Shown here in pieces: positions 1 to 64,000 of a DNA stretch of 64,000 nt (positions are counted from its first letter, which is position 1; every line of letters starts with the position of its first letter). Made by a program: the position numbers and the translations under genes. The DNA lies in assembly GCF_004137795.1 (NCBI RefSeq), contig NZ_NWTM01000005.1:62001-126000 (forward strand). The letters are read 5' to 3'. Under the pieces are notes generated by a model. That model was not told where the DNA came from. It did not search any database and saw nothing but the letters and a program-made list of their open reading frames with translations. Source of the stretch: Pectobacterium zantedeschiae. Lineage in GTDB: Bacteria; Pseudomonadota; Gammaproteobacteria; Enterobacterales; Enterobacteriaceae.

Positions 1-2
1 CA

Positions 3-452
3 CAATGGCAAAAAAATGACATTAGTTCACAGGCAATGTCTCTTCTTGCCAATGAGGAAGTAAAGTTAAAAATATCTTATCTTGACCAAGATATTTTAAA
101 TATATTACTCATAGATAAAACAATATGGCTTGATAAAAAATACAATACACAATATAGCATTAATTATGAGCTTAACGAACCTAAACCAGTCAATCCTATA
201 AAGGATGAGACGGTTATGATTCATTATATCGGACCGACAAAACCTTGGCATAAATGGGCAGAAAATTACGCTTGCACGAAGTATTTCCTCGAGGCAAAAA
301 GAGCATCACCGTGGAATAAGTCGCCATTACTGCAAGCAACGACTACAAGCAACATGAGATACTGTGCTAAACATCAGTTTCATAATAATTTTATTTTATC
401 AGGTATCTTTAGCTATCTTAAATATTTTTATAGAAAATCACTATCAAAATAA
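3..452 (+). CDS. LPS-core glycosyltransferase, GT8 family (5' end outside window)
   Basis: This is the C-terminal part of a GT8 glycosyltransferase that adds a hexose to the LPS outer core at the inner membrane. The frame is open from base 3, before the first ATG at 36, so the true start lies upstream of the window. The visible part has the family's DQDILN motif followed by a hydrophobic strand, and the HYIGPTKPWHKWA segment typical of WaaI/WaaJ/WaaO-type enzymes. The sugar and acceptor cannot be told from this fragment. It is followed at 40 bp by more glycosyltransferases on the same strand. The AT-rich composition matches its neighbours and differs from the housekeeping genes downstream. 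Confidence 0.8.
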   Translation, partial: QWQKNDISSQAMSLLANEEVKLKISYLDQDILNILLIDKTIWLDKKYNTQYSINYELNEPKPVNPIKDETVMIHYIGPTKPWHKWAENYACTKYFLEAKRASPWNKSPLLQATTTSNMRYCAKHQFHNNFILSGIFSYLKYFYRKSLSK

Positions 453-491
453 TCGCCACCGTATCAAATTATAAAATCAGGAATATAAATA

Positions 492-1448
492 ATGAAGACA
501 TTGTTTCTAAAAAGAACTGGTGGTGGATTGAACAATCAAAAAATGATTTTCCTTGCCTTATTAATCGAAGCTATAGAAAAAAATGCGCCTATAGCGCTGC
601 CTTACTTCATTAATTTTATCGCTAAAAAAAGAAATAAAAACCTGAAAGATAAATTTTATTTCTCTTATACGTATAAATTTTTCCACAGGGATATCGATTT
701 ATTTACCGTTTTCGATGAGAAATCAGCAAATGTATTTTTTTCGAAATATAAAATAAAAATAAATAACTATACCACTTCTCGGTACACAGGAGAGAAACAC
801 AACCCTGACAAGTTATTTTTCAAAGGCGAATCGATTGTCAATGAATTTTTGAATAATCATGACTATAAAAACAGAAACATCGTTATCGACTTTTTTAAGT
901 ATTTCATTCCATCTGCGTATATGGAAAAAAAGATAGACTATTTTACTGCTCACGCCCTCCCATATGATGCAGTTTGCCAATTGCGAATAGAGAGTGATTG
1001 GCCGTTAGACATTGAAGACTCATGGGAGAAAAAACCAAATAGCGTTAACTCGACACCACTGGAACGCTGTAATCATATATTTAAAAAAATAAAAAAAACC
1101 TTACCCTCTCTAAAAACAATTTATATTACCTATGACAAAAGTGCTTTAACTTGCTCATTCAAAGATATCGAAAACTTAGCAAGAGATGAGTTTGGATTTA
1201 CATTAAAAGAGAAAAACTCGGCAGTTAATAATGAATTAACTCCTAAAAATGCATTAGAAGCATCGATTATTGATTTCGAAATTGCAGCACGCAGCAATAT
1301 ATTTATCGGTACAGACATGTCGACATTTACGTCAATCTCCGCAATTACTAAATTTTGTAGGGATGGGTATTTACCTAAAGATAGGTATTTATATAACCTT
1401 CCTGGGGAAGGATTATTTCTTGATAAAAAACTCGACCTTAACAATTAA
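492..1448 (+). CDS. putative fucosyltransferase-like glycosyltransferase (318 aa)
   Basis: I do not recognise a named orthologue. Residues 9-17 (RTGGGLNNQ) resemble the N-terminal nucleotide-sugar motif of GDP-fucose-using families (GT11, GT23, O-FucT type). The late segment IFIGTDMSTFTS, near residue 275, resembles the conserved C-terminal donor-binding region of the same superfamily. There is no signal peptide or membrane segment, as expected for a cytoplasmic LPS glycosyltransferase. The ATG at 492 follows an AGGAA ribosome site at 479-483. The gene is very AT-rich and sits between other glycosyltransferases, so a role in the LPS core or an attached glycan is inferred from context. Confidence 0.55.
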   Translation: MKTLFLKRTGGGLNNQKMIFLALLIEAIEKNAPIALPYFINFIAKKRNKNLKDKFYFSYTYKFFHRDIDLFTVFDEKSANVFFSKYKIKINNYTTSRYTGEKHNPDKLFFKGESIVNEFLNNHDYKNRNIVIDFFKYFIPSAYMEKKIDYFTAHALPYDAVCQLRIESDWPLDIEDSWEKKPNSVNSTPLERCNHIFKKIKKTLPSLKTIYITYDKSALTCSFKDIENLARDEFGFTLKEKNSAVNNELTPKNALEASIIDFEIAARSNIFIGTDMSTFTSISAITKFCRDGYLPKDRYLYNLPGEGLFLDKKLDLNN

Positions 1449-1565
1449 AAACCTTTATTTTTCAGATCGCTCATGTTAGTACATCATATCAATATTTATT
1501 AATAATATTTATTTTGATTGAAAGCACATATCCCTTACTTAATCATTAATATTAAAAGAGTTAAC

Positions 1566-2465
1566 ATGTTGATAAATGCGATTGTTGTTTTATATAATTC
1601 AGCAATTATGGATTCGCAAACCATAAAAGCAATTTTTAATTCGAACCACAAAGATATTGACCTCCACATTACTATATGGAACAACGGCCCAAGCCTTTTA
1701 AAAAGTGATGATGTAGATAATTATATATCTGAATGTAGGTTAGAAAAAATATCAACAACAGTTTATCAAGACATAAGAAACGTGTCTCTCAGCAAGATAT
1801 ATAATTTAATTTCAAAAAGAGATTTTTTTGATTTTTTGACTATCTTGGATCAAGACACAAAGATATCTCCAGAGTTTTTCTCTAATATCGTAGAAAATAC
1901 GGAGTACGAGTTAATTTGCCCAGAAATATATCTGGAGAACAACAACAACCAACTCGATTCCCCCGTCTACAGCGACTCTCTAAAGACAATCCCCTCAGGT
2001 GAATTTAATGCTAATAATATGTTAACCTGTGGTTCAGGAATTACTATTTCACGCTCATTATATGAAAAAGTCATTAAAAAGCATGGATTTATATTCGATG
2101 AATCATATGCGTTTTATTTAGCTGATCACAGTTTTTTATTTAATCTAAACAATTTCAGTTTTATAAAAGGAAAGTGCATAGGAAGAATAACTCATAACCT
2201 TTCCGGTTACGGTACCAATTATAGAAAGATGAAAGAAACGGCCAAATTAGAGCATGGACTCGCATTAATTTTAAGAAGAATACATAAACAGAAAAAAACC
2301 AATACGGTAAAAAATATTTTCCATGCTATAAAGTTTTCTATAAAATCGCGCTGTACTTACAAAAGCATGTTGAAAATAGTTACCTGTGCATTGACTAGAC
2401 ACCATCCAAGATCTAAATATAATATCGATAAAGAAAAAGAACCTACGGTTACATTTAAAATATAA
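1566..2465 (+). CDS. GT2 family glycosyltransferase, first of two tandem paralogues
   Basis: This is a probable rhamnosyltransferase-like GT2 enzyme of about 299 aa. It opens with LINAIVVLYN, the first strand of the GT-A fold, and carries TILDQDTK, whose DQD acts as the metal and nucleotide-binding motif. An upstream TTG at 1518 keeps the frame open, but the ATG at 1566 has an AAGAG ribosome site at 1556-1560 and aligns with the start of the next gene, so it is preferred. It shares IWNNGP, a RNVSLSKIYNL segment, the DQD motif and a C-terminal HPRS with the next gene, which points to a local duplication. The composition is very AT-rich. Confidence 0.75.
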   Translation: MLINAIVVLYNSAIMDSQTIKAIFNSNHKDIDLHITIWNNGPSLLKSDDVDNYISECRLEKISTTVYQDIRNVSLSKIYNLISKRDFFDFLTILDQDTKISPEFFSNIVENTEYELICPEIYLENNNNQLDSPVYSDSLKTIPSGEFNANNMLTCGSGITISRSLYEKVIKKHGFIFDESYAFYLADHSFLFNLNNFSFIKGKCIGRITHNLSGYGTNYRKMKETAKLEHGLALILRRIHKQKKTNTVKNIFHAIKFSIKSRCTYKSMLKIVTCALTRHHPRSKYNIDKEKEPTVTFKI

Positions 2466-2504
2466 GAGACTAATTATAAATCTAATATATTGGATGTTGT
2501 GAAA

Positions 2505-3401
2505 ATGAACATGACTGCTGTTGTTATTTTATACAATACATATCTTCTTGAATCAGAGACATTACAAAGTATTTTAATCAACAAACTTCACAACATTAAT
2601 CTCACGTTAAAAATATGGAATAACGGCCCAAATTATTTAGAAGAAGAAGATATAAATAAATTTTTCTCTTTTTGTTCGAAATCGGGTATAAATGTTGATA
2701 TTTTCCAAGATAAAAGAAATGTATCACTCTCTAAGATATATAATCTTTTTATTAATGAAAAAAACTATGATTACATTACAATATTAGATCAAGATTCAAC
2801 GCTTCCCGAAGATTTTTTTGCAAAAATATTTCATGGAAAAAAAACAGACATTATAATACCGCTGATCTTTTCAAACATAAATGAAATAGTAGCTCAAACG
2901 CATCCATACAGATTATATGATGGCGAAAAAATAGTCACCGAATGTTCTATAAATCAAAAAATAGAAACCGTTATGTCTGGTATTACGTTATCCAGTAATT
3001 TTACAGAGACGATTATAAAAAATTGGAATTCTGTTTTCGAGGAAAGATTGGGATTCTATGGAATAGATAGTGATTTTTTTAAAAGATTAAACGAAATGGA
3101 ATCATTATCAAACATATCTGTTTGCTGCAAAAATAAAATACACCACTCTTTCGCACTCTTAGACCCTAATCAATCAATGAGTGAATTCAGGAAAATGGAA
3201 TTATTCTATTTTAAAATTTTTTCCCGGATAGCCTATCAAAAAAAAGGCCCCATCAGTACCCTCTGGGTCACTCTACGTGATTTCATAAGAATGAAGAATA
3301 ATTTTGTTACAACGTACAATTTAGTTATGTTTGTGCTTAGAAAACGTCATCCCAGATCTATCTTTGATATAAGAAACCACCGTCCTACTCATAGACTATA
3401 A
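2505..3401 (+). CDS. GT2 family glycosyltransferase, second tandem paralogue
   Basis: This 298-aa protein is a paralogue of the preceding gene. Shared landmarks in order are AVVILYN, IWNNGP, RNVSLSKIYNL, TILDQD and HPRS near the C-terminus. The frame is open from a TTG at 2490, but the ATG at 2505 gives the N-terminus matching the paralogue and the GT2 fold. The two copies have diverged widely outside these motifs, so they probably transfer to different positions or use different sugars. It lies 39 bp after the first copy and 29 bp before waaE on the same strand, consistent with one transcript. The donor sugar cannot be deduced. Confidence 0.75.
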   Translation: MNMTAVVILYNTYLLESETLQSILINKLHNINLTLKIWNNGPNYLEEEDINKFFSFCSKSGINVDIFQDKRNVSLSKIYNLFINEKNYDYITILDQDSTLPEDFFAKIFHGKKTDIIIPLIFSNINEIVAQTHPYRLYDGEKIVTECSINQKIETVMSGITLSSNFTETIIKNWNSVFEERLGFYGIDSDFFKRLNEMESLSNISVCCKNKIHHSFALLDPNQSMSEFRKMELFYFKIFSRIAYQKKGPISTLWVTLRDFIRMKNNFVTTYNLVMFVLRKRHPRSIFDIRNHRPTHRL

Positions 3402-3430
3402 CTATAAAATATCTCCATAAGGAATAAAAA

Positions 3431-4201
3431 TTGAGAAAGCGCTTATCTATTGGAATAATCACAAAAAACGAATCCGAACTAATAGAAGAGTGTCTGCAAT
3501 CTGTTAATTGGGCAGATGAAATCATTGTTGTCGATTCTGGAAGTACAGATAATACGGTAGAAATAGCGCACCGATACGGCGCAAAAGTGTATCAACACGA
3601 TGACTGGCAAGGGTATGGCAAACAAAGGCAACGAGCACAGAGCTATGCCAGTGGAGACTATATCTTCTTTATTGATGCCGATGAAAGAGTTACCCCTGAA
3701 CTACGCCAATCAATTGAAGACGTGTTATCCAAATCCAATCTGGATGATAAAATAGTCTACTCTTGCGCACGAAAAAATCTCTTTCTTGGCCGCTTTATGA
3801 AACATAGCGGCTGGTACCCCGATAAAGTGCTACGACTCTACGCGAATCATCGCTATCAGTATAATGATAACAGCGTACATGAGTCATTGGATTATGGTGA
3901 TGCCCCTGTTCAATATTTATCTGGTGATCTTAAACATTTAACCTGTCGTGACTTCTCCGTATTCCAACAAAAACAGTTACGTTATGCTTCTGCATGGGCA
4001 AAAGAACGTTATATAAAAGGTAAGTCTTGCAGCTATATTTCAATATTTATTCACACCATATTCTCATTTTTAAAGACATGGCTATTCAGAGCAGGATTTT
4101 TAGATGGGAAGCAAGGATTATTACTCGCATTTGTCAATGCTCAGTATACCTTTAACAAATACACCGAGTTATGGTCACTAAATAATAATGAAAATCATTA
4201 G
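3431..4201 (+). CDS. waaE: LPS core beta-1,4-glucosyltransferase WaaE (KdtX family)
   Basis: This 256-aa GT2 protein matches WaaE/KdtX, which adds glucose to L-glycero-D-manno-heptose I of the inner core in Serratia, Klebsiella and relatives. Visible landmarks are the N-terminal IGIITKNE strand, [10 protein letters not shown] near residue 34, and FFIDADER near residue 78 carrying the DAD metal-binding motif. The start is TTG at 3431, supported by an AAGGA ribosome site seven bases upstream; no ATG lies in a suitable place. In Enterobacterales waaE often lies close to waaA and coaD, as here. Confidence 0.88.
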
Positions 4202-4237
4202 CTCAAACTTATTTAAATAATAAATTAGGTAAATAAA

Positions 4238-5131
4238 ATGGACGTTAGCTACTCGGCTACTCAGCGCCACCCACTTGATAAACAACACATAAAACTGAGT
4301 TACATCACTCACTTTTATTGTAATCAAAATGATCCACAATCTGTTTTCTCTTTATTAATGGAGTATGAAAAACTTCCTTTAGATATCCGAGAAGCTGTTG
4401 AGTTTGTTATTGTCGATGATGGTTCACCGATTGAATACGATACAGGAAAATATCAGCTTAATATCACTTGGTTACGTATAAAAGAAGATATCCGCTGGAA
4501 TCAAGCAGGTGCACGTAATCTTGGCGTGATCTACGCAAAATCAGACAAAATAATCATCCTCGACCTCGACCAAGAATTGCCGGAAAATACATTCCGTTAC
4601 CTTATAAATCATAAAAACCCCGGTAGAAATTTCTACAAGATTTATCACGAATGCCGAGAAAATGGTTTTATCGATCGCGGCAAGACGTATAATATCGGTG
4701 ATTATTACCATGGACATTCAAATACTTTCTTTATGTCTCGTGCCAGATTTATGCGGTTTTGGGGATATGACGAGGAATTCGCTGGTAATTACGGTTCCGA
4801 AGATTTTCGTTTCGTAAAATTTCACAAGTACCATGGCTCAAAGCAGCGTTATTTGCCAAAAAACATCCGTTGTTTTGAAAGAAATGTAGATAGAAAAAAA
4901 AGCTATCATTCATTGAATCGAGATTTAACTGCGAATACACCTGTCGATCTGCGTAAAAAACAGGAATGCTCACTATTCGGAGCAGAGTACGGACATAGCC
5001 GTATATTTCTTAATTATACTTGGGAAATTAAATACCAGAACAACCTCATTCCACAAACACTTCCTCCAGAAAAAAAATGGTGGCGACCTTTATGGTGGTT
5101 CCGCTATCTTTTTAGCTCACTTTCAAAATAA
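4238..5131 (+). CDS. glycosyltransferase with GT2 / galactosyltransferase-like fold
   Basis: This 297-aa cytoplasmic protein has a GT-A fold. VIVDDGSP near residue 65 and ILDLDQELP near residue 108 give the two acidic motifs. WNQAGARNLGV and a later segment with HSNTFFMSR and WGYDEEF resemble the acceptor side of GT7-like galactosyltransferases. It follows waaE by 36 bp on the same strand and precedes waaA, so an LPS-core step is likely. The specific sugar is unknown. Confidence 0.7.
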   Translation: MDVSYSATQRHPLDKQHIKLSYITHFYCNQNDPQSVFSLLMEYEKLPLDIREAVEFVIVDDGSPIEYDTGKYQLNITWLRIKEDIRWNQAGARNLGVIYAKSDKIIILDLDQELPENTFRYLINHKNPGRNFYKIYHECRENGFIDRGKTYNIGDYYHGHSNTFFMSRARFMRFWGYDEEFAGNYGSEDFRFVKFHKYHGSKQRYLPKNIRCFERNVDRKKSYHSLNRDLTANTPVDLRKKQECSLFGAEYGHSRIFLNYTWEIKYQNNLIPQTLPPEKKWWRPLWWFRYLFSSLSK

Positions 5132-5318
5132 AGCACACTTTCGCTAATGAGTTTCATTCTCATATGATAATGATTGTAATATCATCGTTGTGTAATGGAA
5201 CTCATTTTTGAGCTTTTTGATGATCTCGCTGCCGTTAGCGTAGCGATATCTTGAACATAGTCATTTCAATCCAAAACCGATAAAATCCCCCCAGCGATAA
5301 CCGATAATAGTAGATCTT

Positions 5319-6596
5319 ATGTTACAAACTCTCTACACCATCATCCTGTACCTCATCCAGCCGCTGATTTGGGTTCGTCTGTGGCTTCGTGGCCGCAAGG
5401 CACCTGCCTATCGTCGGCGCTGGGGTGAACGCTACGGTTTTTGTGCAGAGAAGGTCAAACCAGACGGTATCATGCTGCATTCGGTCTCAGTGGGTGAAAC
5501 GCTGGCCGCCATCCCTCTGGTTAGAGCATTGCGCCATCGTTATCCTAATCTGCCGATCACAGTAACAACCATGACGCCGACCGGTTCCGAGCGCGTACGA
5601 TCGGCTTTTGGTGACACCGTCTATCACGTTTATCTACCTTATGATTTACCCTGTGCCCTGAAACGCTTTTTTGATCAGGTTCGTCCAAAAATCGTCATCA
5701 TTATGGAAACGGAACTCTGGCCAAACCTGATCGCGGAGCTGCATAAACGTGAAATTCCGCTGGTCATTGCGAATGCTCGGCTGTCAGAACGCTCCGCGGC
5801 TGGTTACAAGAAGATCGGCAAGCTCATGCGCCATATCTTGCAGCGCATTACCCTCGTCGCGGCACAAAATCAGGAAGATGGTAATCGATTTATCGATCTT
5901 GGCCTAAAGCGCTCAAGCCTGAAAGTAACCGGTAGCCTCAAATTTGATATCTCCGTAACGCCAGAGTTGGCAGCGCGAGCCATTACATTACGTCGGCAAT
6001 GGGCGCCACATCGCCCAGTGTGGATAGCCACCAGTACGCATGAAGGCGAAGAAGCGATCGTTCTGGCCGCTCACCGACAACTCCTTGCCACCTATCCCGA
6101 TTTATTACTGATTCTTGTTCCTCGCCACCCGGAACGTTTCTCCACCACACAGGCGTTAGCAGAAAATCAGAGATTCACCTACACACTGCGCAGCAGCGGT
6201 GAACAGCCTTCTGCAAACACTCAGGTGGTTATTGGGGATACCATGGGCGAGCTGATGCTGTTGTACGGCATCGCTGACCTGGCTTTTGTTGGTGGAAGCT
6301 TGGTTGAACGAGGCGGGCATAATCCGTTAGAAGCAGCAGCCCATGCGATTCCGGTATTGATGGGACCACATACTTTCAATTTCAAAGACATCTGCAACAA
6401 ACTCGATCAGGCTGATGGACTGATTACCGTGACCGATGCTGACTCACTTGGAAGAGAAGTGGGAAAACTCCTCGCTGACGAAGACTACCGCCTCTACTAT
6501 GGTCGACACGCCGTAGAAGTATTACACCAAAACCAGGGTGCACTGCAGATGCTGCTAACGCTACTGGAACCTTATTTACCCCAGCGAACACAGTGA
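5319..6596 (+). CDS. waaA: 3-deoxy-D-manno-octulosonic acid transferase
   Basis: WaaA (KdtA) transfers Kdo from CMP-Kdo to lipid IVA, the first committed step of the inner core, on the cytoplasmic face of the inner membrane. The 425-aa product equals the family length and aligns with E. coli WaaA throughout. An N-terminal membrane anchor lies at residues 1-20, HSVSVGET near residue 55 carries the catalytic glutamate, and VGGSLVERGGHNPLE is the GT30 nucleotide-binding region. The 187-bp gap before it and the change to ordinary base composition suggest a promoter of its own. coaD follows 36 bp later. Confidence 0.97.
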   Translation: MLQTLYTIILYLIQPLIWVRLWLRGRKAPAYRRRWGERYGFCAEKVKPDGIMLHSVSVGETLAAIPLVRALRHRYPNLPITVTTMTPTGSERVRSAFGDTVYHVYLPYDLPCALKRFFDQVRPKIVIIMETELWPNLIAELHKREIPLVIANARLSERSAAGYKKIGKLMRHILQRITLVAAQNQEDGNRFIDLGLKRSSLKVTGSLKFDISVTPELAARAITLRRQWAPHRPVWIATSTHEGEEAIVLAAHRQLLATYPDLLLILVPRHPERFSTTQALAENQRFTYTLRSSGEQPSANTQVVIGDTMGELMLLYGIADLAFVGGSLVERGGHNPLEAAAHAIPVLMGPHTFNFKDICNKLDQADGLITVTDADSLGREVGKLLADEDYRLYYGRHAVEVLHQNQGALQMLLTLLEPYLPQRTQ

Positions 6597-6620
6597 AGCA
6601 GCTATTGAAGTTGTGAATAA

Positions 6621-7109
<489 letters not shown>

Positions 7110-7130
7110 TTGATATTTACTATGTGGATT

Positions 7131-7661
7131 TTATTTTTTCCTATATCCGGTTCGTTTTTTTAGGCTATTCTTCCATTTGTAAAATGACCTATAGAAAAGG
7201 CCTTCTTTCATTACTTCTGCTGCAGGAAAAACACTAATTTTTTCAAACCACGCTTTCAGTAAGTTAATATCCCCACTATTTTTCTTCAGAGTATCTAATT
7301 CACAATAAAGCGGTTCCCAGGCATTTTTATTAGCATAATAATGAATAAAATAATCGGTAGATGGGGATAAATGGTCTATATTTTCTAATACAACAGAGAT
7401 CGCGACCTGCTCCAACGTATGCTGTTTAACACCATACTCATGCAGGTTATCCATAATAATCGAAGCATCCTGCATCTTATTTCCCAGGCCTTTAGGTAAT
7501 CCCACGACACCTGAGTTCCACTGACTCGATTCCTTATGTACTGCGTAACCTAACATATCTATATTTCTCACAGCATGCCAATAAACTCTAAATATAAAAA
7601 TTGGCTTTGTAAATGGTACTCCTCTCGCCCAAAAGCTAATGTATAAAAAATCACACGTCAC
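7131..7661 (-). CDS. unknown protein, possibly an N-terminally truncated glycosyltransferase-like protein
   Basis: This 176-aa protein is not recognised with certainty. A central stretch with QWNSGVVGLPK, then LHEYGVKQHTLEQVA and DYFIHYYANK, resembles the C-terminal half of a family of uncharacterised proteins with a nucleotide-sugar-transferase fold. The N-terminal half, which should hold the donor-binding acidic motif, is absent. The start is a GTG with a weak context, and an overlapping ATG in another frame ends after four codons. The gene lies 88 bp downstream of the GT9 gene on the same strand and is AT-rich. It may be a decaying remnant; the reading as a working small protein cannot be excluded. 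Confidence 0.5.
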   Translation of the reverse strand: MTCDFLYISFWARGVPFTKPIFIFRVYWHAVRNIDMLGYAVHKESSQWNSGVVGLPKGLGNKMQDASIIMDNLHEYGVKQHTLEQVAISVVLENIDHLSPSTDYFIHYYANKNAWEPLYCELDTLKKNSGDINLLKAWFEKISVFPAAEVMKEGLFYRSFYKWKNSLKKRTGYRKK

Positions 7662-7749
7662 TCATAGCGATTGCCTGAAAAAAAATAAATCAATACAATA
7701 CATTATGTAAACTCAATAAAGATACATTCCCCTACATTATTTAATCTCT

Positions 7750-8742
7750 TTAATGAGAGTTTTTAAAACTACAGCCCAATGTCAAAATAGCATTTTTAAC
7801 ATCATCAACATAGATCGAATCAACCCTATCCCCTCGATATAAAACTATATTTTTTACACCTATAGGATACCAGCGTAAATATTTCTCTGGCCTTGCTTCG
7901 AATAGACTAACAACAGGTATTTGCAACGCAGCCCCAAAATGAACCGGAGCACTATCAGCGGAAACGACTATATCAAGGTGACTCATCGCTGCAATAAGAT
8001 CGGGTACTGTCTTAGGTCTTATATAACAGGAAGGTGAAAGCTCTAATGCATCGTTTTCAAATACATCATCTGGACTACAAAATATTTTTATATTAAAATC
8101 ATCACCCAACTCTCCCGCTAGCTGAAACCAATTATTTCTTGGCCATTGTCGAGAAAAACATTTGTTAGATATAAAAAACCCAACATTGTATTTACTCTTA
8201 TTTTTTATTATTCTCTCCCACTTCATCTTTAATTCGCTATTCGGGTATAAATATAAATTCATTTTTTTTATATCAGGCATACCCAATTCTGGTACCAACT
8301 GATACCCGGAAATAACTTCATGTATTATAGGCCGCTGCGTAATATGTCCGATATTTCGATCATCAAATTCTGTTTCTTTGGTGTGCCAACGCTTATCTTT
8401 AATATTCAGCCAACGGGAAAATTGAATAGAGTTTTTATTCATACCACCATTAGGAATGATCATGAGATCGAACTTCAAGCGCCTAAGGCGCATGATGAGT
8501 GAAAATTTATCTATTAGTGAAAAAAATAACCCACTACGTGGGTTCCTATGCCTATTTTTACTGTAGATATAGTGATACACATCAGTAACATCAGGATTTC
8601 CTGCCAAAACAGCAGAATTATACTGATTTGCCAATACATGTATCTCCGCTATTGGCCACTGTGTTCTTAACGAACGGATCAATGCTGTGGTGCAGACCAT
8701 ATCGCCAAGGAAATCAATTCTCATCACCAAGATACGCTGCAT
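7750..8742 (-). CDS. GT9 family heptosyltransferase-like glycosyltransferase
   Basis: This 330-aa protein has the GT9 pattern. The N-terminus MQRILVMRIDFLGDMV is the RxxxxGDxxxxxP-like acceptor-side motif, and FFISNKCFSRQWP and VVSADSAPVHFGAALQIP form the ADP-heptose-binding C-terminal domain. The enzyme should add a heptose to the LPS core from the cytoplasm. It lies 42 bp downstream of mutM on the same strand, so it may be transcribed from the mutM side, and it is much more AT-rich than mutM. It belongs functionally to the waa cluster although it is on the opposite strand from waaA. The acceptor (WaaC, WaaF, WaaQ or other type) is not resolved. Confidence 0.83.
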   Translation of the reverse strand: MQRILVMRIDFLGDMVCTTALIRSLRTQWPIAEIHVLANQYNSAVLAGNPDVTDVYHYIYSKNRHRNPRSGLFFSLIDKFSLIMRLRRLKFDLMIIPNGGMNKNSIQFSRWLNIKDKRWHTKETEFDDRNIGHITQRPIIHEVISGYQLVPELGMPDIKKMNLYLYPNSELKMKWERIIKNKSKYNVGFFISNKCFSRQWPRNNWFQLAGELGDDFNIKIFCSPDDVFENDALELSPSCYIRPKTVPDLIAAMSHLDIVVSADSAPVHFGAALQIPVVSLFEARPEKYLRWYPIGVKNIVLYRGDRVDSIYVDDVKNAILTLGCSFKNSH

Positions 8743-8784
8743 ATCTATTTATCTTTCTATATGTTAAAGGTTAATGTTTTACCT

Positions 8785-9594
8785 TCACTTCTGACAACGA
8801 CGACAGAAAAACGTGCTGCGCTGTCCATGTTTTGCTGTTTCTATCGGCGTTCCACATGTCCGGCAAGGTTCACCGTTACGCCCATAGACGCGTAACTCTT
8901 GCGCGAAATAGCCGGGTTTGCCGTCTGATTGCAAAAAGTCACGCAGCGTTGTGCCCCCCTGCTCAATCGAAAGCTGTAGCACCTGTTTAATCACGCTCAC
9001 CAGTATGGCTGCATCGTTTTCATTTAACGATCCGGCCGCTCTGTCAGGGTGGATGCCAGCAGCAAACAGCGATTCGCTCGCGTAAATATTACCTACGCCA
9101 ACCACCACTTTGTTATCCATAATCCACTGCTTGATCGCTGTTTTTTTACCACGTGACGCCTGATAGAGATAATCCGCGGAGAATTCCGCCTCTAACGGCT
9201 CCGGTCCCAGATGCGCCAATACCGAACTGGTTTCAGGATTTTCCGTCCACAGCCAGGCACCAAAGCGTCGGGGATCGGTGTAACGTAGCACCTTACCGCT
9301 GTCCATCACCAAATCGACATGATCGTGCTTTTCCGGCTCACTATATTCTGGCAGCACCCTCAGGCTACCAGACATGCCAAGATGTACAATAATCCAGCCA
9401 CGCGTGAGTTCAATCAACAGATATTTGGCACGCCGACGCACGCTTAGCACCGGCTCATCGCTCAGTGAAAGAATTTCAGTTGATACTGGCCAGCGTAGAC
9501 GCGAGTTCCTCACTTCAGCATAAAGGATAGTGTGACCAACAAGATACGGTGAAATCCCCCGACGACTGGTTTCAACCTCTGGTAATTCGGGCAT
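8785..9594 (-). CDS. mutM: formamidopyrimidine-DNA glycosylase
   Basis: MutM (Fpg) removes 8-oxoguanine and formamidopyrimidines from DNA and cuts the abasic site. The mature N-terminus after Met is PELPEVE, with the catalytic proline 2 and glutamate 3. The C-terminal zinc finger has its four cysteines in CRTCG and FFCRRCQ. At 269 aa it has the family length. It lies downstream of rpmG with a terminator between them. Confidence 0.97.
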
Positions 9595-9770
9595 GTACGT
9601 CCCCTGATAAAGATGGCTAAATTAGCATAAACAGCAGGATACCATCAGTGACAGCCCGCACAGCAAGGGGATGCGACGGAAAACAACGCTATCGCTGACG
9701 CATTTACCCACAGCGATTAAAGCAAATCAGTTACAACAAATCGACAGGTGCCTAACTGAAAATTGCCAAA

Positions 9771-9796
9771 AAAAACCCAGCCTTGGCTGGGTTTTT
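9771..9796 (-). terminator. terminator of rpmB-rpmG
   Basis: The stem ACCCAGCC / GGCTGGGT has a two-base loop and is flanked by an A-run on one side and a T-run on the other. It can stop transcription from rpmG on the minus strand 17 bp after its stop codon, and is near-symmetric, so it may act in both directions. Confidence 0.85.
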
Positions 9797-9812
9797 CATA
9801 AAAGAGCAAAAA

Positions 9813-9983
<171 letters not shown>

Positions 9984-9991
9984 TCAGTTCC

Positions 9992-10249
<258 letters not shown>

Positions 10250-10294
10250 TCAGCTCGAGCTTCGTATAGGGTTTGGCCGCCTCGTCAGGCTTTA

Positions 10295-10359
10295 GAGCCC
10301 ATCTCAGCAACTTCACTGAAAAGACTCTGTCATCAGGATAAACCTGCTGAGATAGGCTC
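10295..10359 (-). repeat. inverted repeat in the rpmB leader
   Basis: GAGCCCATCTCAGCA at 10295-10309 pairs with TGCTGAGATAGGCTC at 10345-10359; 14 of 15 positions are complementary and the loop is about 35 bases. It lies inside the predicted 5' untranslated leader of rpmBG. No T-run follows on the minus strand, so it is not a simple terminator. A regulatory or mRNA-protecting leader structure is an inference. Confidence 0.6.
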
Positions 10360-10393
10360 TTAACGCCACACCCAAGATTCTCAAAGGTGGCGT

Positions 10394-10422
10394 AGTATAC
10401 GCTCTGAAGCGTAAGTGCTCAA
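10394..10422 (-). promoter_or_regulatory. sigma-70 promoter for rpmB-rpmG
   Basis: On the minus strand a -35 box TTGAGC (10417-10422) is separated by exactly 17 bases from a -10 box TATACT (10394-10399). Transcription would start near 10387, giving a leader of roughly 160 nt before rpmB. Confidence 0.75.
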
Positions 10423-10465
10423 GTCCCGAACAGCTAAAGATCCCATTGGATCGCGGAAATATCTG

Positions 10466-11131
10466 TCAAATCCAGCCGCGCTCGGCAAAAGAAACGAATT
10501 CGCCATGCCCAATGACTAAATGATCGAGCACGCGGATCTCCATTAACAGACACGCTTTGACAATCTGTTCGGTTATCGCACGGTCAGCCTGACTCGGCTC
10601 CGCTTTTCCCGACGGGTGATTATGCGCCAAAATCAGCGCGGCGGCATTAGCCTTTAGCGCTTCACGCACAATTTCACGCGGGTGTACTTCCACGCTGTTA
10701 ATCGTACCAACAAACATCTCCTGATGGCGAATAACGTGGTGCTGGTTGTCTAAAAACAGGACTAAAAAGACCTCGCGCTCACGTCGGGACAGCAGTAGCT
10801 GCAAATATTGGCCTGTCGCCTGAGGATTCAACATTGCATCTTCTTTCGCCAGACGAGAGAAAAATAGCCGCCGCGATAGCTCTGCGATCGCTTTAATTTG
10901 CGTATATTTCGATATTCCCACCCCTTTAGCGCTATGAAATGCGGACTGATCGGCCGTCATCAGCTGATATAACGAGCCAAACTGCGTCAACAAGTCCTCT
11001 GCCAACTGCATTACATGCACACCAGGCAGCCCGGTACGTAAAAAAATCGCCAGCAATTCGACATCCGTCAGTGATTCGGCCCCTAAACGCACCAGTTTTT
11101 CACGCGGTGCCAATCCCTTTTCCCACCCCAT
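10466..11131 (-). CDS. radC: RadC family JAB-domain protein
   Basis: This 221-aa protein of the RadC/YicR family has an N-terminal helix-hairpin-helix part, with a GVGIS loop near residue 70, and a C-terminal JAMM/MPN+ metalloprotease-like domain with the zinc motif AHNHPSG followed by S and D. The family is conserved next to rpmB in enterobacteria. The old assignment to recombination repair was not upheld and the true role is unsettled. The start is supported by a GGGAG site before the ATG and gives a length close to that of the E. coli protein. It is divergent from coaBC. Confidence 0.92.
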
Positions 11132-11277
11132 CTCACTCTCCCTGTACCACTTGACGGCATCATGTCACGCCCGCAAAAACAGGACGATATCTGCGATAAA
11201 AGGCTGCGAAGCGCTTCGCAATCTTCTTAGGGAAACCGCAGCAACGACCTTAAGATTCCTATCTGTCCTCAAGGTTA

Positions 11278-11286
11278 TGGTAAAAT
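11278..11286 (+). promoter_or_regulatory. extended -10 promoter element for coaBC
   Basis: TGG followed by TAAAAT makes an extended -10 motif, about 29 bp before the first coaBC start codon. No good -35 box is seen at 16-18 bp, which an extended -10 can tolerate. Confidence 0.45.
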
Positions 11287-11314
11287 AGCGCCTCTTCTGA
11301 CTTTCAATCGGACC

Positions 11315-12562
11315 ATGATGATGACGGAATTTTCCAGCCTGAATGCACTCTCCGGCAAACGAATCGTGCTAGGTATCAGCGGCGGTATCGCGGCATATAA
11401 GTGCCCGGAACTGGTGCGGCGCCTGCGCGATAGCGGAGCCGACGTACGGGTTGTCATGACATCTGCCGCCAAAGCTTTCATCACCCCACTGACGCTACAA
11501 GCCGTCTCTGGTTATCCCGTCTCAGACGACCTGCTCGACCCAGCAGCAGAAGCCTCAATGGGTCACATCGAGTTAGGGAAATGGGCTGATTTAGTCATTC
11601 TTGCCCCAGCCACCGCCGACCTGATCGCTCGAGTCGCCGCTGGCATGGCGAACGACTTGCTGACCACCATTTGCCTCGCAACATCTGCCCCTATCGCCGT
11701 TGTCCCTGCGATGAATCAGCAGATGTATCGCGCAGAGCCCACGCAGGACAATCTGCGTACGCTGGTTGCTCGGGGTTTACCAATCTGGGGGCCGGATAGT
11801 GGCAGTCAGGCATGTGGCGATGTTGGGCAGGGCCGTATGATCGACCCGATGAACATTGTTGGGCTAGCGCAACGTCATTTTTCTGCCATCAACGATCTGC
11901 AACATCTGAACATTCTGGTCACCGCTGGGCCGACGAGAGAAGCGCTGGACCCAGTTCGCTTCATCACTAACCACAGCTCCGGGAAAATGGGTTTTGCTAT
12001 CGCGCAGGCCGCTGCCGCTCGTGGCGCTAACGTCACACTGGTAAGCGGCCCCGTCTCGCTTGCTACACCACCAGGCGTCACGCGTATTGATGTCGGTAGC
12101 GCGCTGGAGATGGAGCACGCGGTGATGGAACACGCGGCACAGCAGCACATTGTGATCGGCTGTGCTGCAGTTGCAGACTATCGTGCCAAACACATCGCTG
12201 ACGAAAAGATTAAAAAACAGAATCAGCAGGGTGATGAAATGACTCTCACTCTGGTCAAAAATCCAGATATTATCGCCGGTGTCGCAGCCATGACGAAAAA
12301 TCGTCCTTATGTTGTCGGGTTTGCTGCCGAAACCCAGAATGTGGAAGAATACGCCCGGCAAAAACTGGCGCGTAAAAAACTGGATCTGATTTGCGCGAAC
12401 AACGTCTCTCTTTCCGGGCATGGTTTTAACAGTGAAACCAATGCGTTACACCTTTTTTGGCAAGATGGAGACACGCCGTTGCCACAGTGCGACAAGCGTC
12501 TTCTCGGCCAAAAATTAATCGACGAGATTATCAGCCGTTATGATGAAAAAAATCGACGTTAA
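11315..12562 (+). CDS. coaBC: bifunctional phosphopantothenoylcysteine decarboxylase / phosphopantothenate-cysteine ligase
   Basis: CoaBC (Dfp) performs two CoA steps: ligation of cysteine to 4'-phosphopantothenate and decarboxylation of the product. The N-terminal flavoprotein domain (about residues 12-190) has [10 protein letters not shown] and PAMNQQM. The C-terminal CTP-dependent ligase domain contains [11 protein letters not shown] and NHSSGKMG. Three in-frame ATGs lie at 11315, 11318 and 11321; E. coli CoaBC begins near the SGKRIVLG segment, so the exact start is uncertain. The 3' end overlaps dut, as in E. coli. The product is 415 aa. Confidence 0.97.
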
Positions 12563-12998
12563 GATTGTTGACCCACGTGTTGGGCAGCAATTTCCGTTAC
12601 CAACCTATGCCACACCGGGTTCTGCCGGGCTCGACCTGCGTGCCTGTCTGGATCAGGCAATTGAACTCAAAGCAGGGGAAACGACCCTGATCCCAACCGG
12701 GCTAGCGATTCACATTGCCGATACCGGACTGGCGGCAGTTATCCTTCCTCGCTCTGGATTGGGTCACAAGCATGGCGTGGTGCTGGGGAATCTGGTTGGG
12801 CTGATTGATTCAGACTACCAAGGGCAGTTGATGGTTTCCGTTTGGAACCGTGGACAACAAACGTTTACGGTTGAACCGGGCGAACGCATCGCACAGATGG
12901 TTTTTGTGCCCGTTGTTCAGGCTGAATTCAATCTGGTCGAGGATTTTGTCGGCAGCGAACGTGGAGAAGGCGGCTTCGGCCATTCCGGCCGTAGCTAA
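12543..12998 (+). CDS. dut: deoxyuridine 5'-triphosphate nucleotidohydrolase
   Basis: Dut hydrolyses dUTP to dUMP, keeping uracil out of DNA and supplying thymidylate synthesis. The five trimeric dUTPase motifs are visible in order: [37 protein letters not shown] and [10 protein letters not shown]. An ATG at 12540 directly precedes the ATG at 12543; the latter gives the usual MKKIDVKI start and 151 aa. The gene overlaps the end of coaBC by about 20 bp, indicating coupled translation. Confidence 0.97.
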
Positions 12999-13124
12999 CG
13001 CGCTCTAGCCACCCAGTAGTGTAAAAAATTCATATAAGCCACAGCGCTCTATCCAAAAGGAAATGGCGACTGTGGCGCTACCGGGTGCTTGTCAGTCAAA
13101 TATTTAGCAAGGGTCTTTTCAGAC

Positions 13125-13721
13125 ATGGCAGAAAAAGAAAATACGAAAAGGAATCGCCGCGAGGAAATTTTGCAGGCGCTGGCGCAGATGCTGGAATCCA
13201 GCGACGGTAGCCAACGTATCACCACGGCAAAACTGGCTGCGAACGTCGGCGTGTCCGAAGCAGCGCTCTACCGGCATTTCCCCAGTAAAACGCGGATGTT
13301 TGATAGCCTGATTGAATTTATTGAGGATAGCCTGACCACCCGCATTAACCTGATTCTGCAAGACGAAAAAGAAACGTTTAATCGTCTTCGTCTGATTTTG
13401 CTGCTTATTTTAGGATTTGCGGAACGGAACCCAGGTTTGACTCGCATCATGACGGGTCACGCGCTGATGTTTGAACAGGATCGCTTACAGGGGCGTATTA
13501 ACCAGCTGTTTGAGCGTATTGAGTCGCAGCTACGTCAGGTATTACGCGAGCATAAGCTACGCGACGGAAAAGGTTTCCAGCATGATGAAACGCTGCTAGC
13601 CAGCCAGCTGTTAGCGTTTTGCGAAGGGATGCTGTCGCGCTTTATTCGCTCAGAATTCCGCTATCGCCCGACGCAAGAATTTGACACCCGCTGGCCACTG
13701 TTAGCCGCGCAGCTGAACTAA
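13125..13721 (+). CDS. slmA: nucleoid occlusion factor SlmA
   Basis: SlmA is a TetR-fold DNA-binding protein that, bound to chromosomal sites, stops FtsZ from assembling over the nucleoid. The helix-turn-helix is near residues 29-50 ([20 protein letters not shown]). The C-terminal dimer and FtsZ-binding domain includes [20 protein letters not shown]. The frame is open upstream to 13089, but the ATG at 13125 gives the family N-terminus [13 protein letters not shown] and 198 aa. It follows dut by 126 bp as in E. coli, and a palindromic repeat lies 15 bp after its stop codon. Confidence 0.96.
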
Positions 13722-13736
13722 ACGCCATCCTTAATT

Positions 13737-13863
13737 TATACCCTAAATAATTCGAATTGCAGGAAGGCGGCAAGAGAGGGAATCCCGATGAGCTTACTCA
13801 GGTAAGTGATTCGGGTGACTGAACGCAGCCAACACACATGCAACTTGAAGTATAACGGGTATA
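13737..13863. repeat. palindromic MITE-like repeat, copy 1 (127 bp)
   Basis: The element starts TATACCCTAAATAATTCGAA and ends AACTTGAAGTATAACGGGTA plus TA, so the ends are inverted copies of each other. Inside is an imperfect hairpin with GAGCTTACTC / GTAAGTGATTCGGG. It lies between the convergent genes slmA and pyrE, where it probably has little effect on coding. It is one of five copies in the window. Confidence 0.85.
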
Positions 13864-13866
13864 AGA

Positions 13867-13890
13867 ACCCGCCAGACATCTCTGGCGGGT
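13867..13890 (-). terminator. terminator of pyrE
   Basis: A ten-bp stem ACCCGCCAGA / TCTGGCGGGT has a four-base loop and lies 10 bp after the pyrE stop codon. The T-run on the minus strand is short and interrupted, but the stem is strong and GC-rich. Confidence 0.7.
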
Positions 13891-13900
13891 ACTCACAATA

Positions 13901-14542
13901 TTAAATTCCGTACTGCTCACGATAGGCTTTCACCGCATCCAGATGCGCTGCCATCTCCGGTTTTTCTGCCAGATAGGCGATCAACTCCTTCAGCGTAATA
14001 ATCGAAATCACCTTGCACTGATAGTCGCGCTCTACCTCCTGAATCGCAGACAGATCGGCACGGCCGCGTTCCTGACGATCCAGAGCAATCATCACACCCG
14101 CCAGCGTCGCGCCGTGCGCACCGATGATCGCCATCGATTCGCGAATCGCCGTCCCCGCCGTAATCACGTCATCCACCAGCATCACGCGGCCCTGCAACGG
14201 GCTACCGACCAAACTGCCGCCTTCGCCGTGGTCTTTGGCTTCTTTGCGGTTAAAGCAGTAAGGCAGGTCGCGATCGTGATGTTCTGCCAGCGCTACCGCT
14301 GCGGTAGTGGCGATCGGAATGCCTTTGTAAGCGGGCCCAAACAGCAGATCGAATTCCACACCGGAATCAACCAAGGCTGCCGCATAAAAGCGCCCCAGCA
14401 AGGCCAGATCGCGCCCGGTATTAAACAGCCCGGCGTTAAAGAAATAGGGACTGATACGCCCGGATTTCAGGGTAAATTCGCCGAACTTCAATACCTGCTT
14501 GCTGAGTGCAAACTCAATAAACTGGCGCTGGTAGGCTTTCAT
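13901..14542 (-). CDS. pyrE: orotate phosphoribosyltransferase
   Basis: PyrE makes orotidine 5'-phosphate from orotate and PRPP in pyrimidine synthesis. The PRPP-binding motif [13 protein letters not shown] lies near residue 120, and the 213-aa length equals E. coli PyrE. It is downstream of rph on the same strand as in E. coli, where its expression is set by UTP-sensitive attenuation. Here 348 bp separate the genes instead of a short spacer, because a 270-bp repeat lies between the attenuator and pyrE. Confidence 0.97.
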
Positions 14543-14591
14543 TACTGCATCTCCTCGTCTTACGGGTTAATTACGTTGTTGGTCATTTATA

Positions 14592-14885
<294 letters not shown>

Positions 14886-14890
14886 AAAAA

Positions 14891-15607
14891 TCAATCAGCT
14901 AAGGCAGCTTTCTGCGCCTGAACGATGGTATCGATTCCCCCTCGGGCTAACGCCAGCAGGGTGAGCAATTCTTCGTGGCTGAACGGTTCGCCTTCGGCCG
15001 TTCCCTGCACTTCAACCATGCGACCATCTTCAGTCATGACCACATTCATGTCGGTTTCAGCAGCAGAATCTTCCACGTATTCCAAATCGCATAGCGCTTC
15101 GCCGTTAACTATGCCGACGGAAACTGCCGCAACCATGCCTTTCATCGGGTTCTTTTTCAGCTTACCGCTGGCAACCATCTGATTTAACGCATCTGTCAGC
15201 GCTACGCAGGCACCGGTGATGGACGCGGTACGCGTGCCGCCGTCTGCCTGCAAGACATCGCAGTCGAGCGTAATGGTGTATTCACCGAGCACTTTCAGGT
15301 CGATAGCTGCACGCAGAGAACGTGCGATCAGGCGCTGAATCTCCAGCGTGCGTCCGCCCTGCTTGCCTTTAGCCGCTTCACGCGCGTTACGACTGTGCGT
15401 CGCACGTGGCAGCATACCGTATTCGGCAGTGACCCACCCTTGCCCCTGGCCTTTCAGAAAGCGCGGAACACCCTCTTCTACCGTGGCATTGCATAACACT
15501 TTGGTGTCGCCAAACTCGACCAAAACGGAACCTTCGGCGTGTTTCGTGTAATGACGGGTGAATGTCAGGGGGCGTACTTGCTGTGCACTTCGGCCTGTTG
15601 GGCGCAT
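14891..15607 (-). CDS. rph: ribonuclease PH
   Basis: RNase PH is a phosphate-dependent 3' exonuclease that trims tRNA and other RNA ends. The 238-aa reading frame is intact through to the C-terminus, unlike the frameshifted rph of E. coli K-12. It begins [16 protein letters not shown] and carries the core strands [18 protein letters not shown] and [16 protein letters not shown], whose acidic residues bind metal and phosphate. Its translation probably controls the downstream pyrE attenuator. A repeat element abuts its promoter region. Confidence 0.97.
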
Positions 15608-15645
15608 GGCTCATCTCCGGTGGGTCAATGAAAACTGGCGCGCAT

Positions 15646-15933
<288 letters not shown>

Positions 15934-15948
15934 ACCTTATCCTTATGC

Positions 15949-15965
15949 TATAACCTCAGGTTATA
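15949..15965. promoter_or_regulatory. perfect 17-bp palindrome, probable operator
   Basis: TATAACCT-C-AGGTTATA is an exact palindrome about one base. It lies 16 bp upstream of the truncated minus-strand gene and 70 bp upstream of dgcA. The AACCT...AGGTT arms resemble operators of MqsA/HigA-type autoregulating antitoxins, though the spacer is shorter. Which gene it serves now is unknown. Confidence 0.55.
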
Positions 15966-16035
15966 CCCTACTCATAAACAAGTATTCGTCAGTGATGATG
16001 CATCATGAAATAGTCCATTCATCCCTTGAGCGTGA

Positions 16036-17016
16036 ATGAGAAAAATCATGATGCGGCATATGCAAATTGAAACTGTCAATCTGCCACTAGCCCGTCCTAT
16101 GGCGGCTGAGAACGGTACGCGTCACGCGGTTACCGTTATTCGCGTTGCGTTGGAAGAAAAAGGATTTATTGGACAAGGCGAGTGTACGCCAGCCGCGCAT
16201 TATGGCGAGTCCGCCGACAGCGTATGCCGCCAGCTCTCTACGATCCGTGAGGCGATAGAAAACGGCCTCACCATCGAACAACTCCAACAGAATTTATCGC
16301 CGGGGGCAGCCAGAAATGCGCTGGACTGCGCGCTGTGGCGACTCAACACCGCATTGGAAAAACAGACGCTGTGGCAACGCGTTGGCATTCATCCCCCCAC
16401 GTCTGTGGTCTGTGCGCAAACGTTGGCGCTCGACAGCGTGGAGAAAATGGCCACTGCCGCGTCCAATGCCGTTTCCCACGGCGCACTGCTGCTAAAAATC
16501 AAACTGGATCGCGAACTGATTCTGGAGAAAGTCGCCGCTATTCGTGCCGCCGCGCCCGACGCCAGATTGATTATCGATGCAAGAGCAAGCTGGAGCGGGC
16601 TGGATTTACATAGCCTGTCCACCGCCCTGCTGCCTTATCAGGTCGCGATGATTGAGCAACCGCTTCCTGTCGGTAAGGACGAGGACTTGCAGCGTTTCGC
16701 CCACCCTATTCCTATCTGTGCAGATGAAAGCTGCCGCCACAGCGGAGATATCGTCGGTCTGCGTCGTCGCTACGACATGATCAATATCAAGCTGGACAAG
16801 TGCGGCGGATTGACCGAAGCACTGGCAATGGTACGTGAAGCTCAATTTCATGGCCTGCGCATTATGGTTGGCTGCACGCTGGGCTCATCGATGGCAATGG
16901 AAGCCGCGCTGCCGGTTGCCGCAGATGCCGAGCATGTCGATCTCGACGGACCGATCTGGCTGGCCGCCGACAGCTCGCCTTATCTGACCTATAACCTTGG
17001 CCGAATCTGGCTATGA
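16036..17016 (+). CDS. dgcA: L-Ala-D/L-Glu epimerase (enolase superfamily)
   Basis: The protein aligns with E. coli YcjG/AEE, which epimerises L-Ala-D-Glu from murein tripeptide to L-Ala-L-Glu so that it can be degraded. Enolase-superfamily landmarks are LLLKIKLD (the KxK catalytic pair) near residue 155, then metal-ligand strands LIIDARASW, MIEQPLP and ICADESC, and MINIKLDKCGG with the second catalytic lysine. ATGs at 16036, 16048, 16051 and 16060 are all possible starts; the first gives 326 aa. It is the first gene of the peptide cluster and overlaps or abuts the ABC-transporter ATPase gene. Confidence 0.88.
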   Translation: MRKIMMRHMQIETVNLPLARPMAAENGTRHAVTVIRVALEEKGFIGQGECTPAAHYGESADSVCRQLSTIREAIENGLTIEQLQQNLSPGAARNALDCALWRLNTALEKQTLWQRVGIHPPTSVVCAQTLALDSVEKMATAASNAVSHGALLLKIKLDRELILEKVAAIRAAAPDARLIIDARASWSGLDLHSLSTALLPYQVAMIEQPLPVGKDEDLQRFAHPIPICADESCRHSGDIVGLRRRYDMINIKLDKCGGLTEALAMVREAQFHGLRIMVGCTLGSSMAMEAALPVAADAEHVDLDGPIWLAADSSPYLTYNLGRIWL

Positions 17017-17060
17017 CGCACTCAACCGAAGCAACCCTAAAACCCTCAACCGGAGTGACC

Positions 17061-18932
17061 ATGACGGATATCATGCACGCGGGTGCCGCCACAGCACCCG
17101 GTAACGCCCCTCGACCTGTATTGGAAATCGACGACCTGAGCGTTAGCTTTAGCGGCCGTTCCGGTACGCATCAAGCGCTAAAAGGCATTTCCTTTACCGT
17201 TAATAAAGGGGAAGTGGTCGCCGTGGTCGGCGAAAGTGGTTCGGGCAAGTCTGTGACGTCACTCGCCGTGATGGGGCTGCTGGCGGACTCTGCCAACATC
17301 GAACGCGGCGCACTCCGTTTCACCGCACGCGACGGCAAGCAGCATGACCTGTTGAGCATGAAAGCGGAAGCACGCCGTAAGCTGCGTGGCCGCGATCTCG
17401 CCATGATTTTCCAGGAACCGATGACGTCACTCAATCCGGTGCTGAAAGTCGGCGATCAGCTCACGGAAGCCCTGCTTGACCACAAAATCTGTGATGCCGC
17501 CAGCGCGGACAAAAAAGCCCGTGAGCTACTGCGCAAGGTGCGTATCGCTGACGTCGATCGCGTGATGAAAAGCTACCCGCACTCGCTGTCCGGCGGGATG
17601 CGTCAGCGTGTGATGATTGCACAAGCGCTGGCTTGCGATCCGCAGCTATTGATTGCCGATGAACCCACCACCGCGCTGGATGTCACCGTGCAGGCGCGTA
17701 TTCTGCAAATCCTGCGTGACCTGCAACAGCAGAGCGATATGTCAGTCCTGTTTATTACCCACGATATGGGCGTGGTCGCGGAAATCGCTGACCGAGTGGT
17801 GGTGATGTATCGCGGCGAGATCGTAGAGCAAGGCACTGTTGAACAGATTTTCGCTGCACCGCAACATCCTTATACCCAGTCACTGCTGGCCGCGGTCCCG
17901 AAACTGGGCGACATGCGCGATAGCCTGTGGCCGAAGCGCTTCCCACTGTTGGGACAGGCAGCCGATCCAGAAGAGAGTGAGCAGGTCACCGCGCGTTATG
18001 ACGCAGAACCGCTGTTGGATATTCGCGGGCTGAGCGTGTATTACCCCATGCGCAGCGGGATTTTATCCACCATCACCCACCACGTTCACGCGGTAGAACA
18101 GATCGATTTCAACGTCTGGCCGGGTGAAACGCTGGCTATCGTCGGCGAAAGTGGCTGCGGCAAGTCCACCACCGGACGCGCGCTGCTGCGTCTGGTACAG
18201 AGCGAAGCCGAGAGCATTCATTTTCAAGGCAATGAAATTTCCCAGATGAAAGAGCGTGATTTCCAACCGCTACGCCGGGAAATGCAGATGGTGTTTCAAG
18301 ACCCCTACGCCTCGCTCAACCCGCGCCTGACGGTCGGCTTCACCATCGCCGAACCGCTGCTGCTGCACGGACTGGTGAAATCGCTGGAAGAGGCGACACC
18401 GCAGGTACAGGCGCTGCTAAAAAGCGTCGGCCTGCTGCCTGAACACGCGCGCCGCTATCCACACGAATTTTCCGGCGGGCAGCGTCAACGCATCGCGATT
18501 GCCCGAGCGATGGCACTACAGCCGCAGGTCATTATTGCTGACGAAGCCGTTTCGGCACTCGACGTGTCGATTCAAGCGCAGGTCGTCAACCTGATGATGG
18601 ATCTTCAGAAGAAAACCGGCGTGTCGTGGATTTTCATCTCGCACGATATGGCCGTGGTCGAACGCATCGCCAACCGCGTTGCGGTGATGTACCTCGGCCA
18701 GATTGTGGAGATCGGTCCGCGCCAGTCGGTGTTTAACGACCCGCAACATCCGTACACCCGCCGCCTGTTGGCCTCGGTTCCGATTGCCGATCCAACCCGT
18801 CGCGGCGCACGCCAGTTTGACGACAGCGAAATTCCCTCCCCCTTGCGTAAAGCAGGTGAGGTCGTCGCCAAAACGCGCTACCGCGAGGTTGCGCCGCAGC
18901 ACTGGGTCGCCGACAACGAATCGGCAGCCTGA
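17061..18932 (+). CDS. GsiA-type peptide ABC transporter, fused ATP-binding subunit
   Basis: This protein has two complete ABC domains fused in one chain, like GsiA, the ATPase of the glutathione importer. Each half has a Walker A (GESGSGKS, GESGCGKS), a signature (LSGGMRQR, FSGGQRQR) and a Walker B (LLIADEPTTALD, VIIADEAVSALD). The frame is open from an ATG at 17013 overlapping the dgcA stop codon. The ATG at 17061 has a proper GGAG ribosome site and gives 623 aa, the exact length of E. coli GsiA, so it is preferred. The substrate is unlikely to be only glutathione given the dipeptide-processing neighbours. Confidence 0.88.
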   Translation: MTDIMHAGAATAPGNAPRPVLEIDDLSVSFSGRSGTHQALKGISFTVNKGEVVAVVGESGSGKSVTSLAVMGLLADSANIERGALRFTARDGKQHDLLSMKAEARRKLRGRDLAMIFQEPMTSLNPVLKVGDQLTEALLDHKICDAASADKKARELLRKVRIADVDRVMKSYPHSLSGGMRQRVMIAQALACDPQLLIADEPTTALDVTVQARILQILRDLQQQSDMSVLFITHDMGVVAEIADRVVVMYRGEIVEQGTVEQIFAAPQHPYTQSLLAAVPKLGDMRDSLWPKRFPLLGQAADPEESEQVTARYDAEPLLDIRGLSVYYPMRSGILSTITHHVHAVEQIDFNVWPGETLAIVGESGCGKSTTGRALLRLVQSEAESIHFQGNEISQMKERDFQPLRREMQMVFQDPYASLNPRLTVGFTIAEPLLLHGLVKSLEEATPQVQALLKSVGLLPEHARRYPHEFSGGQRQRIAIARAMALQPQVIIADEAVSALDVSIQAQVVNLMMDLQKKTGVSWIFISHDMAVVERIANRVAVMYLGQIVEIGPRQSVFNDPQHPYTRRLLASVPIADPTRRGARQFDDSEIPSPLRKAGEVVAKTRYREVAPQHWVADNESAA

Positions 18933-19021
18933 AGTACGACGTAGTTACAAAAATATAGCGACAAAACACGACACATTTATAAAACACAACACACGTTCAT
19001 TGCTGACCAGGAGAGATAACC

Positions 19022-20563
19022 ATGAAGCCATTCGTTCGCCGCTCTGCCGTTGCCCTCGGGCTCTCACTGTGTCTGGCTGCTGTTGCCCAGGCGCAAGACC
19101 TTCGTATTTCTATCTATGCCGATATCACCGGGCTCGACCCGCACGATACCTCGGACACGCTGAGCTACTCCATTCAGAGCGGCATCTTCGAGCGTCTGTT
19201 CCAGTTCGATAACAAAATGAAGCTGGTACCGCGTCTGGCGACGGGCTATACCAGCAATGACACCGCCACTGAGTTTGTCGTGACGCTGCGTGAAGGCATC
19301 ACCTTCCAGGACGGCACCCCCTTCAATGCCGACGCCGTTAAAGCCAACCTCGATCGCTTAGCGGATCAGAGCAAAGGCTTAAAGCGCAACAGCCTGTTTA
19401 ACATGGTGCAAACCGTCACCGTGCTGTCACCAACGCAGGTTAAAATTGAGCTGAATAAATCCTTCGGTGCCTTTGTGAACACGCTGGCGCACCCGTCTGC
19501 TGTTATGCACAGCCCGGAAGCACTGAAGAAATACCCAGATGAAGCACAGCTACGTGTGCATCCAGTCGGTACTGGCCCGTTCAAGTTCACCGAATGGCAG
19601 CAGGGTAAAGACGTGAAGCTGGTGAAATTCGACAATTACTGGCAGAAAGGCTGGCCGAAAGTCGACAGCGTGACCTTCTACCCGACGCCGGAAGATTCCA
19701 CTCGCGTCGCGTCACTGAAATCCGGCCAGGTAGATGCCGTGTATCCGCTGCCTTCCGACCTGATCGGCACCGTACAAAACGACAGCAAGCTGGCGATCCA
19801 GCGCGACCCAAGTATTTATCAGTTCTGGCTGGCAATGAACAACCTGCGTCCGCCGTTGAACGATATCCGCGTGCGTCAGGCACTTAACTACGCCATCAAC
19901 CGCGATATCTGGCTGAAAGTCGGCTTTGCAGGCATGGGCGTTCCTGCCGCTTCCGCTATGGCGCCAGACGTGCAGTTCTTCGCCCGCCAAAGCTCGCCGA
20001 ACTACACCTATAACCCAGAGAAAGCCAAAGCACTGCTGAAAGAAGCGGGCTACGCCAACGGCCTGAGTCTGAAACTGTGGACGACGAACCGCACCGACTA
20101 CATCCGTAGCGCGCAGTTCTTCAAACAGCAGTTAGAGCAGGTTGGTATCAAAGTTACCGTTACCCCGATGGATTCTGGGATGCGTAACGCCAAACTGTTT
20201 GGCGTGAAAGATCCGAAAGACGCCGAATTTGACCTGTTCTATAACGGCTGGTCGCCATCTACAGGCGATGCTGACTGGGCGCTGCGTCCACTGTTCGCCA
20301 CTGAATCCTGGGTTCCAGTTGCTTACAACGTCTCCTACTACAGCAATCCGGTAACGGATAAAGCGATTACCGCTGGGTTGGCGACTGCCGATGCAGACAA
20401 ACGTGCCGCCGCTTACGCTGATGCACAGCGCCAGATTTGGCAGGATGCGCCAGTAGTCTTCCTGGGGTCGCCGGACAACGTGGTCGGCAAAACCAAGAAC
20501 CTCGACGGCGTGTACATGCTGGCTGATGGCTCGCTGATCTTCGATCAGGCTGAATTCAAGTAA
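19022..20563 (+). CDS. GsiB-type periplasmic peptide-binding protein
   Basis: This 513-aa family 5 (DppA/OppA/GsiB-type) solute-binding protein delivers peptide to the membrane permease. A Sec signal peptide covers about residues 1-24, with arginines followed by a hydrophobic core ending AQA before QDLRIS. The mature part carries FEFIV-type strands and the family stretch VHPVGTGPFKFTEWQ. A GGAG site stands before the ATG. Similarity to GsiB is clear but not close, so substrate preference may differ. It lies 89 bp after the ATPase gene, the largest gap within the transporter genes, which may allow separate expression. Confidence 0.87.
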   Translation: MKPFVRRSAVALGLSLCLAAVAQAQDLRISIYADITGLDPHDTSDTLSYSIQSGIFERLFQFDNKMKLVPRLATGYTSNDTATEFVVTLREGITFQDGTPFNADAVKANLDRLADQSKGLKRNSLFNMVQTVTVLSPTQVKIELNKSFGAFVNTLAHPSAVMHSPEALKKYPDEAQLRVHPVGTGPFKFTEWQQGKDVKLVKFDNYWQKGWPKVDSVTFYPTPEDSTRVASLKSGQVDAVYPLPSDLIGTVQNDSKLAIQRDPSIYQFWLAMNNLRPPLNDIRVRQALNYAINRDIWLKVGFAGMGVPAASAMAPDVQFFARQSSPNYTYNPEKAKALLKEAGYANGLSLKLWTTNRTDYIRSAQFFKQQLEQVGIKVTVTPMDSGMRNAKLFGVKDPKDAEFDLFYNGWSPSTGDADWALRPLFATESWVPVAYNVSYYSNPVTDKAITAGLATADADKRAAAYADAQRQIWQDAPVVFLGSPDNVVGKTKNLDGVYMLADGSLIFDQAEFK

Positions 20564-20581
20564 TCGGTCAGGGAGAACGCC

Positions 20582-21502
20582 ATGTTTGCTTATATCGTCC
20601 GACGTTTGCTGGAAATGATCCCGGTTTTGCTGGTGGTCTCCCTGTTAGTGTTCGGTTTTATCAAACTGCTGCCGGGTGACCCGGCACGTATTTACGCCGG
20701 TGCTGACGCGACCATTGAGGCGGTGGAAGCCGCCCGTCAGCAATTAGGGTTGAACGATCCGCTGCCGCAGCAATATGTCCATTGGCTCGGCGGCCTGTTC
20801 AGCGGCGATCTGGGTGTGACGTACCGCACCCAGCAGCCAGTCATCGACGTCATCAGCAAGAGTTTCATGCCCACCATGTGGCTGGCGCTGGCGGGCTTTG
20901 TCTGGTCAGTACTGCTTGGCCTGCTGATCGGCGTGGTTTCCGCGCTCAAGCGCGGTAAATGGCAGGACTGGGCGCTAATGAGTTTCGCAGTCGGCGGGAT
21001 TTCTATGCCACCGTTCTGGCTCGGCCTGTTGCTGATTCAGTTTGTGGCCATGCCGTTCGGCGTCTTTTCCGTCAGCGGCTTTAATCAGCCCAGCGATATC
21101 ATTCTGCCAGCGCTGACGCTTGGAGCATCGGTAGCCGCCGTCATGGCACGCTTTACTCGTTCCGCGTTTCTGGAAGTCGCACAGGAAGACTACGTACGCA
21201 CCGCCCGCTCCAAGGGGCTGCGCAATCGGCTGGTCACCTGGAAACACGTGATGCGTAACGCACTGATTCCGGTCATCACCATGCTCGGGCTGCAATTCGG
21301 CTTCCTGCTCGGTGGCTCCATCGTGGTCGAAAGCGTATTTAGCTGGCCGGGACTGGGTTGGCTGCTGATTGAATCAATCAAGACGCAGGATCAGCCAGTC
21401 ATTCAGGCGCTAGTGATGCTGTTCGTGTTTGAATTTATTGTCATTAACCTGTTGGTCGACCTGCTGTACGCGGTGGTCAATCCGGCGATTCGCCTACGTT
21501 AG
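20582..21502 (+). CDS. GsiC-type peptide ABC transporter permease
   Basis: This 306-aa inner-membrane permease of the DppB/OppB/GsiC family begins MFAYIVRRLLEMIPVLLVV, the typical first membrane segment followed by the conserved periplasmic LLPGDPARIYAG. The cytoplasmic coupling loop with the EAA-like motif reads YVRTARSKGL, near residue 205. About six membrane segments are expected. It follows the binding-protein gene by 18 bp and precedes the second permease by 8 bp, so it is clearly within one operon. Confidence 0.9.
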   Translation: MFAYIVRRLLEMIPVLLVVSLLVFGFIKLLPGDPARIYAGADATIEAVEAARQQLGLNDPLPQQYVHWLGGLFSGDLGVTYRTQQPVIDVISKSFMPTMWLALAGFVWSVLLGLLIGVVSALKRGKWQDWALMSFAVGGISMPPFWLGLLLIQFVAMPFGVFSVSGFNQPSDIILPALTLGASVAAVMARFTRSAFLEVAQEDYVRTARSKGLRNRLVTWKHVMRNALIPVITMLGLQFGFLLGGSIVVESVFSWPGLGWLLIESIKTQDQPVIQALVMLFVFEFIVINLLVDLLYAVVNPAIRLR

Positions 21503-21510
21503 GAGACACG

Positions 21511-22410
21511 ATGAACCCCCCTTCCGAACCCGTCGTGGCCGTTGCCACGCTTGATGAAGAAACGATACGTTCGCCGTGGCGCGATTTCGTTCAGGTCTTT
21601 ATCCGTAACCCAATGGCGATAATTTCCAGCAGCTTCGTTCTGCTGCTGGTACTGGTCGCCATTTTCGCCCCATGGCTGGCACCGTGGAACCCAATGGAGC
21701 CCGACTGGATGGCGCTGGCTTCGCCGCCTTCGGCAGCACACTGGATGGGCACCGACGATCTCGGGCGCGATGTGATGAGCCGTATCATCTACGGTGCTCG
21801 CATCTCGTTATATATCGGCATTTTCTCCGTCACGCTGGGAATGCTGGTAGGCATCGTACTCGGCCTGCTGGCGGGGTACTACGGCCGCTGGGTTGATACG
21901 CTGATCATGCGCGGTTCCGACGTGCTGTTCGCCTTCCCCGGCATGCTGCTGGCGATTGCGGTCGTCGCGATCCTCGGCCCCGGTCTGAATAACGTGATTA
22001 TCGCCGTAGCGGTTTTCAGCGTGCCAGTCTTCGCGCGCATCGTGCGAGCCTCCACGCTGTCATTGAAACAGGCGGCCTATGTAGAAGCAGTACGCTGCGC
22101 TGGTGCGCCAGATCGCATCGTGCTGATGCGCCACATCCTGCCCGGCACGCTGCCTAACGTGATCGTCTATTTCACCATGCGTATCGGCACCAGCATCCTG
22201 ACCGCCGCGGGACTGAGCTTCATCGGCCTTGGCCCAGAGCCGGGTGTGCCAGAATGGGGCAATATTCTGGCGATGAGCCGTAGCCTGATGATGGCGGGCG
22301 CGTGGCACGTTAGCGTGTTCCCCGGTCTGGCGATTTTCTTCACCGTACTGGCGTTTAACCTACTCGGGGATGCGCTGCGTGATACGCTCGATCCCAAACT
22401 GAAAAGCTGA
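21511..22410 (+). CDS. GsiD-type peptide ABC transporter permease
   Basis: This 299-aa permease of the DppC/OppC/GsiD family has the family's N-terminal cytoplasmic tail, RNPMAIISSSF at the first membrane segment, the periplasmic loop HWMGTDDLGRDVMSRIIYG, and the coupling loop YVEAVRCAGA. With the preceding permease it forms the membrane channel. The next gene starts 8 bp later, which ties import directly to the hydrolases. Confidence 0.9.
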   Translation: MNPPSEPVVAVATLDEETIRSPWRDFVQVFIRNPMAIISSSFVLLLVLVAIFAPWLAPWNPMEPDWMALASPPSAAHWMGTDDLGRDVMSRIIYGARISLYIGIFSVTLGMLVGIVLGLLAGYYGRWVDTLIMRGSDVLFAFPGMLLAIAVVAILGPGLNNVIIAVAVFSVPVFARIVRASTLSLKQAAYVEAVRCAGAPDRIVLMRHILPGTLPNVIVYFTMRIGTSILTAAGLSFIGLGPEPGVPEWGNILAMSRSLMMAGAWHVSVFPGLAIFFTVLAFNLLGDALRDTLDPKLKS

Positions 22411-22418
22411 GGAAGGCG

Positions 22419-23519
22419 ATGCACGGCGATCACCAGATGAAAGACTATCACCAGCAACAGCAGGCGTTGGTGCTACAACGCTGGAAAACGACGCGGCAGT
22501 TGGGTACGCCACGCTCGGCCAGCGGGCCACATAACAGCATTAGCGATGTGGCAGGCGTACGCGTCGGCCACTGCACGCTTGCGGCGGGGGAAGTGCAAAC
22601 TGGCGTGACCGCGATTGTCCCGCCGGGCGAGAACCTGTTCACCCAGCCTCTGCCCTGCGGCGCGGCGGTGCTGAACGGCTTCGCCAAACCTGTCGGACTG
22701 GTGCAGATTGAGGAGTTGGGGCTGCTGCAAACGCCCATCCTGCTCAGCAACACGCTGGCAACTGGTACGTTATTTACCACGCTAGTGCGCGACGCGATTT
22801 CCCGCAATCCTGAACTGGGTCGCGCGCTGCCGACGGTTAACCCGCTGGCGTTGGAGTGCAACGACGGCTGGCTGAATGACATTCAAGCGCTCGCGGTGAC
22901 GGAACACATGGCGCGGCACGCGCTGGATAGCGCAACGGACAACTTCGCACGCGGTAGCGTCGGTGCAGGAAGAGGCATGAGCTGCTTTAGTCTAAAAGGC
23001 GGCATCGGCACCGCATCACGCCTGATTCCCGAATTAAACGCCACGCTCGGTGTACTGGTGTTGGCAAACTTCGGCACGCTTTCCTCGTTGACGCTGGACG
23101 GCGTGCAGATGGGAGACGTCATCGCGCCCCTTATACCGGGGCTCGCACCGCAGCAGGACGCTGGCTCGATCATCATTATCATGGCGACGGATGCTCCGCT
23201 CGATGCTCGCCAGCTTAAGCGCATCGCCAAACGTGCAGGTGCGGGGTTGGGACGACTCGGCAGCTACTGGGGACATGGTTCCGGTGACATCGCCGTCGCG
23301 TTCTCCACCCATCCACAACCGCAACCGCCGGAGGATGCGCAGCTTGAACCGCTGTTAAGCGCCGCCGCCGATGCGACCGAACACGCGGTGCTCGACGCCA
23401 TGCTTCAGGCTGACGCCGTTACCGGTTTTCGCGGCCATCATCGCCCGACGCTACCACAGGCGTTGGATAGACTAGCCGCGGCTCTCTCTTCCGTAGGACA
23501 TTCTCCCGTAGGAAACTGA
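22419..23519 (+). CDS. P1 family peptidase, DmpA-type (autoprocessing Ntn-like hydrolase)
   Basis: The protein resembles DmpA (L-aminopeptidase D-amidase/D-esterase) and BapA-type beta-peptidyl aminopeptidases. Precursors of this family cut themselves before a serine that becomes the nucleophile. Here the segment DAGSIIIIMATDAPL places Gly-Ser at 249-250, the positions of the DmpA cleavage site. NDGWLND and GRGMSCFSLKGGIGTASR are other family landmarks. At 366 aa it has the usual length and no signal peptide, so it acts on peptides after import. Such enzymes release N-terminal residues that common aminopeptidases handle poorly, including D- and beta-residues. Confidence 0.87.
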   Translation: MHGDHQMKDYHQQQQALVLQRWKTTRQLGTPRSASGPHNSISDVAGVRVGHCTLAAGEVQTGVTAIVPPGENLFTQPLPCGAAVLNGFAKPVGLVQIEELGLLQTPILLSNTLATGTLFTTLVRDAISRNPELGRALPTVNPLALECNDGWLNDIQALAVTEHMARHALDSATDNFARGSVGAGRGMSCFSLKGGIGTASRLIPELNATLGVLVLANFGTLSSLTLDGVQMGDVIAPLIPGLAPQQDAGSIIIIMATDAPLDARQLKRIAKRAGAGLGRLGSYWGHGSGDIAVAFSTHPQPQPPEDAQLEPLLSAAADATEHAVLDAMLQADAVTGFRGHHRPTLPQALDRLAAALSSVGHSPVGN

Positions 23520-23521
23520 TT

Positions 23522-24343
23522 ATGAAAATTTTTATCTCTGCTGATATCGAAGGGATCGCAGGCGTGATGCGCCCGGAGCAATGCAGCCCCGGCACCGCTG
23601 AATACCAACTGGCACGCGGCCTGATGGAACAGGAAGTGAACGCCGCCATCGACGGCGCGTTCGCAGGTGGCGCGACAGAAGTGGTGGTCGCAGACAGCCA
23701 TGCGGCAATGGTTAACCTACGTGCGGAGAACATCGACGCACGCGCCCGGTTAGTGCAAGGCAAACCGCGCGGCTATTCGATGGTCGAAGGGTTGGAGCAG
23801 CAGCAGTTCGACGGCCTGATGTTCATCGGCTACCACAGCGCCGCAGGCGAGTTCGGCGTGCTATCGCACACCATCAACGGCCGCGCCTTCTACCGCGTAC
23901 GCATCAACGGTGAAATCATGGGCGAAAGCGACATCTACGCCGCCGCCGGTGTGGAGCAAAAGACACCGCTTTGGCTGGTCAGCGGCGACGACACGCTCCA
24001 AAGCTGGATTGCCCGCTACTACCCCGCTACTGACTATGCCTGCGTCAAACGCGCTATCTCACAGCACGCCGCGGAATCCCTCAGCACCGAACAGGCACGT
24101 CAGGTGATTCGTGACGCAGCAAAGGCAGCAGTGGAAAAAGCACACCGCACATTGAACTCACGGATTCAGGCGCCCTACCGTCTTGAACTGATGGTGGCAA
24201 AACCGGTACTGGCCGATCTATTCTGTCTGCTGCCGAGCGTTGAACGTTTGGATGCCATAACCGTAGGTTATACGGCGCAAAGCATGCGGGAAATCACCAG
24301 CCTGCTGGGCGCGTTTTCCTATCTGGCGACAACGCAAAACTGA
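23522..24343 (+). CDS. D-aminopeptidase, M55 (DppA) family
   Basis: This 273-aa metallopeptidase is of the type founded by Bacillus subtilis DppA, which releases D-alanine from D-Ala peptides. The metal ligands expected from that family are visible: D8 and E10 in SADIEG, D58 and H60 in VADSHA, and H105 in IGYHSA. The start is 2 bp after the stop of the P1 peptidase gene, so the two are translationally coupled. There is no signal peptide. This DppA is not the E. coli periplasmic binding protein of the same name. Its presence points to D-amino-acid-containing (murein-derived) peptides as substrates. Confidence 0.87.
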   Translation: MKIFISADIEGIAGVMRPEQCSPGTAEYQLARGLMEQEVNAAIDGAFAGGATEVVVADSHAAMVNLRAENIDARARLVQGKPRGYSMVEGLEQQQFDGLMFIGYHSAAGEFGVLSHTINGRAFYRVRINGEIMGESDIYAAAGVEQKTPLWLVSGDDTLQSWIARYYPATDYACVKRAISQHAAESLSTEQARQVIRDAAKAAVEKAHRTLNSRIQAPYRLELMVAKPVLADLFCLLPSVERLDAITVGYTAQSMREITSLLGAFSYLATTQN

Positions 24344-24402
24344 TTCCGGTCTATCCGCCTCTTTTAAAGAGGCGTAAACCGACTGAAAAGAGAATTTATC
24401 GC

Positions 24403-25350
24403 ATGACGAAACCCGTGATTGTGATCCACGGTGGCGCAGGTGCGCTGACCCGCTCGGCCATGAGCGCTGAAAAAGAGCAACGTTATCTGGCAGCACTGTC
24501 CGAGATTGTTGCCAGCGGACAACGCATTCTGGCTGAAAACGGCAGTGCGCTGGACGCCGTAACGGAAGCCGTCCGGCGGCTGGAAGAGTGCCCGTTGTTT
24601 AATGCCGGACACGGTTCAGTGTTCACCCACGCGGAAACCCACGAACTGGATGCCAGCATCATGGATGGACGCTCGCTGGATGCGGGTGCGGTCAGTTGCG
24701 TTAGCCATATCCGTAACCCGATTCTGGCAGCACGTACCGTTCTCGAAGCCAGTCCGCATGTAATGTTTACCGCCGATGGCGCAGAAGCATTTGCAGACCA
24801 GCACGGGCTGGAAAGGGTTGAGCCTGCATTTTTCTCCACCGACGAACGCCGCCAGCAGTTACATAACGCGCAGGCGGGTTCAGGCCGCGTCATCCTCGAT
24901 CATGACGGACAGAACGACCCTATCGATCCCGACCGTAAGTTCGGCACCGTCGGCGCAGTCGCACTCGACAGCGCGGGGAATCTCGCCGCAGCAACCTCGA
25001 CAGGCGGTATGACCAACAAACAGGCAGGGCGCGTGGGCGATAGCCCAATCATCGGCGCAGGCTGTTACGCCAATAACCAGACGGTCGCGGTTTCCTGCAC
25101 TGGCACGGGTGAAGTCTTTATGCGCGCCGTCGCCGCTTATGATGTCTCGGCGCTAATGGAGTACGCTGGACTGACGCTACAACAGGCCAGCGACCGCGTG
25201 GTGATGGAAAAATTACTGCGGATGGACGGCAGCGGCGGGATGATTGCCGTCGATAAAGCCGGCAACATCGCCCTGCCGTTCAACAGTGAAGGAATGTACC
25301 GCGGCTATGGCTACGTGGGAGAAGAACCCGTCGCCGATATCTATCGTTAA
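24403..25350 (+). CDS. iaaA: isoaspartyl peptidase / L-asparaginase, IaaA type
   Basis: IaaA is an Ntn hydrolase that splits beta-aspartyl dipeptides and shows some asparaginase activity. The precursor self-cleaves before a threonine; here FGTVGAVALD places that threonine at residue 182. N-terminal VIHGGAGA and the glycine-rich STGGMTNK are conserved. The product is 315 aa. It lies 59 bp after the D-aminopeptidase gene on the same strand. In E. coli iaaA sits directly upstream of gsiABCD, so the pairing of these two functions is preserved while the gene order is changed. Confidence 0.92.
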   Translation: MTKPVIVIHGGAGALTRSAMSAEKEQRYLAALSEIVASGQRILAENGSALDAVTEAVRRLEECPLFNAGHGSVFTHAETHELDASIMDGRSLDAGAVSCVSHIRNPILAARTVLEASPHVMFTADGAEAFADQHGLERVEPAFFSTDERRQQLHNAQAGSGRVILDHDGQNDPIDPDRKFGTVGAVALDSAGNLAAATSTGGMTNKQAGRVGDSPIIGAGCYANNQTVAVSCTGTGEVFMRAVAAYDVSALMEYAGLTLQQASDRVVMEKLLRMDGSGGMIAVDKAGNIALPFNSEGMYRGYGYVGEEPVADIYR

Positions 25351-25554
25351 GCAGTCAGCAGCCGAAACAGAACCAGATCGCCCGATATCGGTGCAATCGC
25401 ACCATTATTGGGCATCAAAATAGTGCACAAATTGTTCTCATCGATCGCTTAAAAGCCACCAATCACGGCCTTATAACCTGGCGTAATAATTGCAGACCTT
25501 TTGGTTATTACTCATACGACGTTCATCAGAAAGCGTCAGCCGGAGCCTGCACTC

Positions 25555-26463
25555 ATGCGATTACGCCATATTGAAATCTTCCAGGCCATTGTTCAGGCAG
25601 GCACCATCAGCGGTGCTGCCCGGTTGCTCAACGTCTCACAGCCCAACGTCAGCCGGGTGCTAAACCATGCGGAACAGCAGCTTGGTTTTTCCCTGTTTGA
25701 ACGTCGCACGCAGGGAATGATCGCGACCGAAGAAGGGCTGCGCCTGATACCGAAAGTGCAGGAACTTTTCAGCCATCTGCAAAGCATCAGTTCCCTCACC
25801 GAACAAATCAAAACCAGCAAAGCCCACTCCGTACGGCTGGGTGCAGCACACGCGTTCGGGCAGATGATCGTCGCACCGACGCTGGTGGATTTTCATAAGC
25901 AGGCCGCATCGGTTAACGTCGAGCTGGTGACCGAACACTTCAGCACGCTGTGCCAGAACATCCTGCAAAACCAGCTCGATTTCGCACTGATTTTTGGTCA
26001 GCAGGTGCCGTCTGAACTGCTGGCAGAACCGCTGTTCCAATCCACGATGGTTGCTCTGCTGCCCAAAAATAGTCCGATAAATGGTCCGGTTTCGCTGGAA
26101 TGGTTGTGCAACAACAATCTGCTAATGATGCAGCACCAAGACCCGCTCGGTCAGGTGGTACACCGTGCGCTGCGCGACAAGGCACTAAAACCGGCGGCTT
26201 CACTCTATATCAAAACCTACTCGGTGATTGCCGACATGGTACTGGCGGGCGGCGGCGCGGGTATCGTCGATCTCTTCACCGCCTGCCGCTATGCCGACCA
26301 GCTAAAAATCGTCCCTATTGACCAGCCGCTGCCTTTTGAAGTCACGCTGATCAGCCGCCGCGACAACCCACAATCACAGGCGACGCTGCAACTGAAACAG
26401 ATGATGAAAAACCGCTGTCGCGACATCGCCAGACAGCACGAGACTCTGCTTTACGCCGCCTGA
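25555..26463 (+). CDS. LysR family transcriptional regulator
   Basis: This protein of about 302 aa has an N-terminal LysR helix-turn-helix (residues about 5-60: LRHIEIFQAIVQAGTISGAA, then NVSQPNVSRVL) followed by a periplasmic-binding-protein-like effector domain. The frame is open from 25501, but the ATG at 25555 gives the standard LysR N-terminus and has GGAG ten bases upstream. It stands 204 bp after iaaA on the same strand, so it probably has its own promoter and likely regulates the peptide cluster. The likely ligand is a peptide or amino acid handled by these genes, which is inference. Confidence 0.88.
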   Translation: MRLRHIEIFQAIVQAGTISGAARLLNVSQPNVSRVLNHAEQQLGFSLFERRTQGMIATEEGLRLIPKVQELFSHLQSISSLTEQIKTSKAHSVRLGAAHAFGQMIVAPTLVDFHKQAASVNVELVTEHFSTLCQNILQNQLDFALIFGQQVPSELLAEPLFQSTMVALLPKNSPINGPVSLEWLCNNNLLMMQHQDPLGQVVHRALRDKALKPAASLYIKTYSVIADMVLAGGGAGIVDLFTACRYADQLKIVPIDQPLPFEVTLISRRDNPQSQATLQLKQMMKNRCRDIARQHETLLYAA

Positions 26464-26561
26464 TTCACGACAGACGCCACACCACGGACGGTTTTTCCTA
26501 TCCCCTGCGCGGGACTCAACGCTATAATCCCTCGCATCATTTGCTTTACAGGTATGCACCA

Positions 26562-27425
26562 ATGATTCGCAGCATGACCGCTTACGCCCGCCGAGAAATC
26601 AAGGGCAACTGGGGAAGCGCAGCCTGGGAACTGCGTTCCGTTAACCAGCGCTATCTGGAAACCTATCTTCGTTTACCGGAACAATTCCGCAGCCTCGAAC
26701 CCGTCGCCCGTGAGCGTATCCGCGCCCGTTTGACCCGTGGAAAAATCGAATGCAACCTGCGTTTTGAGCTCGATCCGAGTGCGCAAAGCGCGCTGATTTT
26801 GAACGAAAAACTGGCGAAACAGCTGGTTAACGCCGCCAACTGGGTCAAAATGCAGAGCGACGAAGGTGAAATCAACCCAGTCGATATTCTGCGCTGGCCC
26901 GGCGTGATGTCGGCAGAAGAGCAGGATCTGGACGCCATCAGCGCCGAACTGCTGAAAGCACTGGAAGGTGCACTGGATGACTTTATCGCCGCCCGTGAAA
27001 GCGAAGGCAACGCGCTGAAAGCACTGATCGAACAGCGTCTGGCGGGTGTCAGTGCCGAAGTCGTCAAAGTACGCGCCCAAATGCCGAACATCTTGCTATG
27101 GCAGCGCGAGCGCCTGCAAAGCAAGCTGGAAGATGCGCAGGTACAGCTGGAAAATAACCGTCTGGAACAGGAACTGGTGCTGATGGCGCAGCGCGTTGAC
27201 GTCGCCGAAGAACTCGACCGCCTCGACGCTCACGTCAAAGAAACCTACAAAATCCTGAAGAAAGAAGAAGCCGTCGGCCGCCGCCTCGACTTCATGATGC
27301 AGGAATTCAATCGCGAATCGAACACGCTGGCCTCGAAATCCATCAACGCCGACGTCACCGCCTCAGCAATTGAGTTGAAAGTGCTGATCGAGCAGATGCG
27401 GGAACAGATTCAAAACATCGAATAA
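26562..27425 (+). CDS. yicC: YicC family endoribonuclease
   Basis: This 287-aa protein begins MIRSMTAYARREIKGNWGSA and closely follows E. coli YicC along its whole length, including the C-terminal KSINADVTASAIELKVLIEQ segment. YicC-family proteins are RNases; in E. coli YicC takes part in decay of the small RNA RyhB. The frame opens at 26541 but the ATG at 26562 gives the conserved N-terminus. In E. coli yicC is divergent from and adjacent to rph; here about 10.9 kb of other genes separate them. Confidence 0.95.
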   Translation: MIRSMTAYARREIKGNWGSAAWELRSVNQRYLETYLRLPEQFRSLEPVARERIRARLTRGKIECNLRFELDPSAQSALILNEKLAKQLVNAANWVKMQSDEGEINPVDILRWPGVMSAEEQDLDAISAELLKALEGALDDFIAARESEGNALKALIEQRLAGVSAEVVKVRAQMPNILLWQRERLQSKLEDAQVQLENNRLEQELVLMAQRVDVAEELDRLDAHVKETYKILKKEEAVGRRLDFMMQEFNRESNTLASKSINADVTASAIELKVLIEQMREQIQNIE

Positions 27426-27462
27426 CGATTCACGAAAAATCATCCTCCATCAAAAAACCAAT

Positions 27463-27487
27463 AAGCCTGCGATATCGCGGGCTTTTT
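27463..27487 (+). terminator. terminator of yicC
   Basis: The stem AGCCTGCG-ATAT-CGCGGGCT (one G-T pair) is followed by TTTTT and lies 37 bp after the yicC stop codon. Confidence 0.85.
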
Positions 27488-27681
27488 CATCACAATCTAT
27501 AACTACTAATTTTTATTTATATAAGGATATATTATCGTATTTTCTCAAAAAACAATGTTTCCATACCATAATTAGTAGGATGCAAATTATCAGACAAGCA
27601 AAAATATTGAAATATTGCCAGTTACTCAGGTAAACTGCCTGCATATAAAAGGAGAAAAAAGTCTACTAAAAGGAATATGTA

Positions 27682-28370
27682 GTGCAATTATCAGAATATT
27701 TAAAATACAAAATGGAATCTGACAAGGTTCTCGCAACCCATTTAGGTGACATCACGAAGAAATTAAAGAGCAACTCAATAAGCTTAACAACTGACCTATA
27801 TAGTGGTATGGAAAGAACAAGTTGGTATTCATCATGCCTCTTTGAGAAATATAACGATGTCTGTCAAGAATTACAGTATGAAGATTCCAGAATGGTTAGC
27901 GCTATAAAAGAAGTATTTAAAAGAGATGATGTTATTCTGGATATGGTGAAAATTTACATCGATAATTTAATGAAAGATTTTGATGAAAATAAACAAAAAA
28001 CAATAGCCAAAGCAATCTTAGGTGTAACGTCTGAGTTCTCCACAAACAGAGCGATAAAAGAATCAATATCATATGCATTAGCTAAATTTATTAGCACTAC
28101 TCTTAATTTCAATGCATCCTTACGCAAAAAAATTAATCAAACATCTTATTGGGCTATAACAGTAACAGCATTTTATGGCAAAGTTCAGAAAGCGGCTATG
28201 TCAGCCCGTCATTTACGGGATATTAATCCCGCACTATATGCGTTATTTTATTCACAGAAATTAGAAATGTTATACTTTTAATAGAACCAATTCTCTCACC
28301 ATATATTCCAATCAATTCAAAAAGCGAAGAAGAAATGATCAATTTAATTAATGGAGTCATAAGACAATGA
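27682..28370 (+). pseudogene. unknown gene with a -1 frameshift near its 3' end
   Basis: A GTG start at 27682, after an AAGGAA site, opens a frame of 199 codons that stops at 28279-28281 in TTTTAATAG. Reading back by one base at this TTTT run continues as LIEPILSPYIPINSKSEEE to a TGA at 28368-28370, which overlaps the ATG of the next gene as ATGA. The clean 30-codon extension and the ATGA overlap indicate that the original protein was about 229 aa and that one T was lost, or that ribosomes slip. The product is rich in predicted helix and matches no family I recognise. Base composition is AT-rich, as in the next gene. Confidence 0.6.
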
Positions 28371-28564
28371 GTTTAAAAAATATGCTAAGATATATTATAA
28401 GGAATTTTATAGTCACTGAAGTTTTAGTTATTATAACAATTGGATTATGGTTTTTTTATGTCTCATTTATTCCAGAGCATTGGATGAAACTGATGTTACT
28501 TTCAATTGCCATAATCATATTTATTAATATTAAATATGGTTCAAAAAAATCAGGCCGAAAATAA
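28367..28564 (+). CDS. small membrane protein of unknown function (65 aa)
   Basis: Two hydrophobic segments, about residues 15-35 (FIVTEVLVIITIGLWFFYV) and 42-56 (LMLLSIAIIIFINI), flank a short loop, and both ends are basic. The ATG overlaps the shifted-frame stop of the preceding gene. Such toxin-like/immunity-like pairs are common in accessory patches, but nothing in the sequence proves that role. A terminator begins within its last codons. Confidence 0.6.
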   Translation: MSLKNMLRYIIRNFIVTEVLVIITIGLWFFYVSFIPEHWMKLMLLSIAIIIFINIKYGSKKSGRK

Positions 28565-28574
28565 ATCGGCCTTT
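28552..28574 (+). terminator. terminator after the small membrane protein gene
   Basis: The stem AGGCCGA / TCGGCCT has a seven-base A/T loop and a short T-run. It starts inside the last codons of the 65-aa gene and also stands 7 bp beyond the 3' end of the convergent hcp remnant. Confidence 0.75.
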
Positions 28575-28581
28575 AATATAA

Positions 28582-29016
28582 TCAGTAAGCTACATTCTGC
28601 CAAAGCATGTATGCACTTGTTCTCGCAATAACATGCTCCCATTCAATAGAAGCAAATTTGAATGATACACTTTCCTGTGGCTGAACTTCATTATGAGTCA
28701 GTGAGTTAGGATAGAAAAAACGGATATTGCTGATAAGTGCATCCCGAAGTTTCATCTTAAAATAAAGTTCATTCCCACCAGACTGAGCCATTCTATAGAA
28801 AGAAAAAACGCACTCCAGTTTTTCCTTATCATTGATTGCCTGAGCGAAAAGTGGCGTGGCTTTATCAATTGGCTTTCTGATTTCTACAGGAAGCATTGAA
28901 ATATTCTCTTCCCGACTAATGTTATTCACCAACTCAGCGCCTATTTCAGCGCCTGTGCGCACCTGATCCCTGCAATGATGGCAATCAGCGGAAAATCCAT
29001 ACCATACGCAAGCCAT
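28582..29016 (-). pseudogene. 5'-truncated hcp (type VI secretion tube protein)
   Basis: From about residue 31 the 144-aa frame reads like the enterobacterial Hcp family: ISREEN, IRKPIDKATPLF, FYPNSLTHNEVQP, then SVSFKFASIEWEH and TSAYMLW near the end. These are tube-forming type VI secretion proteins. The first 30 residues bear no likeness to the Hcp N-terminus, which normally holds about 40 conserved residues starting with an M-x-x-I-Y-L type strand. The fragment is therefore probably not able to form rings. No other type VI genes are in the window, so it is an orphan remnant. Confidence 0.68.
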
Positions 29017-29063
29017 CTACAATCCAACCACAACGTTCTCGTTGAGTAATGCACAGCTAAAGC

Positions 29064-29080
29064 GTACATTTTAGATGTAC
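29064..29080. promoter_or_regulatory. operator palindrome of phd-doc
   Basis: GTACAT-TTTAG-ATGTAC forms a perfect inverted repeat 17 bp before phd. The P1 phage phd operator has a similar GTGTACAC core, so binding by the Phd-Doc complex for autoregulation is likely. Confidence 0.65.
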
Positions 29081-29097
29081 ATATCAGGAGAGACACG

Positions 29098-29319
29098 ATG
29101 CGAACCTACACTTCTACTCAAGCCAGAGCCAACATTTCAGAATTATTAGATGCTGCAACCCACGGCGAACCGGTCGAAATTACTCGTCGGGATGGAAGTT
29201 CCGCGGTGGTGATCAGCAAAGCGGAATTCGAGGCATACCAAAATGCCAAGTTAGACGCCGAATTTGATCTCATCATGCAGCGCCACGGCCACACTATCGA
29301 AGCGCTGACTGACCGATGA
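29098..29319 (+). CDS. phd: Phd/YefM family antitoxin
   Basis: This 73-aa protein has the Phd/YefM pattern: N-terminal ARANISELLDAA, then PVEITRRDG and AVVISKAEFEAY, which form the DNA-binding dimer, and an acidic C-terminal tail that would wrap the toxin. It has a GGAG ribosome site and overlaps doc by ATGA, typical of a type II toxin-antitoxin operon. The palindrome upstream is its probable operator. Confidence 0.92.
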   Translation: MRTYTSTQARANISELLDAATHGEPVEITRRDGSSAVVISKAEFEAYQNAKLDAEFDLIMQRHGHTIEALTDR

Positions 29320-29699
29320 ACTGGGTTAGCGCACAAGAAGTGATCGCCTTTCATGATCGGATATTGCGACATTTACCTGGCGTAGCGGGAATGCCCGATC
29401 CGGGACGAGCAGAAGCGATAATCTACCGAGTGCAGAACCGCACGCATTATGAAGGGATAACAGACATCTTCGAGCTGGCCGCCACTTACTGGGTGGCTGT
29501 GGCACGTGGCCATATTTTTAATGATGGCAATAAGCGAACAGCATTCTTCGTCACGATGACGTTTTTATACCGTAACGGCGTGCTGGTTCGCGATAACGAC
29601 AATACGTTGGAAAATCTGACGGTAGAGGCCGCAACAGGTGCAAAAAACGTTGACCAACTGGCACAGCAATTGAGAACGCTAGTGCAGCTTCCAGACTAA
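29316..29699 (+). CDS. doc: Doc (Fic-fold) toxin
   Basis: Doc toxins phosphorylate elongation factor Tu and stop translation. The 127-aa protein carries the Fic/Doc catalytic loop HIFNDGNKR at residues 66-74, including the catalytic histidine and the NKR ending typical of Doc. N-terminal FHDRILRHLPGVAGMPDPG is also characteristic. It overlaps phd by four bases. No disabling mutation is seen, so the module appears functional. Confidence 0.93.
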   Translation: MNWVSAQEVIAFHDRILRHLPGVAGMPDPGRAEAIIYRVQNRTHYEGITDIFELAATYWVAVARGHIFNDGNKRTAFFVTMTFLYRNGVLVRDNDNTLENLTVEAATGAKNVDQLAQQLRTLVQLPD

Positions 29700-29701
29700 T
29701 T

Positions 29702-30043
29702 GCACAGCTACGACAAATCGCCATTCTTTCCGATGACAGTAACCGTTTTTACTTTTCCTCCATCAGCATACAAGAGATAGCAATCAAAACTGCGTTGAAC
29801 AAACCCAGCTTTAGCATTGATGCTGAGGCTATAACGAAAGGTTTATTATCAGCGGGTTACCTTGAGATTCCGATGCAGGCAACCCACGCCTATAACCTTG
29901 CTGACTTACCCGACATGCACCAAGACCCGTTTGACCGAATGTTAGTCTCTCAGGCGAGAATAGAAGGTCTGGCATTGATAACGAACGATGGGAATATCAT
30001 CAAGTCTTGTCCAGACTATATCAACGTGATCGAATGCTGTTAG
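29702..30043 (+). pseudogene. 5'-truncated vapC (PIN-domain toxin)
   Basis: The open frame reads through SSISIQEIAIKTAL, HAYNLADLPDMHQDPFDRML and ALITNDGNI. These are the middle and C-terminal motifs of VapC-type PIN RNases, including the conserved HQDPFDR. The N-terminal part with the catalytic DTH is missing: the likeness begins immediately after the doc stop codon. No proper start codon or antitoxin gene is present; the first usable start is a TTG at 29795. This looks like the tail of a second toxin-antitoxin module cut by the arrival of phd-doc. Confidence 0.68.
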
Positions 30044-30120
30044 CACACCAGTGAAAACAGCTGACGTAAGGCTCGATTGAGCATTGAGACAACCAAACAG
30101 GGCCACTGTCTGGCCAATAA

Positions 30121-30666
30121 TTAAAAATTCGGCGATTTCAATGCATATTGACCACAGTTTTTCAGCATTAAATCGTTGACTAGCCTACGGTCGTAGTCAC
30201 CTTTTTCGGTCTTAAACACTTCGTAGACTTCAACGCGGCGTGGCGAATAAGCATCAACATATTTACCAGTAACATAGTAATAATTCCCGACCACAGGCTT
30301 AAACGTTACGGTAGTAAAACCACCATTAGCAGCAATCATTCTGACCGCAATATTGTGTTGCGCGCTGACCCAAAACTCACGAATCATCGTTGGCGTTTCA
30401 GGAATAGCCGGGAAGCCGAGCGCTTTATTATTGAGCTTAGTTTGGAACCCAAAAGCATTATTGGTATAGCCATTTTCATGTGCGCCAACATCAATACATC
30501 TATCGGTCGTCGGATAAACGCGAATATAGTCAAGATTACGGTTATCAAACGTTATCCCAACACGATCCGTTCCCTGATAGTCCTGAAGCTTATTGCTATA
30601 CGTTGCAGCCGAACATCCGCTGAGTAATACCGCACTTATCCCGATCAGGAGAATTTTCCCCAACAT
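30121..30666 (-). CDS. lipoprotein of unknown function (181 aa)
   Basis: The N-terminus MLGKILLIGISAVLLSGC is a lipoprotein signal with an LSGC lipobox, so the mature protein starts at a lipidated cysteine and is anchored in a cell-envelope membrane. The rest has strands such as RVGITFDNRNLDYIRVYP and VVGNYYYVTGKYVD but matches no family I can name. A start at 30672 is possible, but 30666 has the better-spaced AAGGG ribosome site. A weak hairpin (GGCCA/TGGCC) follows the gene. Confidence 0.75.
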   Translation of the reverse strand: MLGKILLIGISAVLLSGCSAATYSNKLQDYQGTDRVGITFDNRNLDYIRVYPTTDRCIDVGAHENGYTNNAFGFQTKLNNKALGFPAIPETPTMIREFWVSAQHNIAVRMIAANGGFTTVTFKPVVGNYYYVTGKYVDAYSPRRVEVYEVFKTEKGDYDRRLVNDLMLKNCGQYALKSPNF

Positions 30667-30779
30667 AATCATCCCTTACCTTTATAAAGTCAGAACTTCC
30701 TGATTATTTTCCGTCGTTTTTTATTCGAAAATTTATTCTGTATTACATCACCTTAAACACTATCGACGAACGAGGCAAC

Positions 30780-31166
30780 GTGGCAATTTCTCTCTATTAC
30801 ACCGCTCGACGTAAAAAATCCCTGAGCCAGAAAGAGATATCTGCCGTGAAGGAGATCGTCCAGCGCCATTCCGTTAATGACCAAATTGAGAAATATCTGA
30901 CGACGGGTGTAGGACTGAACTGGGAATCCTTTGATTTTGCCCTCAATGTGAAAACGGGTAACGTGTTCAGGAAGGGGATCGTGCTCTCCGGCTCCACCAA
31001 ACTGCCCGACAACGATGAAGAAGCAACCTTGATTGGCGTACAACACTGGTGCCAGTGTTTATCCGAGATTCGTGGTGCCCTTACGCACTGTGAATGGTAC
31101 GTCGCGGTTGACGATCGCGCTATTGCGTGGAGCCATGAGGTCAATGCCTATGACCCAACACGTTAG
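30780..31166 (+). CDS. hypothetical protein (128 aa)
   Basis: A GTG start at 30780 follows GAGG at a suitable distance. The protein is soluble, with an N-terminal YYTARRKKSLSQKEISA and a C-terminal part rich in W, H and C (VQHWCQCLSEIRGALTHCEW). I do not recognise a family. It stands 28 bp before the next orphan gene on the same strand, so the two are probably co-transcribed. The accessory setting next to toxin-antitoxin and hcp remnants would suit an immunity-type protein, without direct evidence. Confidence 0.6.
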   Translation: MAISLYYTARRKKSLSQKEISAVKEIVQRHSVNDQIEKYLTTGVGLNWESFDFALNVKTGNVFRKGIVLSGSTKLPDNDEEATLIGVQHWCQCLSEIRGALTHCEWYVAVDDRAIAWSHEVNAYDPTR

Positions 31167-31194
31167 AAATGTGGGCTTCTGAAAAAGGGAAAAG

Positions 31195-31557
31195 ATGAAC
31201 GACGACGACATTTTTGATGCGGTCACGACCAGCGCATACGGGCTGTCGATGGGTGCCATATGGCAACATATTGCGGTGGAATGTCGGAGCAACCCTAGAA
31301 CGTACGCACAGCGTCAGACGCTGTTTTTCAATCTATTAGAACACCTCATCACCACAGGAAAAATCAGGCTCGCCAGTAAGGGGGATTATCTGCAAGGCGA
31401 ACCGACGTATCAGGTCGATCAGTTCCGTAACGCCTTCCCATCCGACGAATCCAGTGATGAATTTGACGACGTAGACGAATTTGGCCTGTGGTTCTTAGCC
31501 AAAGCCCCCGCAGGCGTCGTGTGGATCACGCCCGAGGGGCAAGAGATTTGGACGTAA
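31195..31557 (+). CDS. hypothetical protein, possibly DUF596 family (120 aa)
   Basis: This is an acidic 120-aa protein. The C-terminal LWFLAKAPAGVVWITPEG and an N-terminal YGLSMGAIWQHIA resemble what I recall of DUF596 proteins, which are often found beside contact-dependent toxins; this assignment is tentative. The stretch between them is strongly acidic (SDESSDEFDDVDEF). It follows the 128-aa gene by 28 bp. Confidence 0.6.
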   Translation: MNDDDIFDAVTTSAYGLSMGAIWQHIAVECRSNPRTYAQRQTLFFNLLEHLITTGKIRLASKGDYLQGEPTYQVDQFRNAFPSDESSDEFDDVDEFGLWFLAKAPAGVVWITPEGQEIWT

Positions 31558-31606
31558 GAGGAATCAGCCGAAGCCAACCCTTCTTACCCACAACCAGATA
31601 TCGAAC

Positions 31607-32806
31607 TTATTCCGTGGTCTTACGTTCAACGGCCTGACCTTCCGCTGCCTGGCCTTCCCCTACCTGGCCCTCTAGCACCCCACTCTCTTCGGGTTTTGCC
31701 ATACTCGGATGCTGACGCCCTTCTTCGATAAAATCTTCACTGATGCCTTCAATATTTTCCTGATTGTCGCGCCCGGACAGGATGTTCCAGCAGGCGATGA
31801 ATAGCGCAGCAATCAGCGGACCAATCACAAAACCGTTGATACCGTAGATTTCCATACCGCCCAGCGTAGCGATCAGAATCAGGTAATCCGGCATTTTGGT
31901 GTCTTTTCCCACCAGCAGCGGACGCAAAATGTTGTCCACCAGCCCAATCACCAGCACAAAGAACGCGACAATGAAGATGGCCTGCCAGAGCATGTCGGTA
32001 GCGAACAGGAAGATAGCGGCAGGCACCCAGATAATCGCCGAACCCACGGCGGGGATCAGTGACAGGAACGCCATCAGCGAGCCCCACAGCAGGCTACCTT
32101 CTATCCCTGCAATGGAGAAGGCAATGCCGCCCAGTGTGCCCTGTACAATCGCCACAACCACAGTGCCTTTCACTGTCGCCCGCGATACGGCGGCAAACTT
32201 CACCAGCAGGTGATGTTTAACATGGGTGGAAAGCGGCAGCGATTCCAGAATCAGGTTCACCAGATAGGAACCGTCCTTCAAGAGGAAAAAGAGCAGGTAG
32301 AGCATCACCCCGAAACCGATGAAGAAGGTGAATGTCCCTTTGCCGATCAAGAGCACGCTGCCTGCCAGATATTGCCCGCCTTTCAGCGCTACCTGAGAAA
32401 GCTCTTGCTGTATTTTGGCAGCGTTATCCAGATTGTGTTCAGCCAGGAAATGCCGCGCCCACTTCGGCAGATGCTGAAGCAGCTCCGCCAGCACGACGGG
32501 GAATTGCGTATTGCTATCCTGCAATCGGGTGTAAACCCCGTTAATTTCAACCACCAGCGAGGAAACAATGATCCCCAATGGAATGAAAACAATCAGGAAG
32601 ATGATCAGGACGGTCAGCAGCGAGGCGACACCATTACGATCGTTTAATTTTTGCCGAATCTTACTTTTCAGCGGATGGAAAATAATAGCCAACACTGCCG
32701 CCCATAGAATGGCGGAATAATATGGCGCCAGTATGTCAAAAAACGCCAGCGTGACGACAAACAAGATAAGGATAAAGAATCCCTTCGTAAGCCCTTTAAT
32801 ATTCAC
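31607..32806 (-). CDS. AI-2E (PerM) family transporter-like membrane protein
   Basis: This 399-aa polytopic inner-membrane protein has hydrophobic segments along most of its length and the family stretches AILWAAVLAIIFHPL near the N-terminus and GLVDNILRPLLVGKDTKMPD near residue 310. The family includes TqsA and PerM; transport of autoinducer 2 is not implied. The open frame starts at 32866, but a GTG at 32806 with an AAGGGG site is the better start. The C-terminal cytoplasmic tail is an acidic, repetitive EGQ-type sequence (EGQVGEGQAAEGQAVE). Confidence 0.83.
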   Translation of the reverse strand: MNIKGLTKGFFILILFVVTLAFFDILAPYYSAILWAAVLAIIFHPLKSKIRQKLNDRNGVASLLTVLIIFLIVFIPLGIIVSSLVVEINGVYTRLQDSNTQFPVVLAELLQHLPKWARHFLAEHNLDNAAKIQQELSQVALKGGQYLAGSVLLIGKGTFTFFIGFGVMLYLLFFLLKDGSYLVNLILESLPLSTHVKHHLLVKFAAVSRATVKGTVVVAIVQGTLGGIAFSIAGIEGSLLWGSLMAFLSLIPAVGSAIIWVPAAIFLFATDMLWQAIFIVAFFVLVIGLVDNILRPLLVGKDTKMPDYLILIATLGGMEIYGINGFVIGPLIAALFIACWNILSGRDNQENIEGISEDFIEEGRQHPSMAKPEESGVLEGQVGEGQAAEGQAVERKTTE

Positions 32807-32899
32807 AACGATTTCCCCTTCGTTCAATCTGCTCTCGAAATATAGAACGAAGTGGAGTATTTGCAATACAGGAAAAAGCGCATAGTGCTGAGGAAGTGG

Positions 32900-33400
32900 C
32901 TATAAACTCACGTCATGTCTGGCGATAAAGTCATTTTTTAACTGGCTATACACAGCAGCATCGTTATCACATACCAGTGCGGCAGTACGCTTTATTGCCG
33001 CGTATTCCGCACACACGGAAGGATTTGCCCGCAGATAATCACGAAAAGTCAGGTGCCGCTGAATGTGCGCGTCCCCCACGACGAAGGCATGCAGGTGATG
33101 AGTTCGAGCGTCGCCACCCTTGGTGTAGTAACGACGTCCCGCCATGCCATTTTCGCCACGCGGACGATAGCCCAAATCGACCATCACGTGATCCAGCCTG
33201 TCCAAATCGGACAGCGAAACCACTTCCAGCAGCATATCAATCACCGGTTTAGCGGGTAACCCCGGCACAGCCGTACTGCCGATATGATGCACGCTTACCG
33301 CAACCTCGCTGAGCGCCTGCGCTAGCGCCCTCGCCGCCGTTGCGTAATTCGTCGCCCACTGTGGATCGTAATCCACCACGATTATGGCTCGTCCACTCAT
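32900..33400 (-). CDS. GrpB family protein
   Basis: This 166-aa protein of the GrpB/UPF0157 family has a nucleotidyltransferase-like fold. The family signature is visible: VVDYDPQW near the start, then HHIGSTAVPGLPAKPVIDML near residue 40 and LHAFVVGD with HLTFRDYLRANP in the second half. No activity is established for most members. It lies between the membrane protein gene and lldD on the same strand, about 110 bp from lldD. Confidence 0.87.
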   Translation of the reverse strand: MSGRAIIVVDYDPQWATNYATAARALAQALSEVAVSVHHIGSTAVPGLPAKPVIDMLLEVVSLSDLDRLDHVMVDLGYRPRGENGMAGRRYYTKGGDARTHHLHAFVVGDAHIQRHLTFRDYLRANPSVCAEYAAIKRTAALVCDNDAAVYSQLKNDFIARHDVSL

Positions 33401-33512
33401 TCACTTTTCCCCAACGCGGTCTTATCGCGTGCAGGTTATCAACGTTCAGAGGACGGTTCAAAGGCCATCAGGAAACGCGGCGAGAAGATCACTCTCGCCG
33501 CCTGACTCGTGC

Positions 33513-34673
33513 TTACAGACTATCCAGTCGCCGCTGGGTAGCCTGCACCAGCGAATCCGCGGTAATGTCAGTAATGGATTTGGCACCGGTGAGCGTCATC
33601 GCCACACGCATCTCTTTTTCGATCAGGCTCAGCAGGTTAACCACGCCAGCCTCGCCCGCCGCGGCTAATGCGTAGACAAACGCGCGTCCGAGCATCACGC
33701 CATCCGCGCCCAGCGCAATCATGCGCACGACGTCCAGCCCGGTACGAATACCAGAATCCGCCAGAATGGTAATATCGCCTTTCACCGCATCGGCGATGGC
33801 AGGCAACGCATGTGCCGTTGACAGCACACCATCCAGTTGGCGACCACCGTGATTCGAGACGACGATGCCGTCTGCACCGAACCTCACTGCGTCCTTAGCA
33901 TCTTCCGGGTCGAGGATACCTTTGATGATCATCGGCCCTTTCCAGAATTCTCGAATCCACGCCAAATCCTGCCAGGAAATGGAGGGATCGAAGTTCGCCG
34001 CCAGCCAGCCGATGTAATCTTCCAGCGTCGTGGGTTTGCCACGGTAGGCGGAGACATTCCCCAAATCGTGCGGCTTACCGTTCAGGCCGACATCCCACGA
34101 CCATTGTGGATGAGTCACAGCCTGTAACATACGTCGCGCTGCCGCATTCGGCCCGCTCATGCCAGAATGCGCATCGCGATAGCGCGCACCTGGTGTCGGC
34201 ATATCCACGGTAAACACCAACGTCTTCACCCCCGCAGCCTGCGCACGCTCCAACGCATTGCGCATAAAGCCACGATCTTTTAACACGTAGAGCTGGAACC
34301 ACATTGGGCGATCGATGGCGGGTGCCACTTCCTCAATCGGGCAGACTGAAACCGTGGATAGGGTAAACGGAATCCCCTTCTGTGCCGCCGCACGAGCCGC
34401 CTGTACCTCGCCACGCCTGGCGTACATACCGGTCAGACCCACGGGAGCCAGCACCACTGGCATCGCCAGTTTTTCACCGAACAACTGCGTTTCCAGACTC
34501 AGGTCGGACATATTTTTCAGGATGCGCTGACGCAGCGCGATATCCGCCAGATCGGCAGTATTGCGCCTGAGCGTGTGCTCGCCATACGCCCCGCCGTCAA
34601 TATAGTGAAAAAGAAACGGCGGCAGCCTACGCTGCGCCGCTGCTCGATAGTCCGTTGAAGCAGAGATGATCAT
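33513..34673 (-). CDS. lldD: L-lactate dehydrogenase (FMN, quinone-linked)
   Basis: LldD oxidises L-lactate to pyruvate and passes electrons to the respiratory chain at the inner membrane. The 386-aa sequence follows the family: N-terminal [34 protein letters not shown], and the active-site segment [12 protein letters not shown] with the catalytic histidine. The usual partners lldP (permease) and lldR (regulator) are not adjacent. Instead aldA, which produces L-lactate from L-lactaldehyde, lies just upstream on the same strand, so the two enzymes form consecutive steps. A large hairpin lies between the genes. Confidence 0.95.
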
Positions 34674-34770
34674 CGTCCTTTCCCATCCTTCTTCTGGTTT
34701 ATGCCGCTGTTACGGTAAGTGGAATGACCGTCACTAGAACTAATGCCGATCGATTAAAGAACGATATACC

Positions 34771-34826
34771 GGGGGCCACTACGGTGCGAGGTGTCCCTAC
34801 GGGAACCTCATCGCCGTGTTTCCCCC
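34771..34826. repeat. long imperfect hairpin between aldA and lldD
   Basis: The 56-bp sequence starts GGGGG and ends CCCCC, with paired blocks CCACTACGG / CCGTG and GAGGT / ACCTC, and a TCCC-TAC-GGGA tip. No T-run follows on the minus strand. It may stabilise or process the aldA-lldD transcript or be a REP-type genomic repeat. Confidence 0.6.
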
Positions 34827-34887
34827 TCAACCCACACTTAAGCAAGCATCATTACCTTTGGTGAGGTTGCCTTTAGTGAAACGGCTT

Positions 34888-36327
34888 TTAGTGAAATTGA
34901 AGGTACGCGACATGCGTTTGCAGGTATTCCTGCAAGCCGTGCTTGCCGTCCGCGCCACCCACGCCGGATTTACGCCAGCCCGCATGGAAGCCCTGCATCG
35001 CCTCGAAGTTTTCACGGTTGATGTAGGTTTCGCCGAACTTCAGCCCTTTCAGCGCTTTCATCGCTGTGTTGATGTTTTGAGTATAGATCGATGACGTCAG
35101 GCCATATTCGCTGTCGTTCGCCATCGTAATTGCCTCTTCCAACGTGTCGAAGGTCGCCACTGGCAGCACGGGGCCAAACACCTCTTCGTGCATAATTGGC
35201 ATCTCTTGCGTCACGTTCACCAATAGCGTCGGCGGATAGAAATAGCCTGTACCGATTTCGGATTTGCCGCCAAGCAACACTTTCGCGCCCTGCGACACCG
35301 CTTTCGCCACCTTATCTTCCACACGCTGTAGCGCCGCCGCACTAATTAGCGGCCCCATATCCAGCGCTTTTTTCTCCGCCGTATTGCCGAAGGTCACCTG
35401 CTCCATCGCGGCTTTAATACGCGAGATAAATTCGTCGTAAATACCTTTTTGCACGTAAACGCGCTCAGCACAGTTACACACCTGCCCGCTGTTGATGACG
35501 CGAGAGCTGACAATCGCTTTAACTGCCAGATCGAGATCGGCGTCATCCATCACAATGGCTGGCGCTTTGCCGCCCAACTCCAGCGACACCTTCGTGACGT
35601 TTTGCGCCGCCGCCGTCATGGTAGCAATCCCCGCCGCCACGCTGCCAGTCAGACTGACCATGCCAACTTTCGGGTTACCGGCCAGTTCTTGCCCTACCGT
35701 CGGGCCGTAGCCGGTAACAAAATTGATGACGCCTTTCGGCAGGCCAATTTTGTGAATGATTTCGGCGAAAATCACCGCATTATTCGGTGTAATCTCGCTC
35801 GGTTTGATGACGATGGTATTGCCAGTGATCAGCGCAGGCGCGGCCTTACGTGCAATCAGGAAAAAGGGGAAGTTCCACGGCAGAATACCGGTCGTGACGC
35901 CAATCGCTTTACGGAAGACAAAGATATTTTCATTCGGCCGGTCGCTCTGAATGATTTCACCTTCATAGCGGCGTGCCCACTCTGCCATGTAATCCAGATA
36001 GTCGGCGGTGAACAGCACCTCCGTCTGCGCCAGACCATGAGTTTTACCGCCTTCCGCAATGATGGTGTCAGTCAGTTCAGCTTCTCGTTCGCGAATACCG
36101 GCCGCTATTTTGTGTAGCCAAACACCACGTTCAACTGCGGGCAACGCTTCCCAGCCCGGCTGTGCGGCTTCTGCTGCATCAATCGCTCTCTTTGCATCAT
36201 CAGCGGAACCTTCTGGGATCTGTGAAATAACCTGCTCGGTAGCTGGGTTTACCACGTCAATCCACTTCCCGCTTCTGTTTTCAACAAACTCACCGTTGAT
36301 GTACATACGTTTCTGGGGGGTGCTCAT
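34888..36327 (-). CDS. aldA: aldehyde dehydrogenase A (lactaldehyde/glycolaldehyde dehydrogenase)
   Basis: AldA oxidises L-lactaldehyde to L-lactate and glycolaldehyde to glycolate with NAD. The ATG at 36327 gives 479 aa, the exact length of E. coli AldA, and the N-terminus MSTPQKRMYINGEF; the frame itself opens at 36384. ALDH landmarks are PWNFPFFLIARK, the LELGGKAP glutamate region, and NSGQVCNCAERVYV with the catalytic cysteine. It lies upstream of lldD. Confidence 0.95.
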   Translation of the reverse strand: MSTPQKRMYINGEFVENRSGKWIDVVNPATEQVISQIPEGSADDAKRAIDAAEAAQPGWEALPAVERGVWLHKIAAGIREREAELTDTIIAEGGKTHGLAQTEVLFTADYLDYMAEWARRYEGEIIQSDRPNENIFVFRKAIGVTTGILPWNFPFFLIARKAAPALITGNTIVIKPSEITPNNAVIFAEIIHKIGLPKGVINFVTGYGPTVGQELAGNPKVGMVSLTGSVAAGIATMTAAAQNVTKVSLELGGKAPAIVMDDADLDLAVKAIVSSRVINSGQVCNCAERVYVQKGIYDEFISRIKAAMEQVTFGNTAEKKALDMGPLISAAALQRVEDKVAKAVSQGAKVLLGGKSEIGTGYFYPPTLLVNVTQEMPIMHEEVFGPVLPVATFDTLEEAITMANDSEYGLTSSIYTQNINTAMKALKGLKFGETYINRENFEAMQGFHAGWRKSGVGGADGKHGLQEYLQTHVAYLQFH

Positions 36328-36353
36328 GTCAGACGTCTCCAAGGTAGGGTAAG

Positions 36354-36381
36354 AGAATACACCGCATAAACGAGTTGTTAA
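36354..36381 (-). promoter_or_regulatory. candidate aldA promoter
   Basis: On the minus strand the -35 box TTAACA (36376-36381) and the -10 box TATTCT (36354-36359) are 16 bp apart. The start of transcription would fall about 20 bp before the aldA ATG at 36327. Confidence 0.5.
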
Positions 36382-36615
36382 CAAAACACGTCTTTTTTGT
36401 GAAGTTTTGCCATGCTGCGCGATCGGCGCTGCATTTACCTTTTCATGGCTGCCATCTCAGTCTAGCAAGTGGCAAAAAAGTCATGATGAGCACGCCTGAG
36501 GTAACACTTTTGCAAAGTATCGGAGAACGCTGGGGAATAACGGCAATAGGGGAATAGGCGAAGCAGTGACAGACGCCGCATTCAACAACGGCGCCGTCTC
36601 TCAAGCAGGGAAATC

Positions 36616-37545
36616 TTACGGTTCGTCGATTTTCGCGATCTCTTCCGTCACTTTCCATTTACCGCCCACCAGCTCGCGAGTGGTAGCGACCATCGCCTGT
36701 TTCTCCTCGGAGTAAGCTTCCGTGGTTTCAACAATCAGGACGGGGTTATTGTTAGCGATCTGGTAGGTTGACCATTGGTGCCAGCAGCAGCCGCTTTTGG
36801 TAAACGTGGTGATGGCCTTACTTTTTTCATCGATCTCGAACAGGCCAAGATTGGAACTGGCTAATTCGGTCAGCGGCGCATTCTGGGTGAACTGCTGCTT
36901 TTCCACATCGAACAGGTACACATCGTAAGACGGTCCGCCGTAAGCCCCGTTATTCCCGTTACGCAGCATGATATCCGCATGATGATCGAAGTTAGCGTCA
37001 TCAATCACCAACCCGCTGTTGTTCTCGCCATAAACCTCGATCAGATTTGCCGTCACTTCGCCTTTCTTGTTCAGCTCGATGAACATATTTTCCATTGCGA
37101 TACGCTGGAACAGCTCGCCACGTCCTTTCTTAAAAATATCCAGCGTACCTGTTCCTTCACAGGTTGAATAAGAGGAATCGAGATTGCACGTCGCCACGCT
37201 GAGCACGAAGTCCCACTGGTCTGATGCCTGGGTAATCAAGGAGATATTTTCACTACCGGACAGATCCTGAATACGGGAAACCATCTCATTCCCCAGACAA
37301 ACGTCATCCTTACAGCGATCGCGTTCGGCCAGCCAGGCGCGCTGCTCCTGACGCGCCTGTACTTTGTCTGCCTTTTTCACGTAACCCTGATAGGCCTTGT
37401 TCAATACGGCATCAAGCTGCTGTAAGCGGCTGCTGGCGCAAATCATTTTCTCGCTGTCGGTACTGGCCTTGCTGCAATCCATCGCCCAGACGGACGAGGT
37501 GAAAAAGAACAGCAGGGATGAAACAGCTAGGGATAAATAACGCAT
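36616..37545 (-). CDS. secreted protein with N-terminal LprI-like (DUF1311) domain
   Basis: This 309-aa protein has a Sec signal peptide (residues 1-21, ending VWA). A lysozyme-inhibitor LprI-like domain follows, with the paired cysteines and helices of MDCSKASTDSEKMICASS, LDAVLNKAY and AWLAERDRC. The C-terminal part contains VIDDANFDHHADIMLRNGNN, like a single calcium-binding FG-GAP-type repeat seen in XAC2610-type proteins. It is probably periplasmic. Its function is unknown; inhibition of lysozyme cannot be assumed. Confidence 0.75.
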   Translation of the reverse strand: MRYLSLAVSSLLFFFTSSVWAMDCSKASTDSEKMICASSRLQQLDAVLNKAYQGYVKKADKVQARQEQRAWLAERDRCKDDVCLGNEMVSRIQDLSGSENISLITQASDQWDFVLSVATCNLDSSYSTCEGTGTLDIFKKGRGELFQRIAMENMFIELNKKGEVTANLIEVYGENNSGLVIDDANFDHHADIMLRNGNNGAYGGPSYDVYLFDVEKQQFTQNAPLTELASSNLGLFEIDEKSKAITTFTKSGCCWHQWSTYQIANNNPVLIVETTEAYSEEKQAMVATTRELVGGKWKVTEEIAKIDEP

Positions 37546-37611
37546 GAAGTATCGCTCCTTGAATACAGATAAAAATCTAACATATTGATAAAAATGGATA
37601 TCAGGCTATTT

Positions 37612-38706
37612 TTAGCTGCCCTTTCCCATCTTTTTAAGAAAGCGCTGCTGCTCAACCAAAATCGCTTTTAGCGTAATGCACTGATACTCAATGCCATGGC
37701 GCGGGGCAACATCCGCAATAATTTTGGATAGCGCGGGATAGTGCCGGTGATTCCAGTTGGGGAAAATATGGTGGGTCAGGTGCATATTAAGCTGCCCCAG
37801 CCAGTAGCCAAGCCATGCAGGCTGGGTAGTCCAATCTACCGTGGTGGAAAAGACATGCTGATAGCGACCATGCCTGAATAGGCCATCTTCCGGCGCCTGA
37901 TAGAACGTCCCTTTCGCCCAGTGCGACCCCAGAATCAGGACGACAAAAATCAGCGATGACAACATCTGGCTCAGCAGATAAACCAGCAACAGCGAGCTGA
38001 AGCTGATAGGGGATGGGGACAAAAACCAGTAAGGGATCGCCAGTGCTAACAAAGCATGTAGCACTTTTGATAACAGGAACACACCCCAGCCCTTAACGCC
38101 CTGAAGCGTCATATTGCGCGTCACCTGCGTTTTCCCCGCGCGATCGAGCCAGTCAAAAAACCAGATGATGCAGGGAAATGTCAGCGACGCCACCATCGGC
38201 CAGTAGTAGCGCTGAGCGCGCATAAAGAAGCGAAACCGATGGTAGGGTGATTGGCGCAAGACGCCGTTTTCTTCGATATCCAGATCGTAGTGCTGCACAT
38301 TCACGTGCGCATGATGAAAAATCACATGCCGCACTCGCCAGCAGTCAGAATCCATGCCGAGCGGAATACTCACCACAATATTGAGCAGACGATTCGCCCA
38401 CGGCCGCCGGAAAAAGACGTTATGGGAGGCATCATGCACCACGTTCACCGCCAGAAACATGGCGGTAAAAATAAAGGCAAAGTAGCAGCCAGCAAAACCC
38501 AACAGCGTCGTTTGCTGGAGGCTGAAACCATAAAACGTCAGACACAGCAGCACCAGAAACAGCATCTTGCCGATAAACCCCGCATTGGCAAAACGGTGAT
38601 CGCCCGTCTCTGCCAGATACTCATTTGCCGCCTTCATCAGCGCCCGATGCAATGCCAGATCGCGACCTTGTTCATAGCGTAGAGGTTTCAACGGTGCAAG
38701 CATCAC
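37612..38706 (-). CDS. membrane fatty acid desaturase (last gene of lipid operon)
   Basis: This 364-aa membrane di-iron enzyme has the three histidine boxes of acyl-lipid desaturases: HDASH near residue 92, a second box in HHAHVNVQHYD near residue 128, and HLTHH near residue 313. Hydrophobic segments flank them. It closely resembles the gene just upstream, with which it overlaps by ATGA. Desaturation would act on an acyl chain bound to lipid or a related long-chain product. It is the eighth and last gene of the operon starting at 45731. The second box sequence differs from that of its paralogue, so positional specificity may differ. Confidence 0.82.
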   Translation of the reverse strand: MMLAPLKPLRYEQGRDLALHRALMKAANEYLAETGDHRFANAGFIGKMLFLVLLCLTFYGFSLQQTTLLGFAGCYFAFIFTAMFLAVNVVHDASHNVFFRRPWANRLLNIVVSIPLGMDSDCWRVRHVIFHHAHVNVQHYDLDIEENGVLRQSPYHRFRFFMRAQRYYWPMVASLTFPCIIWFFDWLDRAGKTQVTRNMTLQGVKGWGVFLLSKVLHALLALAIPYWFLSPSPISFSSLLLVYLLSQMLSSLIFVVLILGSHWAKGTFYQAPEDGLFRHGRYQHVFSTTVDWTTQPAWLGYWLGQLNMHLTHHIFPNWNHRHYPALSKIIADVAPRHGIEYQCITLKAILVEQQRFLKKMGKGS

Positions 38707-39842
38707 TCTTCCTCTGATTTATGTTCTGCGGTATGTGAAACAGTACGCCGATCGTGACCTGCGCCCATCGATTTTAAAAACCGACTCTGGCTAGCCAGTA
38801 GCTCACGATAGGTAATGCAGCGGTAGTTCATACCATGTTCGGCGGCAACACGCCGTAAAATAGCAGCGAGCGCGGGGTAATGGCGATGATGCCATCCAGG
38901 GAAAAGATGATGCGTCAGATGTAAATTCAGCCCTCCCGTCCAGTGCTCAAGCCAGCGCGGCGTCGGCAGCCAGTCACACGCAGTCGCAAAGTTGTGCTGA
39001 TACCAGCCCTGAGGCATGCTCTCTGCATCCGCAACGGCATAAAATTCAGCCTCAGCCCAGTGCGTCCCCAGCAGTAAAAATACCACCAATAGGGATGCCA
39101 ACATTTGCCCAAGCAAATAGCTTAGCAGCACGATACCGGGACTAATGCCGTGCGCCGTTCCCACCATGATGGGAATAACCAGCACCAGTAATATATGGGC
39201 GATTTTACTGCCGATAAAAATCAACCAACCGCTATAGCCAGACTGCACTGAACGAGCATTCACTGGCGTTTTACCCAAGCGATCGGCCCAATCAAAGATC
39301 CAAGCGATATAGGGAAGCGAGAAGGCGGCCACCAGCGGCCAGTAAAGATGCTGATAACGCATATAGGAATGGTGGCGCTGAAAAGGCGTTTGACGGAAAA
39401 TCCCATTCTCTTCCGTATCCAGATCGTAATGTTCCACGTTCGGATAAAGATGGTGGAAGTCCACATGACGCCAGCGCCAGTAGTCAGGATCGATGCCTAA
39501 TGGCAGCGTCACGATGCGCCCGACCAGGCGGTTCAATGTTCGATTGCGGAAAAAAGTATTATGGGACGCATCATGATTAACGATGATATTCAATAACATC
39601 GACAGCATGATGAAAGAAAAATAGCTCAGGAAGAACGCCCATGCCGCCTGCTGCACTAGGCAAAGCACATAGCAGGCGATGCAGCATAAAAAGAGTAATC
39701 CGGCCTTCACGAACTGGCCGCTATCGGCAAAGCGATGGTCGTGGTTAGCACGAAGATAGGCCGACGTTTCTCGCTGTAGTGCACGATGAAAAGCGTGTTC
39801 ACCCTTCGCCGGATACCGCTTCTCAGGTAGCACATTAGCCAT
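38703..39842 (-). CDS. membrane fatty acid desaturase (paralogue)
   Basis: This protein of about 379 aa has histidine boxes HDASH, a second box in HHLYPNVEHYDLD, and HLTHH within HLTHHLFPGWHHRHYP. It is a tandem paralogue of the downstream desaturase, with shared ends (THWA, WLPTP/WTTQP, GMNYRCIT/GIEYQCIT). TTG 39857, ATG 39848 and ATG 39842 are possible starts; the last has the best-spaced AAGGA site and overlaps the previous gene by eight bases (ATGGCTAA). Two successive desaturases suggest a di-unsaturated product or two substrates. Confidence 0.82.
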   Translation of the reverse strand: MANVLPEKRYPAKGEHAFHRALQRETSAYLRANHDHRFADSGQFVKAGLLFLCCIACYVLCLVQQAAWAFFLSYFSFIMLSMLLNIIVNHDASHNTFFRNRTLNRLVGRIVTLPLGIDPDYWRWRHVDFHHLYPNVEHYDLDTEENGIFRQTPFQRHHSYMRYQHLYWPLVAAFSLPYIAWIFDWADRLGKTPVNARSVQSGYSGWLIFIGSKIAHILLVLVIPIMVGTAHGISPGIVLLSYLLGQMLASLLVVFLLLGTHWAEAEFYAVADAESMPQGWYQHNFATACDWLPTPRWLEHWTGGLNLHLTHHLFPGWHHRHYPALAAILRRVAAEHGMNYRCITYRELLASQSRFLKSMGAGHDRRTVSHTAEHKSEEE

Positions 39843-40959
39843 TTTCATGTCCTTCAACGATCGGACGCTGACCCCAGCCGACAGCCATCGCCAGCCCGTG
39901 TAGTGCCAACATCAGCATAGCTATTTTCCAGTAAAGCGCTTCCCAACCCAGATAGACAAAAAACACGGTAGGGAATAGCAGTACCACCAGTAGCCAAACG
40001 TAGATGCCCCACCGTCGCCCCTCGGAAATGCCGCCCAGCGCGACCGCACCGGCCACCAGCAACAGAAAGAGCGCCACCTGCGACAGGTTGGCGGAATCAT
40101 AACCGTAGCCATACAGGTAGACGTAGCCCACCACCAGCGCAAATAGCAGCATAGCCCCAACAAGCAACGCCAACGGCGTACAGTGAAACGTCGCCTGACG
40201 TGTACGGCGTACCGACAGTTTCAGATACGACAGAAAAGGTAGATTACTGGCCAAAAACGGATTCTTCGATGGCGTTTCTTTGCCTGCACCGTAACGGAAA
40301 GGCGTGTCAGGCAGTTGTGGACAAAAACTGCCGAACAGCTTGTCCCAAAAAATGAAGGTGCCGCCGAAGTTCTTATCCGCGTAAGCGCGATCGTTTACAT
40401 GGTGTACGCGGTGATGTGCGGGTGTCACCAGCACCTTTTCCAGCCAGCCCAGCTTGGGCGTCATCGCATTATGGTTAAAGAGTTGGACGCTGTAATGCAG
40501 GATGGAAACGGTGACGAACACGTACAGCGGAACGCCGAGCAGCGCCAGAATCAGGAAGAACGGAATTGAGGTCAGCGAGGAATACCAGGAGTTACGCACG
40601 CCCAGCGACAGATTGAAATGCTCACCCTGATGATGAACCACATGCACGGCCCACAGCACACCAAAAGTATGGTGCAAGCGGTGTAGCCAATAAAAACCGA
40701 AATCCCAGGCGAGTATCGCGAACAGCCACATCAGTATCGGTGGCCAGGCTTCCACCCAGCCAAAACTGAAATTCGCCGCGACATAGCCATAGCAAAAAAT
40801 TTCCACGCTGCGAAAGAGCCACAGCATGATATGCCCTGAATTGAGGTTGAACACGACATCATGCCAGTTCACCTTCTCACGCTGCATCCACTGTAAAGCC
40901 AGCGCTTCACCAATCACCACAACCAGCATGAAGACTATCGGTAATGCCAAATCGATCAT
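39835..40959 (-). CDS. sterol desaturase / fatty acid hydroxylase superfamily protein
   Basis: This 374-aa membrane protein has the eight-histidine di-iron pattern: WLHRLHH near residue 90, HVVHH near residue 108, and HHRVHH near residue 180. Family members hydroxylate or desaturate lipid chains and sterols. After the catalytic domain (about residues 1-250) an extra C-terminal hydrophobic region of about 120 residues with several membrane segments is present. It starts 4 bp after the PAP2 gene. Since bacteria of this group make no sterols, an acyl-chain or hydrocarbon substrate is inferred. Confidence 0.82.
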   Translation of the reverse strand: MIDLALPIVFMLVVVIGEALALQWMQREKVNWHDVVFNLNSGHIMLWLFRSVEIFCYGYVAANFSFGWVEAWPPILMWLFAILAWDFGFYWLHRLHHTFGVLWAVHVVHHQGEHFNLSLGVRNSWYSSLTSIPFFLILALLGVPLYVFVTVSILHYSVQLFNHNAMTPKLGWLEKVLVTPAHHRVHHVNDRAYADKNFGGTFIFWDKLFGSFCPQLPDTPFRYGAGKETPSKNPFLASNLPFLSYLKLSVRRTRQATFHCTPLALLVGAMLLFALVVGYVYLYGYGYDSANLSQVALFLLLVAGAVALGGISEGRRWGIYVWLLVVLLFPTVFFVYLGWEALYWKIAMLMLALHGLAMAVGWGQRPIVEGHENG

Positions 40960-40963
40960 GATT

Positions 40964-41620
40964 TCATTCCTGATGGCGCTTATCGTTAGGCAACGGAACC
41001 CGTGGGGAAATGGCCGTTACCGCCTCCCGACTACGCAAAAAGACCCATCCGACCATTCCTGCGAGCATCGCACCAGTCACCAGATCGATGAACAGGTGTC
41101 GACGCAGTTGCAGGATGGAAAAAGCAATCGCCGCTCCCCATAGAAGATACAGGCCGGTCTTCACCTTCTGCTGGCTATCGCTCATCGCCCACACCGCCAG
41201 AACCGTCAGCGCAATATGCAGCGACGGCAGGCAGTTTTGCGGCGAATCGATACGTTGCAAAAGCTGTAACAGACGGGCGGAGAGATCGTCTCCGACGACC
41301 TGTGGGTAAGTCATCGTAGTCGGAAAAGTCAGATACACTATGCCTGCAATCAACGCTGTAAGCTGCGTTGCCCGACGTAATCCAGCCAAACGTGTCATCG
41401 GACAGGATAAGTAAGACAGCGGAATGATGATGAAAAAGGAGAGATACAGCCAGATAGCCGAGGGGCTAAAGGGAATCCATTCGTCGACAATCGAGGGCGG
41501 TAACACCGTTCCCTGCCCCTGAAACTGCGCGCTCAGTTGATACACCACGCCAACCGATCCCCAGCCAAAGAGCAGCGCTTTCAGCCGTAATAGCATCGTT
41601 CCTTGAGGAAATCGCATCAT
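40964..41620 (-). CDS. PAP2 family membrane phosphatase / phosphotransferase
   Basis: This 218-aa membrane protein has two of the PAP2 signature motifs: CLPSLHIAL at 130-138 (PSxH, H135) and RRHLFIDLVTG at 173-183 (H175 nucleophile, D179). The shorter variant and the PSLH form resemble inositol-phosphorylceramide-synthase-type PAP2 enzymes. It could dephosphorylate a lipid phosphate or move a head group. It overlaps the ligase gene by ATGA. Its presence suggests that the product of the operon is, or starts from, a phospholipid-type molecule. Confidence 0.8.
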   Translation of the reverse strand: MMRFPQGTMLLRLKALLFGWGSVGVVYQLSAQFQGQGTVLPPSIVDEWIPFSPSAIWLYLSFFIIIPLSYLSCPMTRLAGLRRATQLTALIAGIVYLTFPTTMTYPQVVGDDLSARLLQLLQRIDSPQNCLPSLHIALTVLAVWAMSDSQQKVKTGLYLLWGAAIAFSILQLRRHLFIDLVTGAMLAGMVGWVFLRSREAVTAISPRVPLPNDKRHQE

Positions 41621-42903
41621 GCGTCCTCCTTCTGGCGGGTAATACGTCTGCGCTTTTGCGTGAATTCTGGTGCGATCTCACCGGCGATTAACTGCCACCG
41701 TAGCCGCGATGTATCAATTCCCTGCAACGTAAACTGCTGCGCCAGACTGTCTCGGCAGGCTTCCAGTTCCGGCAGGCTGCACGCGGCGGATAAATGCAGC
41801 GTCGCGTCTCCCTGCTGAACCAACCGATAGTCGGCATGTAGCGGCAACGCATTGGCAATAACTCGACTACAGAGATCCGCAAAGACGGTCTGCGGTTCCC
41901 CGCAGTTGTCCGGCAATCGCAGGCTGTCATCGCTGCGCCCTTCAATGCGGGCTATCGCCATCGTCACGCGACCACACGCGCAGGGCGCTTTTTGCTTCAC
42001 CAACACATCATCCAGCCGATAGCGCACAATCGGCTGTGTGCTGCGGGTGAAATCGGTAATGACGGGTGTAAAGCGTTCGTCATCGATCCATTGTGGCTCG
42101 ATGTGAATAAATTCTTCGTTAAGGTGTAGCGTGCCATGCTCACAGGTCGATGCCAGAAAGCCTTCCGTCGCCTGATACACTTCCCCTACCTGCCCGAACA
42201 CCTGCTGCAACAGTTGCTTATCCTGCGGTTCCAACACCTCGGCCACGGAAATGACCTTTTTGACCGACAGGCGCAGCTTACCGCTCTGTACCGCCAACGC
42301 CAGCTCGCGTAGCACCTGTGCGGGGGCGACGATAATCGACGGTGACCATGCCTCCAGCCGCGAAAAATGTTCAGCAAACGGCGCGAACAAATCGTAAAAC
42401 GACAGACTGAGCCAACGGTTATCGACGCTGTGATAGAGGTTGTTATCCGCTCGCAGAAACAGCGCCACCCGTTCACCAGCGCGTAAACCATCCGGCAGCA
42501 TTTTCGCCAGCATGCCTCCGGCCCAAACCTGCTGTTCGTGCGGACTAACGACAAACAGGCCACGCTGACCAGAGGTACCGGACGACAGCCCGACGCTGAA
42601 CCCGTTTACATTCGGCGTAAAGTCGCGGTCGTCCTCACTGCGGCGTGCGCATGCGAGAAGTTCGTCCCGCTTGAGCCCGGCGGTATTCATCCGATCAAAC
42701 TCGGCCATCATTACCGCTTTATCCATCATCGGCCAGGATGAGATCGGGAGATGGCAGTAAGGTCGAAAATAGGGGCTACGCGCCATCACTCGTCGCGCAA
42801 AACGAGAAAGCTGACGCTGCTGATGGCGTTCAAGCGCCTGACGGGTGGTAAAACGCAGGCGTCTGGCGCGTAAATAGTGCCAGATCGTCATCAGCGGGAT
42901 CAT
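41617..42903 (-). CDS. PaaK-like / F390 synthetase-related adenylate-forming enzyme
   Basis: This 428-aa protein resembles phenylacetate-CoA ligase and coenzyme F390 synthetase-related proteins. Visible are GLSSGTSGQRG near residue 108 (phosphate-binding loop), EVYQATEGF near residue 188, and RYRLDDVL followed by CACGR, the ATP and adenylate part. Such enzymes activate a carboxylate as acyl-AMP and pass it to CoA or another acceptor. It overlaps the metallo-hydrolase gene by ATGA. Within the operon it is the natural candidate for activating a fatty or beta-hydroxy acid, in the position OleC has in olefin synthesis; this is inference. Confidence 0.78.
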   Translation of the reverse strand: MIPLMTIWHYLRARRLRFTTRQALERHQQRQLSRFARRVMARSPYFRPYCHLPISSWPMMDKAVMMAEFDRMNTAGLKRDELLACARRSEDDRDFTPNVNGFSVGLSSGTSGQRGLFVVSPHEQQVWAGGMLAKMLPDGLRAGERVALFLRADNNLYHSVDNRWLSLSFYDLFAPFAEHFSRLEAWSPSIIVAPAQVLRELALAVQSGKLRLSVKKVISVAEVLEPQDKQLLQQVFGQVGEVYQATEGFLASTCEHGTLHLNEEFIHIEPQWIDDERFTPVITDFTRSTQPIVRYRLDDVLVKQKAPCACGRVTMAIARIEGRSDDSLRLPDNCGEPQTVFADLCSRVIANALPLHADYRLVQQGDATLHLSAACSLPELEACRDSLAQQFTLQGIDTSRLRWQLIAGEIAPEFTQKRRRITRQKEDA

Positions 42904-43706
42904 AGGTCACCCTCGTGACACAGCCGAATCTCGACCTGCCCATTCAAATGTAACTGGTGCAGTTGGTCTAACGTTTGGTAATAGGCCTTTGGGTCGTCCA
43001 TCACCAAATTCGCCAACCGCGACGGCCCGCGTCCTTCACGATAGCTGTGCGGCAACCAGGCAGCATCACTTGCCAGCAACACCCAGCCGTTTTCGGTCAG
43101 CACAAACGCACCGAGGTGTCCGGCTGCATGGCCGGGCAGCGCCACCAGTACGATTTCCTTATCGCTACCGGGCAGCGCATAGCCTTGCGTAAAGGGTGCC
43201 AGCTCGGCAGGCAGATCGGTAAGCGGGAAATTTTCGACAAACTGGAGCGCCTGCTCAAAATTCTCAGGGATCAGCGCGGGCACGAATGCTCGCTTCAAGG
43301 CTGCGAAACCGCGTAGATTCCGCGTCTGCTGCCAGCCGAGCGCCGAACAGATAAACGGCACGGCGGGGAAATCCCGCAGCCCCGCGATATGGTCACCGTG
43401 AAAATGGGAAATAATCAGGCCGTCGATGTCGGCAGGTTGGATACCCTGCGCGTGTAGCTGATGAATCAGCGCCTCTTTTGTCTCAAAATGCACCGGCGTC
43501 ATTCTGCGGTACAGTTGAAACAATCCTGAACGCGTGGCGTCGGTGAAATGCTGCGCATAACCGGTGTCCCACAGCCAGCGCTTGCCCTGACTTTCCAGCA
43601 TCCAGACCCGCGCCGGAAAACGGCACACCTTCCACCCCGCACCGCGCAACGCCATGCAGCCCGGATGCAGGCAGTACCCTACTTCAAACGTCGAAATATT
43701 AGCCAT
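42900..43706 (-). CDS. MBL-fold metallo-hydrolase
   Basis: This protein of about 268 aa has the metallo-beta-lactamase signature HFHGDH (within ISHFHGDHIAGL), then PGHAAGH and SDAAWL for the remaining metal ligands, and a C-terminal LCHEGDL. The pattern is close to lactonases and related hydrolases of the MBL fold. The frame opens at 43730; the ATG at 43706 overlaps the end of the reductase gene by eight bases (ATGGCTAA) and matches the organisation of another junction in this operon. A role in hydrolysing a lactone or thioester intermediate is possible. Confidence 0.8.
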   Translation of the reverse strand: MANISTFEVGYCLHPGCMALRGAGWKVCRFPARVWMLESQGKRWLWDTGYAQHFTDATRSGLFQLYRRMTPVHFETKEALIHQLHAQGIQPADIDGLIISHFHGDHIAGLRDFPAVPFICSALGWQQTRNLRGFAALKRAFVPALIPENFEQALQFVENFPLTDLPAELAPFTQGYALPGSDKEIVLVALPGHAAGHLGAFVLTENGWVLLASDAAWLPHSYREGRGPSRLANLVMDDPKAYYQTLDQLHQLHLNGQVEIRLCHEGDL

Positions 43707-44727
43707 GTCCGTTAGAACTCCGCTGTGCAAGATGGATATTGAACCAATTACCGGTTAATTCGATGCCTTGCTGGAGGGAAAAACGCGGCTGATAGCCCAG
43801 CTCTTGCTGCGCTTTTTCCGCGCTGAGCGTCATATCAAAATTCACCGCTCCCGCACTGTAGCGCGTCAGCAGTGGCTCTTTCCGGCTAAACCACGAGAGC
43901 AACTCCATTCCACCGGCCACCGCATGCAGCAGAAGGTACGGCACCGCTCTGACGCGATAATGCATCCCCAACTGCCCGACCAGCAGTTGCTCAAGCATAT
44001 CTGCAAGGCGTGCGGGCTCATGATTGGTAATGTTATACGCCGAGCCAGAAACTAACCCCGTTCGCTGGCTGGCAAGTGCCATTGCTTCCACTACGTTGCC
44101 GACAAACGTCAAATCCAGCAGCGCCGCACCGCCGCGCGGGAGCCGTAGCACGCCACCGCCTACCGCGATCTGCTCCAGAATACGCGGTAGAATCACGCGG
44201 TCATGCGGGCCAAACAGGCCACGAGGTCGTAGAATCACGTAGGTAGTTTGCGGATAGCGCGGCGTCAGCGCATGAAGGCGCTCTTCCGCCAGAAATTTGG
44301 TCTGCGCATAGTGATTGGCAAAGCGCGCCGCGCGGTAGCTTTCGTCAATATTCAGGTGGTGCTGGTAGTCAAAGTAAATCGCGGGCGTGGAGATGTGAAC
44401 AAAACGTGGGATACCCAACTGTCCAGCGGCCTCAGCCAAGCGCGCCGTCACCTCGGTATTATTCTGATAGAAGTCATCATATTGACCCCACGGCGATGAT
44501 TTCGCCGCACAGTGCCAAACCACATCGCAGCCCGCCATCAGCGTTCGATACTGCTCTACCGACGTTTCGACCAAATCAATGCAGGCAAACTGCGCACCCA
44601 GCAGGTCAAGCTGCTGCCCCACCGTGCGATCGCGCCCGCAGGCCAGCACCTGATGCCCAGCCTGAAGCAGCCATTCCACCGCGTTACGCCCCAACCCACT
44701 GGTTGCGCCCGTGACGAAGACCTTCAT
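43699..44727 (-). CDS. NAD(P)-dependent extended SDR, OleD-like reductase
   Basis: This 342-aa protein has a Rossmann N-terminus, VTGATSGLGRNAVEWL, and the SDR active-site YAQTK with the tyrosine and lysine. The segment HCAAKSSPWGQYDDFYQ followed by FVHISTPAIYF resembles OleD and 3-beta-hydroxysteroid dehydrogenase-type proteins more than sugar epimerases. OleD reduces 2-alkyl-3-oxoalkanoates formed by OleA in long-chain olefin synthesis. The gene overlaps the KAS III gene by ATGA, and the OleA-like/OleD-like adjacency supports the assignment. Substrate remains inference. Confidence 0.8.
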   Translation of the reverse strand: MKVFVTGATSGLGRNAVEWLLQAGHQVLACGRDRTVGQQLDLLGAQFACIDLVETSVEQYRTLMAGCDVVWHCAAKSSPWGQYDDFYQNNTEVTARLAEAAGQLGIPRFVHISTPAIYFDYQHHLNIDESYRAARFANHYAQTKFLAEERLHALTPRYPQTTYVILRPRGLFGPHDRVILPRILEQIAVGGGVLRLPRGGAALLDLTFVGNVVEAMALASQRTGLVSGSAYNITNHEPARLADMLEQLLVGQLGMHYRVRAVPYLLLHAVAGGMELLSWFSRKEPLLTRYSAGAVNFDMTLSAEKAQQELGYQPRFSLQQGIELTGNWFNIHLAQRSSNGHG

Positions 44728-45731
44728 GGAATCAGTACCATTCCGCCCAGCGTCAACCCGGCGGCCGTACCGACCAGCATCGCAGGTTCGCCTTCAGGCA
44801 GGCGTTGCGTCACGATGGCATGATGCAGCGCTGTCGGAATCGAGGCCGCCACCTGATTACCGTGATAGCGGTAAATATCAATCAATCTTTCTGTCGGGAT
44901 CGCCAACCGCTTACGCATATGCTCCAGCGACAGGTGGCTGGCCTGATGCGGAACCACTGCCGCCATCTGATCTAGCGTAAAACCGCTGGCATCCAGCAGC
45001 CGTTGCAAATAGCCCTCAATCAAGGCAGAAGCCTGCCTGAATAACCGTTTCCCCTGCATATGGAACAGAAAATCATGCAGTTCCATACCCGCTCGCGGGT
45101 TGCGCAAGGTGCCGCCTGCCCGGATCTGGCACAGTTCATTGCCCTTCGGATACGTTTCCAGCAGACATGCTGCAATCCCGCTGCTGCCATCACCGCGTTC
45201 GACAATCGCGCACGCGGCACCATCACCAAAAATCAACGACGACTCTTCATCATCCCAGTCAATACCGCGCGACGCGAGTTCGGTAGAGACAATCGCAATG
45301 CGCCGATAGGCTCCGGTATTTAACAACCCCGCCGCCACCTGAAGCGCGGAAATAAAGCTGACGCAGCTGCTATTAATATCAAAACAGGCCGTCCCTTTCG
45401 GCAGGGACGATGCTTTTAATACATGGCTGGCGCTATAAGGCAGCGCCTGAATCGGGATCGCGGAAGCAAACAGCAGCAGATCGATTGACGCAGGTGAAAT
45501 AACGCCTCGAGCCAGCGCGTCATTTAACGCCTCCACACCGAGTTCGGCCTGACTCGCATGATTATCGGCATGGTGGCGATAGATAATTCCTGAACGGCTT
45601 TCGACATAACCGGCGGGTTTATTGAGCCGCACATCTAATTCAGCCGAGGTCACCCGCTGCGCAGGAAGCGCGCTGCCGGTAGAAATAATCTTTAGTGGAA
45701 CCAATCCCTTAGTGAATGCGTGACTTTGCAT
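44724..45731 (-). CDS. 3-oxoacyl-ACP synthase III (KAS III / OleA-like)
   Basis: This protein of about 335 aa has a thiolase fold. The Cys-His-Asn triad is visible in NSSCVSF (C123), VPHQASH (H262) and YHGNQVAAS (N292). Members condense an acyl thioester with malonyl-ACP or with a second acyl-CoA (OleA-type head-to-head condensation). It is the first gene of the eight-gene operon. Starts at TTG 45743, TTG 45737 and ATG 45731 are possible; the ATG is taken here, though an AAGGA site is better spaced for TTG 45737. A separate housekeeping FabH is expected elsewhere in the genome, so this is a pathway-specific copy. Confidence 0.85.
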   Translation of the reverse strand: MQSHAFTKGLVPLKIISTGSALPAQRVTSAELDVRLNKPAGYVESRSGIIYRHHADNHASQAELGVEALNDALARGVISPASIDLLLFASAIPIQALPYSASHVLKASSLPKGTACFDINSSCVSFISALQVAAGLLNTGAYRRIAIVSTELASRGIDWDDEESSLIFGDGAACAIVERGDGSSGIAACLLETYPKGNELCQIRAGGTLRNPRAGMELHDFLFHMQGKRLFRQASALIEGYLQRLLDASGFTLDQMAAVVPHQASHLSLEHMRKRLAIPTERLIDIYRYHGNQVAASIPTALHHAIVTQRLPEGEPAMLVGTAAGLTLGGMVLIP

Positions 45732-45774
45732 CTTCAATATCAATCCTTTCCCAGATTCATTAGCATTTTACTCG

Positions 45775-45796
45775 CGTACGATAAGGCTATCGTGCG
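45775..45796. promoter_or_regulatory. inverted repeat, candidate operator of the lipid operon
   Basis: CGTACGATA-AGGC-TATCGTGCG is an inverted repeat with eight of nine arm positions matching. It lies about 45-65 bp upstream of the KAS III start, close to a TAAAAT -10 candidate, and about 145 bp upstream of the divergent glpM. Confidence 0.45.
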
Positions 45797-45940
45797 TAGT
45801 ATTTATTCATTCTGCTGCTAAGAATAACGAAATCACCGCGAATTGAAATCTTAAGCTGTGCGATCGTACTGTTCCATCCCGATACTTTTTCGCTATTCTC
45901 TGTTCATTCACGATGCTTAATTAAGCCAGAAGTTATACTT

Positions 45941-46282
45941 ATGTCATTGTTTATCAAATCTGTTATCGGTGCGCTGATCGTATTGCTCATCAGCGTATTG
46001 GCGAAAAGCCGAAACTATTATATTGCCGGACTGGTGCCGCTATTCCCCACGTTTGCCCTCATCGCACATTACATTGTTGGCACCGAGCGCGGGCTGGACG
46101 CACTACGTGCCACTATCTTATTTGGCATCTGGTCCGTTATTCCCTATCTGGTTTATCTCATCTCACTTTATTACTTTACCGCATGGATGAAATTGCCACA
46201 GGCGCTGCTCGCAGCGGTCGTGTGCTGGAGTGTGTCGGCAGCATTGCTGGTCAAAATCTGGACGTGGTATCAAGGGAATTAG
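45941..46282 (+). CDS. glpM: GlpM family membrane protein
   Basis: This 113-aa protein of four hydrophobic segments is nearly collinear with E. coli YeaY-type/GlpM (SLFIKSVIGALIVLLISVLA, then KSRNYYIAGLVPLFPTFALI). GlpM was linked to alginate production in Pseudomonas, but its function in enterobacteria is not established. It is divergent from the lipid operon, and the pectinesterase gene starts 30 bp after its end, so these two may be co-transcribed. Confidence 0.9.
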   Translation: MSLFIKSVIGALIVLLISVLAKSRNYYIAGLVPLFPTFALIAHYIVGTERGLDALRATILFGIWSVIPYLVYLISLYYFTAWMKLPQALLAAVVCWSVSAALLVKIWTWYQGN

Positions 46283-46311
46283 TGTCTGACTTCTTACCTT
46301 AGGATTACGCA

Positions 46312-47514
46312 ATGACAAAAACGACATACCCCGGTACGGTTTCTCGCCCTGTGCTCTCTGCGCAGGAAGCGGATCGCTTTACGCTCCCATACTATTTCAC
46401 GCAGCGTGGGCACGATGACCATCCTGATGTTGACGTCTGGCAGCCCGTGCCGATTGAGGTCGATCTGGTGACACCCTGGATTGTTGGGCCAGAAGTCGGG
46501 GTGGATGGCGCTACGCACATCCATATCCAACAGGCGGTGAACGCCGCGCTGCGGGCGCAGCAAGATCGAACGCGTATTGATATTAAAGTACTGCCAGGCA
46601 CCTATACTGGCACGGTCTACATCCCCGCCGATGCACCACCGCTCACGCTATTTGGGGCGGGAGAACAACCGAATGACGTGGTGATTCAACTGGCACTGGA
46701 TTCGATGTTTTCACCAGCAACTTACCGGGAAACAGTGAACCCACGCGGTGAATATCAGCCCGGCGATCCTACCTGGTACATGTACGATCTCTGTGCATCA
46801 AAGCAGAACGCGACGATTGATACTCTTTGTTCCGCCGTGGTCTGGTCGCAGAGCGACAATTTCCAGATGAAGAACCTGACAGTGGTCAATACATTGCTCG
46901 ATTCGGTAGATAGCCGTGCACATCAGGCCGTGGCGCTACGCACCGACGGCGACAAAATGCAGCTTGAAAGGGTTCGCCTAATCGGGCGTCAGGATACGTT
47001 TTTCGTCAATACCAGCAACCTCCAGAATGAGTACGTCACAGACCGCTACAGCCGCGCCTACATTAAAGACAGCTACATCGAGGGTGATGTTGATTACGTT
47101 TTCGGACGGGCGACTGCGGTATTCGATCGCGTCCACTTTCATACCATTTCCAGCCGCGGGGCAAAAGATATACATGTCTTCGCACCTGACAGCATGCCAT
47201 GGGTGCCGTATGGCTTCTTGGCAGTGGGATGTCGCTTTACGGGTGACAAAGGCTTCAGCGGGGAAAAAAAGGCCAAGCTGGGGCGAGCCTGGGATCAGGG
47301 AGCAAGGCAGACGGGATATCAGCCAGGACAGACGGCAAACGGTCAGTTAGTGATCCGCGACAGCACGATTGACGTCAGTTACGACAGAGAACAACCATGG
47401 GGAGCCGCCGCAACCACCGCACGACCCTTTGCAGGTAACACGGATTCAGACCGCAATCTGGACGATATATATTTCAATCGGCTGTGGGAATACAACAATA
47501 TTGATGAGGAATAA
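46312..47514 (+). CDS. pectinesterase family protein, PemB/YbhC-like without signal peptide
   Basis: This 400-aa right-handed beta-helix protein of carbohydrate esterase family 8 shows QAVALRTDGD, GRQDTFF, GDVDYVFGRATAVF with catalytic and stabilising acids, and LGRAWD. The best-known relatives are Dickeya PemB, an outer-membrane lipoprotein pectin methylesterase, and E. coli YbhC. Here the protein starts MTKTTYPGTVSRPV with no signal peptide and no lipobox. Only 29 bp separate it from glpM and an in-frame stop lies upstream, so no missed signal can be added. It may act in the cytoplasm on imported methylated oligogalacturonides; this is inference. Confidence 0.87.
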   Translation: MTKTTYPGTVSRPVLSAQEADRFTLPYYFTQRGHDDHPDVDVWQPVPIEVDLVTPWIVGPEVGVDGATHIHIQQAVNAALRAQQDRTRIDIKVLPGTYTGTVYIPADAPPLTLFGAGEQPNDVVIQLALDSMFSPATYRETVNPRGEYQPGDPTWYMYDLCASKQNATIDTLCSAVVWSQSDNFQMKNLTVVNTLLDSVDSRAHQAVALRTDGDKMQLERVRLIGRQDTFFVNTSNLQNEYVTDRYSRAYIKDSYIEGDVDYVFGRATAVFDRVHFHTISSRGAKDIHVFAPDSMPWVPYGFLAVGCRFTGDKGFSGEKKAKLGRAWDQGARQTGYQPGQTANGQLVIRDSTIDVSYDREQPWGAAATTARPFAGNTDSDRNLDDIYFNRLWEYNNIDEE

Positions 47515-47903
47515 TGTGCGGTGGCGTAGGACATAATATGCAGACAGATGCTACGAATGAAAGTACCACACAGATATAACTAAAGTCATTGAAACCTGAT
47601 AGGCCTGTAAAACAATACAGGCCATAGAAAAGAAAATTATTTTTTTATTATATTACTGATAAATCTCGCTTAATTAGCATTCCCTGATGTCAGCCAATCA
47701 TCACGCTTATCCTGAGCGATGTTTATTTCTTTTGCTTTACGCCCTTAACAAAGTCGTAAGATTGTATGTTTTTTCACCCCAAATAAAAGCTATACTAAAG
47801 TATAGTTAAGGCTATCTGTATAGGTTACTATGGATGTACGTATAGGGATGGGTATATACTTTTTCCATTACAGGATGTTGAATTTTCTGGCAGAGGTTAT
47901 CAG
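47515..47903 (+). other. intergenic region upstream of expR
   Basis: These 389 bp hold no gene I can support. The composition is AT-rich. The only structured signal is the palindrome at 47790-47805. A promoter for expR must lie in the last 100 bp, but several T/A-rich hexamers compete and none is clearly best. Confidence 0.6.
47790..47805. promoter_or_regulatory. lux-box-like palindrome upstream of expR
   Basis: CTATACT-AA-AGTATAG is an inverted repeat with perfect 7-bp arms, 98 bp before expR. It shares 12 of 16 positions with the core of the EsaR box (CTGTACTATAGTGCAG) of the related regulator from Pantoea. It is a candidate ExpR binding site for autoregulation. Confidence 0.5.
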
Positions 47904-48641
47904 ATGTCGCAATTATTCTACAACAATGAAACTATAAGCAGGATAATAAAAAGTCAATTCGATATAGCATTAAGCCACTACGGCGACATCAAATATGCCT
48001 ATATGGTGTTAAATAAAAAGAAGCCAACAGAAATTTTGATCATTTCCAATCACCATGATGAGTGGCGAGAGATATACCGAGCAAACAATTATCAACACAT
48101 TGATCCTGTGGTGATTACGGCCCTTAATAAAATCACCCCTTTCCCTTGGGACGAAGATTTACTTGTCAGTACACAACTGAAGATGTCAAAGATATTTAAC
48201 TTATCCAGAGAGCATAACATCACCAACGGTTACACTTTTGTTCTTCATGACCATAGTAACAATCTGGTGATGCTATCAATCATGATTGATGAATCCAATG
48301 TGAATAACATCGATGATGTCATCGAGAGTAATAAAGATAAGTTACAAATGATGTTGATGAATATTCATGCAGAAACCATCTCTCTTTACAGAGAGATGAT
48401 TAGAAACAAAGAAGATGAAAGATCAAATGATAAAGATATTTTTTCTCAACGGGAAAATGAAATTCTTTACTGGGCCAGTATGGGTAAAACCTATCAAGAG
48501 ATAGCACTAATATTAGATATTAAAACAGGCACTGTTAAATTTCACATCGGCAATGTTGTGAAAAAACTCGGCGTATTAAATGCCAAACATGCGATCAGAC
48601 TTGGCATCGAGCTACAACTCATCCGACCGGTTCAGTCATAG
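47904..48641 (+). CDS. expR: LuxR-family quorum-sensing regulator ExpR
   Basis: This 245-aa acyl-homoserine-lactone receptor belongs to the ExpR/EsaR group, whose members bind DNA without ligand and are released by it. The N-terminal autoinducer domain contains the conserved DEWREIYRANNYQHIDPVV. The C-terminal GerE-type helix-turn-helix reads FSQRENEILYWASMGKTYQE through TVKFHIGNVVKKLGV. It is convergent with expI and the two coding regions overlap by 23 bp. In Pectobacterium this pair sets production of plant cell wall degrading enzymes and virulence according to cell density. Confidence 0.94.
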   Translation: MSQLFYNNETISRIIKSQFDIALSHYGDIKYAYMVLNKKKPTEILIISNHHDEWREIYRANNYQHIDPVVITALNKITPFPWDEDLLVSTQLKMSKIFNLSREHNITNGYTFVLHDHSNNLVMLSIMIDESNVNNIDDVIESNKDKLQMMLMNIHAETISLYREMIRNKEDERSNDKDIFSQRENEILYWASMGKTYQEIALILDIKTGTVKFHIGNVVKKLGVLNAKHAIRLGIELQLIRPVQS

Positions 48642-49272
48642 GCACGAAAGACAGTGGCCACTCTCGTAACTTACTTTCAACAAATTCTTTGTTGTGATTT
48701 ATACGACGAACTAGCACATCCTGGCTTTCATTATCGACAGGTAAGAAAAGTAGATAAACCCTTTCCTGCTTTTCTGACATACCCTGTTCAACAATCGAAA
48801 TTTTCCAACCAGAACGCTTCAATATTGTGAGCATAGGGTGACTGACAATCGTGTAAACACCATCATACCCTTTACTCCTTGAATAATTCACCGTTGCCAA
48901 GAAGAACATCGTACTTACGGGATAAGAATTTCCTAGAATAGTTTTTGACCGCGCTTTATCTACGAAAAATCGGCTCGACTCAATATATTTTCCCTCTGGA
49001 ATGTCTATTTTTTCAAAATAGGGGAAAAATGTTCCAGTAATCATATTAGGATATTTCGTTTCAATTAGCCGAGAACTGCAAATAACCTGGTCATCCTCTA
49101 CGCCGAAAAGATAAGTCGCATTATCATCATCATACTGATCGAACTCCATCCCATTAATACATTTTACTGCCCAATTCAGCCTGTCCTTGAATGTTTCTTT
49201 TCTAAGTGTAAACAATTCTTCCGATTTTTTTTCCGACAGTAGTGTGTAGCTTACATCGAATATCTCTAACAT
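48619..49272 (-). CDS. expI: acyl-homoserine-lactone synthase ExpI (CarI)
   Basis: This 217-aa LuxI-family enzyme makes N-acyl homoserine lactone from S-adenosylmethionine and acyl-ACP. Conserved residues are visible in FTLRKETFKDRLNW, GMEFDQYDDD, SSRLIE and YIESSRFFVDKA. A strong GGAGG ribosome site precedes the ATG. It is convergent with and overlaps expR. Whether it makes 3-oxo-C6 or 3-oxo-C8 chains cannot be settled by eye. The upstream 265 bp up to argG are AT-rich, and no clear lux box is seen there. Confidence 0.95.
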   Translation of the reverse strand: MLEIFDVSYTLLSEKKSEELFTLRKETFKDRLNWAVKCINGMEFDQYDDDNATYLFGVEDDQVICSSRLIETKYPNMITGTFFPYFEKIDIPEGKYIESSRFFVDKARSKTILGNSYPVSTMFFLATVNYSRSKGYDGVYTIVSHPMLTILKRSGWKISIVEQGMSEKQERVYLLFLPVDNESQDVLVRRINHNKEFVESKLREWPLSFVPMTEPVG

Positions 49273-49483
49273 TTTTCCTCCATTAAAAATTTGCAGCAGA
49301 CATCAAAAAACAGATAGACCATCCAATAGATTCTTTTGCCTTTTAACAAAAATCCAGGCTTATTGTTATTGTATTCTGTCGCTTTCCACGACGGTTGTAC
49401 AGATGCAACCCGCATTGTCAGCAAGAGTTCACATACACAAAACATTGATTAAAAATCAAACACAAGCCTATGATAAAAAATAA

Positions 49484-49518
49484 AAAAATCCGGAAGCGTA
49501 AAACGATTCCGGATTTTT
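49484..49518 (-). terminator. terminator of argG
   Basis: A 12-bp stem AAAAATCCGGAA / TTCCGGATTTTT with an 11-base loop lies 20 bp after the argG stop codon. It ends in T-rich sequence on the minus strand and insulates expI from argG. Confidence 0.85.
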
Positions 49519-49537
49519 ATATTACTCAATTTTCACA

Positions 49538-50908
<1,371 letters not shown>

Positions 50909-50917
50909 CTATGGTGA

Positions 50918-51043
50918 TATACCCGTTATACTGCAAGCTGCATGTGCGTTGGCTTCTCTTACTCACCCCAGTCACTTACCGGTGTAAGCTCCTGGGGACT
51001 CGGGCGATTGCCGCCTGCCTGCAACTCGAATTATTTAGGGTAT
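50918..51043. repeat. palindromic MITE-like repeat, copy 4 (126 bp)
   Basis: This copy is in the opposite orientation: it begins TATACCCGTTATACTGCAAG and ends GCAACTCGAATTATTTAGGG plus TAT. It carries only the central hairpin module (CCCCAGTCACTTAC / GTAAGCTCCTGGGG). It lies 33 bp upstream of argG. Confidence 0.85.
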
Positions 51044-51154
51044 CAGCTTAGCCGCCACACCATTATGTTACGCCATACATTCATGAGCGTTCGAGCCCTG
51101 TGGACATCCCACATCAAACAGGCTGGTCGATGACCAATAATCGACACGCTCACA

Positions 51155-51193
51155 AATGCATATTTATGCAAAATAAGTGAGTGATAATTTAAA
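51155..51193. promoter_or_regulatory. tandem ARG boxes (ArgR operator) for argG
   Basis: Two 18-bp boxes are separated by 3 bp, the standard ARG operator layout. Box 1 has arms TGCAT / ATGCA and box 2 arms TGAGT / ATTTA around A/T-rich centres; each matches eight of ten consensus arm positions (TGAAT / ATTCA). The argG promoter should overlap or flank them. The remaining sequence to 51420 holds no gene I can support. Confidence 0.75.
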
Positions 51194-51420
51194 CATCTTT
51201 TTGACGGGACAGGAAGAGAAGAGTCATGCTTTCATGCAAAAAAATTCGTGGCTAATTCACGACCAGTTAGCAAGTATAGCGCCATCTTCTCTTCAAGCTA
51301 AGCAGCAAAAATCGTTTACGCGACCCACTCGACATTAATAAAACATCGTTTCATTTATACGATATTTCTTTGCTATTCTCTTGCGGTTAACACCTTCCCT
51401 TGCATATTGCTGGAGATGCT

Positions 51421-51996
51421 ATGTCTAAGAACGTCGCCGTTCTGCTGGCTCCTGGGTTTGAAGAAGCAGAAGCGATTATGGTGATTGATGTAATGCACCG
51501 TATGAAGATAAAAGTCACCATGCTGTCATGCTATGACAGACTGGAACTGCACAGTTATCACAATATCCGTATGTTTGCCGATGCCCTGCTGGAAAGAAAC
51601 CAGGACACGCTGTTTGATGCCGTGATCATTCCCGGTGGCCCACAGGGAACGGTAAATCTGGCCGCAAACCCAATGGTTGTCGAGTTTATCCGTCGTCATG
51701 ACGACGCAGGAAAGTTAATCTGCCCACTGTGCTCCGCAGCCGCACGCGTGCTGGGCGGCAACAAGCTGCTGAAAGGCCGTCGCTATGTCTGCTCTGGGGA
51801 TTTATGGCAGGACGTGACCGATGGCGTTTATGTTAACAACAAAGTCGTGGAAGACGGCAATCTGATCAGCGGCAAGGGGCTGGGCGTGTCATTTGATTTT
51901 GCCTTTACCATCGCCACCCGCCTGACTGGCAAAAAAGAAGATGCCAACTTCCAGGTTGAGCACATTGATTACGATTACTGGCGCGTGCCAGCGTAA
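51421..51996 (+). CDS. DJ-1/PfpI family protein
   Basis: This 191-aa protein of the DJ-1/PfpI (YajL-like) superfamily has VAVLLAPGFEEAEA at the N-terminus with the conserved glutamate, IIPGGPQGT in the middle, and LICPLCSAAARVLGG with the nucleophile-elbow cysteine near residue 105. Members act as deglycases, chaperones or stress proteins. The frame is open from 51400, but the ATG at 51421 has a GGAG site five bases upstream. It differs clearly from E. coli YajL, so no gene name is given. It is divergent from argG. Confidence 0.87.
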   Translation: MSKNVAVLLAPGFEEAEAIMVIDVMHRMKIKVTMLSCYDRLELHSYHNIRMFADALLERNQDTLFDAVIIPGGPQGTVNLAANPMVVEFIRRHDDAGKLICPLCSAAARVLGGNKLLKGRRYVCSGDLWQDVTDGVYVNNKVVEDGNLISGKGLGVSFDFAFTIATRLTGKKEDANFQVEHIDYDYWRVPA

Positions 51997-52064
51997 CCGT
52001 TAACCAGCCTAATGATAAGGCGCGCACCGTCGCGCCTTCCCGCGCAACCTGCCTGTATGAATCC

Positions 52065-53243
52065 CTAATAACCTTCCCCGTAGCGCTCGCGGTACTCTTT
52101 CGGCGTAATGTCATACCCTTTCTTAAAGACGGCATAAAAATAGGGCAGCGAAGGGTAGCCACACATCAGTGAGATCTCACCAATCGAGAGCGAGGTCGAA
52201 ATCAGCAAATTGCGCGCCCGATCTAATTTTTCCGCGTGAATCACACCGTGGATCGTCTGCCCTACTTCATCTTTGAAGCGTTTTTCCAGGTTAGAGCGGG
52301 AAATCCCCACAGCATCCAGCACCTGCTCGACCTTAATCCCTTTACAGGCGTGATAACGGATAAAGTGCATCGCCTGAATAACAGCGGGATCGTGCACAGA
52401 ACGATAATCCGTTGAACGACGTTCGACCACTCGAACCGGCGGCACCAGAATACGTTGCAGTGACAAATCACCCTGATTTAGCAACAGTTGGTGTAGCAGT
52501 TTTGCTGCACGGTATCCCATTTGGCGCGTGCCTTGCGCTACCGACGAAAGCGCGACGCGTGACAGGTAGCGAATCAGATCTTCGTTATCGATCCCAATCA
52601 CGCACAGCTTTTCCGGTACGGCAATATTCAGATGTTCGCAGACCTGCAACAGATGACGCGCACGGGAATCCGTTACCGCGATAATTCCCGTCTGCGGCGG
52701 CAGCCCCTGTACCCAATCGGCCAACCGATTTTGCGCGTATTGCCAGTTATCCGGCGAAGTTTCCATTCCCTGATACACCACGCCCTGATACTTTTCTGCC
52801 GCAACCAGCTGTCGGAAAGCGTGCTCCCGTTCCTGCGCCCAGCCTTTCCCACCCGATGCTGGCAGACCATAAAAAGCAAAGCGGTTCAGCCCCTTCTCCT
52901 TAAGATGCATAAACGCGCTTTCCACCAATGCATAATTATCCGTCGCGATATAATGCACAGGCGGGTAATCCTCAGGCTGATGGTAGGAACCGCCAACCCC
53001 CACCAGCGGAACGTTCACATCCTGTAGTAGCCGTTTGATCTCACCGTCGTCAAAATCGGCAATCACACCATCACCCAGCCACTCTTTGATGTTATCAATC
53101 CGGCAACGGAAATCCTCTTCGATGAAGATGTCCCAGTCACACTGAGAAGCCTGCAAATATTCGCCTACCCCTTCAACCACCTGACGGTCATACACTTTGT
53201 TGGCGTTGAACAGCAGCGTGATGCGATAACGTTTTTCAAACAT
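52065..53243 (-). CDS. xylR: xylose operon transcriptional activator
   Basis: XylR activates the xylose genes when bound to D-xylose. The 392-aa length equals that of the E. coli protein. The N-terminal 270 residues form a LacI-like sugar-binding domain (starting RITLLFNANKVYDRQVVEGV). The C-terminal AraC-type DNA-binding domain contains QVLDAVGISRSNLEKRFKDE and LMCGYPSLPYFYAVFKKGYD. It lies 136 bp downstream of xylH on the same strand, so it may be expressed from xylF or from its own promoter. Confidence 0.96.
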   Translation of the reverse strand: MFEKRYRITLLFNANKVYDRQVVEGVGEYLQASQCDWDIFIEEDFRCRIDNIKEWLGDGVIADFDDGEIKRLLQDVNVPLVGVGGSYHQPEDYPPVHYIATDNYALVESAFMHLKEKGLNRFAFYGLPASGGKGWAQEREHAFRQLVAAEKYQGVVYQGMETSPDNWQYAQNRLADWVQGLPPQTGIIAVTDSRARHLLQVCEHLNIAVPEKLCVIGIDNEDLIRYLSRVALSSVAQGTRQMGYRAAKLLHQLLLNQGDLSLQRILVPPVRVVERRSTDYRSVHDPAVIQAMHFIRYHACKGIKVEQVLDAVGISRSNLEKRFKDEVGQTIHGVIHAEKLDRARNLLISTSLSIGEISLMCGYPSLPYFYAVFKKGYDITPKEYRERYGEGY

Positions 53244-53379
53244 GGTAGTCGGCGCTCATTAATCACACGTTCCCTGAATAAAATCCTCTTTCTTGAATAG
53301 CACAGCGTCCCCAGAGGCCAAAATAATTTGCTGATTATTGCGAGCCGCCACGTATTTCCTCCACAGAGCCGACGTCACG

Positions 53380-54570
53380 TCATACCCGCCGCTTTGTGGC
53401 AGTATCCATCCACACCGCCAATAGCAGAATTCCGCCTTTCACGACGTACTGCCAGAACGTCGGCACATCCAACATGCTCATCCCATTATCCAGCGACGCC
53501 ATGATGAATGCCCCCATCACCGCACCTGCCACGCTACCAATACCACCCGCCAGACTGGTTCCGCCAATCACGCAGGCCGCAATCGCATCCAGCTCGGCAA
53601 TATTCCCGGCAGATGGCGACCCAGCTCCCAATCGTGAGCTGAGAATCAGCCCGGCGACCGCGACCATCAGGCCATTAATGGCGAACACCGCCATTTTGGT
53701 GCGTTCGACATTCACTCCCGATAAGCGTGCAGCATCGATGTTCCCACCCACCGCATAGATACGGCGACCAAATGCGGTCCTCGTCGCCAAAAAAATACCG
53801 CCCAGCATCAATAGCGTCAGCACCAGAACTGGCGTTGGCACACCGCGATAATCATTCAGCAGATAGATCGCGCCCAATACAACGAGTGCGGTCAATGTCT
53901 GTCGACCGATGTCACCAGTGGGTGGATTTATCGGCAACCCTAACCGGGCACGGCTACTGCGCCGACGCCACTGCCAGGCAATAAACACCATCAGCCCGAT
54001 AGCACCGAACATAAAACCAATACCAGAAGGCAGATAGCTCTGCCCAATCTGCGACATCGCCTCGCTGGTCGGGGAAACCGTTGTCCCATTGGTAATGCCG
54101 ATCAGAATGCCGCGAAAAGCCAACATCCCCGCCAGTGTCACGATAAAAGAAGGGACTTTCCGGTAGGCGACCCACCAGCCGTTCCACGCGCCAAGCAACA
54201 ATCCCAGTGCGAGCGTCACAACAATGGTCAGCGGCAAAGGCCAGCCAAACCAGACATCAAAAATAGCCGCCGCACCGCCCAATAACCCCATCATCGAACC
54301 GACCGACAGATCGATCTCGGCGGAGATAATGACGAACACCATACCGACCGCCAAAATGCCAGTAATGGCCGTTTGCCTCAGTAGGTTGGAGAGATTACGC
54401 GCGCTGAGGTACGCCCCATCGGTCATGTAGGTGAAAAAGAGCATGATGGCGATGATAGCAGCAATCATCACGTAGACCTGAAGATTGATGCTTTTCAGCC
54501 GTTGCAGCAGCGAGACAGAGCCAGCGACATGTTGTTGTTCAGACTGCGATGTTTTCAGCACGATGTTCAC
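53380..54570 (-). CDS. xylH: xylose ABC transporter permease
   Basis: XylH is the inner-membrane channel of the high-affinity xylose importer. The 396-aa polytopic protein has family landmarks [17 protein letters not shown] and [20 protein letters not shown], and ends [10 protein letters not shown]... through [20 protein letters not shown]. It overlaps the end of xylG by 32 bp, which suggests coupled translation. Confidence 0.95.
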
Positions 54571-56080
54571 TCCTCAATGCAGCTTCCATAACCTGTTCCT
54601 GGGTTAAATCGCGATTGACCAAGTCCGCTTTGATACGCCCCTGATGCATCACCAACACCCGATCGCTCAATCCCAGTACTTCGGGCAATTCGGAAGAAAT
54701 AACGATGACGGCAATATGCTGTTTTACCAACGCATTAATAAGCTTATAGATTTCATATTTGGCACCGATATCAATGCCGCGCGTGGGCTCATCAAGGATG
54801 AGAATACGAGGGTTCAGCAGCAAGCATTTCGCCAGCACCGCTTTTTGCTGGTTACCGCCGCTTAACCGGGCGATCGCCAGTTCCGGGCTGGAGGTTTTCA
54901 CTTTTAGATTCGCTAGCGATTGCCGGATGATGTCCTGCTCACGGGCATCATCCAGCATGGAAAACGCTCCTGTGAATTGATCGAGCGCTGCCAGCGTCAT
55001 ATTCTGCGCCACGCTCATCACTGGGACGATACCGTCCTTCTTACGATCCTCCGGCACCATCGCAATTCCCTGCACCATAGCCTGCTGGCAGTTGCTGATG
55101 GTCACCTGCTTACCATCAATAAATATGTCGCCCTGCCAGCGACCGTGATAGGCACCAAACAGACACTGCACCGTCTCCGTACGCCCTGATCCCACCAGCC
55201 CAGCAATACCGAGAATCTCGCCTCGGTGCAGAGCAAACGAGACATCATCCACCCGACGAATGTGGCGGTTTACGGGGTGCCAGGCGGTAAGGTGCTCTAC
55301 GCGCAGCACCTCTTCACCAATGACATGCGGTTCATTGGGATAAAGCTCTGTCAGTTCCCGCCCTACCATCATGGCAATAATCTGATCCTCACTCAGCTCA
55401 GCCGCCCGACGCGTACCAATATGCTTCCCGTCGCGAATCACGCAAATCACATCGGAGATAGCTTTAACTTCGTTGAGTTTGTGCGAAATATAGATACAGG
55501 CGATACCGTGATCGCGTAGATCCTGAATGATCTCCAGCAGGATGCCCGTTTCCCGTTCGGTCAATGAGGCAGTTGGCTCATCCAGCACCAGTAGACGCAC
55601 CTGCTTGTTCAGCGCCTTGGCGATTTCCACCAGTTGCTGCTGACCCAATCCAAGCTCCCCCACTTTGGTATTCGGATCGACGGCCAGCTTGACCTGTTCC
55701 AACATACGCTGGCAGCGTAGATACATATTGTCGTAATCCATCACGCCAAAACGCGTCCACTCATTGCCCAGGAACATGTTCTCCAGCACCGTCATCTCTT
55801 TCACCAGCGCCAATTCCTGATGAATAATCGCGATGCCTTTTTGCTCCGTCTCACGGATATGGTTGGCACGCAGTTCATCACCTGAGAAGACAATCTGTCC
55901 GTCGTAGCTGCCATATGGGTAGATGGCGCACAGCACCTTCATCAGTGTGGATTTCCCTGATCCATTCTCACCGCACAGCGACAAGACCTGACCCGCCTCC
56001 AGCATCAGGCTGACGTTATCGACGGCTTTCACCGCACCAAACGCCTTCGTAATGTTTTTCATTTCCAACAGATGCGGCAT
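54539..56080 (-). CDS. xylG: xylose ABC transporter ATP-binding protein
   Basis: XylG is the double-domain ATPase of the xylose importer, 513 aa. The first domain has [12 protein letters not shown] (Walker A) and [12 protein letters not shown] with [11 protein letters not shown] (Walker B). The second has a degenerate P-loop, GLVGSGRTE, a usual feature of sugar-importer ATPases, and [13 protein letters not shown] with [11 protein letters not shown]. It follows xylF after a 120-bp gap containing a stem-loop. Confidence 0.95.
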
Positions 56081-56128
56081 CGTGGCCTCCGTGATTCAGG
56101 TGTCTCAGACATCATCAGCGACAGTGGG

Positions 56129-56153
56129 GAGCCACAACGTCATGTCGTGGCTC
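56129..56153 (-). repeat. stem-loop between xylF and xylG
   Basis: GAGCCACAAC / GTCGTGGCTC pair with one mismatch around a five-base loop. No T-run follows. Such structures after a binding-protein gene often protect its mRNA and allow more XylF than XylGH; that role is inferred. Confidence 0.65.
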
Positions 56154-56200
56154 AGTAACTCTCTTTACTGCATCCTGAAATCTATTGGTTGTGGAGCGCG

Positions 56201-57199
56201 TTAATACACATCCGCTTTTTTGTGGAAGCCATCAGCAATGACGGTGGAATCGATATTGGATTTATCGACGGGAATTGGCGTTAATAAGAAGGAAGGGATG
56301 TCTTTCAACCCATTGTTTAGTTTAGCGTTAGACTCTGGCGTTTTACCTGATCCAAGCGCCACAGCAATATCTGCAGCATCTTTCGCCAGCTTGCTAATCG
56401 GTTTATAGACCGTCATGGTTTGCGTCCCAGCCACAATGCGTTTGATTGCTGCCAAATCGGCATCCTGACCAGAAATAGCCACTTTCCCTGCTAATCCCTG
56501 TGCGGCTAGCGCCTGAATCGCCCCGCCTGCCGTGGCATCGTTCGACGCAACGACAGCATCAATCTTATTGCTGTTCGCCGTTAGCGCATTTTCCATAATT
56601 TTTAGCGCGTTCTCTGGTAGCCAGGCATCAACCCACTGATCGCCCACCACCTTGATCTTCCCGCTCTCGATCAACGGCGTGAGCACTTTCATTTGCCCCT
56701 GACGAAACAGCTTCGCATTATTATCGACGGGTGAGCCACCCATTAAGAAATAGTTACCGCCGGGAACCTTATCGACGAGATATTTCGCCTGTAACTCCCC
56801 AACCTTTTCATTATCAAATGAAATATAAAAATCTACGTCTGCATTATTAATCATGCGATCGTAAGCAAGAACTTTTATTCCTTCACGTTTTGCTTCCGCA
56901 ATAACATTACCAAGTACCTGACCGTTATAAGGAATAATAACCAATACATCGACACCGCGATTGATCATGTTTTCTATTTGAGAAATTTGCGTAGCTTCAT
57001 TGCCGTTTGCTGATTGAACAAAAACATCCGCGCCCTGCTTTTTGGCTTGCTCAACAAAAAGATCGCGATCTTTCTGCCAGCGTTCAAGGCGCAAATCATC
57101 AATCGCCATACCTATTTTCACATCTTTCGCGAATCCGGGCTGACAAGCTAAAGTGAATACGGCACAAGCTGAGAGTAAAAAATGTTTAACTTTCATCAT
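56201..57199 (-). CDS. xylF: D-xylose periplasmic binding protein
   Basis: XylF captures xylose in the periplasm for XylGH. A Sec signal peptide of about 25 residues ends GFA before KDVKIGMAIDDLRLERWQKD. The mature protein aligns with E. coli XylF along its length (DVLVIIPYNGQVL, FLMGGSPVDNNAKLFR, DAVVASNDATAGGAIQALA). Two ATGs start the gene, at 57199 and 57196. It is divergent from xylA, and the shared 355-bp region is the expected site of XylR and CRP control. Confidence 0.96.
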   Translation of the reverse strand: MMKVKHFLLSACAVFTLACQPGFAKDVKIGMAIDDLRLERWQKDRDLFVEQAKKQGADVFVQSANGNEATQISQIENMINRGVDVLVIIPYNGQVLGNVIAEAKREGIKVLAYDRMINNADVDFYISFDNEKVGELQAKYLVDKVPGGNYFLMGGSPVDNNAKLFRQGQMKVLTPLIESGKIKVVGDQWVDAWLPENALKIMENALTANSNKIDAVVASNDATAGGAIQALAAQGLAGKVAISGQDADLAAIKRIVAGTQTMTVYKPISKLAKDAADIAVALGSGKTPESNAKLNNGLKDIPSFLLTPIPVDKSNIDSTVIADGFHKKADVY

Positions 57200-57554
57200 A
57201 GCGTACCTTTTTTATTTAAAATGCAGGGCATAAGACTCCAATAGCAATAGCCAGATGAGTATTGTCGCTAAACATTCCCCCATCAATTACAGATTTTTAT
57301 CCTTCAATTATGTTTTTTGGTTTAATTTCCGTTTTTTGATACGGGTCATATTTTATTGTCGAGTCATATTTTTACGTTGTTACACATTGCGAAGCGTATT
57401 CAGATTAAAACACCGTTATTTTTGCGACACAGCGCACATTTAATAATTCTCTGAATTTCAGTGTGAAATAACGTAATTGAGGAAACGTTCATCCACTCCG
57501 AAAATTACTCACATTCCCGTCTCTTCCGTCTGGGTGGTTTCTAAGGAGTTAACG
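57200..57554. promoter_or_regulatory. divergent xylF-xylA regulatory region
   Basis: These 355 bp separate the two divergent xylose units and contain no gene of their own. They are AT-rich, as expected for two activator-dependent promoters. XylR half-sites are expected, but I could not place them with confidence. A CRP-like site lies at 57423-57438. Confidence 0.6.
57423..57438. promoter_or_regulatory. CRP-like site
   Basis: TGCGA-CACAGC-GCACA matches eight of ten positions of the TGTGA-N6-TCACA consensus with exact spacing. It lies between the divergent xylF and xylA, in agreement with catabolite control of the E. coli xyl genes. Confidence 0.5.
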
Positions 57555-58874
57555 ATGCAAGCCTATTTTGAACAGATCGAAAAAGTCCGTTATGAAGGTA
57601 GCCAAAGCAACAATCCCTTCGCCTTTCGTCACTACAATCCCGAGCAGGAAATTCTCGGTAAACGTATGGCGGATCATTTGCGTTTTGCCGTCGCTTATTG
57701 GCACACGTTCTGCTGGAACGGCTCGGATATGTTCGGCGTCGGATCCTTTGCCCGGCCGTGGCAGCAGTCCGGTGATGCACTGGAGCTGGCAAAGCGCAAA
57801 GCGGATATCGCCTTCGAATTTTTTCAAAAGCTAAGCGTGCCTTACTACTGCTTTCATGATGTCGATGTCGCACCGGAAGGGAACTCGCTGAAAGAGTATC
57901 TGCATAACTTTGCGGTAATCACCGATGTGCTAGCAGAAAAGCAGCAAGATAGCGGCGTGAAGCTGCTATGGGGCACCGCCAACTGTTTCACCAATCCTCG
58001 CTATGGCGCAGGCGCGGCCACCAGTCCTGACCCAGATGTGTTTGCTTGGGCGGCCACACAAGTGTTCACGGCAATGAACGCGACTAAAAAGCTGGGCGGT
58101 GAAAACTATGTGTTATGGGGCGGGCGCGAAGGGTATGAAACCCTGCTCAATACCGACTTACGTCAGGAGCGCGAGCAGATTGGCCGCTTCATGCAAATGG
58201 TTGTCGAACATAAACACAAAATCGGTTTTCAGGGCACGCTGCTGATTGAACCAAAGCCACAGGAACCGACCAAACACCAGTACGATTACGATGTCGCCAC
58301 CGTTTATGGCTTCCTGAAACAGTTTGGGCTGGAAAAAGAGATTAAAGTCAACGTGGAAGCCAACCATGCGACGCTGGCTGGCCATTCATTCCACCATGAA
58401 ATCGCCACGGCTGTCGCGCTGGGCGTCTTCGGATCTGTCGATGCGAATCGCGGCGATCCACAGCTCGGCTGGGACACCGATCAGTTCCCTAACAGCGTGG
58501 AAGAGAACGCGCTGATCATGTATGAAATTCTTAAAGCGGGCGGCTTCACAACGGGCGGACTGAACTTTGATGCCAAAGTTCGCCGCCAGAGCACCGATCG
58601 CTATGACCTTTTCCATGCTCATATCGGCGCGATGGATACGATGGCACTGGCGCTCAAGGCCGCAGCCAGAATGATTGAAGATGATAAGCTCAATCAGCTT
58701 GTTGCTAAGCGCTACGCGGGCTGGAACGGAGAACTGGGTCAGCAGATTCTGCAAGGCAACGCGTCGCTGGAATCGCTTGCTCAGTATGCGGAAAGCCATC
58801 AACTGGCACCACAGCACCAGAGTGGCCAGCAAGAATTGCTGGAAAACCTGGTTAACCGCCACCTGTTTGGTTAA
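57555..58874 (+). CDS. xylA: xylose isomerase
   Basis: XylA converts D-xylose to D-xylulose. The ATG at 57555, with an AAGGAG site, gives 439 aa, close to the E. coli length; the frame itself is open from 57477. Catalytic and metal-binding segments are visible: [11 protein letters not shown] with the active-site histidine and aspartate, [33 protein letters not shown], and [18 protein letters not shown]. xylB follows 66 bp later. Confidence 0.97.
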
Positions 58875-58940
58875 AACGGTACGCCTACCTGCTACGGCAG
58901 GTTAAAAAACTGCCGTAGAACGAGGTTATCAGGAGCCACT

Positions 58941-60398
58941 ATGTATATCGGTATTGATCTGGGCACGTCCGGTGTTAAAGCCATCCTGCTGGATGAAACA
59001 GGAAAGGTGATCGCCAGCCATAGCGCTGCGCTGGACATTTCTCGTCCACATCCGCTTTGGTCGGAGCAAGCGCCTGAAGACTGGTGGCTGGCGACAGAGC
59101 AAGCGCTACAAGCCTTGGCAGCAAAGCACAACCTTCGCGCCGTGAAAGCGCTGGGCTTGACCGGGCAGATGCACGGGGCGACCTTGCTGGACGCCCGCCA
59201 GAACGTGTTGCGACCTGCGATTCTCTGGAATGACGGACGTAGCGCAGCTCAATGCAAAACGCTAGAACAGCAGGTGCCGACATCGCGCCAAATTACTGGC
59301 AACCTGATGATGCCGGGCTTTACTGCCCCCAAACTAAAATGGGTGCAGGAAAACGAAAGCGATATCTTTCGCCAAATCGACAAGGTCCTGCTACCAAAAG
59401 ACTATCTCCGCTGGCGTCTGACAGGGGAGTTTGCCAGCGATATGTCCGATGCGGCAGGAACCCTTTGGTTGGACGTCGCCAAACGAGACTGGAGCGATGC
59501 TCTACTGGAAGCCTGCTCACTGAGCCGCGAGCATATGCCCACGCTGTATGAAAGCAGCCAAATTACCGGTTATCTGCGACCTGATATCGCCAGCCGCTGG
59601 GGTATGGAGCCCGTCCCCGTCATTGCTGGCGGTGGAGATAACGCAGCAGGCGCGATTGGCGTCGGGCTGTATCAAACCGGTCAGGCGATGCTGTCTCTCG
59701 GCACATCCGGCGTTTACTTCGCCGTCAGCGACGGTTTTCTCAGCAATCCTCAGCATGCCGTCCATAGCTTCTGTCATGCACTGCCGAATACCTGGCACCT
59801 GATGTCGGTGATGTTAAGCGCGGCGTCTTGCCTGGATTGGGTCGCCCGCCTGACACAGGCTGAGAGCGTACCCGCACTCTTGCAGGAAATCACCTCGTCA
59901 CCCACCGATGACACGATAACGCCGGTGTGGTTCTTGCCCTATCTTTCCGGCGAGCGTACGCCACATAATAACCCCGATGCCAAAGGCGCATTCTGGGGGC
60001 TAACCCACCAGCATGGTCGCGTAGAGCTGGCAAAAGCGGTACTGGAAGGCGTGGGATTTGCGCTTGCTGACGGGATGGATGCACTACATATGACCGGGCT
60101 AAGACCCGATAGCATCACGCTGATTGGTGGTGGTGCGCGTAGCGTCTATTGGCGGCAAATGTTGGCGGATATTAGTGGTCAAACGCTGGAATACCGCACG
60201 GGAGGCGATGTCGGGCCAGCGCTAGGGGCTGCCCGTCTGGCGCAAATTGCTATGCATCCCCATACGCCACTGGCAGAACTCTTGCCACCGCTACCACTGG
60301 AGCAGGTGCATCAGCCAAATACCCAGCGCCACGCCGACTATGCCGAGCGGAGACGCACATTTAAAACGCTCTACCAACAGCTTAGTCCGTTGATGTAA
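58941..60398 (+). CDS. xylB: xylulokinase
   Basis: XylB phosphorylates D-xylulose to xylulose 5-phosphate, delivering xylose carbon to the pentose phosphate pathway. The 485-aa FGGY kinase starts MYIGIDLGTSGVKAILLDE (phosphate-1 motif), has TGQMHGATLLD, and contains VIAGGGDNAAGAIGVG and LSLGTSGVYF (phosphate-2 and adenosine motifs). An AGGAG ribosome site precedes the ATG. It is convergent with wecH. Confidence 0.97.
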   Translation: MYIGIDLGTSGVKAILLDETGKVIASHSAALDISRPHPLWSEQAPEDWWLATEQALQALAAKHNLRAVKALGLTGQMHGATLLDARQNVLRPAILWNDGRSAAQCKTLEQQVPTSRQITGNLMMPGFTAPKLKWVQENESDIFRQIDKVLLPKDYLRWRLTGEFASDMSDAAGTLWLDVAKRDWSDALLEACSLSREHMPTLYESSQITGYLRPDIASRWGMEPVPVIAGGGDNAAGAIGVGLYQTGQAMLSLGTSGVYFAVSDGFLSNPQHAVHSFCHALPNTWHLMSVMLSAASCLDWVARLTQAESVPALLQEITSSPTDDTITPVWFLPYLSGERTPHNNPDAKGAFWGLTHQHGRVELAKAVLEGVGFALADGMDALHMTGLRPDSITLIGGGARSVYWRQMLADISGQTLEYRTGGDVGPALGAARLAQIAMHPHTPLAELLPPLPLEQVHQPNTQRHADYAERRRTFKTLYQQLSPLM

Positions 60399-60428
60399 CA
60401 CTGTTCGTCCAATGTACTGGACAGTTCG

Positions 60429-61421
60429 TTAACTCACCCAGCGCCGCAAATCAATCTTCTGTAGCGCCATCGAAAGCAGCAGGCTGGCCACCAGCGCGAT
60501 GGCAAACACAGAGAAGATATCGAGAACTGGATGATCAGGCAGTGTCACATCATGCGTACGCAGGTAGTGAATGATCAACGCGTGGAAACCGTAAATAGCC
60601 AGCGAATGGCGCGAAATGATGGCAAAACCCGGTAAAACACGCTGGCTAAAATACTGCTTAAACACCACCCACAGGCTGACCGCAGCCAGAAAAACTAACG
60701 GGCCACAGTAGATATAAAACGTCTGGGTGAACGTATCATTCAATAATGTGTGGTGCTTCGTCCCCATCGCAATCAATGCGACACACACGATGAAGAATGG
60801 GATAGCGGCAAGCGCGACTTTCTTTGGCACGTCCAACATGCCCAACGCACGCCCCAATGCGGCATACAGCACGTAGTAAAACGTATCGCCGTAAATATAG
60901 AGATTAACAGGCAGTAATTTAAAACCTTCAAACCCCACCCGCCCCGTATTGGGGTTGGCGACAACAGCCAATAAGATAATCAAGACCGCTAAATATTTGC
61001 CCGATACTGGCTTGATGTTAATCAGTGGGGAGAGCAGATAAATCACGACAATGGCGTAGAAAAACCATAAGTGATAAAAGATCGGTTTTTGCAGCGCATG
61101 GTGCAATGAATTCAGACCATTAATCGGCGTGAGTGTCGCGATATAGATCAGCGCGACTGTACTGTAAAAAAGCAGGCATAAGCCGATACGCAGGAAGTGT
61201 TTTTTCCCCGCACTACGCTCACCAAAGAATAAATAGCCCGAGATCATGAAAAACAACGGGACGCAGACGCGCGAAGCAGAGTTCAGGACATTCGCCACAT
61301 CCCAATGCCCGTCACCCGGCGTGCCACCCGCAGTAATATAGTAAGTTGTACTATGAATCAGAACGACCATCATACAGGCTAACGCCCGTAGGTTATCAAT
61401 CCAGCCGATCTTATCCGTCAT
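60429..61421 (-). CDS. wecH: membrane O-acetyltransferase WecH
   Basis: The protein follows E. coli WecH (YiaH), an acyltransferase-3 family enzyme that acetylates enterobacterial common antigen. It begins MTDKIGWIDNLRALACMMVV, with the family R and H region DNLRA and IHSTTYY, and has about ten hydrophobic segments, SRVCVPLFFMISGYLFFGER, and ISRHSLAIYGFHALIIH near the end. The ATG at 61421 is preferred to a TTG at 61427; length is 330 aa. In E. coli yiaH is also near the xyl genes, so the neighbourhood is conserved. Confidence 0.9.
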   Translation of the reverse strand: MTDKIGWIDNLRALACMMVVLIHSTTYYITAGGTPGDGHWDVANVLNSASRVCVPLFFMISGYLFFGERSAGKKHFLRIGLCLLFYSTVALIYIATLTPINGLNSLHHALQKPIFYHLWFFYAIVVIYLLSPLINIKPVSGKYLAVLIILLAVVANPNTGRVGFEGFKLLPVNLYIYGDTFYYVLYAALGRALGMLDVPKKVALAAIPFFIVCVALIAMGTKHHTLLNDTFTQTFYIYCGPLVFLAAVSLWVVFKQYFSQRVLPGFAIISRHSLAIYGFHALIIHYLRTHDVTLPDHPVLDIFSVFAIALVASLLLSMALQKIDLRRWVS

Positions 61422-61628
61422 GCACAACCTCTTGAAAGCAAAGCGCTATTCAAAATAGCGTAGCCGTTGTTAGGCGCCGACACAATCAACTATCCATAAT
61501 CAGCAACTAACAATCGGGCAAATCTGAGTGCTCAGGACGAATTAACACGGAAAACGCGTATCGATTTACGCTATGGATGCGCACCCACCCACAGTGGTAG
61601 GCGCGCAGGGTTTTAAGGACGTATGCTG

Positions 61629-63164
61629 TTAGAACAACCCCATCGGCTTGTCAGAGTAACTCACCAATAGGCACTTGGTTTGCTGATAGTGTTCCAGCAT
61701 CATTTTATGGTTCTCACGCCCAATACCGGACTGCTTATAGCCCCCAAAGGCTGCATGTGCCGGATAAGCGTGATAACAGTTGGTCCAAACTCGACCAGCC
61801 TGAATACCGCGCCCCATTCGGTAAGCAATATTACCGTTACGGCTCCATACGCCTGCACCCAAACCGTATTCCGTATCGTTGGCTATCTCCAGTGCTTCTT
61901 CCATCGTTTTAAACGTTGTTACCGCCAGCACTGGACCGAAAATCTCCTCCTGAAAGACGCGCATACTGTTTTTACCAAACAATATCGTCGGCTCCAGATA
62001 ATAGCCTTCCGCTAGTCCACCCGGCATCGCCTTGCGTTGGCCGCCCGTAAGCACCCGTGCGCCCTCTTTCTTACCGATATCAATATAGTTAAGGATGGTG
62101 TCGAGCTGGCCTGCTGACACCTGTGCGCCCATCATGGTTTTGCTGTCCAGCGGGTTACCGATGCGGATAGCCTCAACGCGCTTGATTGCACGCTCCATAA
62201 AACGCTCATAGATAGATTCCTGCACCAGCGCACGGCTTGGGCAGGTACAAACCTCTCCCTGATTGAAGGCAAACAGTGTGAAACCTTCGAGCGCTTTGTC
62301 AAAGAAGCTATCTTCCTTATCCATCACATCGGCAAAGAAGATGTTCGGCGATTTACCGCCCAGCTCCAGCGTTACTGGCGTCACGTTCTGCGCCGCATAG
62401 CTCATGATCTGCTGGCCCACCTCGGTTGACCCGGTGAACGCAACTTTCGCGACGCGTTTTGACGTCGCCAGATATTCACCAATTTCACTTCCCGAGCCAT
62501 TGACGACATTAATGACCCCCGCAGGCAGCAGATCCTGAATCAGCTCCATCAAAATCAGCACCGACATCGGCGTCAGTTTGGCAGGCTTCAGCACAATGCA
62601 GTTACCGGCGGCCAGCGCAGGCGCCATCTTCCAACAGGCCATCAGCAGCGGGAAATTCCAGGGAATGATTTGCCCGACAACACCGAGAGGCTCATGAAAA
62701 TGATAAGCCACGGTATCACCATCAATTTCGCTGATCGCCCCCTCTTGTGCCCGGATACAGGCCGCGAAATAGCGGAAGTGGTCAATCGCCAACGGCACAT
62801 CCGCCCCGCTGGTTTCGCGTATCGGCTTACCGTTATCCCAGGTTTCTACCTGCGCCAGCAGCTCAAGATTTTGCTCCATCCGGTCAGCGATTCGGTTAAG
62901 CACCAGCGCCCGTTCCTGCACCGACAGGCCACCCCATTCCGCTTTTGCCTTGTGAGCGGCATCCAGCGCGTGGTCAATATCTCGCGTTGACGAACTGGCT
63001 ACTTCACACATCGGTTGGCCCGTCACTGGCGTCAAATTGACAAAATACTGACCAGCATCAGGCGGAACCCAAGCTCCACCGATAAAATTGTCATAGCGTT
63101 TTTTCAGATTGAGAGAACCGACTTCGCCAAACTCTGATCGACCTTCGAGATTATCGTGTGCCAT
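61629..63164 (-). CDS. aldB: aldehyde dehydrogenase, AldB/ExaC type
   Basis: This 511-aa NAD(P)-dependent dehydrogenase oxidises acetaldehyde and similar short aldehydes. The ATG at 63164 has an AAGGAG site and gives the AldB length; the frame opens at 63221. Landmarks are [42 protein letters not shown] and [14 protein letters not shown] with the catalytic cysteine. About 207 bp without a gene separate it from wecH, and repeat copy 5 lies upstream. Confidence 0.9.
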
Positions 63165-63405
63165 TTCAGTCTCCTTTTCATTTCCGGGTGAGCGGCCATG
63201 CCGCAGTGAAAAAAGAGGCAAGCAGTAAGCAGTTATATGAAGCCTATACGGGGTATGACGTTAGCGACAGGGGTCAGCCAAAGAAGAAAGCAACTCTTCG
63301 AGTTAACGCACAGTTTCTTTCCTATTACAGGAAAAATACATATTGCTATGCGAGCACGCTCGATGTTCCTGGAGAAAAATTCGCACCTCTTCTGGCGCGG
63401 CGAGA

Positions 63406-63582
63406 TATACGCTAAATAGTTCGAATGTCGGGACAAAATGTATTCGTTTTGAATAACGCGAAGCGTTAACTCTTTAGGCTGTGCTCAGCCATGAGCATCG
63501 TAACGCGGCAGGGGAAGGACAAGTTCGTCGGGAACGAATTTGACCAGCCAACGCACATGCAACTTAAAGTATGACGGGTATA
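63406..63582. repeat. palindromic MITE-like repeat, copy 5 (177 bp)
   Basis: The ends are TATACGCTAAATAGTTCGAA and AACTTAAAGTATGACGGGTA plus TA. The inside differs from the other copies: CAAAATGTATTCGTTTTG, AACGCGAAGCGTT and GGCTGTGCTCAGCC hairpins. It ends 15 bp before the fdhD start codon, so the fdhD promoter must be inside or upstream of it. The remaining bases 63165-63405 hold no gene I can support. Confidence 0.8.
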
Positions 63583-63597
63583 ATACTTTCAATTTCC

Positions 63598-64000
63598 ATG
63601 GTTACTAACATGCAGGTATTTCAGGTGAAAGGGGTTCATTCACAAGCGGACGCCGCCCTCAAAGGCGCAACGCAACATTCGGTCTATCATCCCGATTCGC
63701 TTCATCAGCCACAGCCCGATTGGCTGGCGGAAGAAGTGCCCGTGGCGCTGGTTTATAACGGTATCTCGCATGTCGTTATGATGGCATCACCGAAGGAGTT
63801 AGAACAATTCGCTCTCGGGTTCTCCCTATCTGAAGGCATTATTCAATCACCGGCAGATATTTACGGCATTGATGTACAGCCCGTCTGTAACGGTATTGAA
63901 GTTCACATTGAGCTTTCGAGTCGACGCTTTGCCGGTCTAAAAGAACGACGCAGATCGATGGATGGCCGCACAGGCTGTGGCGTATGTGGCGTAGAGCAGC
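63598..64000 (+). CDS. fdhD: formate dehydrogenase accessory sulfurtransferase FdhD (3' end outside window)
   Basis: FdhD passes sulfur from IscS to the molybdenum cofactor of formate dehydrogenases. The frame begins at ATG 63598 (alternative ATG 63610) and runs off the window. It carries [20 protein letters not shown] near residue 51, [12 protein letters not shown] near residue 82, [14 protein letters not shown], and [10 protein letters not shown] with the CxxC pair that carries the persulfide. These agree closely with E. coli FdhD. Its start lies only 15 bp after a repeat element. Confidence 0.93.

Follow-up and report, generated by a model that had tools for sequence, protein, structure and literature searches.

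The closest described systems either cluster comparable enzymes or employ comparable synthases. The OleABCD system clusters a synthase, an SDR, an adenylating enzyme, and a hydrolase. The KAS enzymes MxnB and CorB, of myxopyronin and corallopyronin biosynthesis respectively, serve large PKS systems that end in an α-pyrone; MxnB is reported to bind two long chains and condense them (PMC5724707). The pyrone synthases PpyS and PyrS are stand-alone KAS enzymes that join two acyl chains (PMC4578411), and a different chain-fusing domain is reported for malleicyprol (PMC12304814). The preliminary description of the locus considered here knew of no pathway with its gene set. We likewise found none among the papers listed in searches of PubMed Central full texts, a scope that most subscription papers fall outside; the gene set is probably undescribed, and the product class proposed below is a reading from the genes.

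The locus comprises eight genes, designated A to H, on contig NZ_NWTM01000005.1 of Pectobacterium zantedeschiae. Coordinates refer to the window, i.e., the whole 64,000-nucleotide stretch that was analyzed:

44724..45743, minus strand: A, KAS III-like synthase of an MxnB/CorB-like clade, ATG start probably at 45731 (Pfam/NCBIfam, tree, motifs, PDB)
43699..44727, minus strand: B, extended SDR closest to the OleD family (2-alkyl-3-oxoalkanoate reductase) but under the equivalog cut-off (NCBIfam, PDB)
42900..43730, minus strand: C, MBL-fold hydrolase with an AHL-lactonase fold and intact HxHxDH, ATG start probably at 43706 (Pfam, NCBIfam, fold comparison)
41617..42903, minus strand: D, PaaK-like adenylating enzyme, TIGR02304 "F390 synthetase-related" (NCBIfam, motifs)
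40964..41620, minus strand: E, membrane protein of the PAP2 superfamily, AUR1/SMSr-like and lacking phosphatase motifs, putative head-group transferase (Pfam, fold, motifs)
39835..40959, minus strand: F, di-iron membrane enzyme of the fatty acid hydroxylase superfamily, sterol-desaturase-like (PF04116, 98 bits; invariant His)
38703..39857, minus strand: G, membrane fatty acid desaturase 1 (PF00487, 115 bits; His boxes)
37612..38706, minus strand: H, membrane fatty acid desaturase 2 (PF00487, 96 bits; His boxes), about 48% identical to G as measured via the copies in loci L018 and L019

Open reading frames, Pfam, and NCBIfam bore out the co-orientation and the domains originally assigned to all eight frames. 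With the longest frames, the junctions from A to H measure -4, -32, -4, -4, +4, -23, and -4 bp. Internal ATGs at 43706 in C and 39842 in G turn the -32 and -23 into -8 and -8, and the original statement that every junction overlaps by 4–8 bp or is 4 bp apart therefore holds once these starts are used. Values of dN/dS against two congeners were 0.03–0.15 across all eight genes, indicating purifying selection, and the catalytic motifs examined in A, C, D, F, G, and H were intact. A promoter and terminator scan returned three promoter-like sites (6.8 expected) and 16 terminator-like sites (11.2 expected), and neither an Rfam search of positions 37000–49500 nor a PHROGs search yielded anything informative. 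The genes luxI and luxR lie 2–3.5 kb from the operon, likewise in the two operon-bearing congeners examined.

The neighborhood proved to be conserved. A, B, C, and D occurred together in 77 of 80 loci. The 80 scored highest among at least 541 relatives and include many of the same genus, such that the counts are not species frequencies; a gene was counted if its profile match exceeded 100 bits and lay, on the same strand, no more than 7 kb from D. The 77 include two loci with A or C split across two frames (L025 and L069), and the other three either had no A found (L064 and L079) or sit on a contig that begins at D (L089). Within the same set of 80, which spans 32 named genera, 61 loci carried the PAP2 gene, 56 the hydroxylase, and 55 a desaturase, while 11 had a second SDR (a type II tail) and 11 an attached GT21 glycosyltransferase (146 bits); GT1-type glycosyltransferase genes also occur in sister loci. 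A further count of core-only loci gave 11 of these 80, two of them on contigs ending less than 400 bases from D, which suggests that E to H are dispensable for some product.

The core reaches Bacillota, Alphaproteobacteria, and Fusobacterium; other genera that carry it include Paenibacillus, Pontibacillus, Ketogulonicigenium, Paracoccus, Paraburkholderia, Pseudomonas, and Shinella. In evenly drawn, mutually overlapping samples, TIGR02304 matched 4 of the 369 genomes drawn from the class (E 1e-30) and 11 of the 398 drawn from the phylum (E 1e-25). No D was recognized in the G423 cluster. A seven-gene form is carried by 671 of 5,426 complete Escherichia coli genomes (about one in eight), with Nissle 1917, an ST131 strain, ATCC 25922, and CFT073 among its carriers; E. 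coli K-12 presumably lacks the operon. In CFT073, this form sits between narI and tRNA-Tyr genes, and in the flanks examined, nar genes rather than luxI/luxR adjoin both the CFT073 locus and Serratia loci. The gene set is common to many gut, plant, and soil bacteria.

Phylogeny separated synthase A from housekeeping FabH, a distinction on which the preliminary description had partly depended. The 33 core sequences formed one clade with MxnB and CorB (support 99/94), the only two-chain synthases of that kind in a tree that left out DarB-type KAS and PpyS; 13 other KAS III sequences, all eight of those checked passing the FabH cut-off, and two OleA sequences (identified as PRK09258) fell outside. 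A scored 195 bits against the FabH model TIGR00747 (cut-off 292), compared with 478 for the FabH of the same genome, and this score together with the separate clade rules out that A is the housekeeping enzyme. Its best NCBIfam model was PRK07204, a β-ketoacyl-ACP synthase III family (327 bits, cut-off 402) on which a literature search gave nothing informative, and its best PDB matches were MxnB (4v2p) and CorB (4yuc). Against the core KAS profile, a DarB-type KAS (L155) scored no more than 32 bits.

A retains the KAS Cys-His-Asn triad, and a Ser or Thr precedes the nucleophile in all 33 core sequences as well as in MxnB and CorB, and is absent from the 15 others. The column of the OleA catalytic glutamate holds Leu in 24, Ile in eight, and Met in one of the 33 core sequences, whereas PpyS requires Glu105; the HQxS motif of the core KAS is also present in OleA. 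The suggested analogy of A to OleA consequently did not survive, since the glutamate is missing throughout and A groups with MxnB/CorB instead. By clade and active-site motif A is of the MxnB/CorB type, and two-chain condensation is its predicted reaction. A could alternatively produce a pyrone, given that MxnB uses β-ketoacyl chains and releases α-pyrones, or could take malonyl-ACP as FabH does.

The parallel with the Ole system is tentative for the SDR and unsupported for the synthase and the adenylating enzyme. OleD is the best family of B, although at 162 bits against an equivalog cut-off of 580, and the best PDB match of B was a sterol-4-alpha-carboxylate 3-dehydrogenase. D, for which Pfam returned no family, is a full member of TIGR02304 (590.3 bits, cut-off 251.9) in which the motifs SSGTSG, YxxTEG, and GRxDD are intact and Lys417 is invariant; we found no paper under this family name, and the search results stated no function for the family. 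The proposed analogy of D with OleC is not supported by this assignment or by the D profile, which at E 1e-3 matched nothing in three OleD regions holding verified OleC-type olefin β-lactone synthetases. The C profile also had no match at E 1e-3 in these regions, one of which has a dehalogenase-like neighbor. C itself has an MBL fold and not the haloalkane-dehalogenase-like α/β-hydrolase fold of OleB. Its HxHxDH motif is intact and its metal ligands are invariant across the aligned sequences, and a structure model built from 24 sequences places C in the AHL-lactonase fold class: the top 19 matches, all quorum-quenching lactonases or pyridoxolactonase, gave Z scores of 25.2–27.8 (best match rmsd 2.3 over 240 residues), against about 15–16 for GloB and β-lactamases. 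None of the named lactonase equivalogs in NCBIfam was passed (best 51.5 bits, cut-off 325).

PAP2 phosphatases are marked by the motifs KX6RP and RX5HX3D. E belongs to the PAP2 superfamily, as first reported, but its labeling as a phosphatase is doubtful: neither pattern (phosphatase C1 and C3) occurred in any of 31 aligned E sequences, and on this basis we rejected an ordinary phosphatase. The patterns were found in two of three other PAP2 proteins of the same genome, the third lacking PSGH and not being scored. In a model built from the 31 sequences, the nearest solved folds were SMSr (Z 14.4) and AUR1 (13.9 and 13.9), covering 190–203 of 218 residues, followed by LpxE (12.6) and then phosphatases; the lead over LpxE is less than 2. 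E shares with AUR1 the pattern PSLH...H-x-F-[IV]-DL, yet is only 11–16% identical to these head-group transferases. By sequence profile, LpxE ranked first among solved structures (E 0.013) and AUR1 next (0.045 and 0.054). The NCBIfam search with the Pectobacterium protein itself gave no match, while 10 of the 31 sequences weakly matched phosphoinositol dihydroceramide synthase, six matched a model for undecaprenyl-diphosphate phosphatase, and four matched PgpB. E is best described as a putative head-group transferase, AUR1/SMSr-like by a small fold margin.

We identified no serine palmitoyltransferase (SPT) gene in this genome. Its two strong members of the SPT family passed the cut-offs for Kbl and BioF but none of the three for SPT, and the other three matches reached 22–27 bits. 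Since the strong members are Kbl and BioF, an ordinary SPT-based sphingolipid pathway was ruled out, and ordinary ceramide is unlikely to be made here as the acceptor of E. Regarding the remaining tail enzymes, the His residues of F are invariant and the desaturase His boxes of G and H are intact; the three showed no specific link to sphingolipid enzymes, and the F profile had no match to solved structures at E 0.01.

We regard it as an even call that the operon A to H synthesizes a polar lipid with two chains, either of the membrane or secreted. From the observed gene content, its conservation, the clade of A, the fold class of C, and, for E, the motif class and the closest folds, we infer each chemical step, their order, and the product. 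A would couple two thioester-bound acyl chains through a C–C bond, B would convert the new β-ketone to a hydroxyl, C would hydrolyze either the thioester or an intermediate lactone, and D would adenylate the carboxylate, preparing it to be transferred, reduced, or closed into a ring. E would then transfer a phospho head group to a lipid hydroxyl, as AUR1 and sphingomyelin synthase relatives do, and F, G, and H would hydroxylate and desaturate the chains within the membrane. Where sister loci include a GT21/GT1-type module, it may add a sugar in place of E or alongside it. Counting against this reading are the pyrone-releasing activity of MxnB, the HQxS motif shared with OleA, the narrow fold margin of E and its higher profile rank for LpxE, the lack of a specific sphingolipid link in F, G, and H, the core-only loci, and the G423 cluster in which D was not recognized. 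A narrower form of the reading, which we consider rather unlikely, is that Enterobacterales, Pseudomonas, Burkholderiales, and further groups produce a ceramide mimic independently of SPT: a 2-alkyl-3-hydroxy lipid, possibly a 2-alkyl-1,3-diol, whose chains are joined by the MxnB-like synthase and decorated by enzymes of sphingolipid type, namely an AUR1/SMS-like phosphotransferase, GT21, the hydroxylase, and the desaturases.

The original guess at the product extended from a hydrocarbon to a lipid with a phosphorylated head group. The latter fits the gene content, and a hydrocarbon is less likely because the tail genes belong to head-group enzyme families, i.e., the AUR1/SMSr-like E and the GT21/GT1-type enzymes. 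A head-to-head olefin as the lead reading was ruled out by the clade of A, its missing glutamate, and the failure of the D profile to find OleC. An Ole variant, in which the 2-alkyl-3-keto acid from A is reduced by B and then cyclized by D to a β-lactone that C opens or decarboxylates, giving a polyunsaturated long-chain olefin, β-lactone, or ketone, would accommodate the proximity of B to OleD, the shared clade of A with two-chain synthases, and the presence of both an adenylating enzyme and a lactonase-fold hydrolase. We judge it improbable in view of the residues in the OleA glutamate column, the absence of D and C matches in the three OleD regions, and the E or GT21 genes present beside the core at most loci of the set of 80, head-group enzymes that a hydrocarbon does not require.

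The clade of A and the AHL-lactonase fold of C would also be expected if the operon produced a small signal or antibiotic of the pyrone or lactone type, by analogy with MxnB, CorB, and PpyS; C would then be a controlling lactone hydrolase and the proximity of luxI and luxR, repeated in the two congeners, not accidental. This too has a low probability, as most of the 80 loci also encode membrane-lipid enzymes, nar genes take the flanking positions in CFT073 and Serratia, and D is left with no clear role. Slightly less likely still is that the operon merely modifies fatty acids, with A a specialized FabH starting unusual chains, the other enzymes supplying ordinary phospholipids with acyl chains that are hydroxylated or polyunsaturated, and E a phosphatase. 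The intact triad of A, its best NCBIfam model, the hydroxylase and two desaturases, and the first rank of LpxE for E are consistent with this scheme; the position of A outside the FabH clade and the missing phosphatase patterns of E argue against it, and B, C, and D would be superfluous.

The operon differs from OleABCD in the clade of its KAS, the family of D, and the fold of C, and adds head-group and di-iron enzymes; it shares with MxnB/CorB the synthase type, but follows it with SDR, MBL, adenylating, and lipid genes, and has no PKS or ACP gene among its eight. If the two-chain lipid reading is correct, a lipid class would have been overlooked in much-studied bacteria, including Nissle 1917, ATCC 25922, and CFT073, and a K-12-centered view of E. 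coli lipids would miss the seven-gene form. TIGR02304 would thereby gain a function, as would the KAS clade containing MxnB and CorB and a PAP2-superfamily group labeled as phosphatases.

Eight open frames follow one another closely on the minus strand of the window and are referred to here as genes A to H:

45743 to 37612, minus strand: operon of eight genes (open frames)
Operon gene 1, minus strand: A, KAS III-like (Pfam/NCBIfam)
Operon gene 2, minus strand: B, extended SDR (Pfam/NCBIfam)
Operon gene 3, minus strand: C, MBL hydrolase (Pfam/NCBIfam)
Operon gene 4, minus strand: D, TIGR02304 adenylating enzyme (NCBIfam)
Operon gene 5, minus strand: E, PAP2 superfamily (Pfam)
Operon gene 6, minus strand: F, fatty-acid hydroxylase superfamily (Pfam)
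Operon genes 7 and 8, minus strand: G and H, membrane desaturases (Pfam)

The tightly coupled, one-strand arrangement reported in the preliminary description was confirmed, with all junctions overlapping or spaced by 4 bp. All motifs sought are intact in the encoded proteins, except the phosphatase patterns of E, and dN/dS values are 0.03–0.15 for all eight genes in two comparisons. Upstream lie glpM, a pectinesterase gene and a luxR/luxI pair; downstream are an LprI-like gene and a gene that, judged from its sequence alone, presumably encodes an aldehyde dehydrogenase. The luxR/luxI pair (47904-49272) occurs as two allele types at the same position among four compared loci: those of L015 and L019 share ~93–95% identity with the window, whereas L016 and L018 share only ~61% (luxR) and ~73–74% (luxI). 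Elsewhere in the window, a low-G+C stretch (492-5131; ~0.32 over the first 4 kb) resembles a surface-polysaccharide locus: it encodes an O-fucosyltransferase-like protein and two glycosyltransferases of family 2, and also contains two ORFs that match no Pfam family.

The closest named relatives of gene D are from Pectobacterium (88–93% identity), and full-length A is present in 23 of 25 genomes of the genus, including the 5.06 Mb genome studied here, at 93–100% identity. Both loci that we inspected for the full set (L018 and L019) contain all eight genes between glpM/luxR/luxI and the aldehyde dehydrogenase gene; among five others (L020–L024), four have two desaturases and L021 has one. The two exceptional genomes retain remnants: in G013, short fragments of four genes (A, C, F, and a desaturase gene) lie within ~0.4 kb adjoining the LprI-like gene, and in G017 there is only a piece of A adjoining glpM. 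This suggests that the operon was once present and has since been lost in both, perhaps in two events. The pectinesterase gene beside the lost operon of G017 is also reduced to short pieces (L015, 10568-10935), and hence this whole stretch seems to be eroding.

We surveyed 5,426 complete E. coli genomes using the CFT073 operon with short flanks as the query. Matches were found in 672 genomes, 670 of them at ≥95% identity, and 671 contain ≥80% of the query, a measure of coverage rather than of intact frames. In CFT073, narI and the rtT RNA/tRNA-Tyr genes flank the operon, which consists of A-B-C-D-E-F with a single desaturase. Carriers include CFT073, Nissle 1917, 83972, ATCC 25922, and an O25b:H4-ST131 strain; we presume that carriers of this kind belong mostly to phylogroup B2. 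One 385 kb E. coli ‘plasmid’ (L111, NZ_CP141085.1) bears the operon with the chromosomal neighbors narGHJI, galU, hns, and tdk, as if a piece of the chromosome had moved to a plasmid or the assembly were wrong.

A search with three D proteins yielded at least 541 relatives, of which the best 80 loci were retained; judged by their titles, these span 32 named genera, chiefly of Enterobacterales, Pseudomonas, and Betaproteobacteria. The neighborhood is conserved: A-B-C-D occur in this order on one strand in 77/80 loci. Accompanying this core are E (61 loci), F (56), and G/H-type desaturases (55, with two desaturases in 22). Only A–D were recognized in 11 loci, two of which are on contigs ending <400 bases from D. 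A second OleD-like SDR occurs in 11/80 loci and is always adjoined by a GT21 glycosyltransferase; ten of these loci also encode a GT1-type glycosyltransferase and nine a small protein without a Pfam family. Both types of tail occur together in four loci (L040, L047, L048, and L099). The small conserved protein is encoded between the GT21 and GT1-type genes in nine of the 80 loci and in genome G423; its L099 copy (17480-18064) matched nothing in Pfam, NCBIfam, or PHROGs.

More distant arrangements include the core interrupted after A by an ATP-grasp gene that precedes B (Paenibacillus and Pontibacillus), located beside sulfotransferase and TetR genes (Ketogulonicigenium and Paracoccus), or followed by ATP-grasp and GNAT genes (Paraburkholderia); the core is also present in Pseudomonas sp. 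FeN3W and Shinella. The order in Fusobacterium is GT21, small protein, B, C, D, A, and G423 (L149) has A, C, a B-like SDR, and the GT21 module, whereas D was not recognized. The ATP-grasp genes lie inside the core operons of L112, L116, L117, and L014, with GNAT genes too in L112 and L116, and may point to a product with an amide linkage in these loci. On the Pseudomonas amygdali megaplasmid pMPPla107 (L118), a D-type gene stands alone among hypotheticals, with no A–C annotated.

Gene A does not group with housekeeping FabH, in line with the preliminary description. In a tree of 50 KAS sequences (33 core, MxnB, CorB, 13 other KAS III, and two OleA), the core sequences, MxnB, and CorB form one clade apart from the rest (99/94), support that covers the clade as a whole rather than the position of MxnB/CorB inside it. 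Eight of the 13 other KAS III sequences were checked and all score above the FabH cut-off (478 bits for the genome’s own FabH); the OleA sequences match PRK09258 and come from regions containing OleC and an above-cut-off OleD. Core sequences L114 and L119 have long branches. Two Pseudomonas sequences join one from Serratia marcescens (95/91) among Enterobacterales, which points to transfer between lineages. Ser/Thr precedes the active cysteine in all 33 core sequences and MxnB/CorB, compared to 0/15 others. Core and OleA share an HQxS motif, which is HQxN in the 13 other KAS III; the catalytic Glu of OleA is replaced in the core by Leu (24), Ile (8), or Met (1), and by Val in MxnB and CorB. 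MxnB has been shown to handle two long chains and possesses two tunnels (PMC5724707). The study of PpyS places MxnB/CorB, with Val replacing Glu, inside the FabH clade (PMC4578411); that tree thus differs in detail from ours.

The resemblance to the long-chain olefin (Ole) pathway noted earlier therefore holds only in part: B is nearest to OleD, though below its cut-off (162 versus 580 bits, NCBIfam), whereas A lacks the OleA Glu and the D profile search did not find OleC in regions with verified OleC. The best solved relative of B is sterol-4-alpha-carboxylate 3-dehydrogenase. Both this enzyme and OleD act on beta-keto or beta-hydroxy acids, which would fit B reducing the product of A. The model of C (pLDDT 93) most resembles quorum-quenching lactonases and pyridoxolactonase (top 19 matches, Z 25.2–27.8), followed by further lactonases and phosphotriesterases (17.5–24), GloB (16.2), and beta-lactamases (~15); C scores under every named lactonase cut-off in NCBIfam. 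D has the adenylation motifs; Lys417 near its C-terminus is invariant, and Cys254, Cys308, and Cys310 are almost so.

Gene E had been called a PAP2 phosphatase. The superfamily assignment stands, but the KX6RP and RX5HX3D motifs, which we take to be the PAP2 phosphatase patterns, are absent from 31/31 E sequences; two of the genome’s three other PAP2 proteins have both, and the third, lacking PSGH, was left unscored. The model of E (pLDDT 94) is closest to human sphingomyelin synthase-related protein with ceramide (Z 14.4, rmsd 4.4, 192 residues), then AUR1 twice (13.9), LpxE (12.6, 149 residues), and phosphatases (≤11.6). Helical models may reach Z ~13–14 by chance; in this comparison, however, matches outside what we take to be the phosphatase/haloperoxidase fold reach ≤6.0. 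Foldseek returned the same top four, although its scores were modest (E 3.1e-4 at best, TM no higher than 0.59). E shares with AUR1 the PSLH and H-x-F-[IV]-DL arrangement; by profile score, LpxE (E 0.013) is ahead of AUR1 (0.045). NCBIfam phosphoinositol dihydroceramide synthase matches 10/31 E sequences weakly (best E 9.5e-5), undecaprenyl-diphosphate phosphatase six, and PgpB four; the window’s own E has no NCBIfam match. Together, these features favor, without proving, a head-group transferase. Normal ceramide is an unlikely acceptor, since curated cut-offs identify the genome’s two strong serine palmitoyltransferase-family members as Kbl and BioF.

While each enzyme family is known, the PMC articles searched returned no paper under the TIGR02304 family name and, among the matches listed, none with this gene set or describing such a pathway or product, in agreement with the earlier statement. 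One four-gene core is combined with two different tails, one containing the AUR1/SMS-like protein and the other GT21, which we take to be the ceramide glucosyltransferase family (best NCBIfam model HpnI). The ATP-grasp tails suggest that the core’s acid may also have other fates. By fusing two chains and reducing the ketone, the core would supply a lipid with a hydroxyl for the tail enzymes. Given that both tail enzyme types work on lipid hydroxyls, we infer that the product is a polar two-chain lipid rather than a hydrocarbon.
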